From Candidatus Thorarchaeota archaeon (GTDB lineage: Archaea; Asgardarchaeota; Thorarchaeia; Thorarchaeales; Thorarchaeaceae), in the NCBI GenBank assembly GCA_003345555.1, contig PRDJ01000035.1, forward strand, positions 1 to 64,000: a stretch of 64,000 nt of DNA. Direction: 5' to 3'. Both the position numbers and the translations under genes were made by a program. Below, piece by piece: positions 1 to 64,000 of this stretch; the first letter of the stretch is position 1; the number at the start of each line of letters is the position of its first letter. A model generated the notes under the pieces. The model searched no databases, was not told the origin of the DNA, and was given only the letters and a program-made list of their open reading frames with translations.

Positions 1-156
1 AGTGGGTTCGTTGACGGCTCGCCCGACATCGAAAATCCCACCGATTGGCTGCAGTATCCCGAGGCCGCCAGCCAATGGCCCTATCGGCATCGTGAGAATC
101 ACTATCATTACGATAGGTCCCACGAGCGAAAGGCCGAACTTGATGATCTTCTTCAC
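1..156 (-). CDS. Truncated N-terminus of a membrane-anchored or secreted protein, possibly penicillin-acylase family
   Basis: Only the first 52 codons are inside the window; the gene continues past position 1. Reading begins at a GTG (154-156) after an in-frame stop. The peptide has a short Lys-rich N-terminus and one hydrophobic segment (about residues 6-24), so it looks like a signal anchor or signal peptide. The following Pro/Gly-rich stretch (PIGPLAGG and so on) resembles the linker that precedes the catalytic part of archaeal penicillin acylase-like hydrolases. That family guess is an inference from a short fragment and is weak. The coding call itself rests on an open frame and the coherent signal-like pattern. 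Confidence 0.5.
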   Translation of the reverse strand, partial: MKKIIKFGLSLVGPIVMIVILTMPIGPLAGGLGILQPIGGIFDVGRAVNEPT

Positions 157-345
157 GTTTCTCGCCTTGCAGCAGAGAGTTTAGTCTATGCAGATACGCA
201 AGCCACTAGATAAGTCTTGGCAGAAGGGGGATGTGCAATCTAGGAACGTGCAAAGAACTGGCCACTTCTAGCGTGGTCGCCTACTGTTTCGCTACTGATA
301 CTACTGAAGTTGTGAATACGTTGCGGCACATTGGCACCCATACTA

Positions 346-1200
346 CTACGGTGGGATATCCGTTTGCTTGAAATACATAAGATAATTGTCAGGACCAAAC
401 ACTACTACAGTGGGATCTCCGATGAACCCGGTAAATCCCGTAATCAGATCTTCCGCTAGAACTGTCAAACCGCTGCTGTTGTATTCCGCCACTGAGATCC
501 CTTTAGATCCAAGATAGTACGTGTGTAATTTACCATTAATGTAATGTGTCGAACACAGTATGCCCCCGAAACTAAAGGTGGTATCTCTCACAAGTGGCAT
601 TGATATGGAAGTTCCATTGGCTTTTAACAAAGTGCTCCCTAGATCCACGAAGAGGATCCACTCACCTGGGCTGTACTGAAATAGATCCGGATCGGTGATG
701 TTGGCTTCACTGAATAGAATCGCATCTTCGACGAAGTTGATTCCATCGAACGAGTGGCTGGTCACAATATTAGCCGGGTTTCCTCCCAAGTTACCGACAT
801 AAGTGAGCCGTATTAGTCCGCCATCGACTATCGGGTTCGGATCGACGGGGCGCGGACTATTCGACCCTGAAATCGCTACATCATATACTGCAAAGCTGTT
901 GCCGTGATTATCGCTGATGGCGACACTCAGTTTCTCACCACACTCAGCATTAATGAAATAGAGATAGACCTTGCCGTAATAATACACGGCTCCAGGGACA
1001 GATGCATGATTGAAAATCACGGTACTATTGACAGTCCAGCTCAAGCCATTGACCGAGGTGGCGGAATAGACTCTATGATAATACGGAGCCACAATATTGC
1101 AGTTAGGGTAGAGTGCGAGGGGGGCTATGACCACAACCAAGACCGCGATCAACCCCACTGCAAGGATGGGAGTCATGATTCTCAGTTTCTTGGAGACCAC
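346..1200 (-). CDS. Secreted or membrane-anchored beta-propeller-like protein of unknown function
   Basis: This is a predicted extracytoplasmic protein with one N-terminal hydrophobic helix (about residues 9-30). The remainder is rich in aromatic, Asp and Gly residues and has repeated segments such as DGLSW, DGINF, DPDLF and GDPTVVV. That pattern resembles five-bladed beta-propeller proteins of the GH43/GH32/arabinanase fold. I see no confident catalytic triad, so enzymatic activity is not claimed. I prefer the GTG at 1200 because GAGGT lies seven bases upstream and a TATA-like CCTTAAG lies near 1241-1249. A TTG at 1236 would extend the protein by 12 residues. It is divergent from the carbamoyltransferase pair. 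Confidence 0.7.
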   Translation of the reverse strand: MVSKKLRIMTPILAVGLIAVLVVVIAPLALYPNCNIVAPYYHRVYSATSVNGLSWTVNSTVIFNHASVPGAVYYYGKVYLYFINAECGEKLSVAISDNHGNSFAVYDVAISGSNSPRPVDPNPIVDGGLIRLTYVGNLGGNPANIVTSHSFDGINFVEDAILFSEANITDPDLFQYSPGEWILFVDLGSTLLKANGTSISMPLVRDTTFSFGGILCSTHYINGKLHTYYLGSKGISVAEYNSSGLTVLAEDLITGFTGFIGDPTVVVFGPDNYLMYFKQTDIPP

Positions 1201-1359
1201 AGTCGCTACCTCGCAAGAATAGAGGAGAGTTCGCAAGCTGGCACTTAAGGCTTTAGAGCGATTTCATGATGTCCGGTCAAGCTAACCCAGAACGACCCGG
1301 AACTACTTTCTCACCCATAGGTTCTTGAAATCCCCCTTTGTTGACAAGCTTTTTCAGCA

Positions 1360-1367
1360 AGATATAG
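1360..1367 (+). promoter_or_regulatory. TATA-like promoter element of the carbamoyltransferase gene
   Basis: AGATATAG lies about 30 bases upstream of the ATG at 1396. That spacing is what archaeal promoters with a leaderless or very short-leader transcript show. No convincing Shine-Dalgarno precedes this ATG, which fits a leaderless start. The call rests on spacing and base composition only. Confidence 0.4.
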
Positions 1368-1395
1368 ACCGCACGTCACAAGGTCGTGGACTAAT

Positions 1396-2442
1396 ATGAC
1401 AAAGACCGACGGATTCAGAGGTAGAGATTTCATCACTCTACGAGATTATACCAAAGAGGAAGTTGAGACTATCTTGGAGGTCGCATCTGACCTCAAGAGG
1501 AAATTCGCAGTCGGGGAGCCACACAAGCTTCTAGACTCGAAAACGCTATTCATGATTTTCTATAACCAGAGCCTACGCACAAGAAACTCGTTCGAAGCCG
1601 GAATGACTCAGCTCGGTGGGCATGCGCACTACCTAGACCCTGACAAGATATACGCTCCCGCGCTTGAGGGTGACGAGAAGGCATACTCCACAGAACGAGT
1701 GGCTGACGTAGCCCGGGTTCTCGCACGAATGGGGCACGGGATATCGATTCGCTGTTATGGTGATCCGGTAGGCTGGATATACGGGAGAGCACATGAGATA
1801 ATCACGAATTTCGCACACTGGTCTAGCATTCCCGTTATCAATATGGAGGACGACATGTATCATCCATGTCAGGCACTCGCAGATATCTTGACGGTCAAGG
1901 AGAAATTCGGCACTTACAAGGGTGTGAAATTCGTAATGTCTTGGGCGTATTCTCCGTCTGTTCACAAGCCGCTGGCGGTACCTCAGAGTGCGGTTATCGC
2001 GGCGACCAAGATGGGCATGGACACCGTGCTAGCTCATCCAAAAGGAATGGAACTCGATGATGACATCATAACGCAGTGCAAGACATACGCTGAGGAGAAC
2101 AACAGCAGCTTCGAAATCATGAATGATATGGAGGAGGCGTTTGAGGGTGCTCAAGTTGTGTATCCCAAGTCTTGGACATGCAAGCAGTACATTCCGCCTT
2201 TCAACAGCAAGCCTGAGCTTGACAAGGCAAAGGTTGTCTTCGATAGGAACAAGCACTGGATCTGTGATGATGCAAAGATGAAGATTGCAGGATCCAAGGC
2301 TCTCTACATGCACTGCCTGCCATGCGACCGAGGTTTCGAAGTGGCGAATTCAGTCATCGATGGTCCACAGTCAATCGTGTGGGACCAAGCCGAGAACAGA
2401 CTGCACGTCCAGAAAGCAGTAATGGCATTAACCATGCGCTAG
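1396..2442 (+). CDS. Carbamoyltransferase of the knotted (YgeW / N-acetylornithine carbamoyltransferase-like) type, paralog 1
   Basis: This 348-residue protein transfers a carbamoyl group from carbamoyl phosphate to an amino acceptor. It shows the carbamoyl-phosphate motif SLRTR (59-63), HPCQ (156-159), and HCLP (306-309) in the context HCLPCDRG, followed by the C-terminal AENRLHVQK helix. The segment starting at Ser182 (SWAYSPS...KPLAVPQ) matches the second-substrate loop of knotted carbamoyltransferases rather than classical ornithine carbamoyltransferase. Length fits the family. The acceptor is unknown: acetylornithine, a ureidoglycine or oxamate-type compound, or ornithine are all possible. 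A close paralog follows 104 bases downstream. Confidence 0.88.
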   Translation: MTKTDGFRGRDFITLRDYTKEEVETILEVASDLKRKFAVGEPHKLLDSKTLFMIFYNQSLRTRNSFEAGMTQLGGHAHYLDPDKIYAPALEGDEKAYSTERVADVARVLARMGHGISIRCYGDPVGWIYGRAHEIITNFAHWSSIPVINMEDDMYHPCQALADILTVKEKFGTYKGVKFVMSWAYSPSVHKPLAVPQSAVIAATKMGMDTVLAHPKGMELDDDIITQCKTYAEENNSSFEIMNDMEEAFEGAQVVYPKSWTCKQYIPPFNSKPELDKAKVVFDRNKHWICDDAKMKIAGSKALYMHCLPCDRGFEVANSVIDGPQSIVWDQAENRLHVQKAVMALTMR

Positions 2443-2451
2443 TCTTTTTCT

Positions 2452-2504
2452 GTATCGGGGTCACGCACGCCTGCGCAAGAGCGCCGTGACGTGACCTCCG
2501 ATAC
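2452..2504. repeat. Long imperfect hairpin between the two carbamoyltransferase genes
   Basis: The arms GTATCGG-GGTCACG-CACG and CGTG-ACGTGACC-TCCGATAC pair over about 18 bp with two single-base bulges. Inside the loop is a further perfect GCGC-AAGA-GCGC hairpin. The structure begins ten bases after the stop of paralog 1 and ends about 40 bases before the start of paralog 2. It could be a terminator, an attenuator-like leader or a processing site. No function can be assigned from sequence alone. Confidence 0.6.
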
Positions 2505-2546
2505 ATCTTAAAACCAGACGTTGTTCTTGTTTCAGCGGTGATTCTG

Positions 2547-3611
2547 ATGGCAAAGTCTGGGAAAGCGAGCTCAAAGAGCCTGTTCGGACGTGACCTCATT
2601 TGCACTCAAGAATGGAGCGTTGAGGAGTTAGAGCGAACTCTCGCCTTGGCGTTCGAGTTCAAGGCAAACCGCTTCGATCATCCTTTGAGGAATTGTCTTG
2701 ATCGCAAGACCTTCTTCATGTTCTTTTACAATCCAAGTGTGAGGACGCGTCAAAGCTTTGAATGTGCGGCTACCGAACTGGGTGGTCATGCTCAGTTCTT
2801 GGAACCTACATCAATGAGGCTGAAGACGAAGACTACTGCAGGTGAGACCATACAAGATGCGGCGAATGTTATGAGCAGGTATGCTTGCGGAATCGGAATC
2901 AGAACTCTTGAGACCGCGGTCGAACACTATGGCGAAGGTGACGAACTCCTCCGCGAATATGCAAAGTGGGCCAGTGTTCCCATCATCAGTATGGCGCATG
3001 ACAAGTTTCACCCCTGCCAAGGATTGGCTGATGTCATGGGAATGAGGATGCACGGCGGCAAGAATCTCAAGCGTAAGAAACTCCTTCAGGTCTGGGGGAA
3101 GGGAGCATTGGTGCGGTCCTGGTGCTCAGTGCAGGAGAGCATCCTGATTAATACCCGGCTCGGACTCGATGTGACCTTGGCGTACCCAGAAGGCTACGAC
3201 TTGGATCCAGAAGTGTACAAGTGGTGCGAAAGCAATGCTGCCGCATCAGGCGGCCGATTCGAAATCGTGCACGGCCTAGAGGAAGGATACAAAGGAGCTG
3301 ATTTTGTCTACAGTCGGAACTGGCAGAGTCCTGCCTTCTATGCGGATATGAAGAAAGTAGGTGTGGACGCCGCCAAGAAGAAAGAGATTGAGATGGCGGC
3401 GAAGTACGATGACTGGATCTGCAACAAAGAGTGGATGTCGAGGACGAGAAACGCATTCTTCACTCATTGCGGACCTGTCGATAGGGGAGCGGAGGTCACA
3501 GATGAAGTGTGTGACGGCCCGCGGTCCATCGTGTACGACGTAGCCGAGAATCGGTTGCATGTTCAGAAGGCGATAATGGCCTTGACAATGGCTAGCCCTA
3601 AGCAGGGTTGA
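2547..3611 (+). CDS. Carbamoyltransferase of the knotted type, paralog 2
   Basis: This is a 354-residue paralog of the preceding gene with SVRTR (64-68), HPCQ (155-158) and the same C-terminal AENRLHVQK helix. The usual HCLP motif is changed to HCGP (307-310), removing the leucine that normally contributes to the substrate pocket. The loop corresponding to SWAYSPS is replaced by VWGKGALVRSW. Both changes suggest a different acceptor from paralog 1. The ATG at 2547 is preferred over a GTG at 2538 because GGTGA sits five bases upstream of it. The pair may act in one pathway or form a hetero-oligomer; that is inference. Confidence 0.87.
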   Translation: MAKSGKASSKSLFGRDLICTQEWSVEELERTLALAFEFKANRFDHPLRNCLDRKTFFMFFYNPSVRTRQSFECAATELGGHAQFLEPTSMRLKTKTTAGETIQDAANVMSRYACGIGIRTLETAVEHYGEGDELLREYAKWASVPIISMAHDKFHPCQGLADVMGMRMHGGKNLKRKKLLQVWGKGALVRSWCSVQESILINTRLGLDVTLAYPEGYDLDPEVYKWCESNAAASGGRFEIVHGLEEGYKGADFVYSRNWQSPAFYADMKKVGVDAAKKKEIEMAAKYDDWICNKEWMSRTRNAFFTHCGPVDRGAEVTDEVCDGPRSIVYDVAENRLHVQKAIMALTMASPKQG

Positions 3612-3733
3612 ATCAAGGTGGAGTCGCATTAGCTGAGAGCCGACTTAGTGACAAGACGCAGGACTAGTGGTTGCACATTCCGATGCTGACACCGTGGCGG
3701 GTCGCGACTATGAGCTAGACTGGCACCCGTCAA

Positions 3734-4015
3734 CTACCATGCGCCTTGAGATGTATCGAACATCTTCGCTAAGAAATAGATAATGACGGCCACAATCAGC
3801 AATATCGCAAAAAACGCAACCACGAATGACGGGCCTGACAATTCATTCCACCAGACTAACGGCCCGAAAATCTCACTGAAGTGTATCACACCGGTCAGGT
3901 CTGCTATTACCACCAGAACAAGAGGCATTCCAACGAGTACACCTGTTGCTAATGCCAAGTATGCTGCTCTTTTAATCCAGATGCGCTTCGAATCAAGCGG
4001 TTGCTTGCTAACCAT
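3734..4015 (-). CDS. Small two-helix membrane protein, partial tandem copy of the neighbour's C-terminus
   Basis: This 93-residue protein has two predicted transmembrane helices. Over 82 residues it aligns without gaps to the C-terminal part of the gene at 4061-4924: I count about 38 identities, including KRAAYL, DLTG, FSEIFG and NELS. It therefore looks like a partial tandem duplicate that stayed open. The ATG at 4015 is chosen because GGAG lies nine bases upstream. An in-frame ATG at 4054, just after the upstream stop, would add 13 residues. Function is unknown. It is probably co-transcribed with the upstream gene. Confidence 0.72.
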   Translation of the reverse strand: MVSKQPLDSKRIWIKRAAYLALATGVLVGMPLVLVVIADLTGVIHFSEIFGPLVWWNELSGPSFVVAFFAILLIVAVIIYFLAKMFDTSQGAW

Positions 4016-4060
4016 CGCACTCTGCTCCTGACTCGACCATGAAGATCGATACAAAATCGA

Positions 4061-4924
4061 CTACCAGCTGCCTTCCTTCGCGCTAAAAGCTTTGAGGATG
4101 AAGTACATCATGGCTATCACTAGGAGAACAACGGACGAAAAGCCCGCCAGAAAGGCGGTTGATGACAATTCATTGAAGAATACAATGTTTCCGAAAATCT
4201 CACTAAAGGTGTGCGCGCCAGTCAAGTCCGATACCATGACCAGAAAGAAAGGTGTAGTTACAAATACAAGTGCAGCAATGGACAGGTACGCCGCACGCTT
4301 AAGCCAGAGGGATGTAGAATCGCGCTGCATCGCTTCCACTGGGGTCGCAACATGCGTTGGGGCTGTCGGTTCTATTACTTTCGTACCTCTTTTCAGCAAT
4401 CTGTCGCGGAGCGAGTCGTACTTGCCCGTCCAGTAGCCCGAGATTCTCTGCTTGCTGATGTCCTCTGTTTTTCCGAGGAGACCCCTGAGTAGAAGGGCTG
4501 AACCAATCCCGGCAATCGCTGCTGCTGTGAATGCAGCCTGGAATCCGTAGAACAGGAGAATGTTGTATGCCGCAGCTCCTATGCGAAAACCAAGCAGGGC
4601 GGCAAGCCATCCGGTGCGATTCCCGAAGATGCGAGAGCGAGTATGAAGATAGTAGGATCCAGCAATCATGGCGAAGAGCGAGAAGGAAACTATGTCAATT
4701 ACAAACCATAGAAACCACCAATCTGTGCTGAGAGCATAACGAACAAAGGGGTTGAACTCAAAGGCTGCTCCATAGCTGTTCCAGAGCAGAACCGTGTAAA
4801 TAGCATCGATCAGACCAATTGGAGTAAGGGAGAAGACAAGATATCGAACCCATTTCTCTTCCCACCAGATAGAGAGCATCTCTCTCGTTGTCATAGTGGA
4901 CAGGTCTCTTCTTCTCTTGGCCAT
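4061..4924 (-). CDS. Polytopic membrane protein with a DUF5658-like N-terminal half
   Basis: This 287-residue protein has about seven hydrophobic segments. The N-terminal half carries a pattern like LIDAIYT followed by EFNPFVR, which resembles the Asp/Glu-Asn-Pro signature of DUF5658-type membrane proteins. A soluble linker at about residues 170-200 separates it from the last two helices, the part duplicated in the downstream gene. The ATG at 4924 is preferred over a TTG six bases upstream. A TATA-like CTTTTATA at 4967-4975 would give a short leader. No enzymatic residues are recognised and function is unknown. Confidence 0.72.
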   Translation of the reverse strand: MAKRRRDLSTMTTREMLSIWWEEKWVRYLVFSLTPIGLIDAIYTVLLWNSYGAAFEFNPFVRYALSTDWWFLWFVIDIVSFSLFAMIAGSYYLHTRSRIFGNRTGWLAALLGFRIGAAAYNILLFYGFQAAFTAAAIAGIGSALLLRGLLGKTEDISKQRISGYWTGKYDSLRDRLLKRGTKVIEPTAPTHVATPVEAMQRDSTSLWLKRAAYLSIAALVFVTTPFFLVMVSDLTGAHTFSEIFGNIVFFNELSSTAFLAGFSSVVLLVIAMMYFILKAFSAKEGSW

Positions 4925-4966
4925 CTGCAACTAATCGGCACCCAAGTCTCCGTCCATAAATCATCG

Positions 4967-4975
4967 TATAAAAGC
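4967..4975 (-). promoter_or_regulatory. TATA-like promoter element
   Basis: GCTTTTATA on the minus strand lies about 45 bases upstream of the ATG at 4924 and would place transcription start about 20 bases before it. It is one of the clearer archaeal TATA-like elements in the window. Confidence 0.45.
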
Positions 4976-5109
4976 TTCCAAATGAGCCATTTGCATCCAT
5001 GGCTGAACTTCTGCCCGGTGGTCAAATCCCCTAGCTGCAATTAGGAAGATCTCCGAAGGGTTCCTCTGCAATGTCGGGCGTATGCACAGTCGCTGTGACA
5101 CGACGGAGC

Positions 5110-5150
5110 AATGAAAAAGAAGAGTGGGCAGAGGATTGCGTTCCTCTGCC
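5110..5150 (-). terminator. Hairpin plus T-rich terminator of the substrate-binding protein gene
   Basis: Twenty bases after the stop of the substrate-binding protein gene, a perfect 9-bp inverted repeat (GGCAGAGGA / TCCTCTGCC, 5127-5150, 6-base loop) is followed on the minus strand by a T-rich tract (ACTCTTCTTTTTCAT). The layout is that of an intrinsic terminator. The T-tract alone would be enough for archaeal RNA polymerase, so the hairpin may instead stabilise the 3' end. Confidence 0.7.
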
Positions 5151-5169
5151 TGTCTAGTAGATACTTAGT

Positions 5170-7050
5170 CTATGGCATAGTGTACCCCGTGGGGTAAGCC
5201 TTGTAGAAGTGGTAGAAGTACAGACCGTACCACATTGGGTTGTAGTTGTAACCGTTCATGTACACACCCTCAACGTGGAAGGTCTGAGCCTGGTATGCCC
5301 ATACGAAGGCAGCCTGATCTACCACTGCCTGCTGAATCTTGCCGTAGAGCACATTGCGCGCAGTTGGGTCTAATTCCTGAGCAGCAGCAGTGATCCAGCC
5401 GTCAACGAGAGTCGCGTTCCAACCCGTAGAGAGTTGTAGGCCGATTCTGTTCGCGTACAGTCCAGTGCTCTTCACGAACGGGACAACGTAGTCGTCCGGG
5501 TCAGCGTAGTCGGGTGCCCACCCAAGGAAGAAGAACCCGAGCTGCCTGTTGTTCAGCATGTAGAGGTAGCTTGGCCACGCCACCGACTTCACTGTTACGG
5601 TGAGCGGACTAACAGGCTGAAGCGCTAGGGGATCATCAAGGATAGCTTGTATGCCGTCCCCCATGAGCAGACAACCCTGCTGTCGGACCGTGTTCCCTTC
5701 ATTGTAGTAGATGTCCAAGTTGTAAGACATGTTGGCAAGGATGGGTTCCAATAGGCCCGAGCTCATGGCTGCGTTCCACTTTTCTACTGCCTTGTCCAAA
5801 TCGTAGCTGTACATGCGAAGGCTGTCATTGTGGCCGAACATGCCGATTGGGATAGGTCCCTGGGCCTGCTGGCCAAAGCCGTTAAGCACGTTCGCAATCA
5901 TGGTCGCGTAGTCAAAGGCGTAGGAGAATGCTTCCCTCACTTCCTTGATAACGAATGGGCTCTTTACTATGTTGTTTGAAATGTTCATGTACTCTCTCAT
6001 GTTGAATCCCATGAACATCACGTCATAGGTGGGAACCTGGCACCATAGCTTGAGCTGTGGATAGAGGGACTTCAAAGTACCGTCGCCGTTGCTACCATTG
6101 ACACGGTTCCATATGTAGAGAGCATGGGTCGTCGGCCAGTAGCCCGTATCGGTTGAGTTTGCCAAGAGATTGAGGATTCTGCTGTTGACATCGGTGTTCT
6201 GCTTGATCACTACGTTCGTGATGCTGCCAGCGTTCGGGAACTCGGCTTTCGCCGCTGTGGCTCTCCAGTAGTTGGTGTACGCCGTAAGCTGGATTTGCTC
6301 AGTCGGTACCCAGCTGGTCATCATGTACGGACCTGTACCACAGGTGTGTGTATCGACGTAGGCGTTGTGTGTACCATACTCGACTCCTCCGTTTGCTTCA
6401 ACCCAAGTCGGGCTCACGGCGCAGGCAACTGAAAAGGCCAGTACCGAGAAGAACGGAGCATACTTGAAGGCGAGCCTAAGCCGAATGGTGTAGGTATCGA
6501 GTACTATGATAGAGTGTGAGTTCGCGAACCAGTTGTCATAGGCTGCGTTGAACTCAGTGCTCGGGGCGCCGAACTCGTTGGCTGCGTCTTCAACTGCCTG
6601 ACCGCCTAGGAGTGGTTCTGCGAACATCCAAGCCGGTCCTGCGGTATCGAAGATCTTCATTACTCTGTCAAGGCTGTATTTCATAGCTGTTGCATTGAAC
6701 GGCGTACCGTCATGGAATGTTACTCCCTGCCTCAGCGTGAAAGTGTAGTTTTTACCATCGCCTGAGACCACGTAACTCGTAGCGAGCAATGGTACGCTGG
6801 GTGTCGTGTTTGTACCCACCCATTCGTACCCATACAGCGTCTCATATACATTCATGATTACTGCTCCGCCAGCGGTTTCATAGTCCACGGCGGGGTCCAA
6901 GTATTCTGCATCGCCAGCCGTCTCCTGGATGATTGTATGGATCCTTGGAGGTATGAGGGTCACGGCCGGGGGCTGCAACAGGATATACGCTCCGGCAGCG
7001 CCGACTACAATGACCACCACTACGATGGCGAGCACCATATTCTTTTCCAT
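5170..7050 (-). CDS. Peptide/oligopeptide ABC transporter substrate-binding protein (SBP_bac_5 family)
   Basis: This 626-residue lipid- or helix-anchored extracellular receptor delivers peptides or similar solutes to the permease encoded divergently. An N-terminal hydrophobic helix (about residues 5-25) is followed by a linker and the family 5 solute-binding fold: AEYLDPAVDYET near the start, YTFTLRQGVTFHDGTPFNA around 110-125, and the later VREAFSYAFD and LGWAPDYADPDDYV motifs. The ATG at 7050 has a strong AAGGAGGAT ribosome-binding site. The gene is transcribed away from the permease-ATPase operon across a 338-base spacer and ends in a hairpin terminator. Confidence 0.93.
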   Translation of the reverse strand: MEKNMVLAIVVVVIVVGAAGAYILLQPPAVTLIPPRIHTIIQETAGDAEYLDPAVDYETAGGAVIMNVYETLYGYEWVGTNTTPSVPLLATSYVVSGDGKNYTFTLRQGVTFHDGTPFNATAMKYSLDRVMKIFDTAGPAWMFAEPLLGGQAVEDAANEFGAPSTEFNAAYDNWFANSHSIIVLDTYTIRLRLAFKYAPFFSVLAFSVACAVSPTWVEANGGVEYGTHNAYVDTHTCGTGPYMMTSWVPTEQIQLTAYTNYWRATAAKAEFPNAGSITNVVIKQNTDVNSRILNLLANSTDTGYWPTTHALYIWNRVNGSNGDGTLKSLYPQLKLWCQVPTYDVMFMGFNMREYMNISNNIVKSPFVIKEVREAFSYAFDYATMIANVLNGFGQQAQGPIPIGMFGHNDSLRMYSYDLDKAVEKWNAAMSSGLLEPILANMSYNLDIYYNEGNTVRQQGCLLMGDGIQAILDDPLALQPVSPLTVTVKSVAWPSYLYMLNNRQLGFFFLGWAPDYADPDDYVVPFVKSTGLYANRIGLQLSTGWNATLVDGWITAAAQELDPTARNVLYGKIQQAVVDQAAFVWAYQAQTFHVEGVYMNGYNYNPMWYGLYFYHFYKAYPTGYTMP

Positions 7051-7388
7051 GTTATCCTCCTTCTTTCGTGTTATCTAGCACAGAGGTCCTTGCGTCCCCA
7101 AAAAGGCCGCAAATTGGACCGCATAGGAGCTACACTTACGTGTTGACCCCTATACTTGTAACACGAGGCATTGTTTACTGGGACGCGTCTAATATAGCTT
7201 ACTACTTCTGGACCAAAGAAGAGCGCATTTTCTAATCTTGCAGTAGTCAAAAGCTATTATAGTTGTGCAGGTGGTTACACATCATGAGCCGAACTCAACC
7301 AAAAACTTAAGTGGCGTGCAAAAACCGCAGTCCTAGCTCAAGAGGAGCAGAGGTTCGGTCCGCGGTATCAAGACTCGAGGTTTGATAG
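7051..7388. promoter_or_regulatory. Divergent promoter region between receptor and permease operon
   Basis: This 338-base gap has no convincing gene. For the minus-strand receptor, TATA-like elements are AAGCTATATTAG (7189-7200) and CAAGTATAGG (around 7150-7159). For the plus-strand permease, candidates are GCTATTATAG (7254-7263) and the A-rich AAAAACTTAAG (7301-7311). No clear operator dyad is evident. Separate promoters would allow the abundant receptor to be expressed independently of the membrane complex. Confidence 0.5.
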
Positions 7389-8453
7389 ATGAAGCTTAGG
7401 GATTTCATCCTTAGAAGGATAATCTTGGCTGTACCCGTTGTCTTTGGCGTACTTACGATAACTTGGTTCTTGTCTTATGTTGTGGGAAACCCGGTTGCCA
7501 TGTTCATAACAGAGCGGACTTCTCCGGCAGCCATCCCAGGAATAATCCGGGAGCACGGGTTTGATCAACCTCTGGTCATTCAGTACTTTCTGTACTTGAG
7601 AAGCCTCCTGATTGGCGATTGGGGGACTAGTTATTCAACGGGCGGTGACCGGCCAGTGTTAGAGATTATTGCCCGTAAGTTCCCCGCTACTATTGAACTT
7701 GCGATTGTCGCGATGATATTCGCCGTAGTCCTTGGCATTCCGCTCGGCATCCTCTCGGCGACAAGGAAAGACAAGCCGGCTGACCACGTCACACGGGTGT
7801 TCTCCCTAGCTGGAGTGTCAATGCCAATCTTCTGGTTCGCTCTGATGCTCAAGTATGTGTTCTTCTACCAGTTCTCCGTGTGGGGCCTTCCCTATCTGCC
7901 CAATGGCGATAGAATTGACAACGAGCTCTGGAAGGCTGTTCTCAACAACGGAGTCGGTTACGATTATACCACAAGCATAACTGGGTTTGTTCTCGTAGAT
8001 TCCCTGCTATACGGCCAACCTTTTCTGTTTTGGAATGCAGTACTCCATCTTATCATGCCGGGCTTCTGCTTGGGCTATCTAACGCTTGCTATCGTCACGA
8101 GAATGATGCGTTCAAGCATGCTCGAAGTCATGAAGGAAGACTACATCACATTGGCGCGCTCCAAGGGGCTGACCGAACGTATTGTAGTATACAGGCATGC
8201 CTTGAGGAATGCACTCATTCCGACAGTGACTGTCATTGGCTTGGCATTCGGAGGTCTAATGACCGGCGCTGTACTAACCGAGACTATCTTCAACTGGCCT
8301 GGTCTGGGTCGATGGGCGACCGGGGCAATCTTAGCGTCTGACATGGCTGCAATCAATGGCTTCGTTCTTCTAGTGGCTCTCGTTTTTGTAAGTGCAAATC
8401 TAATAGTCGATTTGGCATATGGGACGCTTGATCCTCGCATAAGATTCGGCTAG
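7389..8453 (+). CDS. Dipeptide/oligopeptide ABC transporter permease, DppB-like
   Basis: This 354-residue permease has six predicted transmembrane helices and the binding-protein-dependent transport domain. The N-terminus (ILRRIILAVPVVFGVLTITW) is typical of DppB/OppB. The cytoplasmic coupling (EAA) loop is present around residues 245-275 (EDYITLARSKGLTERIV..HALRNA). GAGGT lies eight bases upstream of the ATG. It is the first gene of a permease-permease-ATPase-ATPase operon and forms a heterodimer with the next product. Confidence 0.93.
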   Translation: MKLRDFILRRIILAVPVVFGVLTITWFLSYVVGNPVAMFITERTSPAAIPGIIREHGFDQPLVIQYFLYLRSLLIGDWGTSYSTGGDRPVLEIIARKFPATIELAIVAMIFAVVLGIPLGILSATRKDKPADHVTRVFSLAGVSMPIFWFALMLKYVFFYQFSVWGLPYLPNGDRIDNELWKAVLNNGVGYDYTTSITGFVLVDSLLYGQPFLFWNAVLHLIMPGFCLGYLTLAIVTRMMRSSMLEVMKEDYITLARSKGLTERIVVYRHALRNALIPTVTVIGLAFGGLMTGAVLTETIFNWPGLGRWATGAILASDMAAINGFVLLVALVFVSANLIVDLAYGTLDPRIRFG

Positions 8454-8465
8454 GAGAGGAAATCG

Positions 8466-10211
8466 ATGACCGTCAAGGGAAGCAATGGCAATAATCAAGG
8501 CGAACAAGAGTCAACACATTTGCAGGGACTGGTTCACAGTGTATTCCCACGATTCCATATTGTTCTCTGTCTCGTGGCAATATTCCTTGGTGTTGCTTAC
8601 ATAGTAGGCAATTTTGTTGGTTGGGTAATGCACTCGTTTGCCCACGAAATTGGTTTCGCGCTTCCGTCACTGCTGATTGGCTGGCCGTTTCAGGCATTGT
8701 TGCTTATTGTGATTGGTTACATGAACTTCAAAGTTGGCAAAGCGATTTCTAAAGGAGAAGCTCAGGCATATTCATCGTCGCTCTACATGAATATCATCAC
8801 TGTCGTTATTCTATTAACCATAGGACCTTTGGGGCTGCTGCCTGCTATTGCCTTTTTCATATTGATGCTTGCGTTGTTTGCACCCAGTGTGAAGTCGTAC
8901 TGGTACAAGGAGTTCAGGGAAGACATGGGGCCTCGCAGCAAGGAATTGAAATTCAGTCTTCACCTTCTTCGTAGAAGCCCGCTTGTCATCGCTGGGATTG
9001 TCATAGTGGCTGTGTATTTCAGTATTGCACTGCTAGCTCCGTGGATCACGCCGTACGGAGCGACGGAACGTGTCTGGGCCGATGCGAAATTGCCTCCCGG
9101 CACACCTTCCGGAGAAGCGAAGGTCAGTACTCGACTTATATCCAGCAATTACTCGTTGGACATCGGTCTTTACCCTGATTACTATCATGGAGAAATCCAG
9201 ATTAGTGCGGGGGAAGTCGCCACCTCGATACCTCCAATTATAGCGTTTTCCATCTATGTTCGTAACACGAGTCTCGACAGTCCGGTTGTAGTCCTGATTC
9301 ACACTGCAGTATACAGACTGGACTTGACAACCTTTGATACTCTCGATTGGGGCCAGCGCGATCCGTACCTTGTCAGTGCCGGGAACAAGACGACGCTGTT
9401 CCGTTCGAACATAGTTGTGAACAATACGCCTTCGACCTATGTCTGGGTTGTCTGGTACACCGCCAGCACGAAGACCACGCCGTGGATGGTGGAAATGATT
9501 CTGAATCTAAAGTACAACCAGTACTACCCCATTCACTACTGGGGGACAGACGAATCAGGCGGCGACATGTTCAGTCGCATTATCTGGGCTGCTGGTGTCG
9601 ACCTGAGAGTATCTCTCAGCGTTGTTTTTGTGGCGTTGGCGTCCGGTGCTGTCATCGGGGCTGCATCGGGCTACTTCGGCGGAGCGCTGGATGAGATAGT
9701 GATGAGAATCACTGACATATTCTTCGCCTTCCCCGGCCTGATTCTAGCCATGGCCATTGTCATGGCCTTGGGTACTCGCAATCTTGACAACATAGCCTAC
9801 GCACTCATGATTACGTGGTGGCCGACATATGCAAGACTTGTGAGGGGTCAAGTCCTCTCGGAACGGGAGAAGCTCTATGTTGAAGCAGCTCGTTCAGTCG
9901 GAGCAAGTGACACCAGAATCTTGGTTTCTCATATAATACCCAATACTGTTCAGCCGTTAATCGTGCAAGCAACAATGGATACTGGCGGTGTCCTCTTGAC
10001 TGCCGCGGGTCTTTCCTTCATAGGGTTCGGTTCCGCTGCTGGCACTGCAGAATGGGGTCTGATGATTTCCACCGGGCAGTACTACTTGCTCAATTATCCA
10101 TGGATGGCCATGATTCCGGGGTTGGCCATACTCTTCGCAGCATTGGCATTCAATCTCGTTGGTGACGGGATTCGTGACATTATGGACCCCAAGATTAGGA
10201 GAAGAGGGTGA
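8466..10211 (+). CDS. ABC transporter permease, DppC-like, with extra N-terminal helices and an inserted extracytoplasmic domain
   Basis: At 581 residues this is about twice the usual DppC length. Residues 1-150 add four or so predicted helices. The canonical first helix (LVIAGIVIVAVYFSIALLAP) is near 178-195, then about 150 residues of soluble beta-rich sequence (roughly 195-345) lie before the DppC landmark WGTDESGGDMFSRI. The transport domain with coupling loop (EREKLYVEAARSVGAS) follows to the C-terminus. The insert would be outside the membrane, near the receptor docking face. GGAGAGG precedes the ATG. Confidence 0.9.
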   Translation: MTVKGSNGNNQGEQESTHLQGLVHSVFPRFHIVLCLVAIFLGVAYIVGNFVGWVMHSFAHEIGFALPSLLIGWPFQALLLIVIGYMNFKVGKAISKGEAQAYSSSLYMNIITVVILLTIGPLGLLPAIAFFILMLALFAPSVKSYWYKEFREDMGPRSKELKFSLHLLRRSPLVIAGIVIVAVYFSIALLAPWITPYGATERVWADAKLPPGTPSGEAKVSTRLISSNYSLDIGLYPDYYHGEIQISAGEVATSIPPIIAFSIYVRNTSLDSPVVVLIHTAVYRLDLTTFDTLDWGQRDPYLVSAGNKTTLFRSNIVVNNTPSTYVWVVWYTASTKTTPWMVEMILNLKYNQYYPIHYWGTDESGGDMFSRIIWAAGVDLRVSLSVVFVALASGAVIGAASGYFGGALDEIVMRITDIFFAFPGLILAMAIVMALGTRNLDNIAYALMITWWPTYARLVRGQVLSEREKLYVEAARSVGASDTRILVSHIIPNTVQPLIVQATMDTGGVLLTAAGLSFIGFGSAAGTAEWGLMISTGQYYLLNYPWMAMIPGLAILFAALAFNLVGDGIRDIMDPKIRRRG

Positions 10212-10217
10212 GCTTCG

Positions 10218-11378
10218 ATGTCTAGTTCTGAAGACCTTGTGCTCTCCGTAAAGGGCCTCACCACCAATTTCTATACCTATGAAGGCATAGTCAAAGCACT
10301 TGATAGTGTCGAGCTCAGCCTGAGACGAGGTGACACCATGGGCATAGTTGGTGAGACTGGCTGCGGGAAGTCGGTCACGGCCAAGTGCATTCTGAGGCTC
10401 ATTGAGCCGCCCGGTCGCATCGACGGAGGCCAGATTCTATTCAGCGATCGAGATCCGAAGACCGGCGAAACCAATGAAATCGATATTCTCCAGCTTGCGC
10501 CTGAGGAGATGCTGACTATCCGGGGAAACAAGATCGCCATCGTTTTCCAAGATCCCGCTACTTACCCAAACCCTGTTTTCAGGATCGGCGCTCAAATAGC
10601 GGAGGTTGTGTCGCTGCACCAGGATTTGGGAAGGGAAGTCCTCGAGATTAGAATCCGAGAGCTAGAAGATTCGGTCAAGAACTCGTCCTCAGCTGAACAT
10701 CAAGCCAAGGTCAGAGAGCAAATTGAGCACTATGTATCGATGCTCGAAAATCCACCTAAGCCCGACAAGAAATACGCGCGTAAAGCTGCATGGGCCAAGG
10801 CTGTTGATATGCTTAGGCTAGTAAGGATGCCTTCTCCTGAGCAGGTTGCCAATCAGTATCCACACGAGCTTTCCGGTGGCATGAGGCAACGAGCGCTCAT
10901 TGCAATGGCGTTGGCCTGCAATCCATCTATTCTGATCTGTGACGAAGCGACAACGGCCTTGGACGTAACTGTTCAAGCGCAGGTTCTCAATCTGCTGAAT
11001 GAGCTCAAGAAGGACATTGGAGCGTCAATCATGATAATCACACATGACCTAGGGGTTGTTGCTGAGACCTGCAACTGGGTCATGGTGATGTATGCCGGGA
11101 CGACCGTGGAGTCAACGAGTACCAAGGAGTTGTTTGAGCATCCCGTTCATCCTTACACCATTGGACTCATCACCGCAATTCCAAAGCTACATGAAAACAA
11201 GGAGCGGTTGGATCAGATACAAGGCACTGTTCCGAACTTAATTAATCCGCCCACAGGCTGCAGATTCCACCCCAGATGTGCGTTCGCTACGGAGATATGC
11301 AGTAGAGAGAGGCCATCCCTCGAAGAGGTTAGGCCGGGGCACTATGTGGCCTGCCATAACCCGCAGGGGAACGTATGA
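10218..11378 (+). CDS. Peptide ABC transporter ATP-binding protein, DppD-like
   Basis: This 386-residue ATPase powers the transporter. It shows Walker A (GETGCGKS), a Q-loop (VFQDP), signature LSGGMRQR and Walker B (ILICDEATTALD). The C-terminal oligopeptide-transporter extension has four cysteines in the GCRFHPRC...C...C pattern. Between Q-loop and signature there is an extra charged, probably coiled-coil segment of about 50 residues (roughly 135-190). The ATG is seven bases from the GAGGGTGAG site, which overlaps the upstream stop, so translation is likely coupled. Confidence 0.93.
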   Translation: MSSSEDLVLSVKGLTTNFYTYEGIVKALDSVELSLRRGDTMGIVGETGCGKSVTAKCILRLIEPPGRIDGGQILFSDRDPKTGETNEIDILQLAPEEMLTIRGNKIAIVFQDPATYPNPVFRIGAQIAEVVSLHQDLGREVLEIRIRELEDSVKNSSSAEHQAKVREQIEHYVSMLENPPKPDKKYARKAAWAKAVDMLRLVRMPSPEQVANQYPHELSGGMRQRALIAMALACNPSILICDEATTALDVTVQAQVLNLLNELKKDIGASIMIITHDLGVVAETCNWVMVMYAGTTVESTSTKELFEHPVHPYTIGLITAIPKLHENKERLDQIQGTVPNLINPPTGCRFHPRCAFATEICSRERPSLEEVRPGHYVACHNPQGNV

Positions 11379-11391
11379 GGAGGAACACGGA

Positions 11392-12426
11392 ATGTCACAA
11401 TCGGAAACGCTAGTAAGCCTTGCGAACCTCAAGAAGTATTTCCCATTGACCGGAGGGGTGTTCAGGAAGATAATAGGTATGGTACATGCAGTCGATGATG
11501 TAAGTCTTGACATCTATCGCGGAGAAACGCTCGGGGTGGTCGGCGAGTCGGGATGCGGGAAGACAACGTTGGGCAGGACCATCTTGAGACTGCTTGAGCC
11601 GACTGATGGGACAATCACTTTCATGGGCCAGGACATCACGCATCTGAAAGGATCCGATCTTCGCAATATCAGACACGAGATGCAGATTGTCTTCCAAGAT
11701 CCAATGGCCTCTCTTGATCCCAGAGTCACGATAAAGAACACCGTCGGAGAACCCTTGCTGATAAACGGCATTGCGCGAGGGCCGAAGCTGAGAGCTATGG
11801 TTCTTGATTTGCTGCAAAAGGTTGGTTTGACCGAGGATCATCTCAACCGTTTCCCACATGAATTCAGTGGCGGTCAAAGACAGAGGATATGTATAGCACG
11901 TGCGCTGGCTCTGAATCCGAAATTCGTTGTCATGGATGAGCCCACATCAAGCACGGATGTGTCGGTGCAGGCCCAGACACTTAACCTGATGAAAGACCTT
12001 CAAGATGAATTTGGTCTCACATACATGTTCATTAGTCACAATCTCAGTGTAGTGAAGCACATGAGTGACCGTCTCGCCGTGATGTACTTGGGGAAGATCG
12101 TCGAGCTCACTCCGTACGACATCTTTAGGAAGGCGCTTCATCCGTATACGTTTGCATTGGTGTCTGCGGTTCCGGTTCCCGACCCAAGATTCTCGGGCAG
12201 AGCCGTATTACTGAAGGGAGAAGTCCCGAGCCCGATAAATCCCCCAATTGGCTGCCGTTTCAATCCTAGATGCATATTCGCCCAAGAAATCTGCAGAACC
12301 GACGAGCCGCCTCTGAGAGACGTGGGCGACGGACACCTTGTTGCCTGCCACTTTGCTGGGGAACTGGACTTTGGCAAGAGTTCTCAGATGGAATATGCGC
12401 AGACCGCAGAGGCCGAAGCAAGTTAG
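11392..12426 (+). CDS. Peptide ABC transporter ATP-binding protein, DppF-like
   Basis: This 344-residue second ATPase pairs with the preceding one. Walker A (GESGCGKTT), Q-loop (VFQDPMASLDP), signature (FSGGQRQR), Walker B (FVVMDEPTSSTD) and a four-Cys C-terminal extension (GCRFNPRC...) are all present. The open frame extends upstream into the previous gene. The ATG at 11392 is the real start because AGGAGG lies nine bases before it and the protein then begins just ahead of the ABC domain. It completes the ABC operon. Confidence 0.93.
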   Translation: MSQSETLVSLANLKKYFPLTGGVFRKIIGMVHAVDDVSLDIYRGETLGVVGESGCGKTTLGRTILRLLEPTDGTITFMGQDITHLKGSDLRNIRHEMQIVFQDPMASLDPRVTIKNTVGEPLLINGIARGPKLRAMVLDLLQKVGLTEDHLNRFPHEFSGGQRQRICIARALALNPKFVVMDEPTSSTDVSVQAQTLNLMKDLQDEFGLTYMFISHNLSVVKHMSDRLAVMYLGKIVELTPYDIFRKALHPYTFALVSAVPVPDPRFSGRAVLLKGEVPSPINPPIGCRFNPRCIFAQEICRTDEPPLRDVGDGHLVACHFAGELDFGKSSQMEYAQTAEAEAS

Positions 12427-12484
12427 CCTCCTGGGAAAGGTTTCTAAGTTCTCGACCGTGTTTCGATAAGTGTGAGTGCATAGC

Positions 12485-12712
12485 ATGAACGAAGACAAGG
12501 AACCGAGCCCCGAGGACCACACACTCTCGGATGACGCTGAGGTAGACTGGAAGCATTATGTCTATCAACAAGAAGACCAGACGGCGCCCGTGCACTTGGA
12601 TGCAAAGGATTACTTGGCTCTGTTCATAGCCTCACTGGAAACAATCTTTCTGCCGCTAGTCATTCTTGCTGTAATGCTCTTGGTTCTTGGCTTCATCTTC
12701 ACACACATATGA
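12485..12712 (+). CDS. Small acidic protein with one C-terminal membrane helix
   Basis: This 75-residue protein has an acidic soluble N-terminal half (EDKEPSPEDHTLSDDAE) and one long C-terminal hydrophobic helix that ends almost at the last residue, giving a tail-anchored topology. A GTG nine bases upstream is an alternative start. It lies 58 bases after the ABC operon and 24 bases before another small membrane protein, so the two probably form a pair. No family is recognised. Confidence 0.55.
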   Translation: MNEDKEPSPEDHTLSDDAEVDWKHYVYQQEDQTAPVHLDAKDYLALFIASLETIFLPLVILAVMLLVLGFIFTHI

Positions 12713-12736
12713 TAGGGAACATCTGGTGATGATGTA

Positions 12737-13081
12737 TTGCCTAGACGCTATCAGTTCATCTTCGAAGCTGCCGCGATATCCTCGATCATAATGGTGATTG
12801 ACCTTCTTTTTGGTCTCATCCTTCTCTTTGGTTTTCCTGGTGCATCGCTGTTCGTGCTGGTTTCCAACGTTCTCGTGATTGAATTTGGCGCGATGCTTAT
12901 TCTTGGGGGCTGCTTGATGGCTCGCCAGCCACTTGTCGATGAACTGCGATATGATAATGCGGGTAAGCCTACCAAGGCTTGGCGGCTTGCAGTGCAGGGT
13001 CGGCAAATACTGCTATCTTCTATCTTTGTACTGTTGTTCGCTCTCCTGTTTGTACTAGTCGAGAACAGCCTTGGAGTATGA
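12737..13081 (+). CDS. Small membrane protein with three predicted helices
   Basis: This 114-residue protein has two adjacent hydrophobic helices (about 10-33 and 38-60), a polar loop with a positively charged segment, and a final helix (about 90-110). It starts at TTG, supported by GGTGA seven bases upstream and by the absence of an in-frame ATG. It follows the tail-anchored protein closely. Function is unknown; a role linked to the peptide transporter is only a positional guess. Confidence 0.6.
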   Translation: MPRRYQFIFEAAAISSIIMVIDLLFGLILLFGFPGASLFVLVSNVLVIEFGAMLILGGCLMARQPLVDELRYDNAGKPTKAWRLAVQGRQILLSSIFVLLFALLFVLVENSLGV

Positions 13082-13147
13082 ATCGGCCAAGATAACAGCC
13101 AGAGGTCCATTCACGATGAATCATCAACTCGGATGCTGTCTATCTAA

Positions 13148-14128
13148 CTAACTCGAGACGGGTTTCGGACCTCCACCCGTTAGTGCCATCGCCTGTTCAA
13201 CAGCACTGAGCCAAACGTGAAAGGCAAGTGTGCTCGCAGAGTTTTCGGCTGGAATTGGAGACCTGCCTATCAGAATTTTCGTCTCACCCCGTAGTGCTGT
13301 CTCGGCACGCGTTCCGACTTGGAGATGAACACTGTCATTCACACAGTCTATCCTCAATCCGTGTTCATGAAATACTTTCGGGCTCTCAGAGAATCTGAAG
13401 TCGAACTTCTTGTCGGGTATTGGGTAGAGAGCGCAATCCGATTCTGAAGAATCGATCGTAATTCGCAGAAGCTGAGATTCGTAATGGGGCACTTTCTCTC
13501 GTTCACCTATGGTTCCGGGAAGAAACATCGGCCGCAATCCTATGAGTCTTCGGACTACCCTTCCTTCAATTAGGCCTGCAAAGTCTCCTCCGTTCCCGGT
13601 GAACACGATTCGGCTCTTATCCTCAAGCATTGATACACCGAATGTGCCGTGTGTATCGCGTCGTATGCCCAAGGGGTTCATCTTCGTCTTTGCCGCAGGT
13701 TCCCAACGGAACCAGGGCACTGTCAACATAGGGAGCATGTTCGTCTTGTGATCCTTCTTCTTCTGCATGAGTCTCCAAGTATCTTCGTTGAGGACAAACA
13801 AGGACAAGGATATTGGTTGCAGTTCGGCCGCGCCGCTTTCCACAAACCTGAACAGCGACTTCGGGGTTGTGCACAAAGAACGGACGATTTCTCCAATCTG
13901 CCCGATTTGCAAAGTCGTCCGAGAGCCGTCTTCCAATGCGGCCACTTGCTCTCTGTCGAGGTCAATTTTGACCCCCATCTTCGTCTGAAAGCGTTCGATT
14001 TCCTCCAAATCAAACGCATACTTTGTCGACGTCTTATCATCCCTTTCGCGTGCGATTGATCTTGGCCAAGGCGGCGTTTGACCAGTGAGTCGTTGGACAA
14101 AGCCTTTGCTCCTTGGCAGATTAGCCAT
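13148..14128 (-). CDS. Conserved-looking cytosolic protein of unknown function
   Basis: This 326-residue soluble protein has no recognised domain. The N-terminal third is helical and charged (YAFDLEEIERFQTKMG), and the remainder alternates short beta-like segments with polar loops. There is no signal peptide or membrane helix. The start at 14128 (MANLPRSKG) is preferred over an upstream start at 14209, which would lie inside the divergent gene. It is divergent from the GNAT-like gene, with only 26 bases between start codons. Confidence 0.65.
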   Translation of the reverse strand: MANLPRSKGFVQRLTGQTPPWPRSIARERDDKTSTKYAFDLEEIERFQTKMGVKIDLDREQVAALEDGSRTTLQIGQIGEIVRSLCTTPKSLFRFVESGAAELQPISLSLFVLNEDTWRLMQKKKDHKTNMLPMLTVPWFRWEPAAKTKMNPLGIRRDTHGTFGVSMLEDKSRIVFTGNGGDFAGLIEGRVVRRLIGLRPMFLPGTIGEREKVPHYESQLLRITIDSSESDCALYPIPDKKFDFRFSESPKVFHEHGLRIDCVNDSVHLQVGTRAETALRGETKILIGRSPIPAENSASTLAFHVWLSAVEQAMALTGGGPKPVSS

Positions 14129-14154
14129 GACTACATATTGTAGTGGGATTCGTA
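14129..14154. promoter_or_regulatory. Very short divergent intergenic region with a small dyad
   Basis: The 26-base gap between two divergent starts contains CTACA-TAT-TGTAG, a perfect 5-bp inverted repeat with a 3-base spacer. It could be a shared operator, but the core promoter of each gene must then lie inside the other gene, and dyads this short occur by chance. Confidence 0.3.
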
Positions 14155-15090
14155 ATGGCATATCTTCAAAAAGTGTTCGTAGGAGGCAGCACTGGCTTAG
14201 TTGTGACAAAGACCTCGGTTATAGCAGCTGGCGATAGGCTCACTGATTGGGTACGTGTTGTGAACGCAGGTCGTGAACACTGGTACGGTTACGTTCCACT
14301 GACCATCCGTGAAGTGGAGAAAGTGGTGTCTAGGCATCTGGTTAATGTCGAGGGTATGTACATTGGGTTCGAAGGACCTGTTCCCGCCTCGACCGCACGA
14401 CTTGTGCCCCTGGGAAGTCATGCTGCAGCGATATGTGATCTCGCAGTTGCACCGGGATTACGATTTGCTGGTCTCGCCTTGGTGGAGCGGTTGCTTGAAG
14501 TGTGTCGAGATGCTAGCATCGAATCGATTGTCGCTTGGGTTAGTGAACTAGACTTTCGCGTGTCCGATGTCCTTTCGTCTTTCACATTTGAGCCCCGGCG
14601 TGTCAGAGTCAGCGCCAACGTATCACTGCGTACTCCGCCCGAGGGAGTGGAAGCCCAATCGGTCCAGATAGTCGAAGGTCGTGAACTCTCAGAGTCAGGA
14701 GCCCAAGGTGTTCCGTTTTCTCCCAGCAGAAGGGGCGCGAGAGACATCACCGAAATCAGAGATGATTTGGAGAAGAAATGGAAGACGGTTGTCGTCGTTT
14801 CACGGAACGGATACGAGCCTTTCATAGTCGGTCAGTCCTCCGAGTCCGACCGAAGGTTGGCCTCGCTTCATATAAACGAGACCGCCATGTTGGAGAATCC
14901 CGCATGGCACTTGTCGCCCGAGTTGGTCCGAGAATCGCTCCGGAGGCTCTACAGCTCTGGTGCTCGTGAGGTGTCTTGCGAGGTTGATGTAGATTCAAGG
15001 ATCAAGACACCAATCCTCGAGGCAGGCTTCGTGCCGTATACCACGCTATTCCAACTCGTTTTCGAATTTGCACATGAATCACCTCCTTGA
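14155..15090 (+). CDS. GNAT-like acetyltransferase domain protein
   Basis: This 311-residue soluble protein has a central segment (about residues 85-140) resembling the acetyl-CoA-binding core of GNAT enzymes: a beta strand (AAAICDLAV), a glycine-containing turn (PGLRFAG) and a helix (ALVERLLEVCRDA). The C-terminal half may hold a second degenerate GNAT-like unit. Assignment is weak because the canonical Q/R-x-x-G-x-G/A motif is not clear. The ATG at 14155 is preferred over a GTG at 14143. An ATTGGCGCCAAT palindrome follows the stop. Confidence 0.55.
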   Translation: MAYLQKVFVGGSTGLVVTKTSVIAAGDRLTDWVRVVNAGREHWYGYVPLTIREVEKVVSRHLVNVEGMYIGFEGPVPASTARLVPLGSHAAAICDLAVAPGLRFAGLALVERLLEVCRDASIESIVAWVSELDFRVSDVLSSFTFEPRRVRVSANVSLRTPPEGVEAQSVQIVEGRELSESGAQGVPFSPSRRGARDITEIRDDLEKKWKTVVVVSRNGYEPFIVGQSSESDRRLASLHINETAMLENPAWHLSPELVRESLRRLYSSGAREVSCEVDVDSRIKTPILEAGFVPYTTLFQLVFEFAHESPP

Positions 15091-15106
15091 GTTTGCGCAT
15101 TCTCCC

Positions 15107-15282
15107 ATTGGCGCCAATACTGTCTCGCGGAGTCCTTTCCTAGAGGACATATATGCAGACCTAGGGTAGTGACAAATCGTCTCAACCGGGAGGACTGAGA
15201 CATCAGCAACGGACACCTTGTGTCTGATGCTCAATTGCACACACAGGACGGATTCTTTTCCGGGCGCCTGCGGGCGCCCACA
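15107..15282. repeat. Convergent intergenic region with several inverted repeats
   Basis: Between two convergent genes are a perfect 12-base palindrome ATTGGCGCCAAT (15107-15118), a GTCTCA/TGAGAC dyad, a CATCAG...GACAC/GTGTC...TGATG hairpin, and GGGCGC-CTGCGG-GCGCCC next to the stop of the minus-strand ATPase. These probably mark 3' ends of both transcripts. No long T-tract accompanies the last one. Confidence 0.45.
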
Positions 15283-16371
15283 TCATTCCCTTTCTATCTC
15301 ACCCCAGCGATGACATCGAATCCAATGGTCTGTTTCTGGTTCCCTGAACTCAGGTATCTCTGATTTGCATCTGTCGACTGCATAATTGCATCGAGGATGA
15401 AACGGGCAGCCAGACGGAATTGCTGTGAGGTCTGGTGGGTCTCCCCTGATCCCTCTGAGCACTGGGCGCTTGGCGCCTGCCTTCATTCGCATCATGGCGA
15501 TTGTCGGGAAGGACGCCATCAACCCCATTGTGTATGGATGAGCAGGATGATGGAACATCTGAACGGCGTTTCCTAGTTCCATTATCTTGCCCGCATACAT
15601 CACTGCGACTCTATCGGCAAGCTCTGCAACAACGCCTGCGTCATGGCTTATGAGAAAGAGAGAGACACTGAATTCATCTCTGATCATTCTTAGCACATTG
15701 AGTATTTGGCATTGGATTGTGACGTCCAGCGCAGAAGTTGGCTCGTCAGCTATGACGAGATATGGTCCGGCAATCAGTGACATCGCAATGAGGATTCTCT
15801 GGGCCTCTCCTCCGCTAAAGCAACCTGGATCCAGCACAAACCTAGTATCGGCATCCCCGAGTCGAACGATGCCAAGGTACTCCAAGACTCTCCTTTTGAG
15901 TCCAATCAATCTGACATTGTCGTCATGAATTTCAACAGGTTCGCCCGTCTGCATTCCGATGCTGAACATAGGATTCAGAGCGTGTCCGAGCCCCTGAGGA
16001 ATCATGGATATCTCTCTGCCTCTCAGCTTTACGAACTCCTCCTCTGGGAGGCTCGTCAGCTCAACACCCCTAAAGTAAACCTTCCCCTGTACGCCAGGTC
16101 TGTCGCCAGTCTGCTCTTTTGGAACCTTGTCGAACTGTCGACGCAAACTCGAATCTGAGGCTCCTGCCGCGTAGCGGGCCACTCTTTCGAAGAAACCCAT
16201 TATGGCAAGTGCAAGACTGGTTTTTCCACACCCGCTCTCCCCGAGCAGGCCAACACACTCGCCCTCGTGGACAGCAAAGCTGACATCATCAACGGCTCGG
16301 ACGAGTCCTTTCTTTGACGCATAGTATGCCTTGAGATTTTCCACCTTGAGAAGTGTGTCACCTTTCGGCAT
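15283..16371 (-). CDS. Orphan OppD-like ABC transporter ATP-binding protein
   Basis: This 362-residue ATPase of the peptide/nickel transporter family shows Walker A (GESGCGKTS), Q-loop (MIPQG), a variant signature FSGGEAQR, Walker B (LVIADEPTSALD) and a C-terminal four-Cys extension (GCPFHPRC...). A roughly 35-residue insertion rich in Arg, Ala and Ser follows the first helix (about 63-95). No permease or receptor gene is adjacent. It may serve the transporter at 5.2-12.4 kb or one elsewhere in the genome. A TATA-like TTTTAATATG lies just upstream. Confidence 0.88.
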   Translation of the reverse strand: MPKGDTLLKVENLKAYYASKKGLVRAVDDVSFAVHEGECVGLLGESGCGKTSLALAIMGFFERVARYAAGASDSSLRRQFDKVPKEQTGDRPGVQGKVYFRGVELTSLPEEEFVKLRGREISMIPQGLGHALNPMFSIGMQTGEPVEIHDDNVRLIGLKRRVLEYLGIVRLGDADTRFVLDPGCFSGGEAQRILIAMSLIAGPYLVIADEPTSALDVTIQCQILNVLRMIRDEFSVSLFLISHDAGVVAELADRVAVMYAGKIMELGNAVQMFHHPAHPYTMGLMASFPTIAMMRMKAGAKRPVLRGIRGDPPDLTAIPSGCPFHPRCNYAVDRCKSEIPEFREPETDHWIRCHRWGEIERE

Positions 16372-16585
16372 TGAATCAACGCTTCCAATCCCTTTGTGAG
16401 CATATTAAAACGTATCAATAGCGCAATAGCCCTCACGTCCCTTTCGTCTAGTGATTCATCTGGCTTGAACGTGTAGGGATTGTGACCACATCATATGGCT
16501 GGAGCAGGTCAACGTTAAGACTTAAAACGTCAATATCTCGCGCAGGGCTCACTCGTCTAAGTAGAATGACGGAGATGTGAAGAGG

Positions 16586-17542
16586 ATGAAACGAATTCTT
16601 GTCACTGGCAGTTACGGTCAAATCGGGACCGAACTCATAGGCGCACTGAGAAAGAAGTACGGTGGAGAGAACGTCATAGCCACGGGACGCAAGAAAGCAC
16701 CAGACATCTTGACTGCAGACGGACCCTACTATAGACTCGACGCCCTTGATATGAACGACCTTCAAAACCAGCTCGTCGATTACGATATTGACGTGGTCAT
16801 TCACAATGTCTCTATTCTTTCTGGGGCCGGAGAGCAGAACCCGCAGCTTGCATGGGAGACGAATGTACAATCTGCCTACAACGTGTTGGAGGCAGTGAGG
16901 ATTCTGGGACTCAACCAAGTCATGATTCCAAGCTCAATCGCTGCATTCGGTCCTAGCACTCCAAGAGAGAATACACCGAATGATGTGATCATGAGACCGA
17001 CGACAATGTATGGGATCACAAAGGTTGCTATCGAACTACTGGGAGAGTACTATACTCGAAAATTCAATGTAGACTTTCGTTCCCTGCGCTATCCCGGGAT
17101 TATCAGTTCCGAGGCGCTGCCGGGTGGTGGCACGACGGACTACGCCGTTGCCATATTCTATGAGGCAATCAAGAACAAACGCTACACGTCCTTCCTTTCA
17201 AAGGACACGCGCCTGCCGATGATGTATATGCCTGACTGCATCAAGTCAACAATCGACCTCATCGAGGCAGATGCCAAGAAGCTAGTGCATAGAACCTTCA
17301 ATGTGACGGCAGTGAGTTTCACGCCGGAAGAGCTGGCCAATGAAATCAAGAAGATCATCCCCGACTTCCAGATAGACTACAAACCCGATTTTCATCAGGC
17401 CATAGCCGATTCATGGCCGAAGTCAATTGATGACAGTGTTGCCAGAAAGGAGTGGGGTTGGAAGCCCGATTATGACTTGCCAAGCATGACCAAAGACATG
17501 ATCAAGAAGCTCAAGGCAAAACTCAGCGCGCCCGGTAAGTGA
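16586..17542 (+). CDS. tdh: L-threonine 3-dehydrogenase, NDP-sugar-epimerase-like (SDR) type
   Basis: This 318-residue NAD-dependent enzyme oxidises L-threonine to 2-amino-3-oxobutyrate. The Rossmann motif GSYGQIG is at 8-14 and the catalytic Tyr142-x3-Lys146 (YGITK) follows. The segment PGGGTTDYAV and the LPMMYMPD motif are characteristic of the short-chain/epimerase-like threonine dehydrogenases known from Thermoplasma and psychrophilic bacteria, and separate it from sugar epimerases. A GTG at 16577 is an alternative start. The gene is convergent with a lysine dehydrogenase-like gene, which supports an amino acid catabolic role. Confidence 0.85.
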   Translation: MKRILVTGSYGQIGTELIGALRKKYGGENVIATGRKKAPDILTADGPYYRLDALDMNDLQNQLVDYDIDVVIHNVSILSGAGEQNPQLAWETNVQSAYNVLEAVRILGLNQVMIPSSIAAFGPSTPRENTPNDVIMRPTTMYGITKVAIELLGEYYTRKFNVDFRSLRYPGIISSEALPGGGTTDYAVAIFYEAIKNKRYTSFLSKDTRLPMMYMPDCIKSTIDLIEADAKKLVHRTFNVTAVSFTPEELANEIKKIIPDFQIDYKPDFHQAIADSWPKSIDDSVARKEWGWKPDYDLPSMTKDMIKKLKAKLSAPGK

Positions 17543-17620
17543 TCCTCTTCACAGCGATGGCCGTTGTTTTCGCGGCCCACCGCAGTCCCTCCTTCTTCGA
17601 TTGAAGTCACAGGCCAGTTT

Positions 17621-18772
17621 CTAGAACACCTTTCGCTTGATATCGATTCCTCGAGCCCGCATCTGCTCAATGAACAGACTAGGAGGAATGGCCTTCTCCG
17701 GCGGAAGCACTCCCCTGTCCTTGATCGTTCCGTCTGCTATCCATACTGCTATGAGCGCGGCAGGAAAGGCTGTTGTTCTCATCATCGATGTCAGGCCGGT
17801 CTCGTCATCGAAGTAGTCGATCAATTCATACTCTACTTTGCGAGACTCAGTTCCTTTCCACCCCTCGACCGTAACACGCAGAAGTGTCACGTCTTTCTCT
17901 GACTTAGGCAGGTTCTTTTCAAGTAGCCTCTCAAGCACCTTCCTAGGGGCTATTTTCTTGCCATCGAAATCCTGTTCGGTACTGTCCATGAATCCAAGCC
18001 TGTAAAGACACCACATTTTGTGCCCATGTCCGGGATATCTCAGCGTTTTGTAGTCAAGGTCCTTGACCTTGCCCTGGTATGTAAGAGGAAGGGTTGAGCT
18101 GCCACCGCTGGTATTGAAGGCCTCAAGCATTCCGAACGGTTCGGGAAACTGGACCTGCTCGAAACCGACAAGCGGGTCCTCGTAAGCTATCTTGCCGCTT
18201 CGCAATACTCTGCAAGGTTCAACATACTCGTTGATCAACCCTTCAACGGAGAATAACAAAGAGTAGTTCAGTGGAGGCTGAGGCTTCTGCTGGAGTCCTC
18301 CCACTCTTATCTTCACTCGCTCTGTCCTAGTCAGATAATCGACCCCGTCGCGCACAAGAACACTGACCATGCCCGGAGCGAGTCCGCAGTCAGGTATCAC
18401 TGTCACCCCGGCCGCCTTGGCTTTACTGTGCATCTCAAGCTGCTTTTCCACGACCGTCAGGTTTCCTCCGAGATCGCACATGTGTACTCCGGTCTCGATT
18501 GCCACTTCTGTACACAAAGTGTTTATCGAATAACTGGCACAACTGATTACCGAGTTCACTCTTGAGAACGACTTGGCCAGCTGGGTCTTGTCCCGACCAT
18601 CCAGCTTCTCTGCGACTGCCTTGGGTCCCGTCTCTTTCGCGAGGCTTTCGGCACGCTGAAGGTCGACGTCGGCTATGTGTATCTGATCGACCTTTGGGTT
18701 CTTGGCAAGATCATACACTGCTCCCCTGCCCATCATGCCTGAGCCAACAACCAGGACCTTCAAGCCAATCAT
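17621..18772 (-). CDS. Saccharopine dehydrogenase-like / L-lysine 6-dehydrogenase family protein
   Basis: This 383-residue NAD(P)-dependent oxidoreductase has an N-terminal Rossmann motif (VVGSGMMGRGAV, residues about 7-18) and an acidic strand end (IADVD). Motifs typical of L-lysine 6-dehydrogenases are present: CDLGG near 98, PDCGLAPGM near 125, FNTSGGSSTLPLTY around 220, and YKTLRYPGHG around 245. The likely reaction is oxidative deamination of lysine at the epsilon position, or a saccharopine-type reaction. Family membership is clear; exact substrate is inferred. Confidence 0.82.
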   Translation of the reverse strand: MIGLKVLVVGSGMMGRGAVYDLAKNPKVDQIHIADVDLQRAESLAKETGPKAVAEKLDGRDKTQLAKSFSRVNSVISCASYSINTLCTEVAIETGVHMCDLGGNLTVVEKQLEMHSKAKAAGVTVIPDCGLAPGMVSVLVRDGVDYLTRTERVKIRVGGLQQKPQPPLNYSLLFSVEGLINEYVEPCRVLRSGKIAYEDPLVGFEQVQFPEPFGMLEAFNTSGGSSTLPLTYQGKVKDLDYKTLRYPGHGHKMWCLYRLGFMDSTEQDFDGKKIAPRKVLERLLEKNLPKSEKDVTLLRVTVEGWKGTESRKVEYELIDYFDDETGLTSMMRTTAFPAALIAVWIADGTIKDRGVLPPEKAIPPSLFIEQMRARGIDIKRKVF

Positions 18773-18979
18773 TCCCTCGCGAGTATTTGACTAGATAGTG
18801 TTCTCCGGGATAAAAACAGTATCGAAGGTTTGAGGAGCCCAATGGCTCACTCCTTTCGAGGAGCACTCTGCCCTCTGATGGTTTCAAGAAAGGTGGCAGG
18901 TGAACGACAGAAATAGCTCCATTCACCAAGAGTCAGCTAACCATGGTAGGTCCTCACGCGGTTCATCTGTTGTTACAGA

Positions 18980-19125
18980 GTACATGAAGAAGAAAGAGTA
19001 GCATCAGCAGACCCGACGAGTTCTCGTCGCCGGGCCCGCAGATGCTCGTGGAGCTAGCAGCTCGATGAGCCGCTAGCTACCTTCCAGCCCTAATCACGAG
19101 CTGTGAGATCGGATGACCCTACTCA
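18980..19125 (-). ncRNA. Highly structured RNA / 3' region with T-rich end
   Basis: Two complex hairpins lie back to back. One spans 19001-19045 (closing stem GCATC/GATGC, apical CGACGA-GTTC-TCGTCG). The other spans 19044-19101 (GCTCGTG/CACGAGC enclosing AGCTAGC/GCTAGCT enclosing GCTC/GAGC). On the minus strand they are followed by TACTCTTTCTTCTTC. I match it to no known riboswitch, SRP or RNase P RNA. It may be the structured 3' UTR and terminator of the small ORF just upstream, or an independent RNA. Confidence 0.45.
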
Positions 19126-19281
19126 CTATGCTCGTTTACTAGTTGGCTGTGTTCTCGTGGTCGAACCTTGGGTCTGACCAGTCCGGGTTGCAGTTGTATG
19201 CGACGCCGTCGGCTGCTCCCTGTTCTGACGATTGCGCTTGTCAGCACGAGACTTGCTAGTGTGATTGTTGTGTTTGCCCAC
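19126..19281 (-). CDS. Candidate small basic Thr/Arg-rich protein (51 residues)
   Basis: A GTG start with GGAGGTGA eight bases upstream opens a 51-codon frame. The product is highly basic and polar: it starts MGKHNNHTSKSRADKRNR, is then rich in Thr, Gln, Arg and Ser, and ends SKRA. It has no hydrophobic core and would be disordered, perhaps nucleic-acid binding. A competing frame on the same strand also stays open for 33 codons but lacks a start codon. The excellent ribosome-binding site is the main support; low complexity is the main doubt. Confidence 0.42.
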   Translation of the reverse strand: MGKHNNHTSKSRADKRNRQNREQPTASHTTATRTGQTQGSTTRTQPTSKRA

Positions 19282-19737
19282 TACCTATCTCACCTCCATG
19301 GCATGATAGAAAGCGGACTGCTGCGATGCATTCCTGTCAGCACAAAGGTGCGGACACGAATCCGCAGTTCTACCTTCTGCGATTGAGATAGGCGTGTATC
19401 GACACGTCGGCAAGATGGGGATCCGACTCAGTGAGCTGAAAGCCCTTGGTCGAAATCCGTACTCCCCGATTCAATTGTGGTAGATACGATGTATCATGTT
19501 GAGGCAGTATCGCCTTCACACACATATGCGTAATGAATGCTAATAAAGCTTTACCCAGCCGTTTCGGGAAATCAGGGATTTATCAGGTCCCGCCGCAGGT
19601 GTTCGGGCTGTAACGCACTTGTTCATGAGAGTGGCAAATTTGCCCTATTTTCGGCGATTTGCTGTCAGATTCAAGGCGCACAAACATACGAAATCCCGAC
19701 TTCCAAATCTGACTGACCGACTAGAAGCGTCGCAAGT
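19282..19737. other. 456-base gap with palindromes and a leader hairpin, no convincing gene
   Basis: This lies between the small ORF and the MoaD-like gene. It contains a perfect 12-base palindrome GGCAAATTTGCC (19633-19644), a TGCGGA-CACGAA-TCCGCA hairpin (around 19348-19366) in the presumed leader of the small ORF, and an AT-rich AAGCTTTATTAGC stretch (about 19540-19555) that could be its promoter. Short open frames on the plus strand look like noise. Confidence 0.4.
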
Positions 19738-19747
19738 TCATGAACTT
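19734..19747. repeat. Perfect 14-base palindrome over the MoaD-like stop codon
   Basis: AAGTTCATGAACTT is its own reverse complement and spans the TCA TGA end of the MoaD-like gene. With no loop it cannot form a normal RNA hairpin, so if functional it would be a protein-binding site. Chance is possible. Confidence 0.35.
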
Positions 19748-19986
19748 CCTCCGCCGACCGGGGGAAAGAATACCACGAGATCATCATCGGACAGTTTCTG
19801 ATTCAAGTCGAAAGTGCGGACACCATTGACGAATATGATGCGTGCTTGGTCGGGCGGAAATCGAAGCCTGGCAATTATATCCGAGATTCTTCCGTGCTGC
19901 AGCTCCACTTCGAAGGACTCTCCTATCGCCGTACCGGGCGGCGCAAACTGACGAAGCGTTGCATAGAGCTTGACGTTAACGTGCAT
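19738..19986 (-). CDS. MoaD/ThiS-like sulfur carrier protein with a non-terminal diglycine
   Basis: This 82-residue beta-grasp (ubiquitin-like) protein begins VNVKLYATLRQF and contains DIIARL and FVNGV, then ends PPVGGGSS. MoaD and ThiS normally end exactly in Gly-Gly, where the C-terminus is adenylated and thiocarboxylated. Here two serines follow, so activation would need trimming or would fail. It lies nine bases after a second MoaD-like gene and near aldehyde:ferredoxin oxidoreductase, so a role in tungstopterin cofactor synthesis is likely. A 14-base palindrome overlaps its stop. Confidence 0.8.
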   Translation of the reverse strand: MHVNVKLYATLRQFAPPGTAIGESFEVELQHGRISDIIARLRFPPDQARIIFVNGVRTFDLNQKLSDDDLVVFFPPVGGGSS

Positions 19987-19995
19987 CCCAATCGC

Positions 19996-20316
19996 CTAGT
20001 AGTAGTCGACATCCACGTCAGTATGCGTGTAGCCATGACCCTTGAGATGCTGCCCTCCGCAGAGAAGAACCATGTTGAACGGAAAGAGACCTATGCGAGC
20101 TCCTTCTGGAATAAGTGAAGAGGGCTTTGCGAGAGTACCATCAATGAAACAGTCTCCAAGATCACTTGGCTTCAAGCCTAGACGTGCGACTAGGCCGCCG
20201 AACGTCTCGTTCGAGATACTATCGAGCCGCAACACCGTGTCTTCGTCAGGTCGACTATCTGGAACTAGGGACCTTAGTGCACCGTACAAATGAATCTCTA
20301 TCCGTCTGGAATTCAT
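19996..20316 (-). CDS. MoaD-like ubiquitin-fold protein with C-terminal tail
   Basis: This 106-residue protein of the beta-grasp type has an IEIHLYGALRSL N-terminal strand-helix, a middle GLKPSDLG segment, and EGARIGLFPFNMVLLCGG near the end. The Gly-Gly is followed by a 20-residue His/Asp-rich tail (QHLKGHGYTHTDV...), so the diglycine is internal. The ATG at 20316 has AAGGA eight bases upstream and is preferred over a start 16 codons earlier. It is paired with the smaller MoaD-like protein. Its role is probably sulfur carriage for the pterin cofactor, or a scaffold. Confidence 0.7.
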   Translation of the reverse strand: MNSRRIEIHLYGALRSLVPDSRPDEDTVLRLDSISNETFGGLVARLGLKPSDLGDCFIDGTLAKPSSLIPEGARIGLFPFNMVLLCGGQHLKGHGYTHTDVDVDYY

Positions 20317-20404
20317 GATTGTCTTCCTTACATCGCTTGTCTCTTGAGCGACTATGCATTGCAATCTAGCTTACGTAAGACAATAAGCTTGCGGATATGG
20401 TTGC

Positions 20405-20440
20405 TGAAAAATGAGGAAGGAGGGGATTCAGAATCCCCTC
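20405..20440 (-). terminator. Hairpin plus T-rich terminator of the aldehyde oxidoreductase gene
   Basis: Thirteen bases after the stop of the oxidoreductase gene, a perfect 9-bp inverted repeat (GAGGGGATT-CAG-AATCCCCTC, 20420-20440) is followed on the minus strand by CTTCCTCATTTTTCA. This separates the oxidoreductase transcript from the MoaD-like genes and is the second clear hairpin/T-tract end in the window. Confidence 0.7.
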
Positions 20441-20452
20441 TTCGGTCTAATA

Positions 20453-22246
20453 CTAGGTTCCCTTGTATACTGCGTCGATATCTCCATCAGAGACATCGAA
20501 CGTGACATTGTGAGGCGGAAGCTTCTCTGTTCGGAAGAACTCAGGTAGACGGTCATCTCGTTCTGTGAAGCCTGCTCTCTTGTTGAAGTCGCGTTCGGCC
20601 TTCAGCACTTTCATTCCATACTCCGTCACATCGATCTTCTTACCAAGGAATGCATCCACGCTGTCTGTCATTCCCTTGAATCCCTCGTCAATGTCGAGGA
20701 CTGCGAACGCAATGAACAGACAATAGCCAGTGGAATCGATGTACGCGGTAGTGGCTTGAAAGGCTCGCGAGAGATCTGCTTTCTTGAGTTCTCTTGGGTC
20801 AGTGACCTTGCCCTTGATTCCAAGTATCTCTGCGGCGATTGTGTAACCTGACGTATGGTCGGCTCCCATCGGAGTTGTCGCATAGGTCACACCAATACCA
20901 CGGATTGGTCTTGGGTCGTAGGCCGGCAGTGACTGTCCTTTGACAACAGGAATCCGTGTCACTCCCAACACGTGACCTGCACTTGACGCCCCCGAGGATA
21001 CCAATCTGCCAAGGTAGGACTTGGGATTGTACGCTTCCTTAAGTGCAGCTATAGCTGCTGGTCCGTCGCCGAACTTGATCATTCCTGATTCCATCAGCAT
21101 TGCAAGCGTGTTTCCAGTCTCAATGGTATCCAATCCGAGGTCGTTGCAGAGCCTGTTCAGTTCCGCTATGTCTTGAAGCACATCGATGCCCAGATTGGGC
21201 CCTAACGACCACGTCGTTTCGTACTCAAGAGGCGAAACATGCATCTTACCTGTGTTCTCATATGGTACTGCGTTGGAGCAAGCCATGATGCAGCCGACAT
21301 GACACGGGTGACCGTACTTTCCTTCTGCCTTGTCGCCGAATTTCGCTTTCGTCTTGTCCACAAGCTCGTGTATGGCTTCTCCAGATACCTTGGCCGCGTT
21401 TTCGAAGCGTCCGGCACTGAAAGCTCTTGTGGGCAAACCGCCTGCTTCATTCAGGATGTTGATGAGCACTGCCGTTCCATAGTTTTTCAGGGCACCGAAC
21501 GGCTTTCCCTGTGGATCCTTGAGAACGCCCGTGACGGCCTGAGTATCAAGCGCCTTGGCGAGCGCTTTCCTACCACTCTCGAAGAGTGTCTTATCCTTGG
21601 CTGTTGGCACTGCCCCGCCTGTGTCCTCGCTGATGATTGCGACGACATGCTTTGAGCCGAGGACTGCACCGATCCCGCCTCGTCCAGCGTACCTGCCAGG
21701 GTCGTTGTTCTCGATATTGTTACCGAAGATTCCGGCTGCCTTCATCAAGCGCTGTCCAGCAACCCCGCACCCAATCACGCCGGGTTTGGACGGGAAATCC
21801 TTCCAAGCCTTTGCAATCATCTCATAGCATCCTATTCCGGCATAGTCATTCTTCTTGAGGATCTCGGCCTTGTCCTTCCCTACGTGGATGATGTACCAGT
21901 CTGTCGTACCTTTGGGTGGGGCACCCTCAATAATGATTCCTTTTACGCCTATACGACCCAGCTTAGTCGCTGTAATTCCGCCTGCATTAGACTCCTTTAT
22001 GCCGCTGGTAAGCGGCGATTTCGCACCAACACTCAGCCTCCCGGAGGAAGGCGCAGAGGTCCCGGCTAGGAGACCTGGCGAAACAACAAACTTGTTGCGT
22101 TCGCGGAGCGGGTGGCACGTGGGATCGACTTCAGTGGACACGATTGTTGAAGTGAAAGCACGGCCAGCCAGCTGTTCCTGCTCAGGCTTGACCTTCTCCC
22201 ATTTGAAGCTGAGGTCATTCATATTGACTCTCAGGATCTTGCTCAT
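20453..22246 (-). CDS. aor: Tungsten-containing aldehyde:ferredoxin oxidoreductase
   Basis: This 597-residue enzyme oxidises aldehydes to carboxylic acids with ferredoxin as acceptor, using a tungstobispterin and one [4Fe-4S] cluster. The N-terminal region has GRAFTS and PLTSG in the pterin-binding part; GRYAGRGGIGAVLGSK (about 185-200) is the family hallmark. Cluster ligands appear as Cys315-x3-Cys319-x3-Cys323 plus Cys509 (TGYCLF). The first spacing is one residue longer than the Cys-x2-Cys of Pyrococcus AOR. AAGGAGG lies 13 bases before the ATG. It is divergent from its likely electron-transfer partners. Confidence 0.92.
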   Translation of the reverse strand: MSKILRVNMNDLSFKWEKVKPEQEQLAGRAFTSTIVSTEVDPTCHPLRERNKFVVSPGLLAGTSAPSSGRLSVGAKSPLTSGIKESNAGGITATKLGRIGVKGIIIEGAPPKGTTDWYIIHVGKDKAEILKKNDYAGIGCYEMIAKAWKDFPSKPGVIGCGVAGQRLMKAAGIFGNNIENNDPGRYAGRGGIGAVLGSKHVVAIISEDTGGAVPTAKDKTLFESGRKALAKALDTQAVTGVLKDPQGKPFGALKNYGTAVLINILNEAGGLPTRAFSAGRFENAAKVSGEAIHELVDKTKAKFGDKAEGKYGHPCHVGCIMACSNAVPYENTGKMHVSPLEYETTWSLGPNLGIDVLQDIAELNRLCNDLGLDTIETGNTLAMLMESGMIKFGDGPAAIAALKEAYNPKSYLGRLVSSGASSAGHVLGVTRIPVVKGQSLPAYDPRPIRGIGVTYATTPMGADHTSGYTIAAEILGIKGKVTDPRELKKADLSRAFQATTAYIDSTGYCLFIAFAVLDIDEGFKGMTDSVDAFLGKKIDVTEYGMKVLKAERDFNKRAGFTERDDRLPEFFRTEKLPPHNVTFDVSDGDIDAVYKGT

Positions 22247-22478
22247 ACTGGTCTAAACGCCTCCTTGCTGCTGAAGACATACATACTGCTGGGATATATG
22301 CCAGTGTTATGCACGACTGCGCATATCGTGCTTCTCTTTACAAGCAGGTGCACGTCAGAAGTGGAAGTGTTCTGAAGTTGGAGAAGTACCGAATCCTCTC
22401 TAGGGCCGAAAGAGAATATAGTCCCTTTTTGCTAGGCACAGGTGAGCAGATTCCGTACAGAAAGGATCGTTGAGTCAG

Positions 22479-23348
22479 ATGTGTGAATGGTGTTACAAAC
22501 ACGGTGCGGGTCAGAAGTGGTACTTGAACTCGAAGAACTACCTGCGTGAGACCGCACTTGAGGTCGGGGCCCATGATTACATCTTTGAGTTATGGAAGCA
22601 GTTTGACAAGGTCTATCTCCAGAGGATTTATGGTATTTCCATGAAGGGACCGGGATACAAGTTCCGGATTCCCTTGGTTGGCAGGGTTCTGAGAAGCTAC
22701 GTCAATGGATGGTTCCGTAAGGAGAGACCGGTAAAAGGTCGAAACCCGAGAAGAGCAGAAGGGCATCCAGGGCAGGTTGTGCCACTTGAAGATGCAAAGA
22801 AGATTCTGGAGCTCGCGAGTCCCATTCTCAGAGTCAATTGCGCTTGCAGGAAGATGACGCGCGGAATCAATGATCCCTGTTGCCTTGCTTTTGGTGCGCT
22901 CGCCGAGATGGTTCCCAAGCTGCCACGCTACATTCCAGATCGAGGGATGGAACCCCTTCACGTCGATGAAGCACAATCATTCGTAGAGGAGATGAATACG
23001 GCTGGGCGCATCAACACCGTCTGGTTTGGCCCCATGCCCTACATCGCTGCGCTGTGTAACTGCCAACAACCGGAATGCGCCGCCGTGAGACTCAAGACCT
23101 CCTACAATCTCCAATTCCTATACAAAGGCGAATACGTGTCCAAGGTTGATTTGTCAAAATGCGACGGTTGTCGTGCTTGTTCATCGAGATGCCAGTTCGG
23201 TGCGCTGACCTTTAGCCACTTGATGAACGGCCCGTTCATCGACGCTTGGAAATGCTATGGCTGCGGTCTATGTGCCACGGCATGTCCTCAGCATGCAATC
23301 CAGCTTGTCGAGCGTGTCTCACTTCCCGCTCTCAAGGAGGTATGGTGA
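22479..23348 (+). CDS. Cysteine-rich Fe-S protein with C-terminal dicluster ferredoxin domain
   Basis: This 289-residue protein likely carries electrons for the divergent aldehyde oxidoreductase. It starts with CEWC, has further cysteine groups in the middle (CACRK...PCC near 125-140 and CNCQQPEC around 190-197), and ends with a two-[4Fe-4S] ferredoxin module (CDGCRACSSRC and CYGCGLCATACP, about 226-270). The N-terminal 120 residues are basic and not recognised. An in-frame TTG at 22470 is a possible alternative start. Its stop TGA is immediately followed by the next ferredoxin in the same frame. Confidence 0.85.
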   Translation: MCEWCYKHGAGQKWYLNSKNYLRETALEVGAHDYIFELWKQFDKVYLQRIYGISMKGPGYKFRIPLVGRVLRSYVNGWFRKERPVKGRNPRRAEGHPGQVVPLEDAKKILELASPILRVNCACRKMTRGINDPCCLAFGALAEMVPKLPRYIPDRGMEPLHVDEAQSFVEEMNTAGRINTVWFGPMPYIAALCNCQQPECAAVRLKTSYNLQFLYKGEYVSKVDLSKCDGCRACSSRCQFGALTFSHLMNGPFIDAWKCYGCGLCATACPQHAIQLVERVSLPALKEVW

Positions 23349-23570
23349 ACGAAAACACATATCGCTGTAGACTACGGGAAATGTGGAGATCCAAGGGAGT
23401 GCAAGAAGTGCCTTCTGGCTTGCCCTTCTGCACTCTTCATTTTGTACTCCCCGGATAGAGAGAGTAACGATCCGAGCGTGTGGAGAGTAGACGTAGCGTT
23501 CACTGACCTTTGCACCCGCTGCCTAGATTGTGTGAACGCCTGTCCCAAAGGTGCCATCAGAATCAAATGA
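23349..23570 (+). CDS. Small dicluster ferredoxin with an apparent ACG start
   Basis: Directly after the TGA of the previous gene, the same frame encodes about 73 residues: THIAVDYGKCGDPREC, KCLLACP, then CTRCLDCVNACP. This is a plausible two-[4Fe-4S] ferredoxin. No ATG, GTG or TTG precedes the conserved N-terminus. The first codon after the TGA is ACG, and AAGGAGGT lies seven bases before it, the ideal distance. A single C-to-T change would give a standard ATG. So this is a non-AUG start, a recent mutation or a sequencing error. Read-through of the TGA is a less likely alternative. Confidence 0.72.
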   Translation, partial: TKTHIAVDYGKCGDPRECKKCLLACPSALFILYSPDRESNDPSVWRVDVAFTDLCTRCLDCVNACPKGAIRIK

Positions 23571-23588
23571 TGGTGCGCCAGAGAGATA

Positions 23589-24809
23589 TCAAGGCGTTGT
23601 TTGAGACTTCAGAGGAGCTCTCCTATAGAGAGCCCATGAAACGATTAGGTACAGAATTGAGGCGCCCAGTATCGCTTCAAAGAGCACCCTGATTCCCACT
23701 TCATAGAACGGTTCGAATAGAACAGGAATCAACGCGTTGCCAATGAACTGTGCTGACATGAGAAGACCTGCTAGGGCGCCGCGCTTTCCAGGTGCGAGCA
23801 TCTGGCTATAGTAAATCGAAGTAGGATATAGCATTCCTGCGGCAACCGCAACGACGAGGAGGGCAGCTGTGACACGCGGCAGACTGAGCGGATTCCCAAG
23901 GTCGTCTATACTAGTAAGAACAATGGCGGAAAGAATCAGTGTCGTTATCCCCAGTATGAGAGGAAGACGTACTCCTCTACGTTTAGTGAGCCAGCCCGCA
24001 ACGACTCCCACAACAGCGGCCACTAGGCCGGAGATCATCAGGAGATTGCCGATGACAGTGTCACTAATCAGACCCGTGAGCGCCCTCGAGGTCCAGACTA
24101 CTGTCGCAAGATATGTCTCAGCGAACATGAATCCCATGAGCATAAGCAACAGAACCACAGGTCGACGTAATTCCTGTGATACGTATGAGAGAAAGACTCT
24201 CATTCCGGAACCAACTGCCCGGGCAGTTCCTGCATTTCTGCTGAATGCAATAGCTGGCAACACAAGAAGTGTTACGAAGAACAGTGAGGCATAGAACCAA
24301 CGCCAACTGTGTGTCAGAATAATACTTGCGGCAAAAGGTCCCAATGCAACACCGATTGACCCCACGGCTCCTATTATGCCCATCTTTGTTGGGACGCTTT
24401 CTGGTGGTGTTAGATCTGTTATGAGTGCGATGGCCGCGGGATTGATGAATCCCCACCCTATGCCCATTATGATGTGTGCTCCGGCGTAGGTACTAACCGA
24501 TGTGGATGTTGCTGACATAGCCAGCCCAAGTGAGGACAGCGCCACCCCACAAAACACAACGGGCGTTCTTCCTACGACATCTGAGATAGCGCCCGAGATC
24601 AGCTGCAATATGGCAAAGGGCACCATGAATGCTGTGATGGCGACCATTACCTCACTCGGGTCCACAGCGAACTCATGCGAGAGAGAACCAAAAAGAACCA
24701 GCATACCATTCATGATGAATGGCCCAACTAATAGAAGGACATAGGCAGCACCTTCGGCCAATCCTGATCTTGGTTTCTTTTCGCAGCTTACTTGCTCTAC
24801 ATCAGACAT
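23589..24809 (-). CDS. MFS transporter (12 helices, drug/metabolite efflux type)
   Basis: This 406-residue major facilitator has about 12 predicted helices in two halves. The loop after helix 2 carries SDVVGRTPVVFCG, the usual MFS loop 2-3 signature in a DHA1-like form, and the later loop has GWLTKRRGVRLP. The start at 24809 has GGTGA nine bases upstream; an ATG three codons earlier is possible. It lies 33 bases after the Fe-S subunit of the FAD/Fe-S operon, so it may move the substrate or product of that enzyme. Substrate is unknown. Confidence 0.85.
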   Translation of the reverse strand: MSDVEQVSCEKKPRSGLAEGAAYVLLLVGPFIMNGMLVLFGSLSHEFAVDPSEVMVAITAFMVPFAILQLISGAISDVVGRTPVVFCGVALSSLGLAMSATSTSVSTYAGAHIIMGIGWGFINPAAIALITDLTPPESVPTKMGIIGAVGSIGVALGPFAASIILTHSWRWFYASLFFVTLLVLPAIAFSRNAGTARAVGSGMRVFLSYVSQELRRPVVLLLMLMGFMFAETYLATVVWTSRALTGLISDTVIGNLLMISGLVAAVVGVVAGWLTKRRGVRLPLILGITTLILSAIVLTSIDDLGNPLSLPRVTAALLVVAVAAGMLYPTSIYYSQMLAPGKRGALAGLLMSAQFIGNALIPVLFEPFYEVGIRVLFEAILGASILYLIVSWALYRRAPLKSQTTP

Positions 24810-24842
24810 ACCTGCCATTCACCTCTCTCATTGATTCTGCTC

Positions 24843-25979
24843 TCAAGTCGCTAAGTCGACAAGTTCGACGATGTCTAGGACCTTGGCCACTTGGCCTTGG
24901 TTTGCATCGCTAAGATTCCTTTTGCAGAATGGGCATGCAGAGACAAGTATGTCCGCATTCACGGCCCGAGCGTGCCCAAGGCGAATCGCCGCCGTGGCTT
25001 GCGCAAGTTCGGGAAACGATGACTTAACCCCGCCGCCCGCACCGCAGCACCAAGCGTTCTTTTCGTTCGGATGCATTTCAACAAATTCGACGGGCAGTAC
25101 CCCAAGCATTTGTCTGGGCTCTTCGTAGACACCCATGTGTCTACCCAAATGGCAAGGGTCGTGGTATGTCACGCGACCAATAGATCCTTGTTGAGTGACT
25201 TTCAGCTTCTTTTCGGTAAGCAGTTCATTTACGAGTTGAACAGAGTGGAGCAGGTCGATATCTAGATCGAAGCCAAGTTTCTTGTAGTCTTTCGAAAGCG
25301 TTCGATAGCAGCCTGCGCACGATGTGATGACTCTCTCTGCACCCGCTTTTTCAAAGGCCTCTAGATTGTGTTCTGCGGCTTGCCGTGCAAAAGCCCTTTG
25401 TCCGGTCCTGAGAAGCGGAGACCCGCAGCAGTATTCATCCACGACCGTGAAGTTGATGCCTGCTTTCTTGAGAACGGAAAGCGTCGCATCACGGACGCTC
25501 GTTTCCTTGTAGTTTGAAGTGCAGCCCAGAAAGAGCACTGTATCTGCCTTGTCGGGAAGATTGAGCTGCTGCACGATCTCACGATTGTGGTGGGTGGCTT
25601 CATACGGATTGTGCTTTCGTGAGATGCTCTCAGCAATAGCACGGTGTGGAGGCAATGGTCCTAGCTTATCAACCACCAGACTTCGCAGTTCTTCAATCAT
25701 CTCAACGATGTGTTCTCGATGTGGGGCCATGCATTGAATCTGACAGGCTCCGCACTCCGTGCAGGCAAAAGTGGGCTTGAGCAACGATTCCTGCCAGTCT
25801 ATCTCACCAGTGGTCAATGCTCTGGCAATCGATATCCTTCCGGATGCAAAGTAGCTCTCAAACCTGTACTGTTCTCCTGATGGACAAGACGGACCGTAGT
25901 CCCGAAAGATGTACTTACAGGTGCCGCACCGGTTACATCGGTGCAACCAATCCGCTATCACTGATTCGTATGGACTCAC
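24843..25979 (-). CDS. Fe-S oxidoreductase subunit with two CCG domains (GlcF/HdrD-like)
   Basis: This 378-residue protein accepts electrons from the FAD-linked subunit encoded just upstream. It has an N-terminal ferredoxin-like region (CNRCGTC and CTECGACQIQC) followed by two cysteine-rich CCG domains (EYCCGSPLL with CAGC; WCCGAGGG with CPFC), as in glycolate oxidase GlcF and heterodisulfide reductase HdrD. The GTG start overlaps the upstream TGA (GTGA), and GGAGGTG sits six bases before it, showing tight translational coupling. Longer frame extensions lie inside the upstream gene. Confidence 0.9.
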   Translation of the reverse strand: MSPYESVIADWLHRCNRCGTCKYIFRDYGPSCPSGEQYRFESYFASGRISIARALTTGEIDWQESLLKPTFACTECGACQIQCMAPHREHIVEMIEELRSLVVDKLGPLPPHRAIAESISRKHNPYEATHHNREIVQQLNLPDKADTVLFLGCTSNYKETSVRDATLSVLKKAGINFTVVDEYCCGSPLLRTGQRAFARQAAEHNLEAFEKAGAERVITSCAGCYRTLSKDYKKLGFDLDIDLLHSVQLVNELLTEKKLKVTQQGSIGRVTYHDPCHLGRHMGVYEEPRQMLGVLPVEFVEMHPNEKNAWCCGAGGGVKSSFPELAQATAAIRLGHARAVNADILVSACPFCKRNLSDANQGQVAKVLDIVELVDLAT

Positions 25980-27400
25980 AGTCCCCACCTCCCAGGGTTC
26001 ATTATCCCATTGGGGTCGAGGGTCTTGCGGATTCTCTTGAGCAGTTCCACGAATCCGGGATCTGCATTCTGCTGTAGCTTCTTCGCGGCCCACACGGGTG
26101 TCTTGTATGGAAGTGCCTTGAGGCTGAGAGCAAAATCGAGGAGCTCTTCGTTGCAGTGCCTCACTTTCTCAACTGTTGCATCGTCTTTTGGGAATCTGAT
26201 GATGAACTTGAATTCGCCAAAATGCATGCTGTTCATGGGCTTCAAGTAGGCCATCAGCTCAAACCCGTACTTCTCAACAATCTTTCTTCCTCCGGACAAT
26301 GCTTCTCCCCAGTGTTTGGGATGGATGTATGTGCCAACCCAAGTCAATCCATCGTATTCTGTGAGCACTTTGAACGCATCAGATGGAAAGTCCACCCATG
26401 ACTTGGCTTGGTCACCCAGCATTCTGGAGATAGCGTCCCAATCAACTAGAAGCTGGCGGCTTTCGTTCTTTCTTGCATCTTCCACGAATGTTTCAATCAG
26501 CTCGTATTTCGCGTCTGCTTCCTTCTCGATATTGCCAGAAAGAGTGAGCAGAGTCCCATAGTCGGGCTCTCCTCCATATACCTGCACGGGGGGTGAGACG
26601 CCGAGCAGCATTTTGACAATCGAAAGGGACATGCAGTCGGCGTCGTCGATAAGCTGCGCTCTAGCTATCCGCTTCAACAGCTCTGTAGTGGGCACCTCTC
26701 CAAATGTGAAGAGGGCCGCGTGTCTTGTGAATTGCTTCTTCGGCCAAAGCTGAACTGCAATCTTTGTGACGAAGCCGCTCATCCCTTGCCACCCACTGAA
26801 GAGACCTACAAGATCTGGAAGAGGATACCTCCCGAACCAATTGCCATCGCCCATGATTGCTGACCCTGCTCGCACAATCTCGCCCGTAGGAAGAATCGCC
26901 TCGAGACCGTTGATGAAGTCCCCCATTGCTCCGCGCATTGTCGAAAGGTCGCAGAGTCCTTGGAGCAGGGCGTTCGCCAGCACGGATGTGTAGGGTGGGG
27001 CCAAGGGATAGGTGTACGTCAGAGACGGGTTGTGCTCGTCAAGATATTTCCGGAGATGGCCGAAGGTCACGCCGGGTTCAACGACGGCATACATGGCTTC
27101 GTCATCAACTTCGACAATCTTGTTCATGCGCTTGAGGTCCACGGTGACTGCATCATCTACTTGAGGGATTGTGAGGCCGCCGATATTCTGCCCTGTCACA
27201 AATGGGACAAGTGGGACCCTGTCCTTGTTCGCAATCCGTACGATCTGCTGCAACTGTTGGACCGATTCGGGCATGACGACCATTGCAGGCCGCTTGGGCG
27301 GGTTTTCAGTCATGTCGAACGAATAGACGTACTTCTCGGCAAGACCATCGGATACGTACTGTTCACCTACTATCGAGATTAGTTTCTGCTTCAGGCTCAC
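25976..27400 (-). CDS. FAD-linked oxidase subunit (GlcD / vanillyl-alcohol-oxidase family)
   Basis: This 474-residue flavoenzyme has an N-terminal FAD-binding domain (PESVQQLQQIVRIAN and the PP-loop region PFVTGQNIGGL) and a C-terminal substrate domain ending DPNGIMNPGRW, the signature of 2-hydroxyacid dehydrogenases and alkyl-DHAP synthase relatives. Its electrons probably pass to the adjacent CCG protein. Two GTG starts are possible: 27409, overlapping the upstream stop, and 27400, with GGTGA five bases upstream, which I prefer. The substrate is unknown: a hydroxyacid or a lipid-like alcohol, given the SCP2 neighbour. Confidence 0.88.
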   Translation of the reverse strand: MSLKQKLISIVGEQYVSDGLAEKYVYSFDMTENPPKRPAMVVMPESVQQLQQIVRIANKDRVPLVPFVTGQNIGGLTIPQVDDAVTVDLKRMNKIVEVDDEAMYAVVEPGVTFGHLRKYLDEHNPSLTYTYPLAPPYTSVLANALLQGLCDLSTMRGAMGDFINGLEAILPTGEIVRAGSAIMGDGNWFGRYPLPDLVGLFSGWQGMSGFVTKIAVQLWPKKQFTRHAALFTFGEVPTTELLKRIARAQLIDDADCMSLSIVKMLLGVSPPVQVYGGEPDYGTLLTLSGNIEKEADAKYELIETFVEDARKNESRQLLVDWDAISRMLGDQAKSWVDFPSDAFKVLTEYDGLTWVGTYIHPKHWGEALSGGRKIVEKYGFELMAYLKPMNSMHFGEFKFIIRFPKDDATVEKVRHCNEELLDFALSLKALPYKTPVWAAKKLQQNADPGFVELLKRIRKTLDPNGIMNPGRWGL

Positions 27401-27405
27401 CGTAG

Positions 27406-27765
27406 TCACCTCTTGAGAGAAGATGAAATCAACCTGTAGAATCTCAGAGTGGCACGTGGGTGTCTCAGAATCCCTTTGACCTTCAGACCTCCGTTCAAGA
27501 GGGCTCTGATTGGCGAGGTTTTCCCTTTCACGAGTTCGATAATTGTGCTCAGCTTGGCATTCACTCGGAGCGTCGGATGTGGGATGTCCCCGTGCTCCAC
27601 TCTCATTCCTTTGTCAAACCGAATGGTCACTGGGTAATAGTCGGTTTCAAGGACAACGACCATCTTCCATTTGGCGACGATGTCTTTGAAATCAGGTCGT
27701 GCAAGCGGCTTTGATGTAAGTATCGCGAGAATGTTACCGATGAAGTCCTTTGGCTGCTCTAGCAT
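27406..27765 (-). CDS. SCP2-like sterol/lipid-carrier domain protein
   Basis: This 119-residue protein shows the SCP2 pattern: a strand pair (MVVVLETDYYPVTIRF), DIPHPTLRVNAKLSTIIELVKGK, then ALLNGGLKVKG and a C-terminal helix. SCP2 folds bind long-chain acyl or isoprenoid ligands. The stop overlaps the start of the FAD-linked oxidase gene, so these two and the CCG protein form a coupled three-gene operon. This suggests a hydrophobic substrate is presented to the oxidase. Confidence 0.78.
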   Translation of the reverse strand: MLEQPKDFIGNILAILTSKPLARPDFKDIVAKWKMVVVLETDYYPVTIRFDKGMRVEHGDIPHPTLRVNAKLSTIIELVKGKTSPIRALLNGGLKVKGILRHPRATLRFYRLISSSLKR

Positions 27766-27910
27766 GAATTCACTCTCGGTTTCGCTTCTGGTGCTCTCCG
27801 ATTCTGCGTCTCCGTCGCGTATCCCTCTATTGAAGTTGCGGGATGGCTGGTATACTGGTGCAGGCCAGTCCTTGGGCCGGAGTAATCCTCACGTAGAGAA
27901 GCGAGACATT

Positions 27911-30900
27911 CTAGAGCAGGTCTCCCAGCACGGCTTGGACCTTCTCCAGCTCTTCGTAGCTTGAGGGGTCAATGAACAAACATGCCCTGACAACTCTCTC
28001 GTCTCCGGGCATTAGCCAACACCTTGAGTCCATGCCACCACACATTGAGAGCTCACTTGTACACACAGCAAGCGAGCTAGGTTCCGCACCCGCCCAGAGA
28101 ACTCCAAGTCGTTCTGGACTATCAGGGCTGTCACCCCTTGTGAACATCATTGAATTCGTGTCTGGTGTGACCGCCGCTGGTACGAGCAAGTCCCTGAGGT
28201 CCAGGGTATTTCCTCCCCACCGTGTATGCAGGGTTGTGCCTTCATAGACACCATTCCATCCTGGATCCACGAAGAGACTAGGCATGAAAGAGATTGGCGC
28301 ATTGGTCGGATTCCTGATGAGCCAGTTGACCAGAAGGATTGGGCTGCCTGGGGCCGTCAGATACTGGAGCCTAAACTGCACTCCTCGGCACACCAATTGG
28401 AGGTGTCCGGTCCACGATACCTCTACGCCCGTCCATAACCCACCTTCTTGACACGGTTTCGCATCCATCTTTTCCTTGTTAGTTTGGGCCTTGAAGAGGT
28501 CGTCGCTCGTTAGCTCATCCCACACTATGGGCTGAATCCCACCGTAGTAGTTGTCGATGAATTGCTTGGGTGCTGGCGTGGGGAACGCAGAACACAGTAG
28601 TTCAGTAGAACGAGTGTTCTTGAGAGAGAACAAACAGCCGCCGTAATCCGGTGATACAGCAAAACTGAACACACCGTTATTCACTCTGAGAACTCTAAGT
28701 CCCTTCTCAGTCCCTTCCGAGATCTTCACGTCTGATCCTGTTGTGCCGAGCTGGAGTAGCGTGAATTGCCTGGAGAATTCCATGGGTGTCCGCACACGGA
28801 TGAGTCCATGACCGACTGAGAACCCGACGTTCGCTGAATCGGATGGGGTCAATCTCAACTTATATGAATGATTACCTTCTATGACCACTTCCTCCAGGGG
28901 AGTACTGTCGTGCTCCAGTTCTGGCGGGCCTGATTGCTTGACCTCACCGTGCCACCCTTCAGGGGCATCCACTTCTATCCTGCCTACGAGCGGTGCATTT
29001 ACCATGTTTTGAATATCGAATTCCATCAGTGCAGGCTGACGGTAAGGTATGATCAGCGGTTTGTTCTTGATTGCTATCATTGGTATGGTTGGCTGATGTG
29101 CGAGGATTTGCTGTGCGTTTTCATACTCACCCCTTATGTCTGCTCGCCATGTCCTCTGTATCGAGCGCCAATCAGAAGAAGCGGCGATACACCATACCTC
29201 AGACACGCATCGTGTCTCTTTTCCTTCGAGCCTGAAGGGCCTGTACATGATGCGTTGTATCTGTCCTCCTGCGAGTTGGATCGAGTCCACACCATCTGGC
29301 TTCCAGACTTGACCTGATGCGCCGAGGGGACTGACCGTGGCGATCCACTGCTCTGAAAAAGCACTGGGCTCTGATGGGACGGATGGATATCCCATGAACA
29401 AATTGCCCGTTGGTGACTCTACAATCCCTGTGGCTAGCGGGATGAACGTGTGGTCAAAGCTGATTGATATGCCTCCTCCCCTGCCGTTGAGTCTAAGCTG
29501 GAACTCATGGCTCTCTTCACTTGTGTTCGTTACCCATACCTCATGCTTGAGCTGCGACGAAGAGTTGAGTGCAATCCAGCGGTCCTCTATTACGAGTGGT
29601 CTCTCGGGATGGCGCGCATGGGCAGAGACGATGACTCCGGATTCGGTACTGCGGATGTTGACTTCTCTTTCAGAAAAGCGGAACGGGCTTAGTCCGAAAG
29701 GCGGACCTATCTCAGTTGATAGGCTAACCGGATTCATGGCACCAGCGTAGCTACTGTATAGCGAGAGGATTCCCCCTTCCCGTAGAAGCCGCGCAGTGTA
29801 TTGCGGACCAACAATCAGCACCTGTCGTTGACGGTCGTCCTCGCCTGTGGAAATCCTTCCGTCCTGCAGACAGAATAGCGGTATGCGATATCTGCCCGTT
29901 TTGAGTTCTGTCTTTTGCCTGCTTTCGTCTTCATACGAAAGAACCATGTAAGCCCAAAGGTCGTGCGTACCGGGGCTTAGTTCTGCGCCCGTGCGTACCG
30001 TGACAGTAGCTCCTCCCAGACCATCTGGAGCAAGCTCAAGATCGCTTTCCGGAGGCGCAATTGTAATATGAGGACCGGGCTTCTCGAACATGAGCTTGCC
30101 AGTTAGGTTCCTCGAGGAGTTGTTGATCACAGTGATAGGTAAGGTAGTCTTCCCGGATTGTAGTACACGACATTCTCTCCATCTCGTCTGAATCTCGGCG
30201 ACCGGCTTCACTCTCAGCCCCGTACGCAGCGTCGACTCCTGTCCGTTAATCTTCAACTTCGTAACAATCGAAGGCGCCTTGATGTACTGGCGGAATGCAG
30301 GAGCATCCGGTGAAAGGTTGAAGGGAACGGACCATGTGAATGTTTTCTTGGCCTTTACTCGGGCGGTAGTCTGAGGGTTTGAGTCAAAATGCAGACTCTT
30401 GAAGCCGTCCAAAGCAACGCTGAGGTCTATGTCCTTAGTTGTCCCGTTCTCGAACTTGAGTTCGTAGACCGAGGGGATTCCACAAAGGGTGAGATGTTGG
30501 CTCACGAGTGCCTTCACCACAAGGCGGCCTTCGGCCGTCACTCGCTCTATGCCAGTGATAGCTCTAGCCAAACGATCTACAGTGACGTGCAGACTATTCT
30601 TGCCGTTTTCGAAGCCATACGGGTAGATTGCCATTCCATGTTCTGTGTAGTCGTCTGGAGCTTGATTCAGCTCTCTTCGCTGCATGCCGTACCATGCACT
30701 TCGGTCGGGGTTCGTGGTAAAGAAGGGAGTGCACAAGGGGTGTCGGAGAATCTCGGGAATATAGCTCTGCATTTCCACTCCCTGACCCTCCGGGTTCCAC
30801 ATGAGACCCATCTTCTTGTAGAGCGGTACTGCTCTAAGGTTTCCTGCCCAGGTGTTCAGGTCGACTCTGGTATACCCTTTCTGTATGGCGATTTCAAAGC

Positions 30901-31225
30901 ATTTCAGTAGAAGGTGCTTTCCCACTTTCTTGTTCAACGCTTCAGGGCTCACGCCCAGGGTTCCGACATAGGCAGCTTCGGTATCCCTCCAGTGTGAAAG
31001 AAGGGTCACTGACCCGACGGGGCGGTGGGTTGTCTTGTCAATTGCTATGAGAATCGCAAGAGCTCGCATTGACTCGTATTGCTTGACGACTCTTTGAGCT
31101 GTGAACGGCACTCCCTGAGTGAAGCCTCCCAGCCACAGCGGATCCCAGCTGTTATACATTTCCGCTAGCGATTCTGCGTCTTCAGGCCTGTATTCTCGAA
31201 TCTCTGTTGTTAGTTCCTCGGGCAT
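27911..31225 (-). CDS. Giant fusion: N-terminal GNAT acetyltransferase plus carbohydrate-enzyme-like beta domains
   Basis: This 1104-residue cytosolic protein has no signal peptide. Residues about 5-165 form a GNAT domain (REYRPEDAESLAEMY, GTLGVSPEALNKKVGKHLL, LYKKMGL). Residues about 180-700 are beta-rich, with an NEW3/CARDB-like Ig segment (LPITVINNSS..., ELAPDGLGGATVTV). A second Ig-like segment lies near 730-840. Residues about 850-1090 start VNNGVFSFAVSPDYGGCLFSL, like the first strands of galactose-mutarotase-type supersandwich domains. No catalytic pair is identified. It is divergent from a membrane histidine kinase. GAGGTGG precedes the ATG. Confidence 0.85.
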   Translation of the reverse strand: MPEELTTEIREYRPEDAESLAEMYNSWDPLWLGGFTQGVPFTAQRVVKQYESMRALAILIAIDKTTHRPVGSVTLLSHWRDTEAAYVGTLGVSPEALNKKVGKHLLLKCFEIAIQKGYTRVDLNTWAGNLRAVPLYKKMGLMWNPEGQGVEMQSYIPEILRHPLCTPFFTTNPDRSAWYGMQRRELNQAPDDYTEHGMAIYPYGFENGKNSLHVTVDRLARAITGIERVTAEGRLVVKALVSQHLTLCGIPSVYELKFENGTTKDIDLSVALDGFKSLHFDSNPQTTARVKAKKTFTWSVPFNLSPDAPAFRQYIKAPSIVTKLKINGQESTLRTGLRVKPVAEIQTRWRECRVLQSGKTTLPITVINNSSRNLTGKLMFEKPGPHITIAPPESDLELAPDGLGGATVTVRTGAELSPGTHDLWAYMVLSYEDESRQKTELKTGRYRIPLFCLQDGRISTGEDDRQRQVLIVGPQYTARLLREGGILSLYSSYAGAMNPVSLSTEIGPPFGLSPFRFSEREVNIRSTESGVIVSAHARHPERPLVIEDRWIALNSSSQLKHEVWVTNTSEESHEFQLRLNGRGGGISISFDHTFIPLATGIVESPTGNLFMGYPSVPSEPSAFSEQWIATVSPLGASGQVWKPDGVDSIQLAGGQIQRIMYRPFRLEGKETRCVSEVWCIAASSDWRSIQRTWRADIRGEYENAQQILAHQPTIPMIAIKNKPLIIPYRQPALMEFDIQNMVNAPLVGRIEVDAPEGWHGEVKQSGPPELEHDSTPLEEVVIEGNHSYKLRLTPSDSANVGFSVGHGLIRVRTPMEFSRQFTLLQLGTTGSDVKISEGTEKGLRVLRVNNGVFSFAVSPDYGGCLFSLKNTRSTELLCSAFPTPAPKQFIDNYYGGIQPIVWDELTSDDLFKAQTNKEKMDAKPCQEGGLWTGVEVSWTGHLQLVCRGVQFRLQYLTAPGSPILLVNWLIRNPTNAPISFMPSLFVDPGWNGVYEGTTLHTRWGGNTLDLRDLLVPAAVTPDTNSMMFTRGDSPDSPERLGVLWAGAEPSSLAVCTSELSMCGGMDSRCWLMPGDERVVRACLFIDPSSYEELEKVQAVLGDLL

Positions 31226-31275
31226 TTATGAACCCACCTCTGTAGGATTATGATTTCCTGCCAATTGCACTCCCT

Positions 31276-31285
31276 CATATATGCG
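31276..31285 (-). promoter_or_regulatory. TATA-like element of the GNAT-fusion gene
   Basis: GCATATATGA on the minus strand lies about 55 bases before the ATG at 31225, in the 148-base divergent spacer. Around it are repeated TTGCA and CAATTGC/GCGATTG words that could be regulator half-sites, but no clean dyad is seen. Confidence 0.4.
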
Positions 31286-31373
31286 ATTGGTAAGTTGCAA
31301 TCTGCAATCGCAAGAATGCTGACCATGACATCTGGGCAAAGGTTTTTTCCTTCTCCGACACCATTTCCGGCAA

Positions 31374-34340
31374 ATGACGGGCGAACCATTGACTGCACTG
31401 GTCTTAAGACGGTTCGCAAAGGAAGTCAGTGTCGTTGCTGTCATTGCAGCCGGATTCTATCTTGCTACTGTGTCTGCTTGGGATAGCTACCAAACGAACG
31501 TTGATTATCATGCCGTAGTGTCATTTCTCGCGATTTCGTGTGCGTCCGCCTCACTCTTCCAATCAAGGGAAAACCGCTCGCCTCTGACTGTTCTGTTGCT
31601 TTCGGCCTTTCTCTTCTCGGCCATTGTACACATGATTGGTTCCGCCGAGCATCTAGTTGGCGGCCCTTCTCTTATTCCGACTGAGACCCCCATAGACACT
31701 TGCCTCGAGTTGGTTGAGCTGGGCCTTTTTGGAATCACAATCCTTGCTGCTGTGGGTCTTGAACGCAGAGTCTCGGGAGCCTCCAGACATGCCCTCTACT
31801 CTCTTGCATTCTCGGTCACGTTTCTATCCTCTCTAGTGTTTACTGTGATCTGCTGGTTTGTTTGGTCTGGAGTTTGGCAAGTTCTCGTTGTGAGTTACTT
31901 GGCCGCACCGGTGGCTGTTATTACAATGACGCTATCTGGAGTGGTGCTCTTCAGGCGTGTCCCTTACCCGCATGTCACTGACAGATATCGCTTGTTTTTT
32001 GGTCCGGCTCTTTTTGCGCTTTCTGTGGTCCCGTTGATATTCTCGCTGGGGGAAGTAAGGGATCTGTGGGTCCTCTCAGCATTCCTGCAGATGGGCGCAT
32101 TCTTTATCCTATACTTGGCAATGGTGATGCCAGTTCTAAGGGGAATGAATCTTACACGGAGACGAGCCTATTCTATTGCCTACTCGATTTCACTTCTCGT
32201 AGTCGTGCCCTTCTTGGTAACGATATTAGTGATGGCACTTGCGCCAGGATGGACGTTGTTCGATTTTGGAGCATACGCGACATCGCAGATCGGAATTGCA
32301 GTAGTCTTTTGCGTGATGGCCCAACTCCTGTTGTTGTACTCAAGGAGGAGGCCGGATTGGGGCCATAATCCAATCATACTGCTTTTCCTTACCCAGGCGT
32401 TTGTTGAGTTAGTAGGGCTTCTGCTTACCGCAATCACGCCCATAGGAGCTACGTGGTCCTATGTGCCATACATTATAGGCAGTGGAACCGTAACAATCGG
32501 TCTCTTCTTAGCCATAAGGTGGACCACCAAGCCACCTGCACGAGAGAACCCAAGCGGTTCTTGGGTTCTTGCCTGTCTTGTACTAGTCATGCTCCTTTGC
32601 GCTATTGGAGCCGGAGTGGCATGGCTCGTTTTGATACCATATCCTTGGCTATCAGGTAGTCCCGTGGGGTCTGTGATTCTGCTGACCACGAACCTGGTCA
32701 ACGTCTTCGGATTCCTCTATCTCATCTTGATGCTACTAAAAACCTCAAAGACATTGTTTCCCGTGGAAACGAGAGCAGTCGGCTTCCTATCACTATGGAT
32801 TGGGCCGAACATTCTCAGGGCAACATTCCAGGCTTGGTCCGGGGGGTGGTGGGTTTCGGAGTTCATTCTGCTTCTGGGGATGCTAGCTGGTCCAGCCCTT
32901 CTCGGAGCGATGTACATGGAATCGTTTGCTCAGGCGGAAGAATCTCGAAAGAAGGCCACACTCTATGGGGACATACTGGTGCACGATATTGGCAACTATC
33001 ACCAAGCCATACTTAATGCTCTGGAGCTGCTTGAAACCCCAGGTCTTCCTTCGGACATCAGCGAACGGGCAAGGTCAGAAGCTCTTCTTGCCCTAGCTCA
33101 GGCCTCGCAGCTTGCTGGCAACGTGAGACAACTTGCAAGAGCCGATGTGTCTCGAAGAATGGAGCTGGCTCCTGTCGATCTAGTCAGTTGCATCACAGAC
33201 GCCATGAATCAGGCGGCGGCAAATGCTCCAGAACTGGAATCTCACCTTCTCTTCAATCACAATGAACGGTTCTTCGTTGATGCGAACAGCCTTCTCACGG
33301 ATTTGTTTGTCAATCTTTTCCGCAATGCAGCCCAGCATTCTCCCGCCCGAAAGCGAATCGATGTCGAAATTACGCCTACGGCTTTGCGGAGCAAGGATGC
33401 ATGGTCAGTTCGCATATGTGACTATGGCAGTGGTATAGATCCAGAAACAAAAAAGAGGCTATTCAGTCGGTTCATGGAAGGTGCATCCGGCACCGGTCTT
33501 GGCTTGTCAGTAGTGCGGACGCTGACAGAGTTGTTTGAAGGGCAAATCGTTGTAGAGGACAGGGTGCTTGGTTCATATCGAGAAGGATCCGTTTTCACCA
33601 TTACGTTGCCCGCCTCTGTTTCCGCGGCACTTCTCGGGATCAGCATGAGAGGTGGCCTCGAAAGAGCCATGCATGCGGCAATAACGGGACTGTACCCGAT
33701 CATAATTGTGGGGCAAACAAACCAGGTCCCGTTTGCGATTAGTTTCCTCAAAGAGATTGCGTCTCACTTGAAGGAAGTTCAAGCAGGTTACGAGAGCCCA
33801 CTTTCGACTCAATCTCTAGGCAAGTTTGAGATTACTGGTACGACGCAATTGGTGGACAGCAACCTTCCCTCTGCCTTCTTAGTCATTGACTTGACGAGAC
33901 AGCACAGTGAGGGTGGCGCAGCATGCAGGTATTTCTCTCGGATTCTCGAGAAGACACGAGTAGCATCTTATCGCTCTCTGCTGTCGATGATTGACAGAGA
34001 GATTCCTAAGATAGTGAATGCTGCAACGGAGCTTGCACGAATTCTCTCTCTTGACCGGGAGAGCCGCGATCCACATCTGGCCGTCTGGAAGGGCAAGTTT
34101 AACGATGACGAGAAGGATCTGGTCTATGATATCGTCTTAGGGCGAACACACTTAGGCCACGTTCTCAGAGAAGCCGTCAGACGCAATCCATCCTCGGTCG
34201 TAGCAGGCGCTGATGAACGGTTGATTCTTGTGGAAGGCAGAGTGCTGCCCCCTTCTGAGCTGGGACCAAATGAAGCAAGGGACATCGAGAAGAACCTGAC
34301 TGCCGTTCTTGGTATCATCGGGTCTGAAGTGCCTTCCTAG
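31374..34340 (+). CDS. Membrane histidine kinase with a large polytopic sensor and an unknown C-terminal domain
   Basis: This 988-residue protein has about 14 hydrophobic segments over residues 1-525. A HisKA-like helix with HDIGN follows (phospho-acceptor candidate His537), then a HATPase domain with an N-box around Asn651 (NLFRNAAQHSP), DYGSGI, and GTGLGLSVV. The last 230 residues (about 755-988) are an extra soluble domain (PIIIVGQTNQVPF, PSAFLVIDLTRQ) that I do not recognise. No response regulator is adjacent. A leaderless start is likely. Confidence 0.88.
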   Translation: MTGEPLTALVLRRFAKEVSVVAVIAAGFYLATVSAWDSYQTNVDYHAVVSFLAISCASASLFQSRENRSPLTVLLLSAFLFSAIVHMIGSAEHLVGGPSLIPTETPIDTCLELVELGLFGITILAAVGLERRVSGASRHALYSLAFSVTFLSSLVFTVICWFVWSGVWQVLVVSYLAAPVAVITMTLSGVVLFRRVPYPHVTDRYRLFFGPALFALSVVPLIFSLGEVRDLWVLSAFLQMGAFFILYLAMVMPVLRGMNLTRRRAYSIAYSISLLVVVPFLVTILVMALAPGWTLFDFGAYATSQIGIAVVFCVMAQLLLLYSRRRPDWGHNPIILLFLTQAFVELVGLLLTAITPIGATWSYVPYIIGSGTVTIGLFLAIRWTTKPPARENPSGSWVLACLVLVMLLCAIGAGVAWLVLIPYPWLSGSPVGSVILLTTNLVNVFGFLYLILMLLKTSKTLFPVETRAVGFLSLWIGPNILRATFQAWSGGWWVSEFILLLGMLAGPALLGAMYMESFAQAEESRKKATLYGDILVHDIGNYHQAILNALELLETPGLPSDISERARSEALLALAQASQLAGNVRQLARADVSRRMELAPVDLVSCITDAMNQAAANAPELESHLLFNHNERFFVDANSLLTDLFVNLFRNAAQHSPARKRIDVEITPTALRSKDAWSVRICDYGSGIDPETKKRLFSRFMEGASGTGLGLSVVRTLTELFEGQIVVEDRVLGSYREGSVFTITLPASVSAALLGISMRGGLERAMHAAITGLYPIIIVGQTNQVPFAISFLKEIASHLKEVQAGYESPLSTQSLGKFEITGTTQLVDSNLPSAFLVIDLTRQHSEGGAACRYFSRILEKTRVASYRSLLSMIDREIPKIVNAATELARILSLDRESRDPHLAVWKGKFNDDEKDLVYDIVLGRTHLGHVLREAVRRNPSSVVAGADERLILVEGRVLPPSELGPNEARDIEKNLTAVLGIIGSEVPS

Positions 34341-34721
34341 TCGAGTACTCTCTGCCACCGGTCGAAAGAATGTGCACCGGACTCGGTTTCTTTTTCCACA
34401 ATCAGACAAAGAAAACGAGTGCACGTTTGGACTTCTTTGCAGCAAAGGCTGCTGTGACTCCGTGTCACTGGAAGCCACCGCAACCATTATTGGCATCGAG
34501 TGACATGAGCAATCCGCAACGTCCGCTCTTCTTTTCAAAAGATAGGACGGTCGTGGGGAAGTGATTCCACGTGACTTGGCCATCTCGGTGTTTGTCTGGT
34601 ATCGGCTCCGCCATCGGCAATGAGCAGTCTCCGAGCCGGGGGTACTGCCAAGGTAGGTTCACTTCGCTGCCATCAAGGGACAGCAACAGTTATTGACCCC
34701 AAGAACTGTCTCAGTTCAGAG
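34341..34721. other. 381-base gap, 3' end of kinase and upstream region of oxidoreductase
   Basis: A T-rich GGTTTCTTTTTCC (about 34385-34397) 45 bases after the kinase stop is a likely terminator. The remainder holds only short frames with no ribosome-binding site. A TTATTG-like stretch around 34690 may be the promoter of the following gene. Confidence 0.4.
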
Positions 34722-37115
34722 ATGCCTGCGAAGAAGTACTACACAGCGTGCTCACTGAACTGCCCAGACATATGCGCGTTCGTGGTTCAAGTAGAGGGCG
34801 GTCGCATTGTCAGACTTGAGGGTGACAGGAACCATCCATACACATTGGGCAGATGCTGTCCAAAGGGTTATGCCCATGTGCTCAGAATGTATTCGCCCGA
34901 CAGGATATTGTACCCTCAGCGGCGTCAGGCTGACGGTACCTTCAAGAGAATCGCTTGGAATGATGCGCTCGACGAGATTGCTGTCGATATTGACGATGCT
35001 CGCAGGAAGTTCGGTGCGCAGTCTGTGGGCATATACTGCGGCTCGGGAAATGATGGGCTAGCCCCTAAGTATGCCAGCAGATTTGCGAACACGCTTGGCT
35101 GCAGAATGATTCCGGGGATTGTCGAAATCTGTTTCGAAGGTGCGTACGAGGGTGCTCGGTTCAATGTCGGCCCTTTTCCTCCTCACGAGCTAAGCGACTG
35201 GGCGAACTCGCGATGTATTGTGGTATGGGGTACGAACAAGTTCGAATCCAGCATTCACTCGAAGAGAGTCATCAAAGAAGCGACCGATCACGGCGCGAGA
35301 CTGATTGTCATAGACCCTCGCAAGACTCCACTCGCAAAGATAGCTGACATCTACACAACCATTAGACCAGGGACTGACGGAGCACTTGCTCTTGGAATTG
35401 CGAATGAGATAATCAAGAGAGACCTGTATGATCACGAGTTTGTCGATAGATACGTTGTCGGCTTCGAGGAGTACAAGCGCAGAGTGGCTGAATACGACAA
35501 GAGGACCGTGAGCGAGATAACTTGGGTGGATGCCAACACAATTGAAGCCATAGCTCACACATTTGCCGTTCACGGACCCGGTCTCTTAATGACAGCTCCT
35601 GCTGGGATGAATCACTATACGAATGGAACTTGGGCCGCGAGGGCAGTGCATAGTCTTCTTGCAATATGCGGCTACTTGGGTGTTTCAGGAGGCGGTTTTC
35701 AGTATCTCTCATCCGATCGCGGTCCCTTCCAAAGCTCTTCGATTACGCTTGCTGACATGCTTCCAAGTTCAGTCAGACCTGTTGTCGAGTCGGGAACGCA
35801 TATTCCGGAATACGTGCTGAGTCATGAGGAATCACCTCTCAAGGTGTTCATCATTCAGGCGGCAAGTCCTATTACTCAGTGGCCGAATACGAAGAAGACT
35901 AGGGCGGCACTTGAGCGAATTCCTCTCAAGGTCTGTATCGATATCGAGATGACCGACACAGCCCGGTTGTGTGACATCGTCCTCCCCGCGACAACATTGT
36001 TCGAACATCATAACTTAATGCACAGCGAACTTCACAGGATTGTCCAATATGCACCGAAGATTGTGGAGCCACCGGGCGAGGCAAGGCATGAGCTGGAAAT
36101 CTGGAAAGGAATCGCAGAGAAGCTCGGGCTTGGCAAGTTCTTCCGACTAACAGAGCTTGATGCGATAAAGCTTGCACTGGGAGGTCATGATTGTGAAGGG
36201 ATTACGCTCGATGAACTTAAGCGGCATCCGGGCGGCATGAGAACTAGGAGTCCGGCTATCCCATTCGCAGATCGCCACTTTCTCACGCCATCAGGCAAAG
36301 TCGAGCTGTATTCCAAAACGTTGGCGAATTTGGGCTATGACCCTTTGCCGTACCACCAGGAGCCAGCTGAAAGCCCTGTATCCACGCCTGAGATTTTCAG
36401 AAACTACCCACTAATCATGATTTCTGGTAGGCTACGGAACCGATTGCACTCACAGTACACTACCGTGGAAGTCGGAGCTGAGGCCAAGGCCTATTCTGAA
36501 TGTACAACTTGTCAGAAGTGTGTCAAAGACTGCAAGGACGAGGCAATATCCCTACAGTCACCCAGCATCGAGATGATTCGCCGGGTTTCTAGCGAGAATC
36601 CAGAGACGCGTGCCAAGATGCGTGAAAAGCTAAGTGAGAGTGTGAAAGGACTTGCCATCACTGGCTCAGAAATAGTGATAGCTATTCCCAACAGCATCAC
36701 TGGACTCCAAGTCCCCATATGGGACCCGGTCAAGTGCATAGGGTGCAGAGAGTGTAATCTGGACATCTGTCCTTTCAAGGTCGTGACGGAACCAATTAGA
36801 ATGCCCTCGATGCTCCAGACCCCTACGCATCGAACGTTCCTGAGGATGAACCCGGTTGCTGCAGAGCGGCTCGGCCTCTCTGATGGAGACTCAGTCCGCG
36901 TGGAATCCATCAGAGGGGCAATCGAGGGTATCCAGCTTGAATTGACAGAAGACATCGATTCCAGGGTCGTGTGGGCATCCGACGGTTGGTGGGAGAGAGA
37001 CGGCAACATTAACCTCCTGACCGATGACAAACACACGGCGTTCGGACACACGCCGGGCTTCAACTCGGTTCTTGTGCGAGTCTCTAGGGTCGAGCACGGT
37101 GCACGTCAGCTCTAG
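34722..37115 (+). CDS. Molybdopterin oxidoreductase (DMSO reductase family) with an inserted two-cluster ferredoxin segment
   Basis: This 797-residue catalytic subunit uses bis-MGD and Fe-S clusters. The N-terminal cluster ligands are Cys10, Cys14, Cys18 and Cys45 or Cys46 (CCPKG). A metal-ligand candidate is Cys137 in VEICFEGAY. The MopB_CT domain is split: after ISGRLRNRLHSQYTT there are about 110 extra residues with Cys594/597/600/604 and Cys672/675/678/683, then the domain resumes at NPVAAERLGLSDGD. The substrate cannot be deduced; it is not obviously a formate, nitrate or arsenate enzyme. The ATG at 34722 is chosen because the conserved sequence begins there. Confidence 0.88.
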   Translation: MPAKKYYTACSLNCPDICAFVVQVEGGRIVRLEGDRNHPYTLGRCCPKGYAHVLRMYSPDRILYPQRRQADGTFKRIAWNDALDEIAVDIDDARRKFGAQSVGIYCGSGNDGLAPKYASRFANTLGCRMIPGIVEICFEGAYEGARFNVGPFPPHELSDWANSRCIVVWGTNKFESSIHSKRVIKEATDHGARLIVIDPRKTPLAKIADIYTTIRPGTDGALALGIANEIIKRDLYDHEFVDRYVVGFEEYKRRVAEYDKRTVSEITWVDANTIEAIAHTFAVHGPGLLMTAPAGMNHYTNGTWAARAVHSLLAICGYLGVSGGGFQYLSSDRGPFQSSSITLADMLPSSVRPVVESGTHIPEYVLSHEESPLKVFIIQAASPITQWPNTKKTRAALERIPLKVCIDIEMTDTARLCDIVLPATTLFEHHNLMHSELHRIVQYAPKIVEPPGEARHELEIWKGIAEKLGLGKFFRLTELDAIKLALGGHDCEGITLDELKRHPGGMRTRSPAIPFADRHFLTPSGKVELYSKTLANLGYDPLPYHQEPAESPVSTPEIFRNYPLIMISGRLRNRLHSQYTTVEVGAEAKAYSECTTCQKCVKDCKDEAISLQSPSIEMIRRVSSENPETRAKMREKLSESVKGLAITGSEIVIAIPNSITGLQVPIWDPVKCIGCRECNLDICPFKVVTEPIRMPSMLQTPTHRTFLRMNPVAAERLGLSDGDSVRVESIRGAIEGIQLELTEDIDSRVVWASDGWWERDGNINLLTDDKHTAFGHTPGFNSVLVRVSRVEHGARQL

Positions 37116-37145
37116 GCGCGCTCGACCTTGGCGCATTGGCAAATC

Positions 37146-38420
37146 CTATGACCAGAATGGAACTATGATGAACATGTAGACAGTTGCAGTTGCAAGGTGT
37201 ATCAGACCCACCGTCATAGCCAGCTTTATGAATTCGGCCCATGAAATATGACTCTCATTCTCCTCGGCCAATGAGACAACGTACATGTTGGGTGCATCAC
37301 CAAAGGGTATTGTATAACCTCCCATGTTCACACCGGCCACGAGTGATGTTGCGACAATGGGGCTTCCTCCAGGGAATTCCGCGGCCACCGGGGCCATCAA
37401 TGCACCAACTGCAGTCGTATCTAGGATCCCTATTGCAAAGCCTGGTACCCATATGAAGACGAAAGCAGCAATGTACATGTTGCCACCGACAAGAGCAACC
37501 AATCCACCCACTAGGTCGGTGACAACGTTCGTGACCGACAGAGACGCGACGAGACCCAGAAGCCCAACCACAAAGAAAACAGTTTCCCAAGATAACTGCT
37601 GAAGGAGGTCCTTCGCTCTGTCGAATGATATCACCAGCAGTGCGGAGGCAACAAGAACCGCGACCATGGCCGATTCATTCGGGACAAGGATAAGCCCTGC
37701 CATGAGAACGCCCAAGGTGAGTATCGAGAGGTAGAAGTCAAAGCGCGACTTGATCATTACTCTTGGGTCAACTTGGAAGAGTTCGCTTGTCTCGTCGAAC
37801 TTGCCCGGCACCAAGACATCCTTGTAGTAGTTTAGCAGAAACACAATTGTCACAAGCAATAGAATCACTGATAGAGGCATGAGGATGACGAACATTGACC
37901 CAACATCGAGATTGGCGAGGCGAACAATCAGTAAGTTCGGGATGCTACCAATAGGTGTCGGGAGGGAGCCTAGGTCTGCCACTATGATTTCTCCGATTAA
38001 GAATGGCCTGAAATCGATTCCGAGACCACGACAAATCTCAACCGTGAACGTGGCCATTATGATGATTGTCGGGAGAGGAGGAATGAAAGGTGACATGACA
38101 AAAACAATGGTCATGAACACGAGGAAGACTTTGCGAGGGTCGCCTCTCGTACGTTTCGCCAGAATAAGGGCCGTATACTGAAACATGCCGGAGGAACCCA
38201 CGACCGATATTATGATCATCATTGCCATGACAAACAGTATCGTATCCCAGTTCATGGCATTCAGCATCTCAACGAATCCATACCCACCCACTGCATACAA
38301 CACAGCCGCTGCGAGACCCATCGAGAAGAGCACTACTGCCGTGTCGTCGAATTTCTCGATTAACAGCACTACGAGTGTGACAATGAATATAATCAGACAA
38401 ATAATACCTGCAATCTCCAA
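37146..38420 (-). CDS. ArsB/NhaD-like ion transporter, paralog 1
   Basis: This 424-residue membrane protein with about 11-12 helices belongs to the ion transporter (IT) superfamily that includes ArsB arsenite pumps, NhaD antiporters and the P protein. Characteristic loops are FDDTAV near 25, DFRPFLIGEIIVADLGSLPTPIGSIPN near 140-165, and ILDTTAVGALMAP near 310. It begins at TTG, with AAGGAG ten bases upstream. It lies tail to tail with the molybdopterin enzyme. A close paralog follows upstream in tandem. Substrate is unknown. Confidence 0.85.
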   Translation of the reverse strand: MEIAGIICLIIFIVTLVVLLIEKFDDTAVVLFSMGLAAAVLYAVGGYGFVEMLNAMNWDTILFVMAMMIIISVVGSSGMFQYTALILAKRTRGDPRKVFLVFMTIVFVMSPFIPPLPTIIIMATFTVEICRGLGIDFRPFLIGEIIVADLGSLPTPIGSIPNLLIVRLANLDVGSMFVILMPLSVILLLVTIVFLLNYYKDVLVPGKFDETSELFQVDPRVMIKSRFDFYLSILTLGVLMAGLILVPNESAMVAVLVASALLVISFDRAKDLLQQLSWETVFFVVGLLGLVASLSVTNVVTDLVGGLVALVGGNMYIAAFVFIWVPGFAIGILDTTAVGALMAPVAAEFPGGSPIVATSLVAGVNMGGYTIPFGDAPNMYVVSLAEENESHISWAEFIKLAMTVGLIHLATATVYMFIIVPFWS

Positions 38421-38648
38421 GCAGAACGCGCTCCTTCGTGCGAGCCCGATGTGTCATCTTGGCGGCAAAGGTCCGCCTAGCGCACCTGAGCAACTGGATA
38501 ATAAGGTATTCTGTGTTGTCAGGCGATTCACCAGTTCTCAGACAGGCATTCAATGTAGCATCTGTGTTCGTCATTCATCTTGGAGTTCACTCGCTTGAGC
38601 AGGAATTCCAATGTGCCAGCATGATGAACATGTATCACCAATTGATTA

Positions 38649-39920
38649 TCAAACCAGCGCGGCTACCGCAAAAAGATAGGCTGTCGATATTGCCAGATGG
38701 ACCAACCCGAGCGGCGTGACGGCTTTCGTGAAATCCATCCATGAAATCGGCCCACGGTTCTTCTCGGCTAAGTCCCGAAGATACATGTTAGGGGCATCTC
38801 CAAACGGGATGACATACACTGAGAAGTTCAATCCGGCAACCATTGAGATGGGCACTATTCTGTTCAACGATGCGAACTCCACACTCATGGGCGCAAGAAA
38901 GGCTGCTATAGGGATAGTGTCAAACGCAGACATTACAAATCCGGGCAGCCATATCATCACCAAGATGGCGATGAATACGTTGTTGCCCACGACGGCAGTC
39001 ATTGCTGCCACGAGATCTGTGGAGACGCCTGTCACTTGCAGTGCTGCGACAATTCCGAATAGGCCCACAATGAAAAAGACCGTGTTCCAAGACAGCTGGT
39101 TCAACAGAACCTTAGCTCTCTGGAACGAAATCACCAGCAGTCCTCCGGCAACAACGAGAGCCACGGTCACAGACTCTGTAGGGACGAGTACCAGTCCTGT
39201 TATCAGTACTGCAAGCGCAATAGCTGAGACAAAAAAGTCGAGTCTCGAGCGTATCATGAGTCTTGGCTCTATATCAAAGAGATGGCTGGCTGCAGCGCCT
39301 GGAAGCTGTGCGAAGACCTGTCGGTAGTACCTGAGGAAGTACCAAATTGTCACTCCCAGAAGAAGTAATGACAATGGGAACAGAGTGACGAACATGAGGC
39401 CGATGTTCATTTCGGTGAGGGACACGACAATCATGTTTGGAATTGATCCTATCGGACTTGGTATGGAGGCAGAGTTAGCTACAACAGCCTCTGAGAGCAA
39501 GTATGGTCTGAAATCGATTCCAAGGGAGTTGCATACTTCCGCGGTGAAGGCACCTATTATCAAAATGGTCGGCAGGGGTTGCAGCACGAGCGATACTACA
39601 AATACAAACCCCATGAGAACCATGAATAATCTCCTTGGCTCCCCTCGGGTCCAGCGAGCAAGAACGAGGGCCATATACTGAAACATGCCCGAAGAACCTA
39701 GGACGGATATGATGATCATCATCGCCGCTATGAAAAGAACGGTGTCCCAGTAGATACTACCTAGCATGGCTGTGAAAGCTATGTTGTTGAAGGTATAAAG
39801 CACCAGAGCACATAGTCCCAACGAGAAAAGTGCAACAGCTGTTTCATCAAGTCTGCCAAGCAGTATGACCAGTAAAGTCCCGACGAATATAATCAGGCAG
39901 ATTATCCCGGCTATGTCCAT
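38649..39920 (-). CDS. ArsB/NhaD-like ion transporter, paralog 2
   Basis: This 423-residue paralog of the gene just downstream has the same layout (LDETAV, DFRPYLLSEAVVANSASIPSPIGSIPN, AFDTIPIAAFLAP). The ATG at 39920 matches the start of the paralogs (MDIAGII) and is preferred over a GTG three codons upstream. A TATA-like ATTTATT element at 39989-39999 could serve this gene and the divergent peptidase. The 228-base gap to the next paralog contains nothing I recognise. Confidence 0.85.
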   Translation of the reverse strand: MDIAGIICLIIFVGTLLVILLGRLDETAVALFSLGLCALVLYTFNNIAFTAMLGSIYWDTVLFIAAMMIIISVLGSSGMFQYMALVLARWTRGEPRRLFMVLMGFVFVVSLVLQPLPTILIIGAFTAEVCNSLGIDFRPYLLSEAVVANSASIPSPIGSIPNMIVVSLTEMNIGLMFVTLFPLSLLLLGVTIWYFLRYYRQVFAQLPGAAASHLFDIEPRLMIRSRLDFFVSAIALAVLITGLVLVPTESVTVALVVAGGLLVISFQRAKVLLNQLSWNTVFFIVGLFGIVAALQVTGVSTDLVAAMTAVVGNNVFIAILVMIWLPGFVMSAFDTIPIAAFLAPMSVEFASLNRIVPISMVAGLNFSVYVIPFGDAPNMYLRDLAEKNRGPISWMDFTKAVTPLGLVHLAISTAYLFAVAALV

Positions 39921-39988
39921 GTCAATCACGTTTCAACTCGTGGTACTACGGAGAGCTGTTTGTGGCTGGAGCCGTCAGGAAGTAATCG

Positions 39989-39999
39989 CAATAAATAAG
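39989..39999. promoter_or_regulatory. AT-rich TATA-like element in a divergent promoter
   Basis: CAATAAATAAG lies about 45 bases before the peptidase ATG and about 70 bases before the start of the permease on the other strand. The symmetric AT-rich core could support transcription in both directions. Confidence 0.4.
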
Positions 40000-40041
40000 T
40001 GTCGCGTCTAGCCTCTGCTGAAAAGACCGGTCGCTGATCGT

Positions 40042-41151
40042 ATGGACTCGAGAATCGAACATCATGCCCGAATTCTTGTAGAATGGAGCACTGAAGTGAA
40101 GAAGGGTGATATGGTCATCATCAGTGCCTCCCCTGAAGCTCACGAATTGGCTGTCGCAGTTACAAAGGAAGTGGCAAGAGCTGGTGGGAGTCCGTTTACA
40201 GTCATGGCGAGTGAGGAGATTACCCGTGCTTTCTATGACGGGGCGGCCGAAGACACGATAGCTTTGTACCCGAAGCATCAGGAATCGCTTATCCAAGCAT
40301 GCGATGTATTTATCGCACTTAGCGCCCCAGTGAACACACGGGCACTCGCGAATATTGACTCGAAGAGAATCATCGCTCTCAGCAGAACAGTCCAGAAGAT
40401 CACGGACCTGAGGCTATCGAAACGCTGGTGCCTGACTGTGCACCCTTGCAGGACACTAGCTCAGCAGGCTAACATGAGCTTGGAAGAGTATCAGAATTTC
40501 GTGTATGGCGCGACCCTGATTGATTGGAAGGCAGAAAGCAAGAATCTATACCTCATGAAGGAGCATTTCGAACAGCACAAGGATGTCAGATTCGTTGGCC
40601 CGGATACGGACCTCCATGCATCAACTGAAGGACGAATTTGGGTCGCCTCAGATGGCAAACACAACATGCCGAGCGGGGAGGTATTCACTGCACCAGTCGA
40701 GACCACTGTCGAAGGGAAGATATTGTTCGATGTGCCTTTCCTACAGCAGGGTCGAGTCATCGAAGGAGTGAAGCTCAGATTCGAGAAGGGAGAAGCAGTT
40801 GATTTCTCGGCCGAGAAGGGGCAGGAGACTCTGAAGTCTATACTGGATACGGATGCAGGTTCCAGACGACTCGGCGAGATTGCAATAGGTACGAATCGTG
40901 GCATCAAGCAGTACACTCTCAACATGCTGTTCGACGAGAAAATGGGCAACACAGTTCACTGCGCCTTGGGTAACAGCTACAAAGAAAACAACGGCACCAA
41001 TCGGAGCGCGGTTCACGTAGACATGATCAAGACCATGGTCAATGGTGAGGTCATAGCAGGTGATGAGGTAATCTACTCTAAGGGCAAGTACTTCTTCGAG
41101 ACTCAGGCGCCTGGAAGGCCTTCGATTGGCAAGAAAACACAGAGAAAGTAA
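40042..41151 (+). CDS. M29-family metallo-aminopeptidase (AmpS/PepS-like)
   Basis: This 369-residue cytosolic aminopeptidase removes N-terminal residues from peptides using a two-metal centre. Family motifs are present: GDMVIISASPEA near the N-terminus, MPSGEVFTAPVE around 211-222, LGEIAIGTN around 277, HCALGNSY around 313, and SAVHVDMI around 328. The Glu, His and His-x-Asp residues in these motifs are the expected metal ligands. Together with the peptide ABC transporter it fits a peptide-degrading lifestyle. Confidence 0.9.
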   Translation: MDSRIEHHARILVEWSTEVKKGDMVIISASPEAHELAVAVTKEVARAGGSPFTVMASEEITRAFYDGAAEDTIALYPKHQESLIQACDVFIALSAPVNTRALANIDSKRIIALSRTVQKITDLRLSKRWCLTVHPCRTLAQQANMSLEEYQNFVYGATLIDWKAESKNLYLMKEHFEQHKDVRFVGPDTDLHASTEGRIWVASDGKHNMPSGEVFTAPVETTVEGKILFDVPFLQQGRVIEGVKLRFEKGEAVDFSAEKGQETLKSILDTDAGSRRLGEIAIGTNRGIKQYTLNMLFDEKMGNTVHCALGNSYKENNGTNRSAVHVDMIKTMVNGEVIAGDEVIYSKGKYFFETQAPGRPSIGKKTQRK

Positions 41152-41270
41152 GTCTGCCAATCATCTGCGGCATCAGCAAAGGAACTCCAAAAGGGGCGTG
41201 CTTTCGGTATCGCTGCTTCTTCTGTAATGCATTTAGGGCAGTGACAAACGTGAGATGCTAGGGTAATAAC

Positions 41271-41702
41271 GTGTCAGCCCAGAAGGATCGTCTGGTTCAC
41301 TTGATTAAGGATGCAAATCTCAGCTCAATCGAAGTCATGAGTGAAGAGCTTGGTGTGAACCAAGAAGAAGTCAGAATGATGTTGCATGAGCTCCTCGAAC
41401 AAGGAGTGCTGAGGGGTCGAATAACTGAAGATGGAATAAGGTTCTTCCAAGATGGCCTGAGAGTCTCGGAACAGCCTTCCGTGTCAGTGAAGGAGAAGGA
41501 ACCACGGTTACTTAAATACAGTACGAAGCCGGGCCGCTACGTGGCAGAGGCAGGTCTCGCAGTTGTCGTGATTTCATATCTGAGTATAGTCATATTCCAT
41601 GGGAATATAGACGTGGAGAACATCGCCGTCGGCATGATACTTGTGGGCCTTCTCTTATTGGCAGCTGGCTGCTATTACGTTGGTCGTCGCAAGACTGTCT
41701 GA
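41271..41702 (+). CDS. Winged-helix domain protein with two C-terminal membrane helices
   Basis: This 143-residue protein has an N-terminal helix-turn-helix/winged region of about 60 residues (SSIEVMSEELGVNQEEVRMM, LLEQGVLRGRI), a charged linker and two hydrophobic helices (about 90-110 and 115-135). The winged part resembles those in PCI-type or archaeal regulatory proteins, but similarity is short. The start is GTG with no strong ribosome-binding site. It may be a membrane-tethered transcription regulator or an adaptor. Confidence 0.65.
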   Translation: MSAQKDRLVHLIKDANLSSIEVMSEELGVNQEEVRMMLHELLEQGVLRGRITEDGIRFFQDGLRVSEQPSVSVKEKEPRLLKYSTKPGRYVAEAGLAVVVISYLSIVIFHGNIDVENIAVGMILVGLLLLAAGCYYVGRRKTV

Positions 41703-41774
41703 TGTGAAATCGTAAGCACTCACAGCTCGCCTTAAGTACGGGTCGACCGAACCAGACTCTGGACGCGACAAAGA

Positions 41775-42737
41775 ATGGACATCCTCCTTCAAGCTCTCTT
41801 GCTTATCGTGTTTGCAGTTGGAGTGGGAACACTGGCCTCGATGCTCGGTATAGGCGGCGGAATAATCCTGATGCCTCTCTTGGTTATCGTATTTGGTTTT
41901 TCTGCTAGACTGGCACCTGCCACGACGCTCGTCGCCGCTCTCTTTGCCGCGATAGCTGGTTCCTATGCGTACCTACGGCAGAAGCCGAGTCCCGTAATCG
42001 TAAAGGCCGGGCTCTTCTTGGCAGCGACCAGTGTTCCAGGTTCGCTCGTTGGCGTATGGCTACGACTGATAATTCCGACTGACTTCATTCTAAGGTTAGT
42101 CTTTGCTGTAGTTCTTCTCCCGATCGCAATCAGGATGCTCTTTGCCAAGAGGAAGGGCAAAGGAGACTTGGCCTCAGAGGTCGGTTCGTTCGGATTCTCT
42201 CAGGTTTCCCATCGAAGACTCCTCTCTTCTCTTGCAGGCTCATTCAGTGCAGGCACTCTGTCGGGTTTGTTAGGGATAGGAGGGGGCATACTGATGGTTC
42301 CAGTCTTCAACATGATGATGGGACTCCCGATGCACGCGGCAGTAGCCACCTCAATGCTCACGATGATCTTCACTGCCACATCAGGTACGATGCTCAACTT
42401 CCTGACAAGCGAAATCGACTTCTTCTACAGCCTTACTTTGAGCATAGGCATGGTCATTGGAGCCCAGATAGGCCCGAAGCTCATTTGTCACGTGAACGCC
42501 ATTCGTCTCAAGCAGGCTTTTGGTGTTGTATTGGTCTACCCGCTAGTCAACATGGCACAACTTGGCAAGATGATGTTGGACCCTTCAGGCACAAATCCTA
42601 TCATGGCTACGATTGGCGACCTCATCATCTGGTTCTTGATAGTAGTACCGGCCATCTTTGTGAAAGTAGTGGAGTCGCGAAGAGCAAGAACCCTTGAGAC
42701 TCCGTCTGAGAAGTGCGAGGTGCCGACTTCGGAATAG
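41775..42737 (+). CDS. TauE/SafE family sulfite/organosulfonate exporter-like permease
   Basis: This 320-residue membrane protein has about eight helices arranged as two homologous halves, each beginning with a GxGGG motif (MLGIGGGIILMPLL near 23-36 and LLGIGGGILMVPVF near 165-178). That duplication is diagnostic for TauE/SafE (DUF81) transporters of sulfite, sulfonates or related anions. A TATA-like CCTTAAG lies about 40 bases before the ATG. Confidence 0.88.
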   Translation: MDILLQALLLIVFAVGVGTLASMLGIGGGIILMPLLVIVFGFSARLAPATTLVAALFAAIAGSYAYLRQKPSPVIVKAGLFLAATSVPGSLVGVWLRLIIPTDFILRLVFAVVLLPIAIRMLFAKRKGKGDLASEVGSFGFSQVSHRRLLSSLAGSFSAGTLSGLLGIGGGILMVPVFNMMMGLPMHAAVATSMLTMIFTATSGTMLNFLTSEIDFFYSLTLSIGMVIGAQIGPKLICHVNAIRLKQAFGVVLVYPLVNMAQLGKMMLDPSGTNPIMATIGDLIIWFLIVVPAIFVKVVESRRARTLETPSEKCEVPTSE

Positions 42738-42886
42738 CGCCGCCTTCTGAAATCCTTCTCTAGCCTTCACCAGAACGTTAGCTTGCCCTAGCAGCTTGAC
42801 CTAAGAGCATGCGGCCTAAGCAATCGGCCAAGCTTCAACGCGTTTCCTTTCGGACTATGGCTGAAACCACAACTGGGAGACAATCG

Positions 42887-43348
42887 ATGATGAAGATAGC
42901 CCGTGCAACAAAGAGACAAGCAGATTGGGTAGTCAGACACCGCATAGAGATGTTCAGGTCTATGGGCTGGAGTGAAGATGAGCTTGAGAAGACTGAACCT
43001 ATTGTCCGAGAGTTCTTTGCTATGGCTCCCAATAATGACATCGACTGCTATCTCGTCACGGAGGAAGGCAAGATCGTGGGCGGTTGTGCCGTATCTATCC
43101 TGAGAATGCTTCCTTCATACAAGAACCGAACCGGCTTGCAGGCCTATCTGCACAATATGTATGTTGAGCCCGACTACAGGGGAAAAGGAATCGCTACAGC
43201 TCTTCTTGAGTTCATTCTCGACACTTACACGAAGAGAGGAATCCGCAGGTTCACGCTGCATGCTTCTGAAATGGGAAGGCCGCTATACGAGCACATGGGT
43301 TTCGAGAAATCAGACAACTACTACTCTAAGTCAATCCAAGATACATGA
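42887..43348 (+). CDS. GNAT family N-acetyltransferase
   Basis: This 153-residue single-domain acetyltransferase has the acetyl-CoA motif YVEPDYRGKGIATALL (about 91-106) and C-terminal ASEMGRPLYEHMGF. The N-terminal ATKRQADWVVRHRIEMFRSMGW fits GNATs acting on small amines or antibiotics. The ATG at 42887 with GGGAGA six bases upstream is preferred; longer starts (42809, 42857) add unsupported sequence. A CCAACC/GGTTGG hairpin follows the stop. Confidence 0.88.
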   Translation: MMKIARATKRQADWVVRHRIEMFRSMGWSEDELEKTEPIVREFFAMAPNNDIDCYLVTEEGKIVGGCAVSILRMLPSYKNRTGLQAYLHNMYVEPDYRGKGIATALLEFILDTYTKRGIRRFTLHASEMGRPLYEHMGFEKSDNYYSKSIQDT

Positions 43349-43393
43349 CCAACCAGACTGAGGTTGGGATTTCACTGCAAGTAGGCAGAATGC

Positions 43394-44674
43394 TCAGTTG
43401 ACCTTCTCCCAAGCAGTAAAGACCTGACCCCGCCCAGATTCAGTAGTGCCCAGTATCTTCTCAATATCCTCCAGCTGCTGGCAGGTACCTGTGTCCATGA
43501 TCGTTTCAACCATAGACGCCATTTCGGCACCGACATGAAGCCTCTCCTGAAGTGTTCCTTCTTTCCTCAGTAGTGTTAGCTCATCCACTCCTTGTTCAAT
43601 CGTTGCGGCAAGTTCTTGGTAACGTCTGCTCTTGTACCAAGGAAGACCGAGAGCGTACATCTGGTAGAAAATCATGTCTAGCACAACTCCCAGAACCTTG
43701 TTGTTAGAATCATGCTCACCCGGCATCTTGTGCCTAATTGACCTGTCTCTGAGACCTATCTCTCTGCAAATCTGATGCCCCCGAATCATCACGCTTACTG
43801 GTTTCTGGGTGTAGTCCGGGCGTCCGTACTTGTCATTGTTCAGGTAGATCCTTGCAAGGAGGTCATGTTGTTCAGGGAAGTGTCTCTTGACGACGTTGAG
43901 AAAGTATTCCTTCTGTCGTCCGGGTTTCAATGTGAGCCCTCCGAATACGATGGACTCTGCCCCGGCTTGCTTTGCTTCTTTTACGAGTCCAGTGATGTTC
44001 TCGTAAGTATCGCCGATGCCCGGGATGAGTGGCACTGCCATCACTCCCCCGAATAGTCCTGCCTTTCTGACTTCCTTGAGTGCTTCGAATCTCTCGGATG
44101 TAGAGGCAGACTTGGGTTCGAATACTTGCTTTGTGCGTTCCTCATACAACGTGATTGTGAACGTCACGTTCGCAAAGGACTGTTTATGGATCTCCTTCAG
44201 AATATCAAGGTCTCGGAGAACCAGGTCCGATTTTGTCAGAACAAAGACAGGCATACCGAAATCTCGTAGAACCTCGAGGTTCTTCCGTGTCACTTCGTAC
44301 TGCTTCTCAGCTGGTTGGTATCCGTCAGAGACTCCCCCACAGACACCGATGACCTGTTTCCTCGGTCCCTGCCGTGCAAGTTTAGCCGCATCATCTTCGT
44401 CGAGAAACGACAATAGAGACTCCGAGCTCAACTCCGATTGAGGGGCAAAGCCATCTTTCTTCAGCTCGCGTTTGAGTACGTCGGGAGCGTTTTCCTTAAT
44501 GCGGACACAGGTGAAGAAATCATCGACGTGATATCCCTCAGACATACCATCACAGTAGACGCAACCGTGTTCACATCCTCTGTAGGCATTGAGAGAGCGG
44601 TTCACATGGAACCAGCTGTCCGCTACAATGAGTTTGGAAAGAAGTGACTTTGCCCTAATACATTGATACTCCAT
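43394..44674 (-). CDS. Radical SAM protein, SPL/Rv2578c-like
   Basis: This 426-residue enzyme has the radical SAM cluster motif Cys34-x3-Cys38-x2-Cys41 (CEHGCVYC) close to the N-terminus after NAYRGC, as in spore-photoproduct-lyase-like and Rv2578c-like proteins. The core continues with VFVLTKSDLVLRD and FTITLYEE. The C-terminal 100 residues are helical. A role in DNA lesion repair is possible by similarity, but the family includes uncharacterised members and no specific substrate can be assigned. Confidence 0.82.
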   Translation of the reverse strand: MEYQCIRAKSLLSKLIVADSWFHVNRSLNAYRGCEHGCVYCDGMSEGYHVDDFFTCVRIKENAPDVLKRELKKDGFAPQSELSSESLLSFLDEDDAAKLARQGPRKQVIGVCGGVSDGYQPAEKQYEVTRKNLEVLRDFGMPVFVLTKSDLVLRDLDILKEIHKQSFANVTFTITLYEERTKQVFEPKSASTSERFEALKEVRKAGLFGGVMAVPLIPGIGDTYENITGLVKEAKQAGAESIVFGGLTLKPGRQKEYFLNVVKRHFPEQHDLLARIYLNNDKYGRPDYTQKPVSVMIRGHQICREIGLRDRSIRHKMPGEHDSNNKVLGVVLDMIFYQMYALGLPWYKSRRYQELAATIEQGVDELTLLRKEGTLQERLHVGAEMASMVETIMDTGTCQQLEDIEKILGTTESGRGQVFTAWEKVN

Positions 44675-44859
44675 TCTGCGAACAGCCCCGCTTGCAGTTA
44701 CCCAAGGATTGCTTGATGACTCATATAGTGTTCTTGGCTCTTAAATCGAGCTTTCAGATATGCGAAGGATGCATGAAGAGACCCACAATTAACGCGAACG
44801 GATTCTGCATCTAGGTAGCTTTTTCTTCTTGACGTATCTGTCTCAATCTGGGTGCGTTC

Positions 44860-45465
44860 TTGAAGACCGACCTGAAGAAACAGTTCAAGGATCTGTACTT
44901 ACCCTCTGCCAAGAAGCCATCCATCGTTGATGTGCCCTCGTTCAACTTTGTCATGATTGATGGCGCTGGAGATCCGAACACGTCTAAGGAATACCAAGCA
45001 GCATTGGAGGCTCTGTACGGAGTATCATTCACTGTGAAGTTCATGCTCAAGAAGGAGGTTGGGGCCGATTTCGCAGTGATGCCTTTGGAAGGTCAATGGT
45101 GGACACCTGGGCAGGCTACAATCGATTTGAGCAACAAGAGCAAATGGCAATGGACCTCGATGATTCTTCAACCAGAACCTGTGACCAAGATCTGGATAGG
45201 GAAGGCTATTGAAGAGCTGCGCAAGAAAAGGAACCCTTCTGCCCTTTCGAAGGTGCGATTCGAGACCTTCCACGAGGGCCTCTCAGTCCAAATCATGTAT
45301 GTCGGTCCGTACGCTGCGGAGGGTCCGACAATAGAGAACCTTCACACATTCGCGAAGGAGTCCGCCTACAGACTTCGCGGCAAGCACCACGAAATCTACC
45401 TTAGTGACCCTCGAAGGACAGCACCGGAGAAACTCAAGACAGTCATTCGACAACCTGTTGAATAG
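44860..45465 (+). CDS. GyrI-like small-molecule-binding domain protein
   Basis: This 201-residue soluble protein has motifs of stand-alone GyrI-like proteins: FNFVMIDGAGDPNTSKEYQAALEALYG near 29-55, MPLEGQWWT around 71, and MYVGPYAAEGPTIENL around 147. Such proteins bind or hydrolyse small cyclic compounds. It starts at TTG with GGGTG six bases upstream. The following SDR gene starts 20 bases after its stop, so they may be co-transcribed. Confidence 0.85.
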   Translation: MKTDLKKQFKDLYLPSAKKPSIVDVPSFNFVMIDGAGDPNTSKEYQAALEALYGVSFTVKFMLKKEVGADFAVMPLEGQWWTPGQATIDLSNKSKWQWTSMILQPEPVTKIWIGKAIEELRKKRNPSALSKVRFETFHEGLSVQIMYVGPYAAEGPTIENLHTFAKESAYRLRGKHHEIYLSDPRRTAPEKLKTVIRQPVE

Positions 45466-45484
45466 GACGAACATCAATCGTTAT

Positions 45485-46327
45485 ATGTCGGACCTTCCTC
45501 ATGTCTGCTCCAACGATTCTGAGAAGGTGCTACTCAACGTGACGAAGTATAATCTGAGCGGAAAAGCTGCGATCGTGACGGGAGCTTCGCGCGGTCTCGG
45601 TGAGCAGTTCGTCAGAGCCCTTGCTGAGTCAGGGGCGAATGTTGTTCTTGCTGCTCGAACCCTCGACAAGATGCAGAGAATAGCTGACGAGGTATCTCGT
45701 GCTCATGGTGTTAAGGCAATACCAATTGCCACCGATGTAACCAAAGAATCTGACGTCATCAAGATGGTGGACACTGCTGTCAAGAAACTCGGCACCGTGG
45801 ATATTCTGGTCAATAACGCGGGAGTATACGTTTTCAAACCCCTGATTGAGCAGACTCTCGCTGATTGGAACCAAGTCATGAATGTCTGTTTGACGTCGGC
45901 CTTTCTGGCATCAAGAGAGGCTGCGAAGGTAATGATTCCGAAGAAATCGGGCTGCATTATCAACATCTCATCCACTTTCGGACTTGGTGCAACGGAATTC
46001 ACAGAAGTGGGTTACTACGCTTCGAAAGGCGGAGTGATAGCAATGACAAAGGCCCTCGCAGTGGAACTTGGCAAGTACGGTATTCGTGTCAATGCCATTG
46101 CGCCTGGATTCTTTCCAACTGAGATGTCCATCAATGCTCTCACAGACAAGAAGCTTCGAGAGACCTACATCGAACCCAGGACCGCGCTGTTCGATACAAA
46201 GACCGGTGGCCGTCTGATGGCCCAGAACGAGTGGATTCGGGGTGCAGTCTGTTTCTTGGCAAGCGATGATGCGAAGTATATAACAGGTCACACGCTCGCA
46301 GTGGATGGCGGCTGGTTGGCGTACTAG
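45485..46327 (+). CDS. Short-chain dehydrogenase/reductase (3-oxoacyl-ACP reductase-like)
   Basis: This 280-residue NAD(P)H-dependent SDR has the cofactor motif TGASRGLG beginning at Thr32, VNNAGVY in the core, a catalytic serine in NISSTFG and Tyr177-x3-Lys181. The C-terminus GHTLAVDGGW is typical of gluconate 5-dehydrogenase or FabG-like classical SDRs. The ATG at 45485 is preferred over the overlapping start at 45404; a GTG near the first strand would shorten it further. Substrate is unknown. Confidence 0.88.
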   Translation: MSDLPHVCSNDSEKVLLNVTKYNLSGKAAIVTGASRGLGEQFVRALAESGANVVLAARTLDKMQRIADEVSRAHGVKAIPIATDVTKESDVIKMVDTAVKKLGTVDILVNNAGVYVFKPLIEQTLADWNQVMNVCLTSAFLASREAAKVMIPKKSGCIINISSTFGLGATEFTEVGYYASKGGVIAMTKALAVELGKYGIRVNAIAPGFFPTEMSINALTDKKLRETYIEPRTALFDTKTGGRLMAQNEWIRGAVCFLASDDAKYITGHTLAVDGGWLAY

Positions 46328-46452
46328 AGATCGTCTCGGACGACAAGCGCCCGGGATTTACGCTTCATTTCCCCGGGTATTGTTCGGCCTTAACAGTCTT
46401 GAAATAGGTATGACGAGAAGCTCAAGAATAGTCTCCTACTGGAGGCGCAAGC

Positions 46453-47379
46453 ATGCGAGCAATACCGTTTATCCAAACCAGTGTCTTTGTGGACGAGAGG
46501 TACTCCTTCAGCGGCAATCAGCTGGCCACATTTTGGGATCATATCCTGAATTCGCGTCTCACTGATGAGGAAATGCAGGGTATTGCTTTGGAGATGCAGC
46601 ATTCAGAGACGACGTTCACTCTTGCTCCCACTCTCGCAAATTGCTCTTCGAAGGTGCGAATCTTTACACCGGGAATGGAGATACCCTTTGCTGGACATCC
46701 AACTCTTGGCACAGCATACGTGCTGAGATACAAGCGACTCGTGAGTCCTACTGACAGCGAAGTGCAGCTCGAACTCGGGGTCGGACCAATAAAGGTGCGG
46801 TACCTTTCAGAAGATGCTATTCAGATGGCCCAAGGTCGCCCTAAGTTCATGGAGACTTGGACACAGAAAGGTGCAGTTGCAGACGCGATTGGACTGAGAG
46901 CCGATGAGATATTAGATACATCACCAATGGAATTCGTTTCGACTGGTGCGCCGTTTCTGATTGTCCCCGTCAAGTCACTCATTGCTATTCAGCGGGCAAG
47001 TCCAAATGCTCCGACCCTACTGAAAGTGCTCAGCGGACAACCGTCCCAAGACGTCGTTCTCTTCAGTACCGAGCACATCAACGCCGACTCGAATGTCCAT
47101 GTCAGGATGTTTGGTCCGGGCGTGGGAGTCCTTGAAGATCCTGCCACGGGCAGTGCAGCTGGTCCGCTGGGCGCATATCTGAAAATGCACGACATCTTGC
47201 CCGAAACCGGGTCAAAGGACAAGATAGTCATCGAACAGGGGTATGAGATTCGTAGACCCAGCAGACTTGAGGTAACTACATCAGGTGGTAAGTCTCCGCG
47301 TGAAGTCTATGTGTCCGGCAAGGTCAGACTTGTCGCCGAGGGGCGTCTGTACGTAAGGACAGAAGACAAACGCAGCTAG
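46453..47379 (+). CDS. PhzF-family isomerase-like protein
   Basis: This 308-residue protein of the diaminopimelate-epimerase-fold PhzF family shows FVDERYSFSGNQLATFWD near the N-terminus, SETTFTL (with the catalytic-type Glu) near 48, MEIPFAGHPTLGTAYVL near 74, and EDPATGSAAGPLGAYL near 226. GGAGG lies seven bases before the ATG. Biological role is unknown; relatives isomerise small metabolites. It precedes an MFS exporter by 147 bases. Confidence 0.88.
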   Translation: MRAIPFIQTSVFVDERYSFSGNQLATFWDHILNSRLTDEEMQGIALEMQHSETTFTLAPTLANCSSKVRIFTPGMEIPFAGHPTLGTAYVLRYKRLVSPTDSEVQLELGVGPIKVRYLSEDAIQMAQGRPKFMETWTQKGAVADAIGLRADEILDTSPMEFVSTGAPFLIVPVKSLIAIQRASPNAPTLLKVLSGQPSQDVVLFSTEHINADSNVHVRMFGPGVGVLEDPATGSAAGPLGAYLKMHDILPETGSKDKIVIEQGYEIRRPSRLEVTTSGGKSPREVYVSGKVRLVAEGRLYVRTEDKRS

Positions 47380-47526
47380 TCCTTCTTGGACGGCACAACA
47401 TCATGCCATGTTTCACTGCCCTTAAGAGAAGGTAGACTTGCGTCAACGACCTATCATTCTAGGAGATTTGATCTCATCAGCGAACAATCCGTTCCGCAGA
47501 CGCGGGCAGGAGAACATCAGAAGTCG

Positions 47527-48819
47527 ATGCGCCCGTTCTTCATAATGTGGAGCGGTCAAGCTGCCTCTCTACTTGGTACCTCACTTGTCCAGTTCGTACT
47601 TGTATGGTGGCTCACGCTTACAACCGGCTCAGCCACAGTCCTAGCCTTTGCTACAATCGCCGCTTTGATTCCACAGGTGCTCCTAACTCCTCTTGCGGGA
47701 GCCTTTGTGGATCGGCACAGTCGACGAGCCATAATGATCGTAGCCGACACAATTGCGGCAGCTCCCATTGTACCTCTGATGATGCTCTATTACTACGGAT
47801 TGATTGAGGTCTGGCATATCTATCTCGCCATGTTCGTCAGAGCTTCTGCTAGTGCATTTCATTGGCCGGCCATGGAGGCGTCTACGACCATGCTTGTGCC
47901 GAAGAAGCATCTGGCCCGAATCGGTGGGTTGAATCAAGCACTCTACGGTGCATCGAGTGTGGTCGCTCCTCCGATAGGTGCTGTGCTATTCGTTACATTC
48001 CCGATGTATGGTTTGCTCGCCATTGATATCGTTACAGCGTCCTTGGCTGTTTCTGCTCTTGCTTTCATACACATACCGCAACCCGTGCGGCAAGCACTAA
48101 CAAAGGACTCAGGGGTCCTAGGCGATATGTTGGCCGGGTTTAGATTCCTGCGAGTCTGGAAAGGAGCATTAGTCTTAATGTTTGTCGCGATGCTGATCAA
48201 TTTCCTCATTTCTCCGGCATTCGGCCTATTGCCTATTCTGGTTGCAGAGAACTTCGCAGGAGATGCGCCGATGCTGGCCGCGATGGAGTCAGTGATGGGC
48301 ATCTGTACAGTCTTAGGTGGTGTGATCTTGGGCGCATGGGGTGGGTCTAGTCGAAGAGTCGTGACGGCAGTATGGTCTCTGGCTATCTCAGGCATTGCGA
48401 CAACGATTATCGGTCTTGCTCCCCTGCTTGTTGGTCCGCAACCTTGGAACCAGTACGAGCTGACCCTGGGCATGGTGTCCGTAGTCGGTTTTCTCTTGGC
48501 ACTTGTGAACGGCTGTCTGATGGCGATCCTTCAGGCCACGATTCCACCAGACATGCAGGGACGGGTGTTCTCACTGATATCCAGCGGTGCGGGAGCCATG
48601 ATGCCATTAGGCTATGCGCTTGCAGGCCCGCTAGCTGATGCCTTTGGTGTTCAATTCTGGTTCATCCTCTCTGGTGTTGTCACATTTGCCACCGGCTTGG
48701 CCTGTGTCTTCATGCCATCGGTAATGGAAATCGAAAAGACCCCAATTCAGTCACGGAAAACGGTAGCTGAGCTGGCCGAGTTGGTCGATACTAGCTCATC
48801 TGACACTGACACGGAATGA
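47527..48819 (+). CDS. MFS transporter (MFS_3, multidrug/siderophore exporter-like)
   Basis: This 430-residue transporter has 12 predicted helices. The N-terminus (MRPFFIMWSGQAASLLG) and the loop GAFVDRHSRRAIMI after helix 2 match the MFS_3 (EntS-like) group. The frame is open back to a TTG at 47386, but that region is polar and unlike the family, so the ATG at 47527 is preferred. The C-terminal 35 residues are cytosolic and acidic. Convergent with another MFS gene. Confidence 0.82.
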   Translation: MRPFFIMWSGQAASLLGTSLVQFVLVWWLTLTTGSATVLAFATIAALIPQVLLTPLAGAFVDRHSRRAIMIVADTIAAAPIVPLMMLYYYGLIEVWHIYLAMFVRASASAFHWPAMEASTTMLVPKKHLARIGGLNQALYGASSVVAPPIGAVLFVTFPMYGLLAIDIVTASLAVSALAFIHIPQPVRQALTKDSGVLGDMLAGFRFLRVWKGALVLMFVAMLINFLISPAFGLLPILVAENFAGDAPMLAAMESVMGICTVLGGVILGAWGGSSRRVVTAVWSLAISGIATTIIGLAPLLVGPQPWNQYELTLGMVSVVGFLLALVNGCLMAILQATIPPDMQGRVFSLISSGAGAMMPLGYALAGPLADAFGVQFWFILSGVVTFATGLACVFMPSVMEIEKTPIQSRKTVAELAELVDTSSSDTDTE

Positions 48820-48874
48820 CGTTGCCTGAAGAGGAGATGGCCGACGATTCCTGTCTAGTCAGGAACATAAGAAA

Positions 48875-48917
48875 GGAGCGGACCTCCCCGGTGCCAAACC
48901 GAGGGGATTCCGCTTCC
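48875..48917. terminator. Hairpin between convergent transporter genes
   Basis: GGAGCGGA-CC-TCCCCGG pairs with CCGAGGGGA-T-TCCGCTTCC across a short loop in the 152-base convergent gap, followed on the plus strand by CGCTTTTG. It probably marks the 3' ends of both genes. I considered a tRNA and rejected it. Confidence 0.45.
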
Positions 48918-48971
48918 GTACCCCGCTTTTGTACGATTCCAATTCGATTCCCGCAAGAAAGGGCTCTAGAC

Positions 48972-50306
48972 CTATGCACCCGTTTTGCGTGCCCATAGTG
49001 TCTTGAAATCAGGGTCAATGTCTATGTACCTAAGTATGATGACCGCCACAATTAGAGCCGGAGCAAAAATCGGGCCCCACCATATCAGCGCCCATGGCTT
49101 GGAGTAGTCCATCATAACGCCCAGGATCACCGCGGAGACTGCTTGAAAGAAGTTGAGTGGTACGCCAATGAAGCCTGTATATATCCCTGAACGGCTTTGT
49201 CCAGTCTCAATCTCATCAACCTGAGCGATGTCAGCGGGGACAATGTAGCTCATCAGATAGTAGACCGCCATGCATGCAGCTAACGGTATGAAGTACACTA
49301 CGCCAACAATCACATTTGGCACAATGGCCGTCAAGGACTGTAGAATGACTGTCATCGGCAAAAGCAGCGCAAGAACAATCATCGACATGGTCATGGAGCG
49401 TTTCTTCCCTATGCTTCGAATCACCTTTATCCATACAAAGAGAAACAGCATGATGGAAATGAGGAGCGAGAGTGCTGGTGGAAGGAGCAGCGGGAGAGAG
49501 TTGAGGAGGAGGACATCACGAGTGACTCCTACTATCTGGGCAGTGATAGCCGAAAAGGTGAATGAAAGGAATCCAACAGCGAACATCCACCCCACGTAAT
49601 TGTGATTGGCAAGAACTATCGCAGTTTCTTGACGGAGACTCCTCCTGGGGACGACAATGTCTGGCTTCTCCCGTATCCAGATTATTGACGGTAAGAAGAA
49701 TACAACTGTGAGTACTGAGAATGCGAGTATGAATATCACACCAAAGCTCTTGAGGCCCGGAGGTTCAGGATCCTCGTAGAAGAGTAGTGTAGTCAGGAAG
49801 CTAACCACGACTCCCAGTCCGTTAGCGATCCAATTCGCCGTGTTTTGCATACTTGACACAAAAGGCCTTTCGTCTTCATCTGTTATCTCTGGCAGCCAAG
49901 CTTGGAATGCTGTTAGTAGGAATGCGTAGAAGAACTTGAACGTGCATAAGGTGGTCAAATAGTAGAAGAACAGGAGGAGTCCCAAGTTAGGATTCGTCAA
50001 GTCAAGGAACCAGTTGGGAACGAATAGCAGGAAACCGGTCACGGCAAGACCTGGTGCTCCCACTGCCACGAATGGCTTTCTGCGCCCCCATCTGGTCTCA
50101 ACACGATCGCTCCAGTAGCCTGTCAGCCAATGAGTCAGGCCGATAACAACGTATGACGTTGCGAGAGCCAATCCTGCGAGAAGCCAATCAAGTTTGAAGA
50201 AATTACCGTAAATGTAGAACGAAGTAAGGCCGGTCAAAGTCAAAAGAAACGACGATCCGAATCGGCCCATACCATAAGCGACTTTCTTGTAGAATGGTAG
50301 CATCAT
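48972..50306 (-). CDS. MFS sugar transporter, GPH (melibiose:cation symporter-like) family
   Basis: This 444-residue transporter with 12 helices starts FYKKVAYGMGRFGSSF, like GPH symporters. The loop SDRVETRWGRRKPFVAVG (about 66-83) is the diagnostic GPH motif. A central loop EITDEDERPFVSSMQN is also typical. Substrate is unclear: sugars in bacterial members, unknown in archaeal ones. A TATA-like GCTTAAATG (50371-50379) lies about 70 bases upstream. Confidence 0.85.
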   Translation of the reverse strand: MMLPFYKKVAYGMGRFGSSFLLTLTGLTSFYIYGNFFKLDWLLAGLALATSYVVIGLTHWLTGYWSDRVETRWGRRKPFVAVGAPGLAVTGFLLFVPNWFLDLTNPNLGLLLFFYYLTTLCTFKFFYAFLLTAFQAWLPEITDEDERPFVSSMQNTANWIANGLGVVVSFLTTLLFYEDPEPPGLKSFGVIFILAFSVLTVVFFLPSIIWIREKPDIVVPRRSLRQETAIVLANHNYVGWMFAVGFLSFTFSAITAQIVGVTRDVLLLNSLPLLLPPALSLLISIMLFLFVWIKVIRSIGKKRSMTMSMIVLALLLPMTVILQSLTAIVPNVIVGVVYFIPLAACMAVYYLMSYIVPADIAQVDEIETGQSRSGIYTGFIGVPLNFFQAVSAVILGVMMDYSKPWALIWWGPIFAPALIVAVIILRYIDIDPDFKTLWARKTGA

Positions 50307-50418
50307 ATTTCAAAGACCACCAATCCAGCCCTTTTGCGGAATCTGAATCCTAAGCTGAGCGGCTAAGCCCGCATTTAAGCGATACGAAAGAAGGGACAAG
50401 ATTGACTATGTGGTTGTT

Positions 50419-53061
50419 TTAGGCTTTCACATCTTTGTTCCTGTATGCTACTGGGCTTGCATCAAAGGTCTTCTTGCAGTTCGGGCTACAGAAGTAGTAC
50501 CTCTTTCCCATGAAGTCACTGTACAGCGCCGCTGTCTGGATGTCTACATCCATCTTGCATACGGGATCGATGGCGATGCCCGACTTCCTATCCTCGGATG
50601 GAAGCACCGTTGTGGCTCCCTCGCCCAATGGCCTAGGCTTGAACCTGCCAAGGAACAATGCATTCGTGACAACGCTGACGCTGGATAGCGACATGGCGAG
50701 GCCAGCATACTCTGGTCTTAGTACTAAGCCCATTAGCGGTACGAAGACACCAGCCGCTATCGGAAGCAAAGCCAAGTTGTATACGAACGCCCAGAAGAAT
50801 CCTTGCTTAATCTTGGTCATCGTCTTGCGACCGAGCTCAATGCCCGATACAACGTCCAGGAGATTGTCTTTCACAAGTACGATATCCCCGGTCTCCACTG
50901 ATACGTCCGTACCTGAGCCCAAGGCAATACCGACATCGGCTTGAGCCAGAGCAGGAGCGTCATTTACGCCGTCGCCTACCATTGCCACTGTGCGTCCTTC
51001 AAGTTGGAGGCCCTTCACTTTGATTGCTTTGTCCGCAGGTAACACTTCTGCAAGAACGTTATCAATTCCAAGACTTCTCGCCACGGCTCGTGCTGTCTTC
51101 TCCTTATCCCCGCTAATCATCCAGACATTGAGACCCATGCTACGAAGTGCTTTGACTGCCCTTGCTGAACTCTCTTTGGGTGGGTCAGCTATAGCCAGCG
51201 CGGCGAGTGGCCTGCCATCGATTGCTGAGTATACCACCGTCTTGCCCTGTTCCTCAAGCGCGTCGCTCTTGGTATCAATCTGAGAAATGTCGATGGAATT
51301 CTCCCGCATGTAATGGTCATTTCCGATGATTATCGTGGAGCCGTCCACGGTGGCACGGACTCCTTTGCCAGAATCGGAAATGAAATCGTCAACTCGGAGA
51401 AATTCAATCTCTCTCTCTTGTGCATAACGAACGACCGCCTCAGCCAGAGGATGTGCACTATTCTTCTCCACCGATGATATCAGCTGCAATGCTTTGGTTG
51501 CATCGGTATTCGAGGCGTAGATGAGGTCTGTAACGGTAGGCTTCCCGACGGTCAGTGTTCCTGTCTTGTCGAACACGACTGTGTCAATCCTAGGAATTGC
51601 TTCGAGCCCCGCTCCCGTCTTGAAGAGTATACCCTCCTTGGCTCCTCTTCCTATCCCCACCATAATCGCCGTAGGGGTAGCCAAGCCCAGGGCACATGGA
51701 CACGCGGCGACAAGGACAGCTATTGTGAAACTCAATGCTCTCACCCAACCTGCACCCATGAACACCACCCACGACACGAATGTCGCGGCTGCCAGTATTA
51801 GGACAATCGGGACGAATACTTCTGCGATCGCGTCAGCCCTTCTCTGGATTGCAGGTTTCTGGGTCTGAGCTACCTCAACGAGCCGCACAATCTGGGACAA
51901 GACAGTGTCCTGTCCGACCTTCGTAGCTCTTATCCTGAGTGCTCCACTCCTGTTTATCGTGGCGCCGACGGCTGAGTCTCCCACATTCTTGGTGACCGGC
52001 ATTGATTCTCCTGTGATCATTGATTCATCAACAGTAGATTGTCCCTCTACAACTTCGCCATCTACTGGCACCTTGTCACCAGGTCTCACCAATATTATGT
52101 CACCGACTTCCACATCCTCAGCAGGGATTACGATCTCTTGGCCATTCCTCTCGACAATAGCTACCTGGGCTTGAAGGTTCATCAGGCTCCTGATGGCTCT
52201 CGAGGTTCGACCCTTGGCGATGGCCTCAAGCGTCCTGCCTAGGAGAATGAATGTAATCAACAGAGCCGCAGTATCGTAGAACGTCAAGTAACCCGGTAGC
52301 ACAAACGTTGCCGCTACGGAATAGAAATAGGCTGCACTAGTCCCTAGCATTATGAGCAGATCCATGTTGGTCTTGCCATGCCGAAGTACTCTGAGGCTTG
52401 ACCGGTAGAAAGGATAGCCCGCGACGAATTGAATGGGGGTCGTCAAGATGAATAGCACAAAGTCTGCAGACACCCCTGGGGGTATGAATGGAATCAACAC
52501 TCCAAGCATGATCAACAGCACTGGGACAGTCAAGACTGTGGCAAAGGCCAGCAAGCCCGAATAGTAGTGAACTTCCCTCTCTCTTGCCAACGACTCTCTA
52601 TCAACACGTGAGGTACTAGTGTCCACTATGCTGTAACCTAGCTCCTTGAGTGCTCGTTTGACAATCTTGGACGTAACCAAATCCTCGTCGTACTCAACAA
52701 GAAGGCGTCCGCTGTCCTCATAATTCCTTACACTGATAACGCCGTCAAGATTCTTGATCCTCTCTGAGATGGGCTGCCATTCTTCTCGCTGAGGATGAGG
52801 ATTAAGAGTCAGAGTCATGGCCGGCCTTCTTGCGCGATATCCTGTCGAGTTGACTGCTTCCTCCAATGTTCGACGATCTACCTTGCCTGCCTCGTATTCA
52901 ACTACAGCTTTCTCATCCAGTAGACTCACGGCCGCACTGACGACACCTTCCTGTTTGAGAAGCGACTTCTCGACGGTCGCCACACAGGATGCGCAGTGCA
53001 TCCCCTCTATCTTCAGTGACATTCGCGATTTGGTCGCTGACTCGCGCGATTCAGTACTCAA
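50419..53061 (-). CDS. copA: Copper-translocating P1B-type ATPase with C-terminal YHS domain
   Basis: This 880-residue Cu+ export ATPase begins with an HMA domain carrying GMHCASC (Cys23, Cys26). A second HMA-like unit (about 85-150) lacks the CxxC. Core motifs are [19 protein letters not shown] in the ion-binding helix, [15 protein letters not shown] and [15 protein letters not shown] and [12 protein letters not shown] complete the Cu+ site. The C-terminal 45 residues form a YHS domain ([14 protein letters not shown]), usually N-terminal or absent. It starts at TTG with GGTGG six bases upstream. Confidence 0.92.
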
Positions 53062-53093
53062 CGTAGACCACCCTTCTTCGGCTGTATGTTCAC

Positions 53094-53117
53094 TATTGTT
53101 AACGCGGTCAACTAATA
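53094..53117 (-). promoter_or_regulatory. Imperfect dyad and TATA-like element upstream of the copper ATPase
   Basis: TATTGTTAAC-GCG-GTCAACTAATA is a near-symmetric inverted repeat of about 10 bases per arm, 33-56 bases before the TTG start and adjacent to TTATTAG on the minus strand. Position and symmetry suit a copper-responsive repressor operator. No regulator gene is adjacent, so this is inference. Confidence 0.45.
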
Positions 53118-53164
53118 AGCATTCGGATATGTCACACAGACCAGCAAATCATCGAGGCACCGTG

Positions 53165-53749
53165 TCAGCCCACGAACAGGTCACTTTCTCCACTTTCGGC
53201 CAGCTTCATCATTCGCAGCAGCTCTGTGAATGTATGTTGTATATTCTCACCTGTCTTAGCTGATGTCTCGATAAAGTAGGCCGGCACATTGAGCTTGGCT
53301 TTGAAATACTCCGCAAACTTCCGGCCTTCGTCAGGAGTCACACTGTCCTTTGCCGGGGTTCGTGGTCGGAGGTCCACTTTGTTACCTACTATGACGGTGG
53401 GCGGCAACGGCCCCATGTTGCGGTAGGCTTCCACGAGCCATTTGGAAGCGTTCTCGAATGATCTTCGGTCGACCACAGAGTACACCAAGATGATTCCATT
53501 GCAGCCATGATAGTAGTGGCCTCTGACTTTCTCGAATGTAGGTTGCCCGGCCAAATCCCATATTATGAACTTCACGACTTCGTCCTCGAAGAGTATTCGC
53601 TTTGTCGCAAGGTCAACTCCTATGGTTGCGATATGACCCTCGATGAAGTCCTCTCCTAGGTAATTGCGCCGCATGCTGGTCTTGCCTACGGCACCATCTC
53701 CTATGAGAACTGCCTTCAGAATCCTGCTGCCGTCGTCTTGGTCCTTCAT
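53165..53749 (-). CDS. Ras/Rab-like small GTPase
   Basis: This 194-residue GTP-binding switch protein has all five G motifs: GDGAVGKTS (17-25), switch I Thr42 in ATIGVD, DLAGQ (65-69) with the catalytic-type Gln69, NKVD (123-126) and TSAK (162-165). WDLAGQPTFEKVRGHYYHG is Rab-like. There is no C-terminal prenylation cysteine; the tail ends SDLFVG, so membrane association would need another route. Such GTPases are abundant in Asgard archaea and are the main taxonomic clue here. It probably starts leaderless. Confidence 0.95.
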   Translation of the reverse strand: MKDQDDGSRILKAVLIGDGAVGKTSMRRNYLGEDFIEGHIATIGVDLATKRILFEDEVVKFIIWDLAGQPTFEKVRGHYYHGCNGIILVYSVVDRRSFENASKWLVEAYRNMGPLPPTVIVGNKVDLRPRTPAKDSVTPDEGRKFAEYFKAKLNVPAYFIETSAKTGENIQHTFTELLRMMKLAESGESDLFVG

Positions 53750-53919
53750 TGGTTATCATCGTCGCTTTGCGGGGCGCGTTTTTTGACTTTGGTTACTATG
53801 TCACACGTTGTCGGCTCAGTCATATCTCTTGCTGAACAGCTGCGTCCTTAATCCCCGGCGGTACACGATTGTGATGGGACACCATATGGATAAGATAAGC
53901 TTACTGGACTGCCCCGAAA

Positions 53920-55161
53920 TCACGATTCCGGCTCGCCTAGAGCCACTTCTAGGGTTCTCTTCATTGCGCGAGGTCTCACTTGGCCTACTTTGATGCTGTC
54001 ACAATTGTGGAAATCTGCGAATTCTCTCAATCCGTTTGCGAGCCGACCTGCAAGTCCCGCTGTGCTTTCCTCTGACTTCTCAAGATATAGCGACTTCAGC
54101 TCGAGAGTGCTTTCTTTCCGGTGTGCTTTGGCGTCAACTCCACCAACGAACCTCAATCCGTCGAGAATGGGAAGCACGTAGTATCCCAACGTCCTTTTCT
54201 CTTGAGGAACGAATGCTTCCATTTTGTAGTCAAAGCCCCATAGTGTTCTCGGCAGATGACGTTCGCGAACAACGTTGTCAAAGGGGCTAAGGAGCTTGAT
54301 AGGCGCCTCTTCCTCTGGTTCTTTCGTGACCTTGTTAATCTCTTTGAGCTTCGAATTCAGCATGAAATACCGTTGCTCTATGCCTTCTATGGACACTTCC
54401 TCGACGAACCCCTCATCAAGTAAAGTAACGAGAAACTTCTCGATCTCGGTCTTCTTTCCTTTCCAAAGAATGCGGGCGGGAAACCTGCCGCGATAAAGCC
54501 TCAGGTCCTCGGCCGATGCAAGCCCGAGAGATGACAGGGTAGTGGACGCCACAAAACGCGGCACCTCGTCTTCGGGCATCGGTTCCTGACTCACGCGGGG
54601 CGGGAGTACCCTCTCAGTGAGGTCATAGTACTTCTGGAAACCTTCTCTGTAGGCGATCATGAGGCGACCAGTATAGTAGAGGTATTCGAGCGCCGTCTTT
54701 TCGTTTTTCCAGTCCCACCAGCCGCTACTTCTTTCACTCCTGCCTCCGAAGTCCGAACTCGACATAGCTCCGTCTTTCTTGATTCTATCGTACACCGAAT
54801 CAAGTATCTCCCTTTTCTTGACAGCCCAACTTGCCATTGAGCCCCAAGTCTTGTCGGTGTATCTGGTCCTCGCCCAAGTGCAGTAAGGATAGGCCTCTAT
54901 GGGTAGAAGACACATCATGTGATCCCAGTACTCAAACAGGTCACCTTTTCTCTCCCATTTCCAGACTTCATCAGTCTTGTATCCAGACAAACGATTGCGT
55001 ATTATCAGGTCATGACTTCTTGCTACAACGGAGATAGTGTCAATCTGGACATTCTGGATCCGGCGTACAGTGTCTACTACCGACTTTGAGGGTCTTCGCG
55101 TTCTGAGTCCTTGAGCATGCAAGATGAACTTGCGAGCTTCTTCAACGGTCAGCTCAAGCAT
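53920..55161 (-). CDS. AlkX/YcaQ-like winged-helix DNA glycosylase (HTH_42 family)
   Basis: This 413-residue protein of the family that unhooks interstrand crosslinks has an N-terminal EARKFILHAQGL, then the catalytic-type Q-x-D motif (Gln39-Ile-Asp41) in RIQNVQIDTISVVARSHDL. YWDHMMCLLPIEAYPY follows around 93-108, and the C-terminal part has LLSPFDNVVRERHLPRTLWGFDY. Gln-x-Asp suggests the AlkX rather than the AlkZ (Gln-x-Gln) subgroup. It presumably repairs alkylated or crosslinked bases. Confidence 0.85.
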   Translation of the reverse strand: MLELTVEEARKFILHAQGLRTRRPSKSVVDTVRRIQNVQIDTISVVARSHDLIIRNRLSGYKTDEVWKWERKGDLFEYWDHMMCLLPIEAYPYCTWARTRYTDKTWGSMASWAVKKREILDSVYDRIKKDGAMSSSDFGGRSERSSGWWDWKNEKTALEYLYYTGRLMIAYREGFQKYYDLTERVLPPRVSQEPMPEDEVPRFVASTTLSSLGLASAEDLRLYRGRFPARILWKGKKTEIEKFLVTLLDEGFVEEVSIEGIEQRYFMLNSKLKEINKVTKEPEEEAPIKLLSPFDNVVRERHLPRTLWGFDYKMEAFVPQEKRTLGYYVLPILDGLRFVGGVDAKAHRKESTLELKSLYLEKSEESTAGLAGRLANGLREFADFHNCDSIKVGQVRPRAMKRTLEVALGEPES

Positions 55162-55239
55162 GTTCTTGATTGAGTGTGAGAGGACTATTCGGTTTTTCTG
55201 TTGGTAGTCTTAGGGCGGTCGGACCTAACCCAGCAGATG

Positions 55240-56523
55240 CTAGTGGAGAAGCAACGTCAGCATCAGAATCCATCCAGTGCCAATGACCATCATCAGCAGC
55301 GCTATTGGCATTGCCGCTTTCGCAAAACCCCGCATCCCTATCGGATTCTCTTCAGCTTCAGATAATGCGAGGGCGATTACGTTCGCCGGAGAGCCTATTG
55401 GTAGAATAAAGGCGCCGACATTGACGCCAAACACAAGCGCAAGAGGAGGCATTGGACCCGCGGTTGCAGCCTCAACAGCCAATGGGGCAAGTAGAGCCGC
55501 TATTGGCACGTTATCGATTACTGACGATAGCAGGCCCGGAATCCAAATCATGAAGAGCGTGACACTGACTGCTCCGCCGCTGATGAATGCGTCTGCCCAG
55601 TTGGCTATGTCCGCGAGTACGCCAGTCGCCTCAAGTGCGGCGACAATCCCAAAAATCCCTATTACGAAGAACACAGTGCCCCACCCAACCTCGCGCAAAA
55701 CCCTGTCCACATCGTGCTCCGTCAATAGGAGCATGATTGCCGCGATTGTTATCGACACTAAGCTTGCTTCCAACCCCTCGGCAACGCCTACTGTGAAAGC
55801 CAATATGAGGGCAATCATCGCTATGATGGACATGTAGAACTCAATTCTCGAACGAATGAGAGTCGTCGGGTCAATCTTGAACAGTTCTTCTGCTGTGGCC
55901 TTGTTGCTTGCAGTTAGGGAGTTTCTATAGAAGCGACGGAGCAAAGGCAGCGATACAATGAGGAGAATGAAAGACAGAGGCATCAAGGTAACAAACTGGA
56001 ATCCCGGGTTGATTCCTGTTGCAGTCGCTACAACTAGATTCGGCACGTCACCCACGACGGAAGGTATAGAAGCGAAGTTTGCGACTATGGCCTCGGAAAC
56101 AAGGAAGGCCTTGATGTCGAGGTCTAGTGCCCTGCACAACTCAATCGTAATTGGCCCGACTATTAGCATCGTGGATGTTGTGTCGAAGAATAGGGAGATG
56201 AAAAACACGAAAACCAAGAATGTCGTAAACAATCGAGGTGGGTTGCCGCCGCTAGGGAGGGCCATCCTGAGGGCAATATACTGATACATGCCCGAGGCAC
56301 GAGATATGCCAACAATAATCATCTGACCCGTTATGAATAACACAGTGTACCATCCAATGCGTTCAGTCAACGCTTGGAATGAGCTCACGTGTGCTGCCCA
56401 GAGAATCAAAGCGACAATCCCCATACCCGTAAGCGACATTGCAGTCCTGTTGACTCTCTCACTTGTTATTGCACTGTAGGTAACAATGAACACTAATACG
56501 ACAAGTCCGCCGACTAGATCCAT
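55240..56523 (-). CDS. ArsB/NhaD-like ion transporter, paralog 3
   Basis: This 427-residue member of the same family as the two genes at 37.1-39.9 kb is more diverged. It has VNRTAM instead of D(D/E)TAV, DIKAFLVSEAIVANFASIPSVVGDVPN, and VIDNVPIAALLAPLAVEA. The ATG at 56523 (MDLVGG) aligns with the starts of the paralogs and has GAGGA nine bases upstream; an ATG three codons earlier is possible. Substrate is unknown. Confidence 0.85.
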   Translation of the reverse strand: MDLVGGLVVLVFIVTYSAITSERVNRTAMSLTGMGIVALILWAAHVSSFQALTERIGWYTVLFITGQMIIVGISRASGMYQYIALRMALPSGGNPPRLFTTFLVFVFFISLFFDTTSTMLIVGPITIELCRALDLDIKAFLVSEAIVANFASIPSVVGDVPNLVVATATGINPGFQFVTLMPLSFILLIVSLPLLRRFYRNSLTASNKATAEELFKIDPTTLIRSRIEFYMSIIAMIALILAFTVGVAEGLEASLVSITIAAIMLLLTEHDVDRVLREVGWGTVFFVIGIFGIVAALEATGVLADIANWADAFISGGAVSVTLFMIWIPGLLSSVIDNVPIAALLAPLAVEAATAGPMPPLALVFGVNVGAFILPIGSPANVIALALSEAEENPIGMRGFAKAAMPIALLMMVIGTGWILMLTLLLH

Positions 56524-56770
56524 AGGATGCATTCCTCGTTCTGTGCTCTTGTGAATGGCCTTGACAGTGTGTCCCAGTCAGGATGCGGAGTATGGCAAGC
56601 TATGCAGATGGGTTCACCCTATTAACTTCCGCGGATGCAATTCGTACTGAGCTGTTCTTCTCCAGAGCTTGAAGCAATATCAGTTCGTCCCACCAGCGTC
56701 AGTGAAAGCTGTCATCGAGCTCATGCGGGCAAGAGAGATATGCCGCTTCTTGTGCAACTGACCATGCAAG

Positions 56771-57511
56771 ATGATCGGCCTTTACTTTGGCGTGCTCACA
56801 AGCCTTGACACGGTTGTCGCTATACTCACAGGCGCGGCTGCATCTATCGTAGTCGGGATTGCTCATTGGGTTTCAAAGAAGGGCGGTCCACGATGGGTCG
56901 GCCGGAAGCTAGTCCACATGGTAATGGGCACGATTATCGCTCTCACTCTCGTGGTGTACTCGAATCTGAGCGGGCCAATCTTCGCGACCGCTCTCTTTAT
57001 GATAGTTCTATTCTGCTTATCGTTCTACGACAAGGATATCATTTCACACTTGTTGGCTGCAGGCACCAGAGAGTCAGGGAGCACATTCGGAACGTTCTTT
57101 GCCGGCTTTGCTGGTCTCGTGTCGTTTGCTGTTGTGTTCCTTGTATTTTACGTCCGGCCTGAGATATTTGTCGCGGCGATTCTTGCTGTGTCGTGGGGTG
57201 ACGCCTCAGGAGAGGTTTTTGGCAGAACTCTGGGCGGCAGTCTGATTAGGAAGCGATTTCGGGGAAAATCCATTGAGGGCAGCGCGGCAGTATTTGCCTT
57301 CTCTGCATTGTCACTAATCGTAGCCATGCTTCTCCATTCCGTCGACACACAACCCTTCTTGGTATTGCCCGAAATCCTTGTCGTCGCGCTTGTTGTTTCT
57401 GTGGTTGAAGCTGTGAGCGTCGGCTGGACAGATAACTTCCTAGTTCCCTTGACCACAGCCTTTCTGACTTGGTTCCTGATCTTTCCCACGACCCCGTTGC
57501 TGCTGCCATGA
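56771..57511 (+). CDS. Dolichol/phytol kinase-like membrane protein (CTP-dependent polyprenol kinase family)
   Basis: This 246-residue membrane protein has about seven helices. WVGRKLVHMVMGT (about 42-54) and the later DASGEVFGRTLGG with RGKSIEGSAAVFA (about 141-175) are motifs of SEC59/VTE5-type kinases, which phosphorylate polyprenols with CTP, and of related cytidylyltransferases. In an archaeon a role in phosphorylating isoprenoid lipids or salvage of geranylgeraniol is plausible. Confidence 0.8.
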   Translation: MIGLYFGVLTSLDTVVAILTGAAASIVVGIAHWVSKKGGPRWVGRKLVHMVMGTIIALTLVVYSNLSGPIFATALFMIVLFCLSFYDKDIISHLLAAGTRESGSTFGTFFAGFAGLVSFAVVFLVFYVRPEIFVAAILAVSWGDASGEVFGRTLGGSLIRKRFRGKSIEGSAAVFAFSALSLIVAMLLHSVDTQPFLVLPEILVVALVVSVVEAVSVGWTDNFLVPLTTAFLTWFLIFPTTPLLLP

Positions 57512-57531
57512 CTGGCACGGCTGGACGGCTT

Positions 57532-58476
57532 CTATTTCCAGTCGCTATATCTCATAATGCCCGACTCGCCTAGCTCGCAAACAAGCTTGAGTTCGCTCAA
57601 TACACTAGTCCAACCAATATCGTATCCGACGATGTCTTCGGGCTGTCGAAAGTCATGGTGATGGAGATTGACCACAGTGTAATCCTCTGCAGGGTCGAAC
57701 CTGACGTTGACTATGGTTTCTGATTCGTCCTCGTATACCCATGAGAACTCGATTTCCTTGTCGGGGACTAGCTTCCTGAATAGCACGGGACCTCGGCCTT
57801 CTGCCCACCAGGTGTAGATGCCTGCGTATTGTGGGTCTACCTTAGGCTTGGGTGCGCGAACGAAGTGACGGAGCTTCTCAGGGTTGGTCCAGACATCAAA
57901 TGGCAGAGAAGGCGGTGCCCGTATCAGCACACTCTGTCTCACCTCTTTGGGATCGTAACGGGTGATTCTCAGAGGGCGATAATCAGAGTAATCAAAACGC
58001 ACGGCGGGCTCTCCCAGTTCAGTAACCGACTTGAAGTTCGCCAACAGCACGTTCCAGTGTTCTGGCAGGTATAGTCTGCTTGCAGAAAGAGGGATGGCCC
58101 CATGTTTGACTTCGATTAACGTACCTTTCGCCAGCTCGCTGAATCTCAATACGAAGAGAGTCTCTACACCCATTATGCTCCAGCTGCAAAGGATGGCTTT
58201 GTTCTGAGAGAACTCGGTAATGGTCCAAGTGTCCTCGATTTCGGAGTTAGTCGGAGCATTCTTCCCCCGGAATGTGATGAAACCCCCCTTTTTCGTGTCC
58301 GAGGTAATCTCGTTGCCCAGCCACTGTACCATCCTCACCGGATCTAGGAATGTATTCCATACTTCTGGAACTGGCTTAGAAATGTGGGCAGTAATCCTTA
58401 CTACCGGGAGCACAGGTTCTTCGTCGTTACCAGGCACGGTCCTACTCCTCCACAAGTTCTGATTTGCCGAGGCCAC
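57532..58476 (-). CDS. Tandem SRPBCC (AHSA1-like) protein
   Basis: This 314-residue soluble protein consists of two START/Bet-v-1-like units. The first (about 25-150) has ISKPVPEVWNTFLDPVRMVQWLG and ENPT-type signals, and the second (about 180-314) has IRAPPSLPFDVWTNPEKLRHFV and a C-terminal helix GWTSVLSELKLVCE. Each matches the activator-of-Hsp90-like SRPBCC pattern of ligand-binding domains. The start is a GTG. Function is unknown. Confidence 0.8.
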   Translation of the reverse strand: MASANQNLWRSRTVPGNDEEPVLPVVRITAHISKPVPEVWNTFLDPVRMVQWLGNEITSDTKKGGFITFRGKNAPTNSEIEDTWTITEFSQNKAILCSWSIMGVETLFVLRFSELAKGTLIEVKHGAIPLSASRLYLPEHWNVLLANFKSVTELGEPAVRFDYSDYRPLRITRYDPKEVRQSVLIRAPPSLPFDVWTNPEKLRHFVRAPKPKVDPQYAGIYTWWAEGRGPVLFRKLVPDKEIEFSWVYEDESETIVNVRFDPAEDYTVVNLHHHDFRQPEDIVGYDIGWTSVLSELKLVCELGESGIMRYSDWK

Positions 58477-58733
58477 TTATCTACGTGACAAAGACGAGTA
58501 CCCTAGCTTGAATCAGGCTTTATTGACTGCTTTTCTTACACAAAACACTTTCTGCGGTAAGGCCTTTCTCGATGGCACCGAGTGCCGTCAAGCCATCCCT
58601 TCTCCAATATGACGCGACTTGTTCGTTATAGACCTACCCGCCGCAAGCACAACAGACAAGTACGCTTGCGATAATTGGTCTTGGCGCATCATTTCACTTG
58701 AGATTCTCAGTATGCGCCGAGGTTCTCAGACAA

Positions 58734-60578
58734 ATGAAGAGTCGGAGTAAGCCCCCCAGCACTTCTGGCACCAAGACGCAGGAGGAGATTCTGCGATACC
58801 ACGCCCTCATTGATAACATGAATGAAGGATTCTGTGTCGTTGACCTCGACTCCAAGATAGTTTACGTGAACAAACGTTTCTGTGGAATGTTCGGGTATAC
58901 CACGGAAGACATGTTTGGTCGGGACGTTCATGAGTTCCTAGACAAACGCAACAGTGGCATATTCGACAAGCACAACAAGAAGAGGGCAAGGGGTCTTCCA
59001 TCGCAATATGAACTGGAGTGGATCACGAAGACCGGTAGAGTGCTTCCGACGCTTGTGTCGGGTGCTCCTCTCGTTGATACGCAAGGTGTTCAACGTGGCT
59101 CGTTTGCAGTTGTCTGTGACTTGACGGAACGTCGAAAGGTGGAAGATGCATCGAAGGCGTCTGAGGCTAAGTATAGGGCTCTAGCAGAGGAGATGACTCA
59201 GGGGCTCGTTATCGTAAAGGATGACAGGTATGTCTACGCAAACAAGGCGTTCGCGGAGATGCTCGGTTATTCGCCAAAGGAGATAGTTGACATGTCCTCG
59301 AGTAAGGCTTGGTCTCTCGTACAGCCTGAGGACCAGGGTATCTTGCGTCAGTATGGAGCGGACCGCCGAGCAGGCAAGAAAGCTCCATCTCACTACAGAT
59401 ATCGCTTAGTTGCACGCAACGGGTCGACTCACTGGGTGGAGGCGTTTGTTACTGAAACTGATTTCGGAGGAAGCCCTGCGTTGCAGGTGTTGCTGATTGA
59501 TGTAACAGAGCGAGTGGAAAGAGACGAAGCTTTTCTTGCTTCAGAGGCGAAATATCGTGCTCTGGCCGAACAGTCAAGCCAAGGAATCATGATAATAGGT
59601 GACGAAGGATTTGCTTACATCAACAAGGCATTCGCCCAGATGGTGGGATACTCTGTTGACGAACTAATGAGAAAGAACATGATTGAGATATGGGACTTGA
59701 TCCATCCCGAAGATCAGCCCGTCGTAATGACGCAAATTCAGAACCTCTTCGCACGAAGGGCCGTGCCGCCTAGGTATCAATACCGTCTAGTTCGCAAGGA
59801 CGGTGAGATATGCTGGGTTGAAGCATTCTCAGGCCCAATTCAATATGAGGGCAAGCAGGCAATCCAGACCATGATTGTGGACGTGACCGAGCGATTGAGA
59901 GTCGAGAGAGCAACAGGCGTCACGAAGGATAGGGCGTCGTTCTACTTGGATGTAATGGGGCATGATTTGAAGAATCAGCTACAGGTTGTTGTCAATAGTG
60001 CGGCACTGTTGCGTATTGCACAAGATGACAGCCGGAAGTCCTCGCTTTTGGAGGTCATTGAGAATGCTGTTCAGAGATGTTCTAGGCTTATAGAGGAGGT
60101 CCGAGCGACAGAACAGCTAATGAGCATCCCCTTGGCAGAGCGGCCGTTGAATGTCGCTTTGAAGGGGTGTGTCCAAGCTATCTCCAGCCGTGTCACAGAT
60201 GCGGTGTTCGAGGCAGTCTATGAAGTGGATGATGCCTGGATCTACGCGGACGGCTATCTTGAGCTGCTGCTTTCCAACATACTCGTGAATGCGGTTGAGC
60301 ACAACCCGAGTTCGGACAAGCATGTTTGGGTCGGACTGAAGGACGACGGTCAGTTCTATGTGGTCTCCATCTCAGACAACGGACCCGGTATTCCTGATTC
60401 GTCCAAGGCCATTCTCTTCGATCCTGCTAGGCGGTTTGGAGGAATGGGTATCCACCAGTCAAATCAGATTATTGAGAAATACAGGGGTAAGATCGACATC
60501 GTGGACAGAGTAGTGGGACATCAAGACATGGGAGCTGAATTCAGAATATGGTTCCCGAAAGCAGTGAGAAGCAGCTAG
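58734..60578 (+). CDS. PAS-domain histidine kinase (three PAS units), cytosolic
   Basis: This 614-residue sensor kinase has three PAS/PAC repeats (about 20-145, 150-270 and 275-395), each with a FVYVNK- or YANKAF-like core and a PAC end such as DLTERR, DVTERV and DVTERL. Repeats 2 and 3 are closely similar, suggesting internal duplication. The HisKA-like helix has HDLKN (His410), and the ATPase has NILVNAVEH (Asn519) and SDNGPGIP. No membrane helix. ATG 58734 with GAGGT upstream is preferred over a TTG at 58698. No response regulator nearby. Confidence 0.9.
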   Translation: MKSRSKPPSTSGTKTQEEILRYHALIDNMNEGFCVVDLDSKIVYVNKRFCGMFGYTTEDMFGRDVHEFLDKRNSGIFDKHNKKRARGLPSQYELEWITKTGRVLPTLVSGAPLVDTQGVQRGSFAVVCDLTERRKVEDASKASEAKYRALAEEMTQGLVIVKDDRYVYANKAFAEMLGYSPKEIVDMSSSKAWSLVQPEDQGILRQYGADRRAGKKAPSHYRYRLVARNGSTHWVEAFVTETDFGGSPALQVLLIDVTERVERDEAFLASEAKYRALAEQSSQGIMIIGDEGFAYINKAFAQMVGYSVDELMRKNMIEIWDLIHPEDQPVVMTQIQNLFARRAVPPRYQYRLVRKDGEICWVEAFSGPIQYEGKQAIQTMIVDVTERLRVERATGVTKDRASFYLDVMGHDLKNQLQVVVNSAALLRIAQDDSRKSSLLEVIENAVQRCSRLIEEVRATEQLMSIPLAERPLNVALKGCVQAISSRVTDAVFEAVYEVDDAWIYADGYLELLLSNILVNAVEHNPSSDKHVWVGLKDDGQFYVVSISDNGPGIPDSSKAILFDPARRFGGMGIHQSNQIIEKYRGKIDIVDRVVGHQDMGAEFRIWFPKAVRSS

Positions 60579-61435
60579 TGTTCCTCAATCACGTCTATGT
60601 CATCGTCACTGCTGGCTCCGATTTTCAGTTCCTTTGCGCGCCGTACCTGCGGTAGGTCCCAGACATCCATGTTCAGCTTGTTGTCCGCATTGAATGTTTG
60701 TAGAATCCGTACGCCCTGAACGTCTATTGAGACCATATCTCCGCTTGCCAGAATGATTCCCGGTTCTTCCACACGACCAGAAGCCGGGCCGCCGGTCACA
60801 AAGACCTTCCTTGCATCCATCACAATAAGCACGGGATGAAAGAATGACGCTAGCTCAACCACCTTCTCCTCCAGGTGGCTCATATGCATCTTCACCCTGT
60901 CCTGTCTGTTCATCCAACCCACAAGCAGCTTCATGCTTGCTGTGAATCGTGCATACTTGTGCGTCTTCAGACATGGTGCCAACACGAGTGTTCCAATGTC
61001 GAGCAGCGGCTTCCCGATATGTGTCTCCTTGAGGAACTTGCCGTCTGCAATCCTCACCTTGGTGTATGGTTGCTCCTCAAGGAAAACAATGTCTGCTCCA
61101 AGCCTCTCGGCAACTTCGGTCAGTCCAACTCTACTGGACGCCTCTCTTGTTGAAGCCGTTACCATCGAGCTCTCAGCAATCTGTATCTTATCTGCCCCTG
61201 CGTCCAGAATGTTCCGACCTAGAGCCTCGACAAAGCTGGCATCACTGCTGGCCGGGTAGGGGTCTGCCGTGTTCAGGTTGGGTTTAATCGTGACAGTGTC
61301 GCCGGGCACGATAGCTTTGTCAAAGCCTCCAATGAGGTCTACTGCTTTCTTTATGGAAGCACGGAGGTCGGAGCTTGCATGCACTTTGCTGACAAGGAAT
61401 TTGCCATCTCTGACGAATGGCCTTGCTGATTGCAT
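60575..61435 (-). CDS. DUF362 domain protein
   Basis: This 286-residue protein shows the DUF362 pattern: VTIKPNLNTADPYPASSDASFVEAL near 47-70, IQIAESSMV near 83, LVLAPCLKTHKYARFTASMKLLVGW near 150-175, and VMDARKVFVTGGPASG near 200-215. Members are often linked to Fe-S proteins, but this one lacks a ferredoxin domain. Its 3' end overlaps that of the kinase gene by four bases in convergent orientation. Confidence 0.85.
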   Translation of the reverse strand: MQSARPFVRDGKFLVSKVHASSDLRASIKKAVDLIGGFDKAIVPGDTVTIKPNLNTADPYPASSDASFVEALGRNILDAGADKIQIAESSMVTASTREASSRVGLTEVAERLGADIVFLEEQPYTKVRIADGKFLKETHIGKPLLDIGTLVLAPCLKTHKYARFTASMKLLVGWMNRQDRVKMHMSHLEEKVVELASFFHPVLIVMDARKVFVTGGPASGRVEEPGIILASGDMVSIDVQGVRILQTFNADNKLNMDVWDLPQVRRAKELKIGASSDDDIDVIEEH

Positions 61436-61693
61436 GATTGAAAAGTGCTGGCCTAGGTGTCAAATACCTTTCTCAATGACATGAACTGGCGAACGGAAAC
61501 GCGAGACCATTCAGTCATTAGGTTAGAACACTTGTCCATGTCTGCACAAGCCAATTCCGTCTTGGCTTCACTACTGTCCAACTGATTCAAGGACCGGAAA
61601 CCGCTCATGTTCGCCAACCTGACGCGGATTGCAACGGCGCCTTCGTGTGCAAACGTCCAAGTTAATATGCAGGAACGCGCTGCCTTTGGAACC

Positions 61694-62632
61694 ATGTCTG
61701 AGCCAATGATAAAGGAACTTGAATCGAGATTCGTAGAGGTTGTCGAGAAAGTTGTGCCCAGTGTAGTGAGTGTGTCTACAGTGGCTCTGGCGCGCGTACA
61801 GATGTCCCAGATAGTCCCAGTGCAAGGTCAAGGTTCAGGTGTTGTCTTGACTGAGAAAGGTTTCATTGTCACCAATGCACATGTTGTGGAAGGAGCCAGA
61901 GACATCGGAGTGACCATGTCTGACGGCGAAGCTTTCAAGGCTGTTCTCGTTGGTCAGTCGCGAGTGAGAGACCTCGCGGTTCTGAAGATTGATACAAAGA
62001 AACTGGTTCCGATTGAGCTGGGCGAATCGAGCAAACTGAAAGTTGGTCAGTTCGCGATAGCAGTTGGTAACCCCCTAGGACTCGGCACCACTGTCACTTT
62101 CGGCATGATAAGCGCCTTAGAAAGAACGATTCAGAGTGAAGAGGCTTTTCTCGAGGGCCTGATACAGACCTCTGCTCAGATCAATCCGGGCAACTCCGGA
62201 GGAGCCCTTGTTGACACTGAAGGCAAGCTGATTGGCATGCCAACAGCCATGATCCCATGGAGCCAAGGAATTGGCTTTGCCCTAGCAGTGGATCGAATCA
62301 AGGACGTCTTTGAAGAGCTTATCGAGACAGGAACGGTGCAGTCACCATGGATGGGTATTGTGGGAGTGACTCTCAACAAGGGGATTGCATCACACTATCA
62401 GCTCTCAGTTGAAGAAGGAGCCTTGTTGATTGAGATCCCCTCGGGTCCTGCGCTCAAGGCTGGTCTCAGACCTGGCGACGTCGTTATCGCTGTTGACGGG
62501 AAGAAGGTGGTGGGCATGGAGGAGCTCAGAGGCATCATAGCCAAGAAGAAGGTAGGTTCCAAGCTTCGTGTCACTTTCAACAGACAGGACGATACGTACG
62601 AGGTCTACGTAACTTTGCAGCCGTCACCGTAG
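61694..62632 (+). CDS. HtrA/DegP-like trypsin-type serine protease with one PDZ domain, apparently cytosolic
   Basis: This 312-residue protease has the catalytic triad His63 (TNAHVV), Asp93 (RDLAVL) and Ser168 (NPGNSGGAL). One C-terminal PDZ domain (about 220-305; GLRPGDVVIAVDGKKV) binds substrates. No signal peptide or membrane anchor is seen from this start, unusual for HtrA proteins, which normally act outside the cytoplasm. Upstream in-frame starts (61607, 61667) add only polar sequence and no signal peptide. Confidence 0.9.
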   Translation: MSEPMIKELESRFVEVVEKVVPSVVSVSTVALARVQMSQIVPVQGQGSGVVLTEKGFIVTNAHVVEGARDIGVTMSDGEAFKAVLVGQSRVRDLAVLKIDTKKLVPIELGESSKLKVGQFAIAVGNPLGLGTTVTFGMISALERTIQSEEAFLEGLIQTSAQINPGNSGGALVDTEGKLIGMPTAMIPWSQGIGFALAVDRIKDVFEELIETGTVQSPWMGIVGVTLNKGIASHYQLSVEEGALLIEIPSGPALKAGLRPGDVVIAVDGKKVVGMEELRGIIAKKKVGSKLRVTFNRQDDTYEVYVTLQPSP

Positions 62633-62662
62633 CCTTGAACCGAAGTCGGATTGCCAATGTGC

Positions 62663-63556
62663 CTAGAGCACGAATACGGTCAACAACACGCCCGTCATGG
62701 TTGCCGCGATGCCGACAATCTCAAGCCTCGATATCCTCTCTTTCAAGTACGCGTAGGCAATGGGCACGCCAAAGAGTGGCGAAGTGGATCCAACAACAGC
62801 TCCGATGGTCGCCCCGGCATACTTGATGGAGGCGAGGTATAGAAGCGATCCCAGAGCCATCCCAAAGAAGGCCGCGACGACGGTGACCTTGATGCCGCGC
62901 TTCGACGGGAGCGGCATACCTAGGTGCCTTGCGACGGCGAAAGCCGGAGCGAGTTCTATCGAGCCGACCAGCATCCTGATGAAGTTCGCGTCAATTGCTT
63001 CAACCTCTGATGTGCCTGCTTGCATCAATGTCGTGCTAAAGGAGTACATGATTAGTGCGAGAATCGCCAGTGCCATTCCAACCGCAGCAGAGCCGCCCTT
63101 TTCCGTGGCGTCGGCATCATGGTTCTGGCCTCGGGAGATTACAAAGATTCCGACCACTGCAAGAATCACTCCGAAGACTCTGCTCGGAAGTATCTGGTCG
63201 CCCAGGAATAGAATCGCCAGAATGTATGTTGTGATGGGATATGCAGACGTTATGGGGAACGCGTAAGACACACCGATTCGGTCTTGACTGAAAAGGTATG
63301 CTGTGTCTCCGATTACTGTGCCGACTGTGACTGCTGCTCCTAGTATGATGATGTCTTGAAGAGGAACAGAGAACGGTGTCGTTCTGAAAGGCTGGAAGAC
63401 GAGGATGGCGATGAAGGCAAGACTGACCCACATCTTGATGGCACTAACAGCCAGGGGTCTTATGTCATGGGCAACTGACTTGTAGATGATAACGGACACA
63501 GCATAGAAGAGAGAGCTCAGCAGTCCCGCTGTTACGCCCAAGATTATGTCCTGCAT
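62663..63556 (-). CDS. EamA-family (DMT) transporter, paralog 1
   Basis: This 297-residue membrane protein with ten predicted helices is built from two EamA repeats, each ending in a conserved glycine-rich last helix (VFGVILAVVGIFVIS and RLEIVGIAATMTGVLLTV). It belongs to the drug/metabolite transporter superfamily; substrate unknown. A tandem paralog lies 39 bases upstream and is cut by the window edge. Confidence 0.9.
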   Translation of the reverse strand: MQDIILGVTAGLLSSLFYAVSVIIYKSVAHDIRPLAVSAIKMWVSLAFIAILVFQPFRTTPFSVPLQDIIILGAAVTVGTVIGDTAYLFSQDRIGVSYAFPITSAYPITTYILAILFLGDQILPSRVFGVILAVVGIFVISRGQNHDADATEKGGSAAVGMALAILALIMYSFSTTLMQAGTSEVEAIDANFIRMLVGSIELAPAFAVARHLGMPLPSKRGIKVTVVAAFFGMALGSLLYLASIKYAGATIGAVVGSTSPLFGVPIAYAYLKERISRLEIVGIAATMTGVLLTVFVL

Positions 63557-63595
63557 CGTAATCGCCTTTGGTCTTCTCTACGCTCCATTCTAGAA

Positions 63596-64000
63596 TCAAA
63601 GTAGGACCAAGAACACCCCGGTGATTGTTGCAGCAATGCCGACAACTGCCAGTCTTGAGACCTTTTCCTTCAAAAAAACTAGCGACATTGGGACAGCAAA
63701 AAGAGGAGATGTGGATGCTAGAACCGAACCAACTGGAGCTCCGACGTACTTGAATGACATGATGTAGAACACTGAACCAACTGACATACCTAAGAACCCG
63801 GCCATAATGCTCAGCTTCGTTGCTCGTCTTGAAGGTGTGGGCATTCCTTTATGCTTGGCAATTCCATAGATAGGCAGAAGTGCAACGGATCCGACAATGA
63901 CCCTCGGAAGATTGGCGTCCACAGGGTCGACGCCCACTACGCCTATGTATGCGAAGACAGCCGCAAGGGAGAACATTACCAAGGCTAGAAATGCGAGGCC
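63596..64000 (-). CDS. EamA-family (DMT) transporter, paralog 2, truncated by window edge
   Basis: Only the C-terminal EamA repeat (about 135 residues) is inside the window; the 5' end lies beyond 64000. It aligns closely with the second half of the neighbouring paralog (MPTPSRRATKLS versus MPLPSKRGIKVT; STSPLFAVP versus STSPLFGVP; VGIAATITGV versus VGIAATMTGV), so the two arose by tandem duplication. Confidence 0.85.
   Translation of the reverse strand, partial: GLAFLALVMFSLAAVFAYIGVVGVDPVDANLPRVIVGSVALLPIYGIAKHKGMPTPSRRATKLSIMAGFLGMSVGSVFYIMSFKYVGAPVGSVLASTSPLFAVPMSLVFLKEKVSRLAVVGIAATITGVFLVLL

Follow-up and report, generated by a model that had tools for sequence, protein, structure and literature searches.

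The region analysed here, referred to as the window, is a stretch of 64,000 nucleotides from a Candidatus Thorarchaeota genome. On its minus strand, positions 27911-31225 hold an open reading frame of 1104 codons that starts with an ATG at the 31225 end and encodes a protein of 1104 residues. The following features were located (families A, B and C are defined below):

27911..31225, minus strand: whole gene, encoding GNAT, three Ig-like and two supersandwich domains (open reading frame; full-length relatives)
31235..31240, minus strand: Shine-Dalgarno-like GAGGTG, nine bases upstream of the ATG (sequence)
30731..31225, minus strand: GNAT domain, residues 1-165 (Pfam; conservation, with 51 of its 165 columns reaching at least 80% across families A, B and C)
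30920..30937, minus strand: atypical acetyl-CoA pyrophosphate loop, residues 97-102, LNKKVG (alignment counts)
30818..30841, minus strand: NLRAVPLY, residues 129-136, with invariant Asn129 and Tyr136, the usual GNAT general acid position (55 of 55 aligned sequences)
30200..30730, minus strand: linker and first Ig-like domain, residues 166-342 (FixG_C Pfam match at 253-307; profile match to 343-456)
29858..30199, minus strand: second Ig-like domain, residues 343-456, repeat 1 (model pLDDT about 90; profile match to 713-830)
29090..29857, minus strand: first predicted supersandwich, residues 457-712, repeat 1 (model, PDB fold matches; profile match to 831-1104)
28736..29089, minus strand: third Ig-like domain, residues 713-830, repeat 2 (profile match; weak NPCBM_assoc/NEW3 matches in two paralogues)
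27914..28735, minus strand: second predicted supersandwich, residues 831-1104, repeat 2 (homologous to repeat 1 by profile comparison; its own model region is of low confidence)

In the 1104-residue protein, Pfam recognised GNAT at residues 37-140 (PF00583, Acetyltransf_1, E 3.9e-13) and, weakly, the Ig-like family FixG_C at 253-307, and no family beyond these two; NCBIfam gave solely GNAT-type matches far under the cut-off. The remainder is predicted to be almost entirely beta and has no glycoside hydrolase (GH) family match in Pfam. A first-pass annotation, made from the sequence letters, had placed a GNAT domain at about 5-165, followed by roughly 900 beta-rich residues, and both assignments hold.

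The beta part contains a tandem duplication of an Ig-like domain plus a beta domain of about 260 residues (343-712 and 713-1104). Profiles of the two repeats, built from 36 sequences, align over 328 columns with a probability of 97.1 and a score of 86.3, against at most 19.5 for 40 column shuffles and 21.1 for a reversed profile. The constituent domains match one by one: supersandwich 457-712 with 831-1104 (score 57.9, shuffles at most 20.0), Ig-like domain 343-456 with 713-830 (31.6, at most 16.4) and the Ig-like domain in 166-342 with 343-456 (37.9, at most 15.6), while unrelated domain pairs score at shuffle level. From these matches follows the layout of a GNAT domain, one Ig-like domain and two successive units of Ig-like domain and supersandwich. 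The two Ig/NEW3-like segments and single C-terminal supersandwich described at first are thus present, with the counts corrected to three and two, respectively.

No signal peptide or transmembrane segment was found by hydropathy, the highest 19-residue mean being 1.36. This supports a soluble and, as had been expected from the missing signal peptide, cytosolic protein. The fusion itself is confirmed as genuine. The window's source genome is a draft in 82 contigs, and the frame might therefore be suspected to be an assembly artefact or the product of a recent joining of genes; an assembly join had been named as a possible refutation. We regard this as refuted: full-length relatives of 37-65% identity exist in many independent Asgard MAGs and on a finished-like contig of 4.9 Mb (G105), and a paralogous family with the same domain layout in the same genome and a homologue in Cytobacillus are also present.

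Family distribution and gene neighbourhood

Full-length relatives include proteins of Thorarchaeota OWC3 (65% identity), Hermodarchaeum yapensis (42%) and a Lokiarchaeota-labelled MAG (38%). Matches are present in 32 of 59 related genomes and in 82 of 228 genomes of the phylum, so that the search for the same architecture in other Asgard genomes, proposed at first pass, was successful. Full-length matches among the 59 relatives all bear the GNAT domain, and no beta-only protein was evident there. In a tree of 52 sequences the window gene belongs to family A (support 100), to which group C is related. The paralogous family B is kept apart, and the window's own genome carries a copy of it (G000:C1:77150-80032). 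A bacterial homologue, WP_233811912.1 (1026 residues, annotated 'GNAT family N-acetyltransferase'), was found on a Cytobacillus spongiae plasmid by a search that covered plasmids. It is 26% identical to the window protein over 62% of the query (E 2e-25), and a long branch (3.2) leaves its position in the tree uncertain.

The genes define a widespread Asgard family of two or three ancient paralogous groups, often with two copies per genome. No description of a GNAT joined to such beta domains was found in open-access papers. The architecture had been called new; given a conserved Asgard family and a bacterial homologue already annotated as GNAT, it is new solely in being uncharacterised, and it is built from known parts. 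Broken copies occur as well, one of family A in G018 (L050:8196-11689, split into two frames) and one of family B in G011 (L070:7293-10622, with one interrupting TAA). Other Asgard families hold divergent GNAT-plus-beta proteins: L092:8533-11220 and L093:6999-9644 (about 890 residues) match the family only in the GNAT, and L091:7595-10036 is cut by a contig end.

The divergent neighbour of the window gene is, as first noted, a membrane histidine kinase (31374-34340, HATPase_c E 6.5e-20), in which about 240 residues past the HATPase domain have no Pfam match. Its conservation beside the gene, proposed as a check, is confined to the window and a same-genus genome, plus a 33%-identical homologue on the gene's other side in L089, and we rejected an obligate partnership.

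A molybdopterin oxidoreductase (34620-37115 in the window) is the commoner neighbour. It lies divergently upstream, directly or past one or two genes, in ten of the loci examined, all from one taxonomic family (window, L042, L044, L045, L047, L049, L050, L052, L089 and L090). Among the relatives searched, six genomes contain the oxidoreductase with no family A member found (G005, G020, G022, G028, G030, G033) and nine the reverse, and in G006 and G025 the two are on different contigs. An obligate partnership is weakened by these cases; since the two genes are often apart, their link may be positional. The oxidoreductase belongs to the formate-dehydrogenase/DMSO-reductase family, has extra 4Fe-4S motifs near its C-terminus and is 66-76% identical in related genera, being far better conserved than the adjoining GNAT protein. 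In oxidoreductase matches three TGA codons were flagged; they appear to fall a little beyond the open reading frames found, and we therefore claim no selenocysteine.

Downstream, an SCP2, GlcD-like and CCG-Fe-S set is complete in five loci (window, L040, L046, L089, L090). In the window it forms an apparent operon (22470-27765) of SCP2, GlcD-like FAD oxidase, CCG/4Fe-4S protein and MFS transporter, partly conserved in several genera. Three CitMHS/ArsB-like anion transporter paralogues are encoded at 37146-38420, 38649-39929 and 55240-56532. No obvious glycan-processing gene is found among the neighbours.

Family B genes mostly reside in a conserved cluster (14-17 of 20 loci, including L057, L059, L061, L062, L063, L065, L066, L067, L069, L071 and L072) with two multi-pass membrane proteins devoid of Pfam matches, an ArsR-type regulator, a single-TM envelope protein with a LiaF-like C-terminus (Pfam match below cut-off) and a divergent TPR protein. 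This hints at an envelope-related role for family B, not necessarily for family A. At the family B copy of the window's genome (L054:8064-14563) the cluster is absent apart from a nearby TPR gene. That copy is followed by a 484-residue protein with no Pfam match, a D-Ala-D-Ala-ligase-like ATP-grasp protein and a GNAT, in the same order as in same-genus L055.

The GNAT domain and its CoA loop

The PF00583 match (50.1 bits, cut-off 20.7) marks a domain common to all 21 aligned family A members. It is the best-conserved part of the protein: across families A, B and C, 31% of its columns reach at least 80% conservation, as against 10% for residues 166-342 and 2-5% for the beta domains that follow. 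Thr125, Trp126, Asn129 and Tyr136 are invariant in 55 of 55 aligned sequences, so that the general-acid Tyr of motif B and its preceding Asn are retained in all groups. A profile search of the PDB gave, as closest solved GNATs, proteins that are unassigned or of polyamine/PaiA types, not sugar acetyltransferases.

The pyrophosphate loop departs from the GNAT consensus Q/R-x-x-G-x-G/A (PMC4964394). Family A reads L-x-K-K-V-G, with Leu/Ile for Q/R and Lys/Arg for the first Gly in all 21 sequences and the final Gly retained. All members of families A and C, and also the Cytobacillus homologue, have Lys/Arg at the position of the first Gly, whereas the family B loop is canonical. Changes at two consensus positions in every family A member could mean that the GNAT is a pseudo-enzyme, all the more so because loss of the motif in human O-GlcNAcase goes with loss of AcCoA binding (PMC3919268). 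We consider this unlikely, if worth keeping in mind: MtAAC(2')-Ic, ScHpa2 and HpPseH are active despite atypical P-loops (PMC4964394), Asn129 and Tyr136 are invariant in this best-conserved domain, and a paralogous family has the canonical loop. Taken together, the invariant Asn/Tyr pair and the active GNATs with atypical loops make catalytic activity likely, as judged from the alignments. The family offers a clear case for deciding whether a GNAT can be active when lysine takes the position of the conserved P-loop glycine.

Fold and predicted role of the beta modules

PDB sequence and profile searches matched the GNAT part alone, and searches of a viral fold library, viral contigs and phages yielded nothing useful. 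A model of the whole protein, from a four-row alignment, was poor (pLDDT 59.5), with the GNAT of low confidence near the active site, and its fold search returned just many-Ig-domain chains at TM about 0.1, which is uninformative. Repeat 1 modelled alone reached pLDDT 79.3 and pTM 0.76. In the PDB this model is matched best by beta-galactosidases (E 7e-8), and the first 50 also include GH38 mannosidase, the YidC periplasmic domain, alpha-galactosidase, Slr1438 and a putative Bacillus subtilis galactose mutarotase. The TM-scores, 0.3-0.5 by length, are modest, and generic Ig-fold proteins are among the matches; therefore the fold class is well supported, the specific family is not. At this level, the model supports a galactose mutarotase-like supersandwich fold for the first supersandwich, and by profile match the second shares it. 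The beta part matched no known acetyltransferase-associated family with assigned function; such a match had been named as a refutation of the first reading.

Mutarotases use a His/Glu set. If a supersandwich were an active mutarotase or related sugar enzyme, as its resemblance to putative galactose mutarotases might suggest, the protein would be bifunctional, with a conserved catalytic His. No His in residues 166-1104 is common to families A, B and C, and within family A only His539 is conserved, which renders this idea highly improbable. Neither was a catalytic barrel found by Pfam or predicted secondary structure (a TIM barrel with two catalytic Glu, as in GH2 beta-galactosidase). In LacZ and GH38, supersandwich-type modules assist a separate catalytic domain. 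With no catalytic barrel and no conserved His pair, the beta part therefore probably binds or holds the acceptor.

Only fold resemblance suggests what this acceptor might be. Since the corresponding modules of LacZ and GH38 only assist, a mutarotase-like His pair is missing and few side chains are common to all families, the first-pass proposal that the beta part may bind a glycan or glycolipid for acetylation is a tentative one; with so few shared polar and aromatic residues in the beta domains, a common sugar site is not evident. The chain may instead serve as a scaffold for protein binding, bringing the GNAT to a protein complex for protein acetylation. Some family B Ig-like segments weakly match ASH and Cep192 type domains, the YidC periplasmic supersandwich is an instance of the fold outside carbohydrate enzymes, and the closest solved GNATs are not sugar acetyltransferases. 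The strongest fold matches are nevertheless carbohydrate enzymes, even though the modules are not themselves catalytic there, and we rate protein acetylation as an improbable alternative.

The reading we favour, and hold at about even confidence, is that of a soluble cytosolic acyl-CoA-dependent N-acyltransferase, in which the catalytic GNAT and a chain of non-catalytic beta modules, predicted to hold the acceptor, form one permanent fusion. The GNAT would act with acyl-CoA, and the chain (one Ig-like domain, then two units of Ig-like domain and supersandwich) would recognise a large acceptor and keep it beside the GNAT site; the acceptor would most likely contain carbohydrate and less likely be a protein. 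Against this speak the family A CoA loop, which is off consensus, the modest TM-scores, the low model confidence around the GNAT active site, the scarcity of beta-domain residues common to all families and the lack of an obvious glycan-processing neighbour. A narrower version is doubtful: a putative cytosolic acetyltransferase of Asgard archaea for glycans or glycolipid headgroups, in which the two LacZ-like units clamp the acceptor and present it to a GNAT whose CoA loop is basic and off consensus. If true, such a clamp would be a way of recognising substrates that is new for GNATs. The family combines an acetyltransferase with tandem modules of carbohydrate-enzyme type inside the cell, and its acceptor could reveal a cytosolic glycan, lipid or protein modification in the archaea closest to eukaryotes.

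Comparison with known systems

The window protein agrees with the GNAT superfamily (PF00583) in its Pfam match, motif order and the motif B Asn and Tyr, and differs in its CoA loop (LxKKVG against Q/RxxGxG/A) and in 940 further residues of beta domains. WP_233811912.1 shares the GNAT and a similar beta part; unlike the window protein it is bacterial, and it is very divergent and uncharacterised.

With domains 4-5 of LacZ (GH2 beta-galactosidase), the best PDB fold matches, the repeat unit shares the order of an Ig-like domain followed by a supersandwich, and comparable supersandwiches occur in the C-terminal part of GH38, the YidC periplasmic domain and galactose mutarotase-like proteins. As differences, no TIM barrel was found in the window protein, its unit is tandemly duplicated and sequence similarity is not detectable.

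That GNATs are normally stand-alone, as first stated, is too strong, because Eis, MshD and human O-GlcNAcase are multidomain (PMC4964394, PMC3919268). Human O-GlcNAcase (GH84 with a C-terminal GNAT-like domain) has its GNAT at the opposite end and a GH84 barrel that the window protein lacks, and homology outside the GNAT is not evident. It is nevertheless similar in uniting carbohydrate-enzyme type and GNAT-type domains in one cytosolic protein with a P-loop off consensus (PMC3919268). Eis possesses a second GNAT and a sterol-carrier-like domain and no beta sandwiches, whereas Pfam finds one GNAT and no SCP2 domain in the window protein, the SCP2 protein of the window being a separate downstream gene (27406-27765). 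The two are alike in joining a GNAT catalytic domain to added non-GNAT domains, which in Eis shape the acceptor site (PMC4964394).
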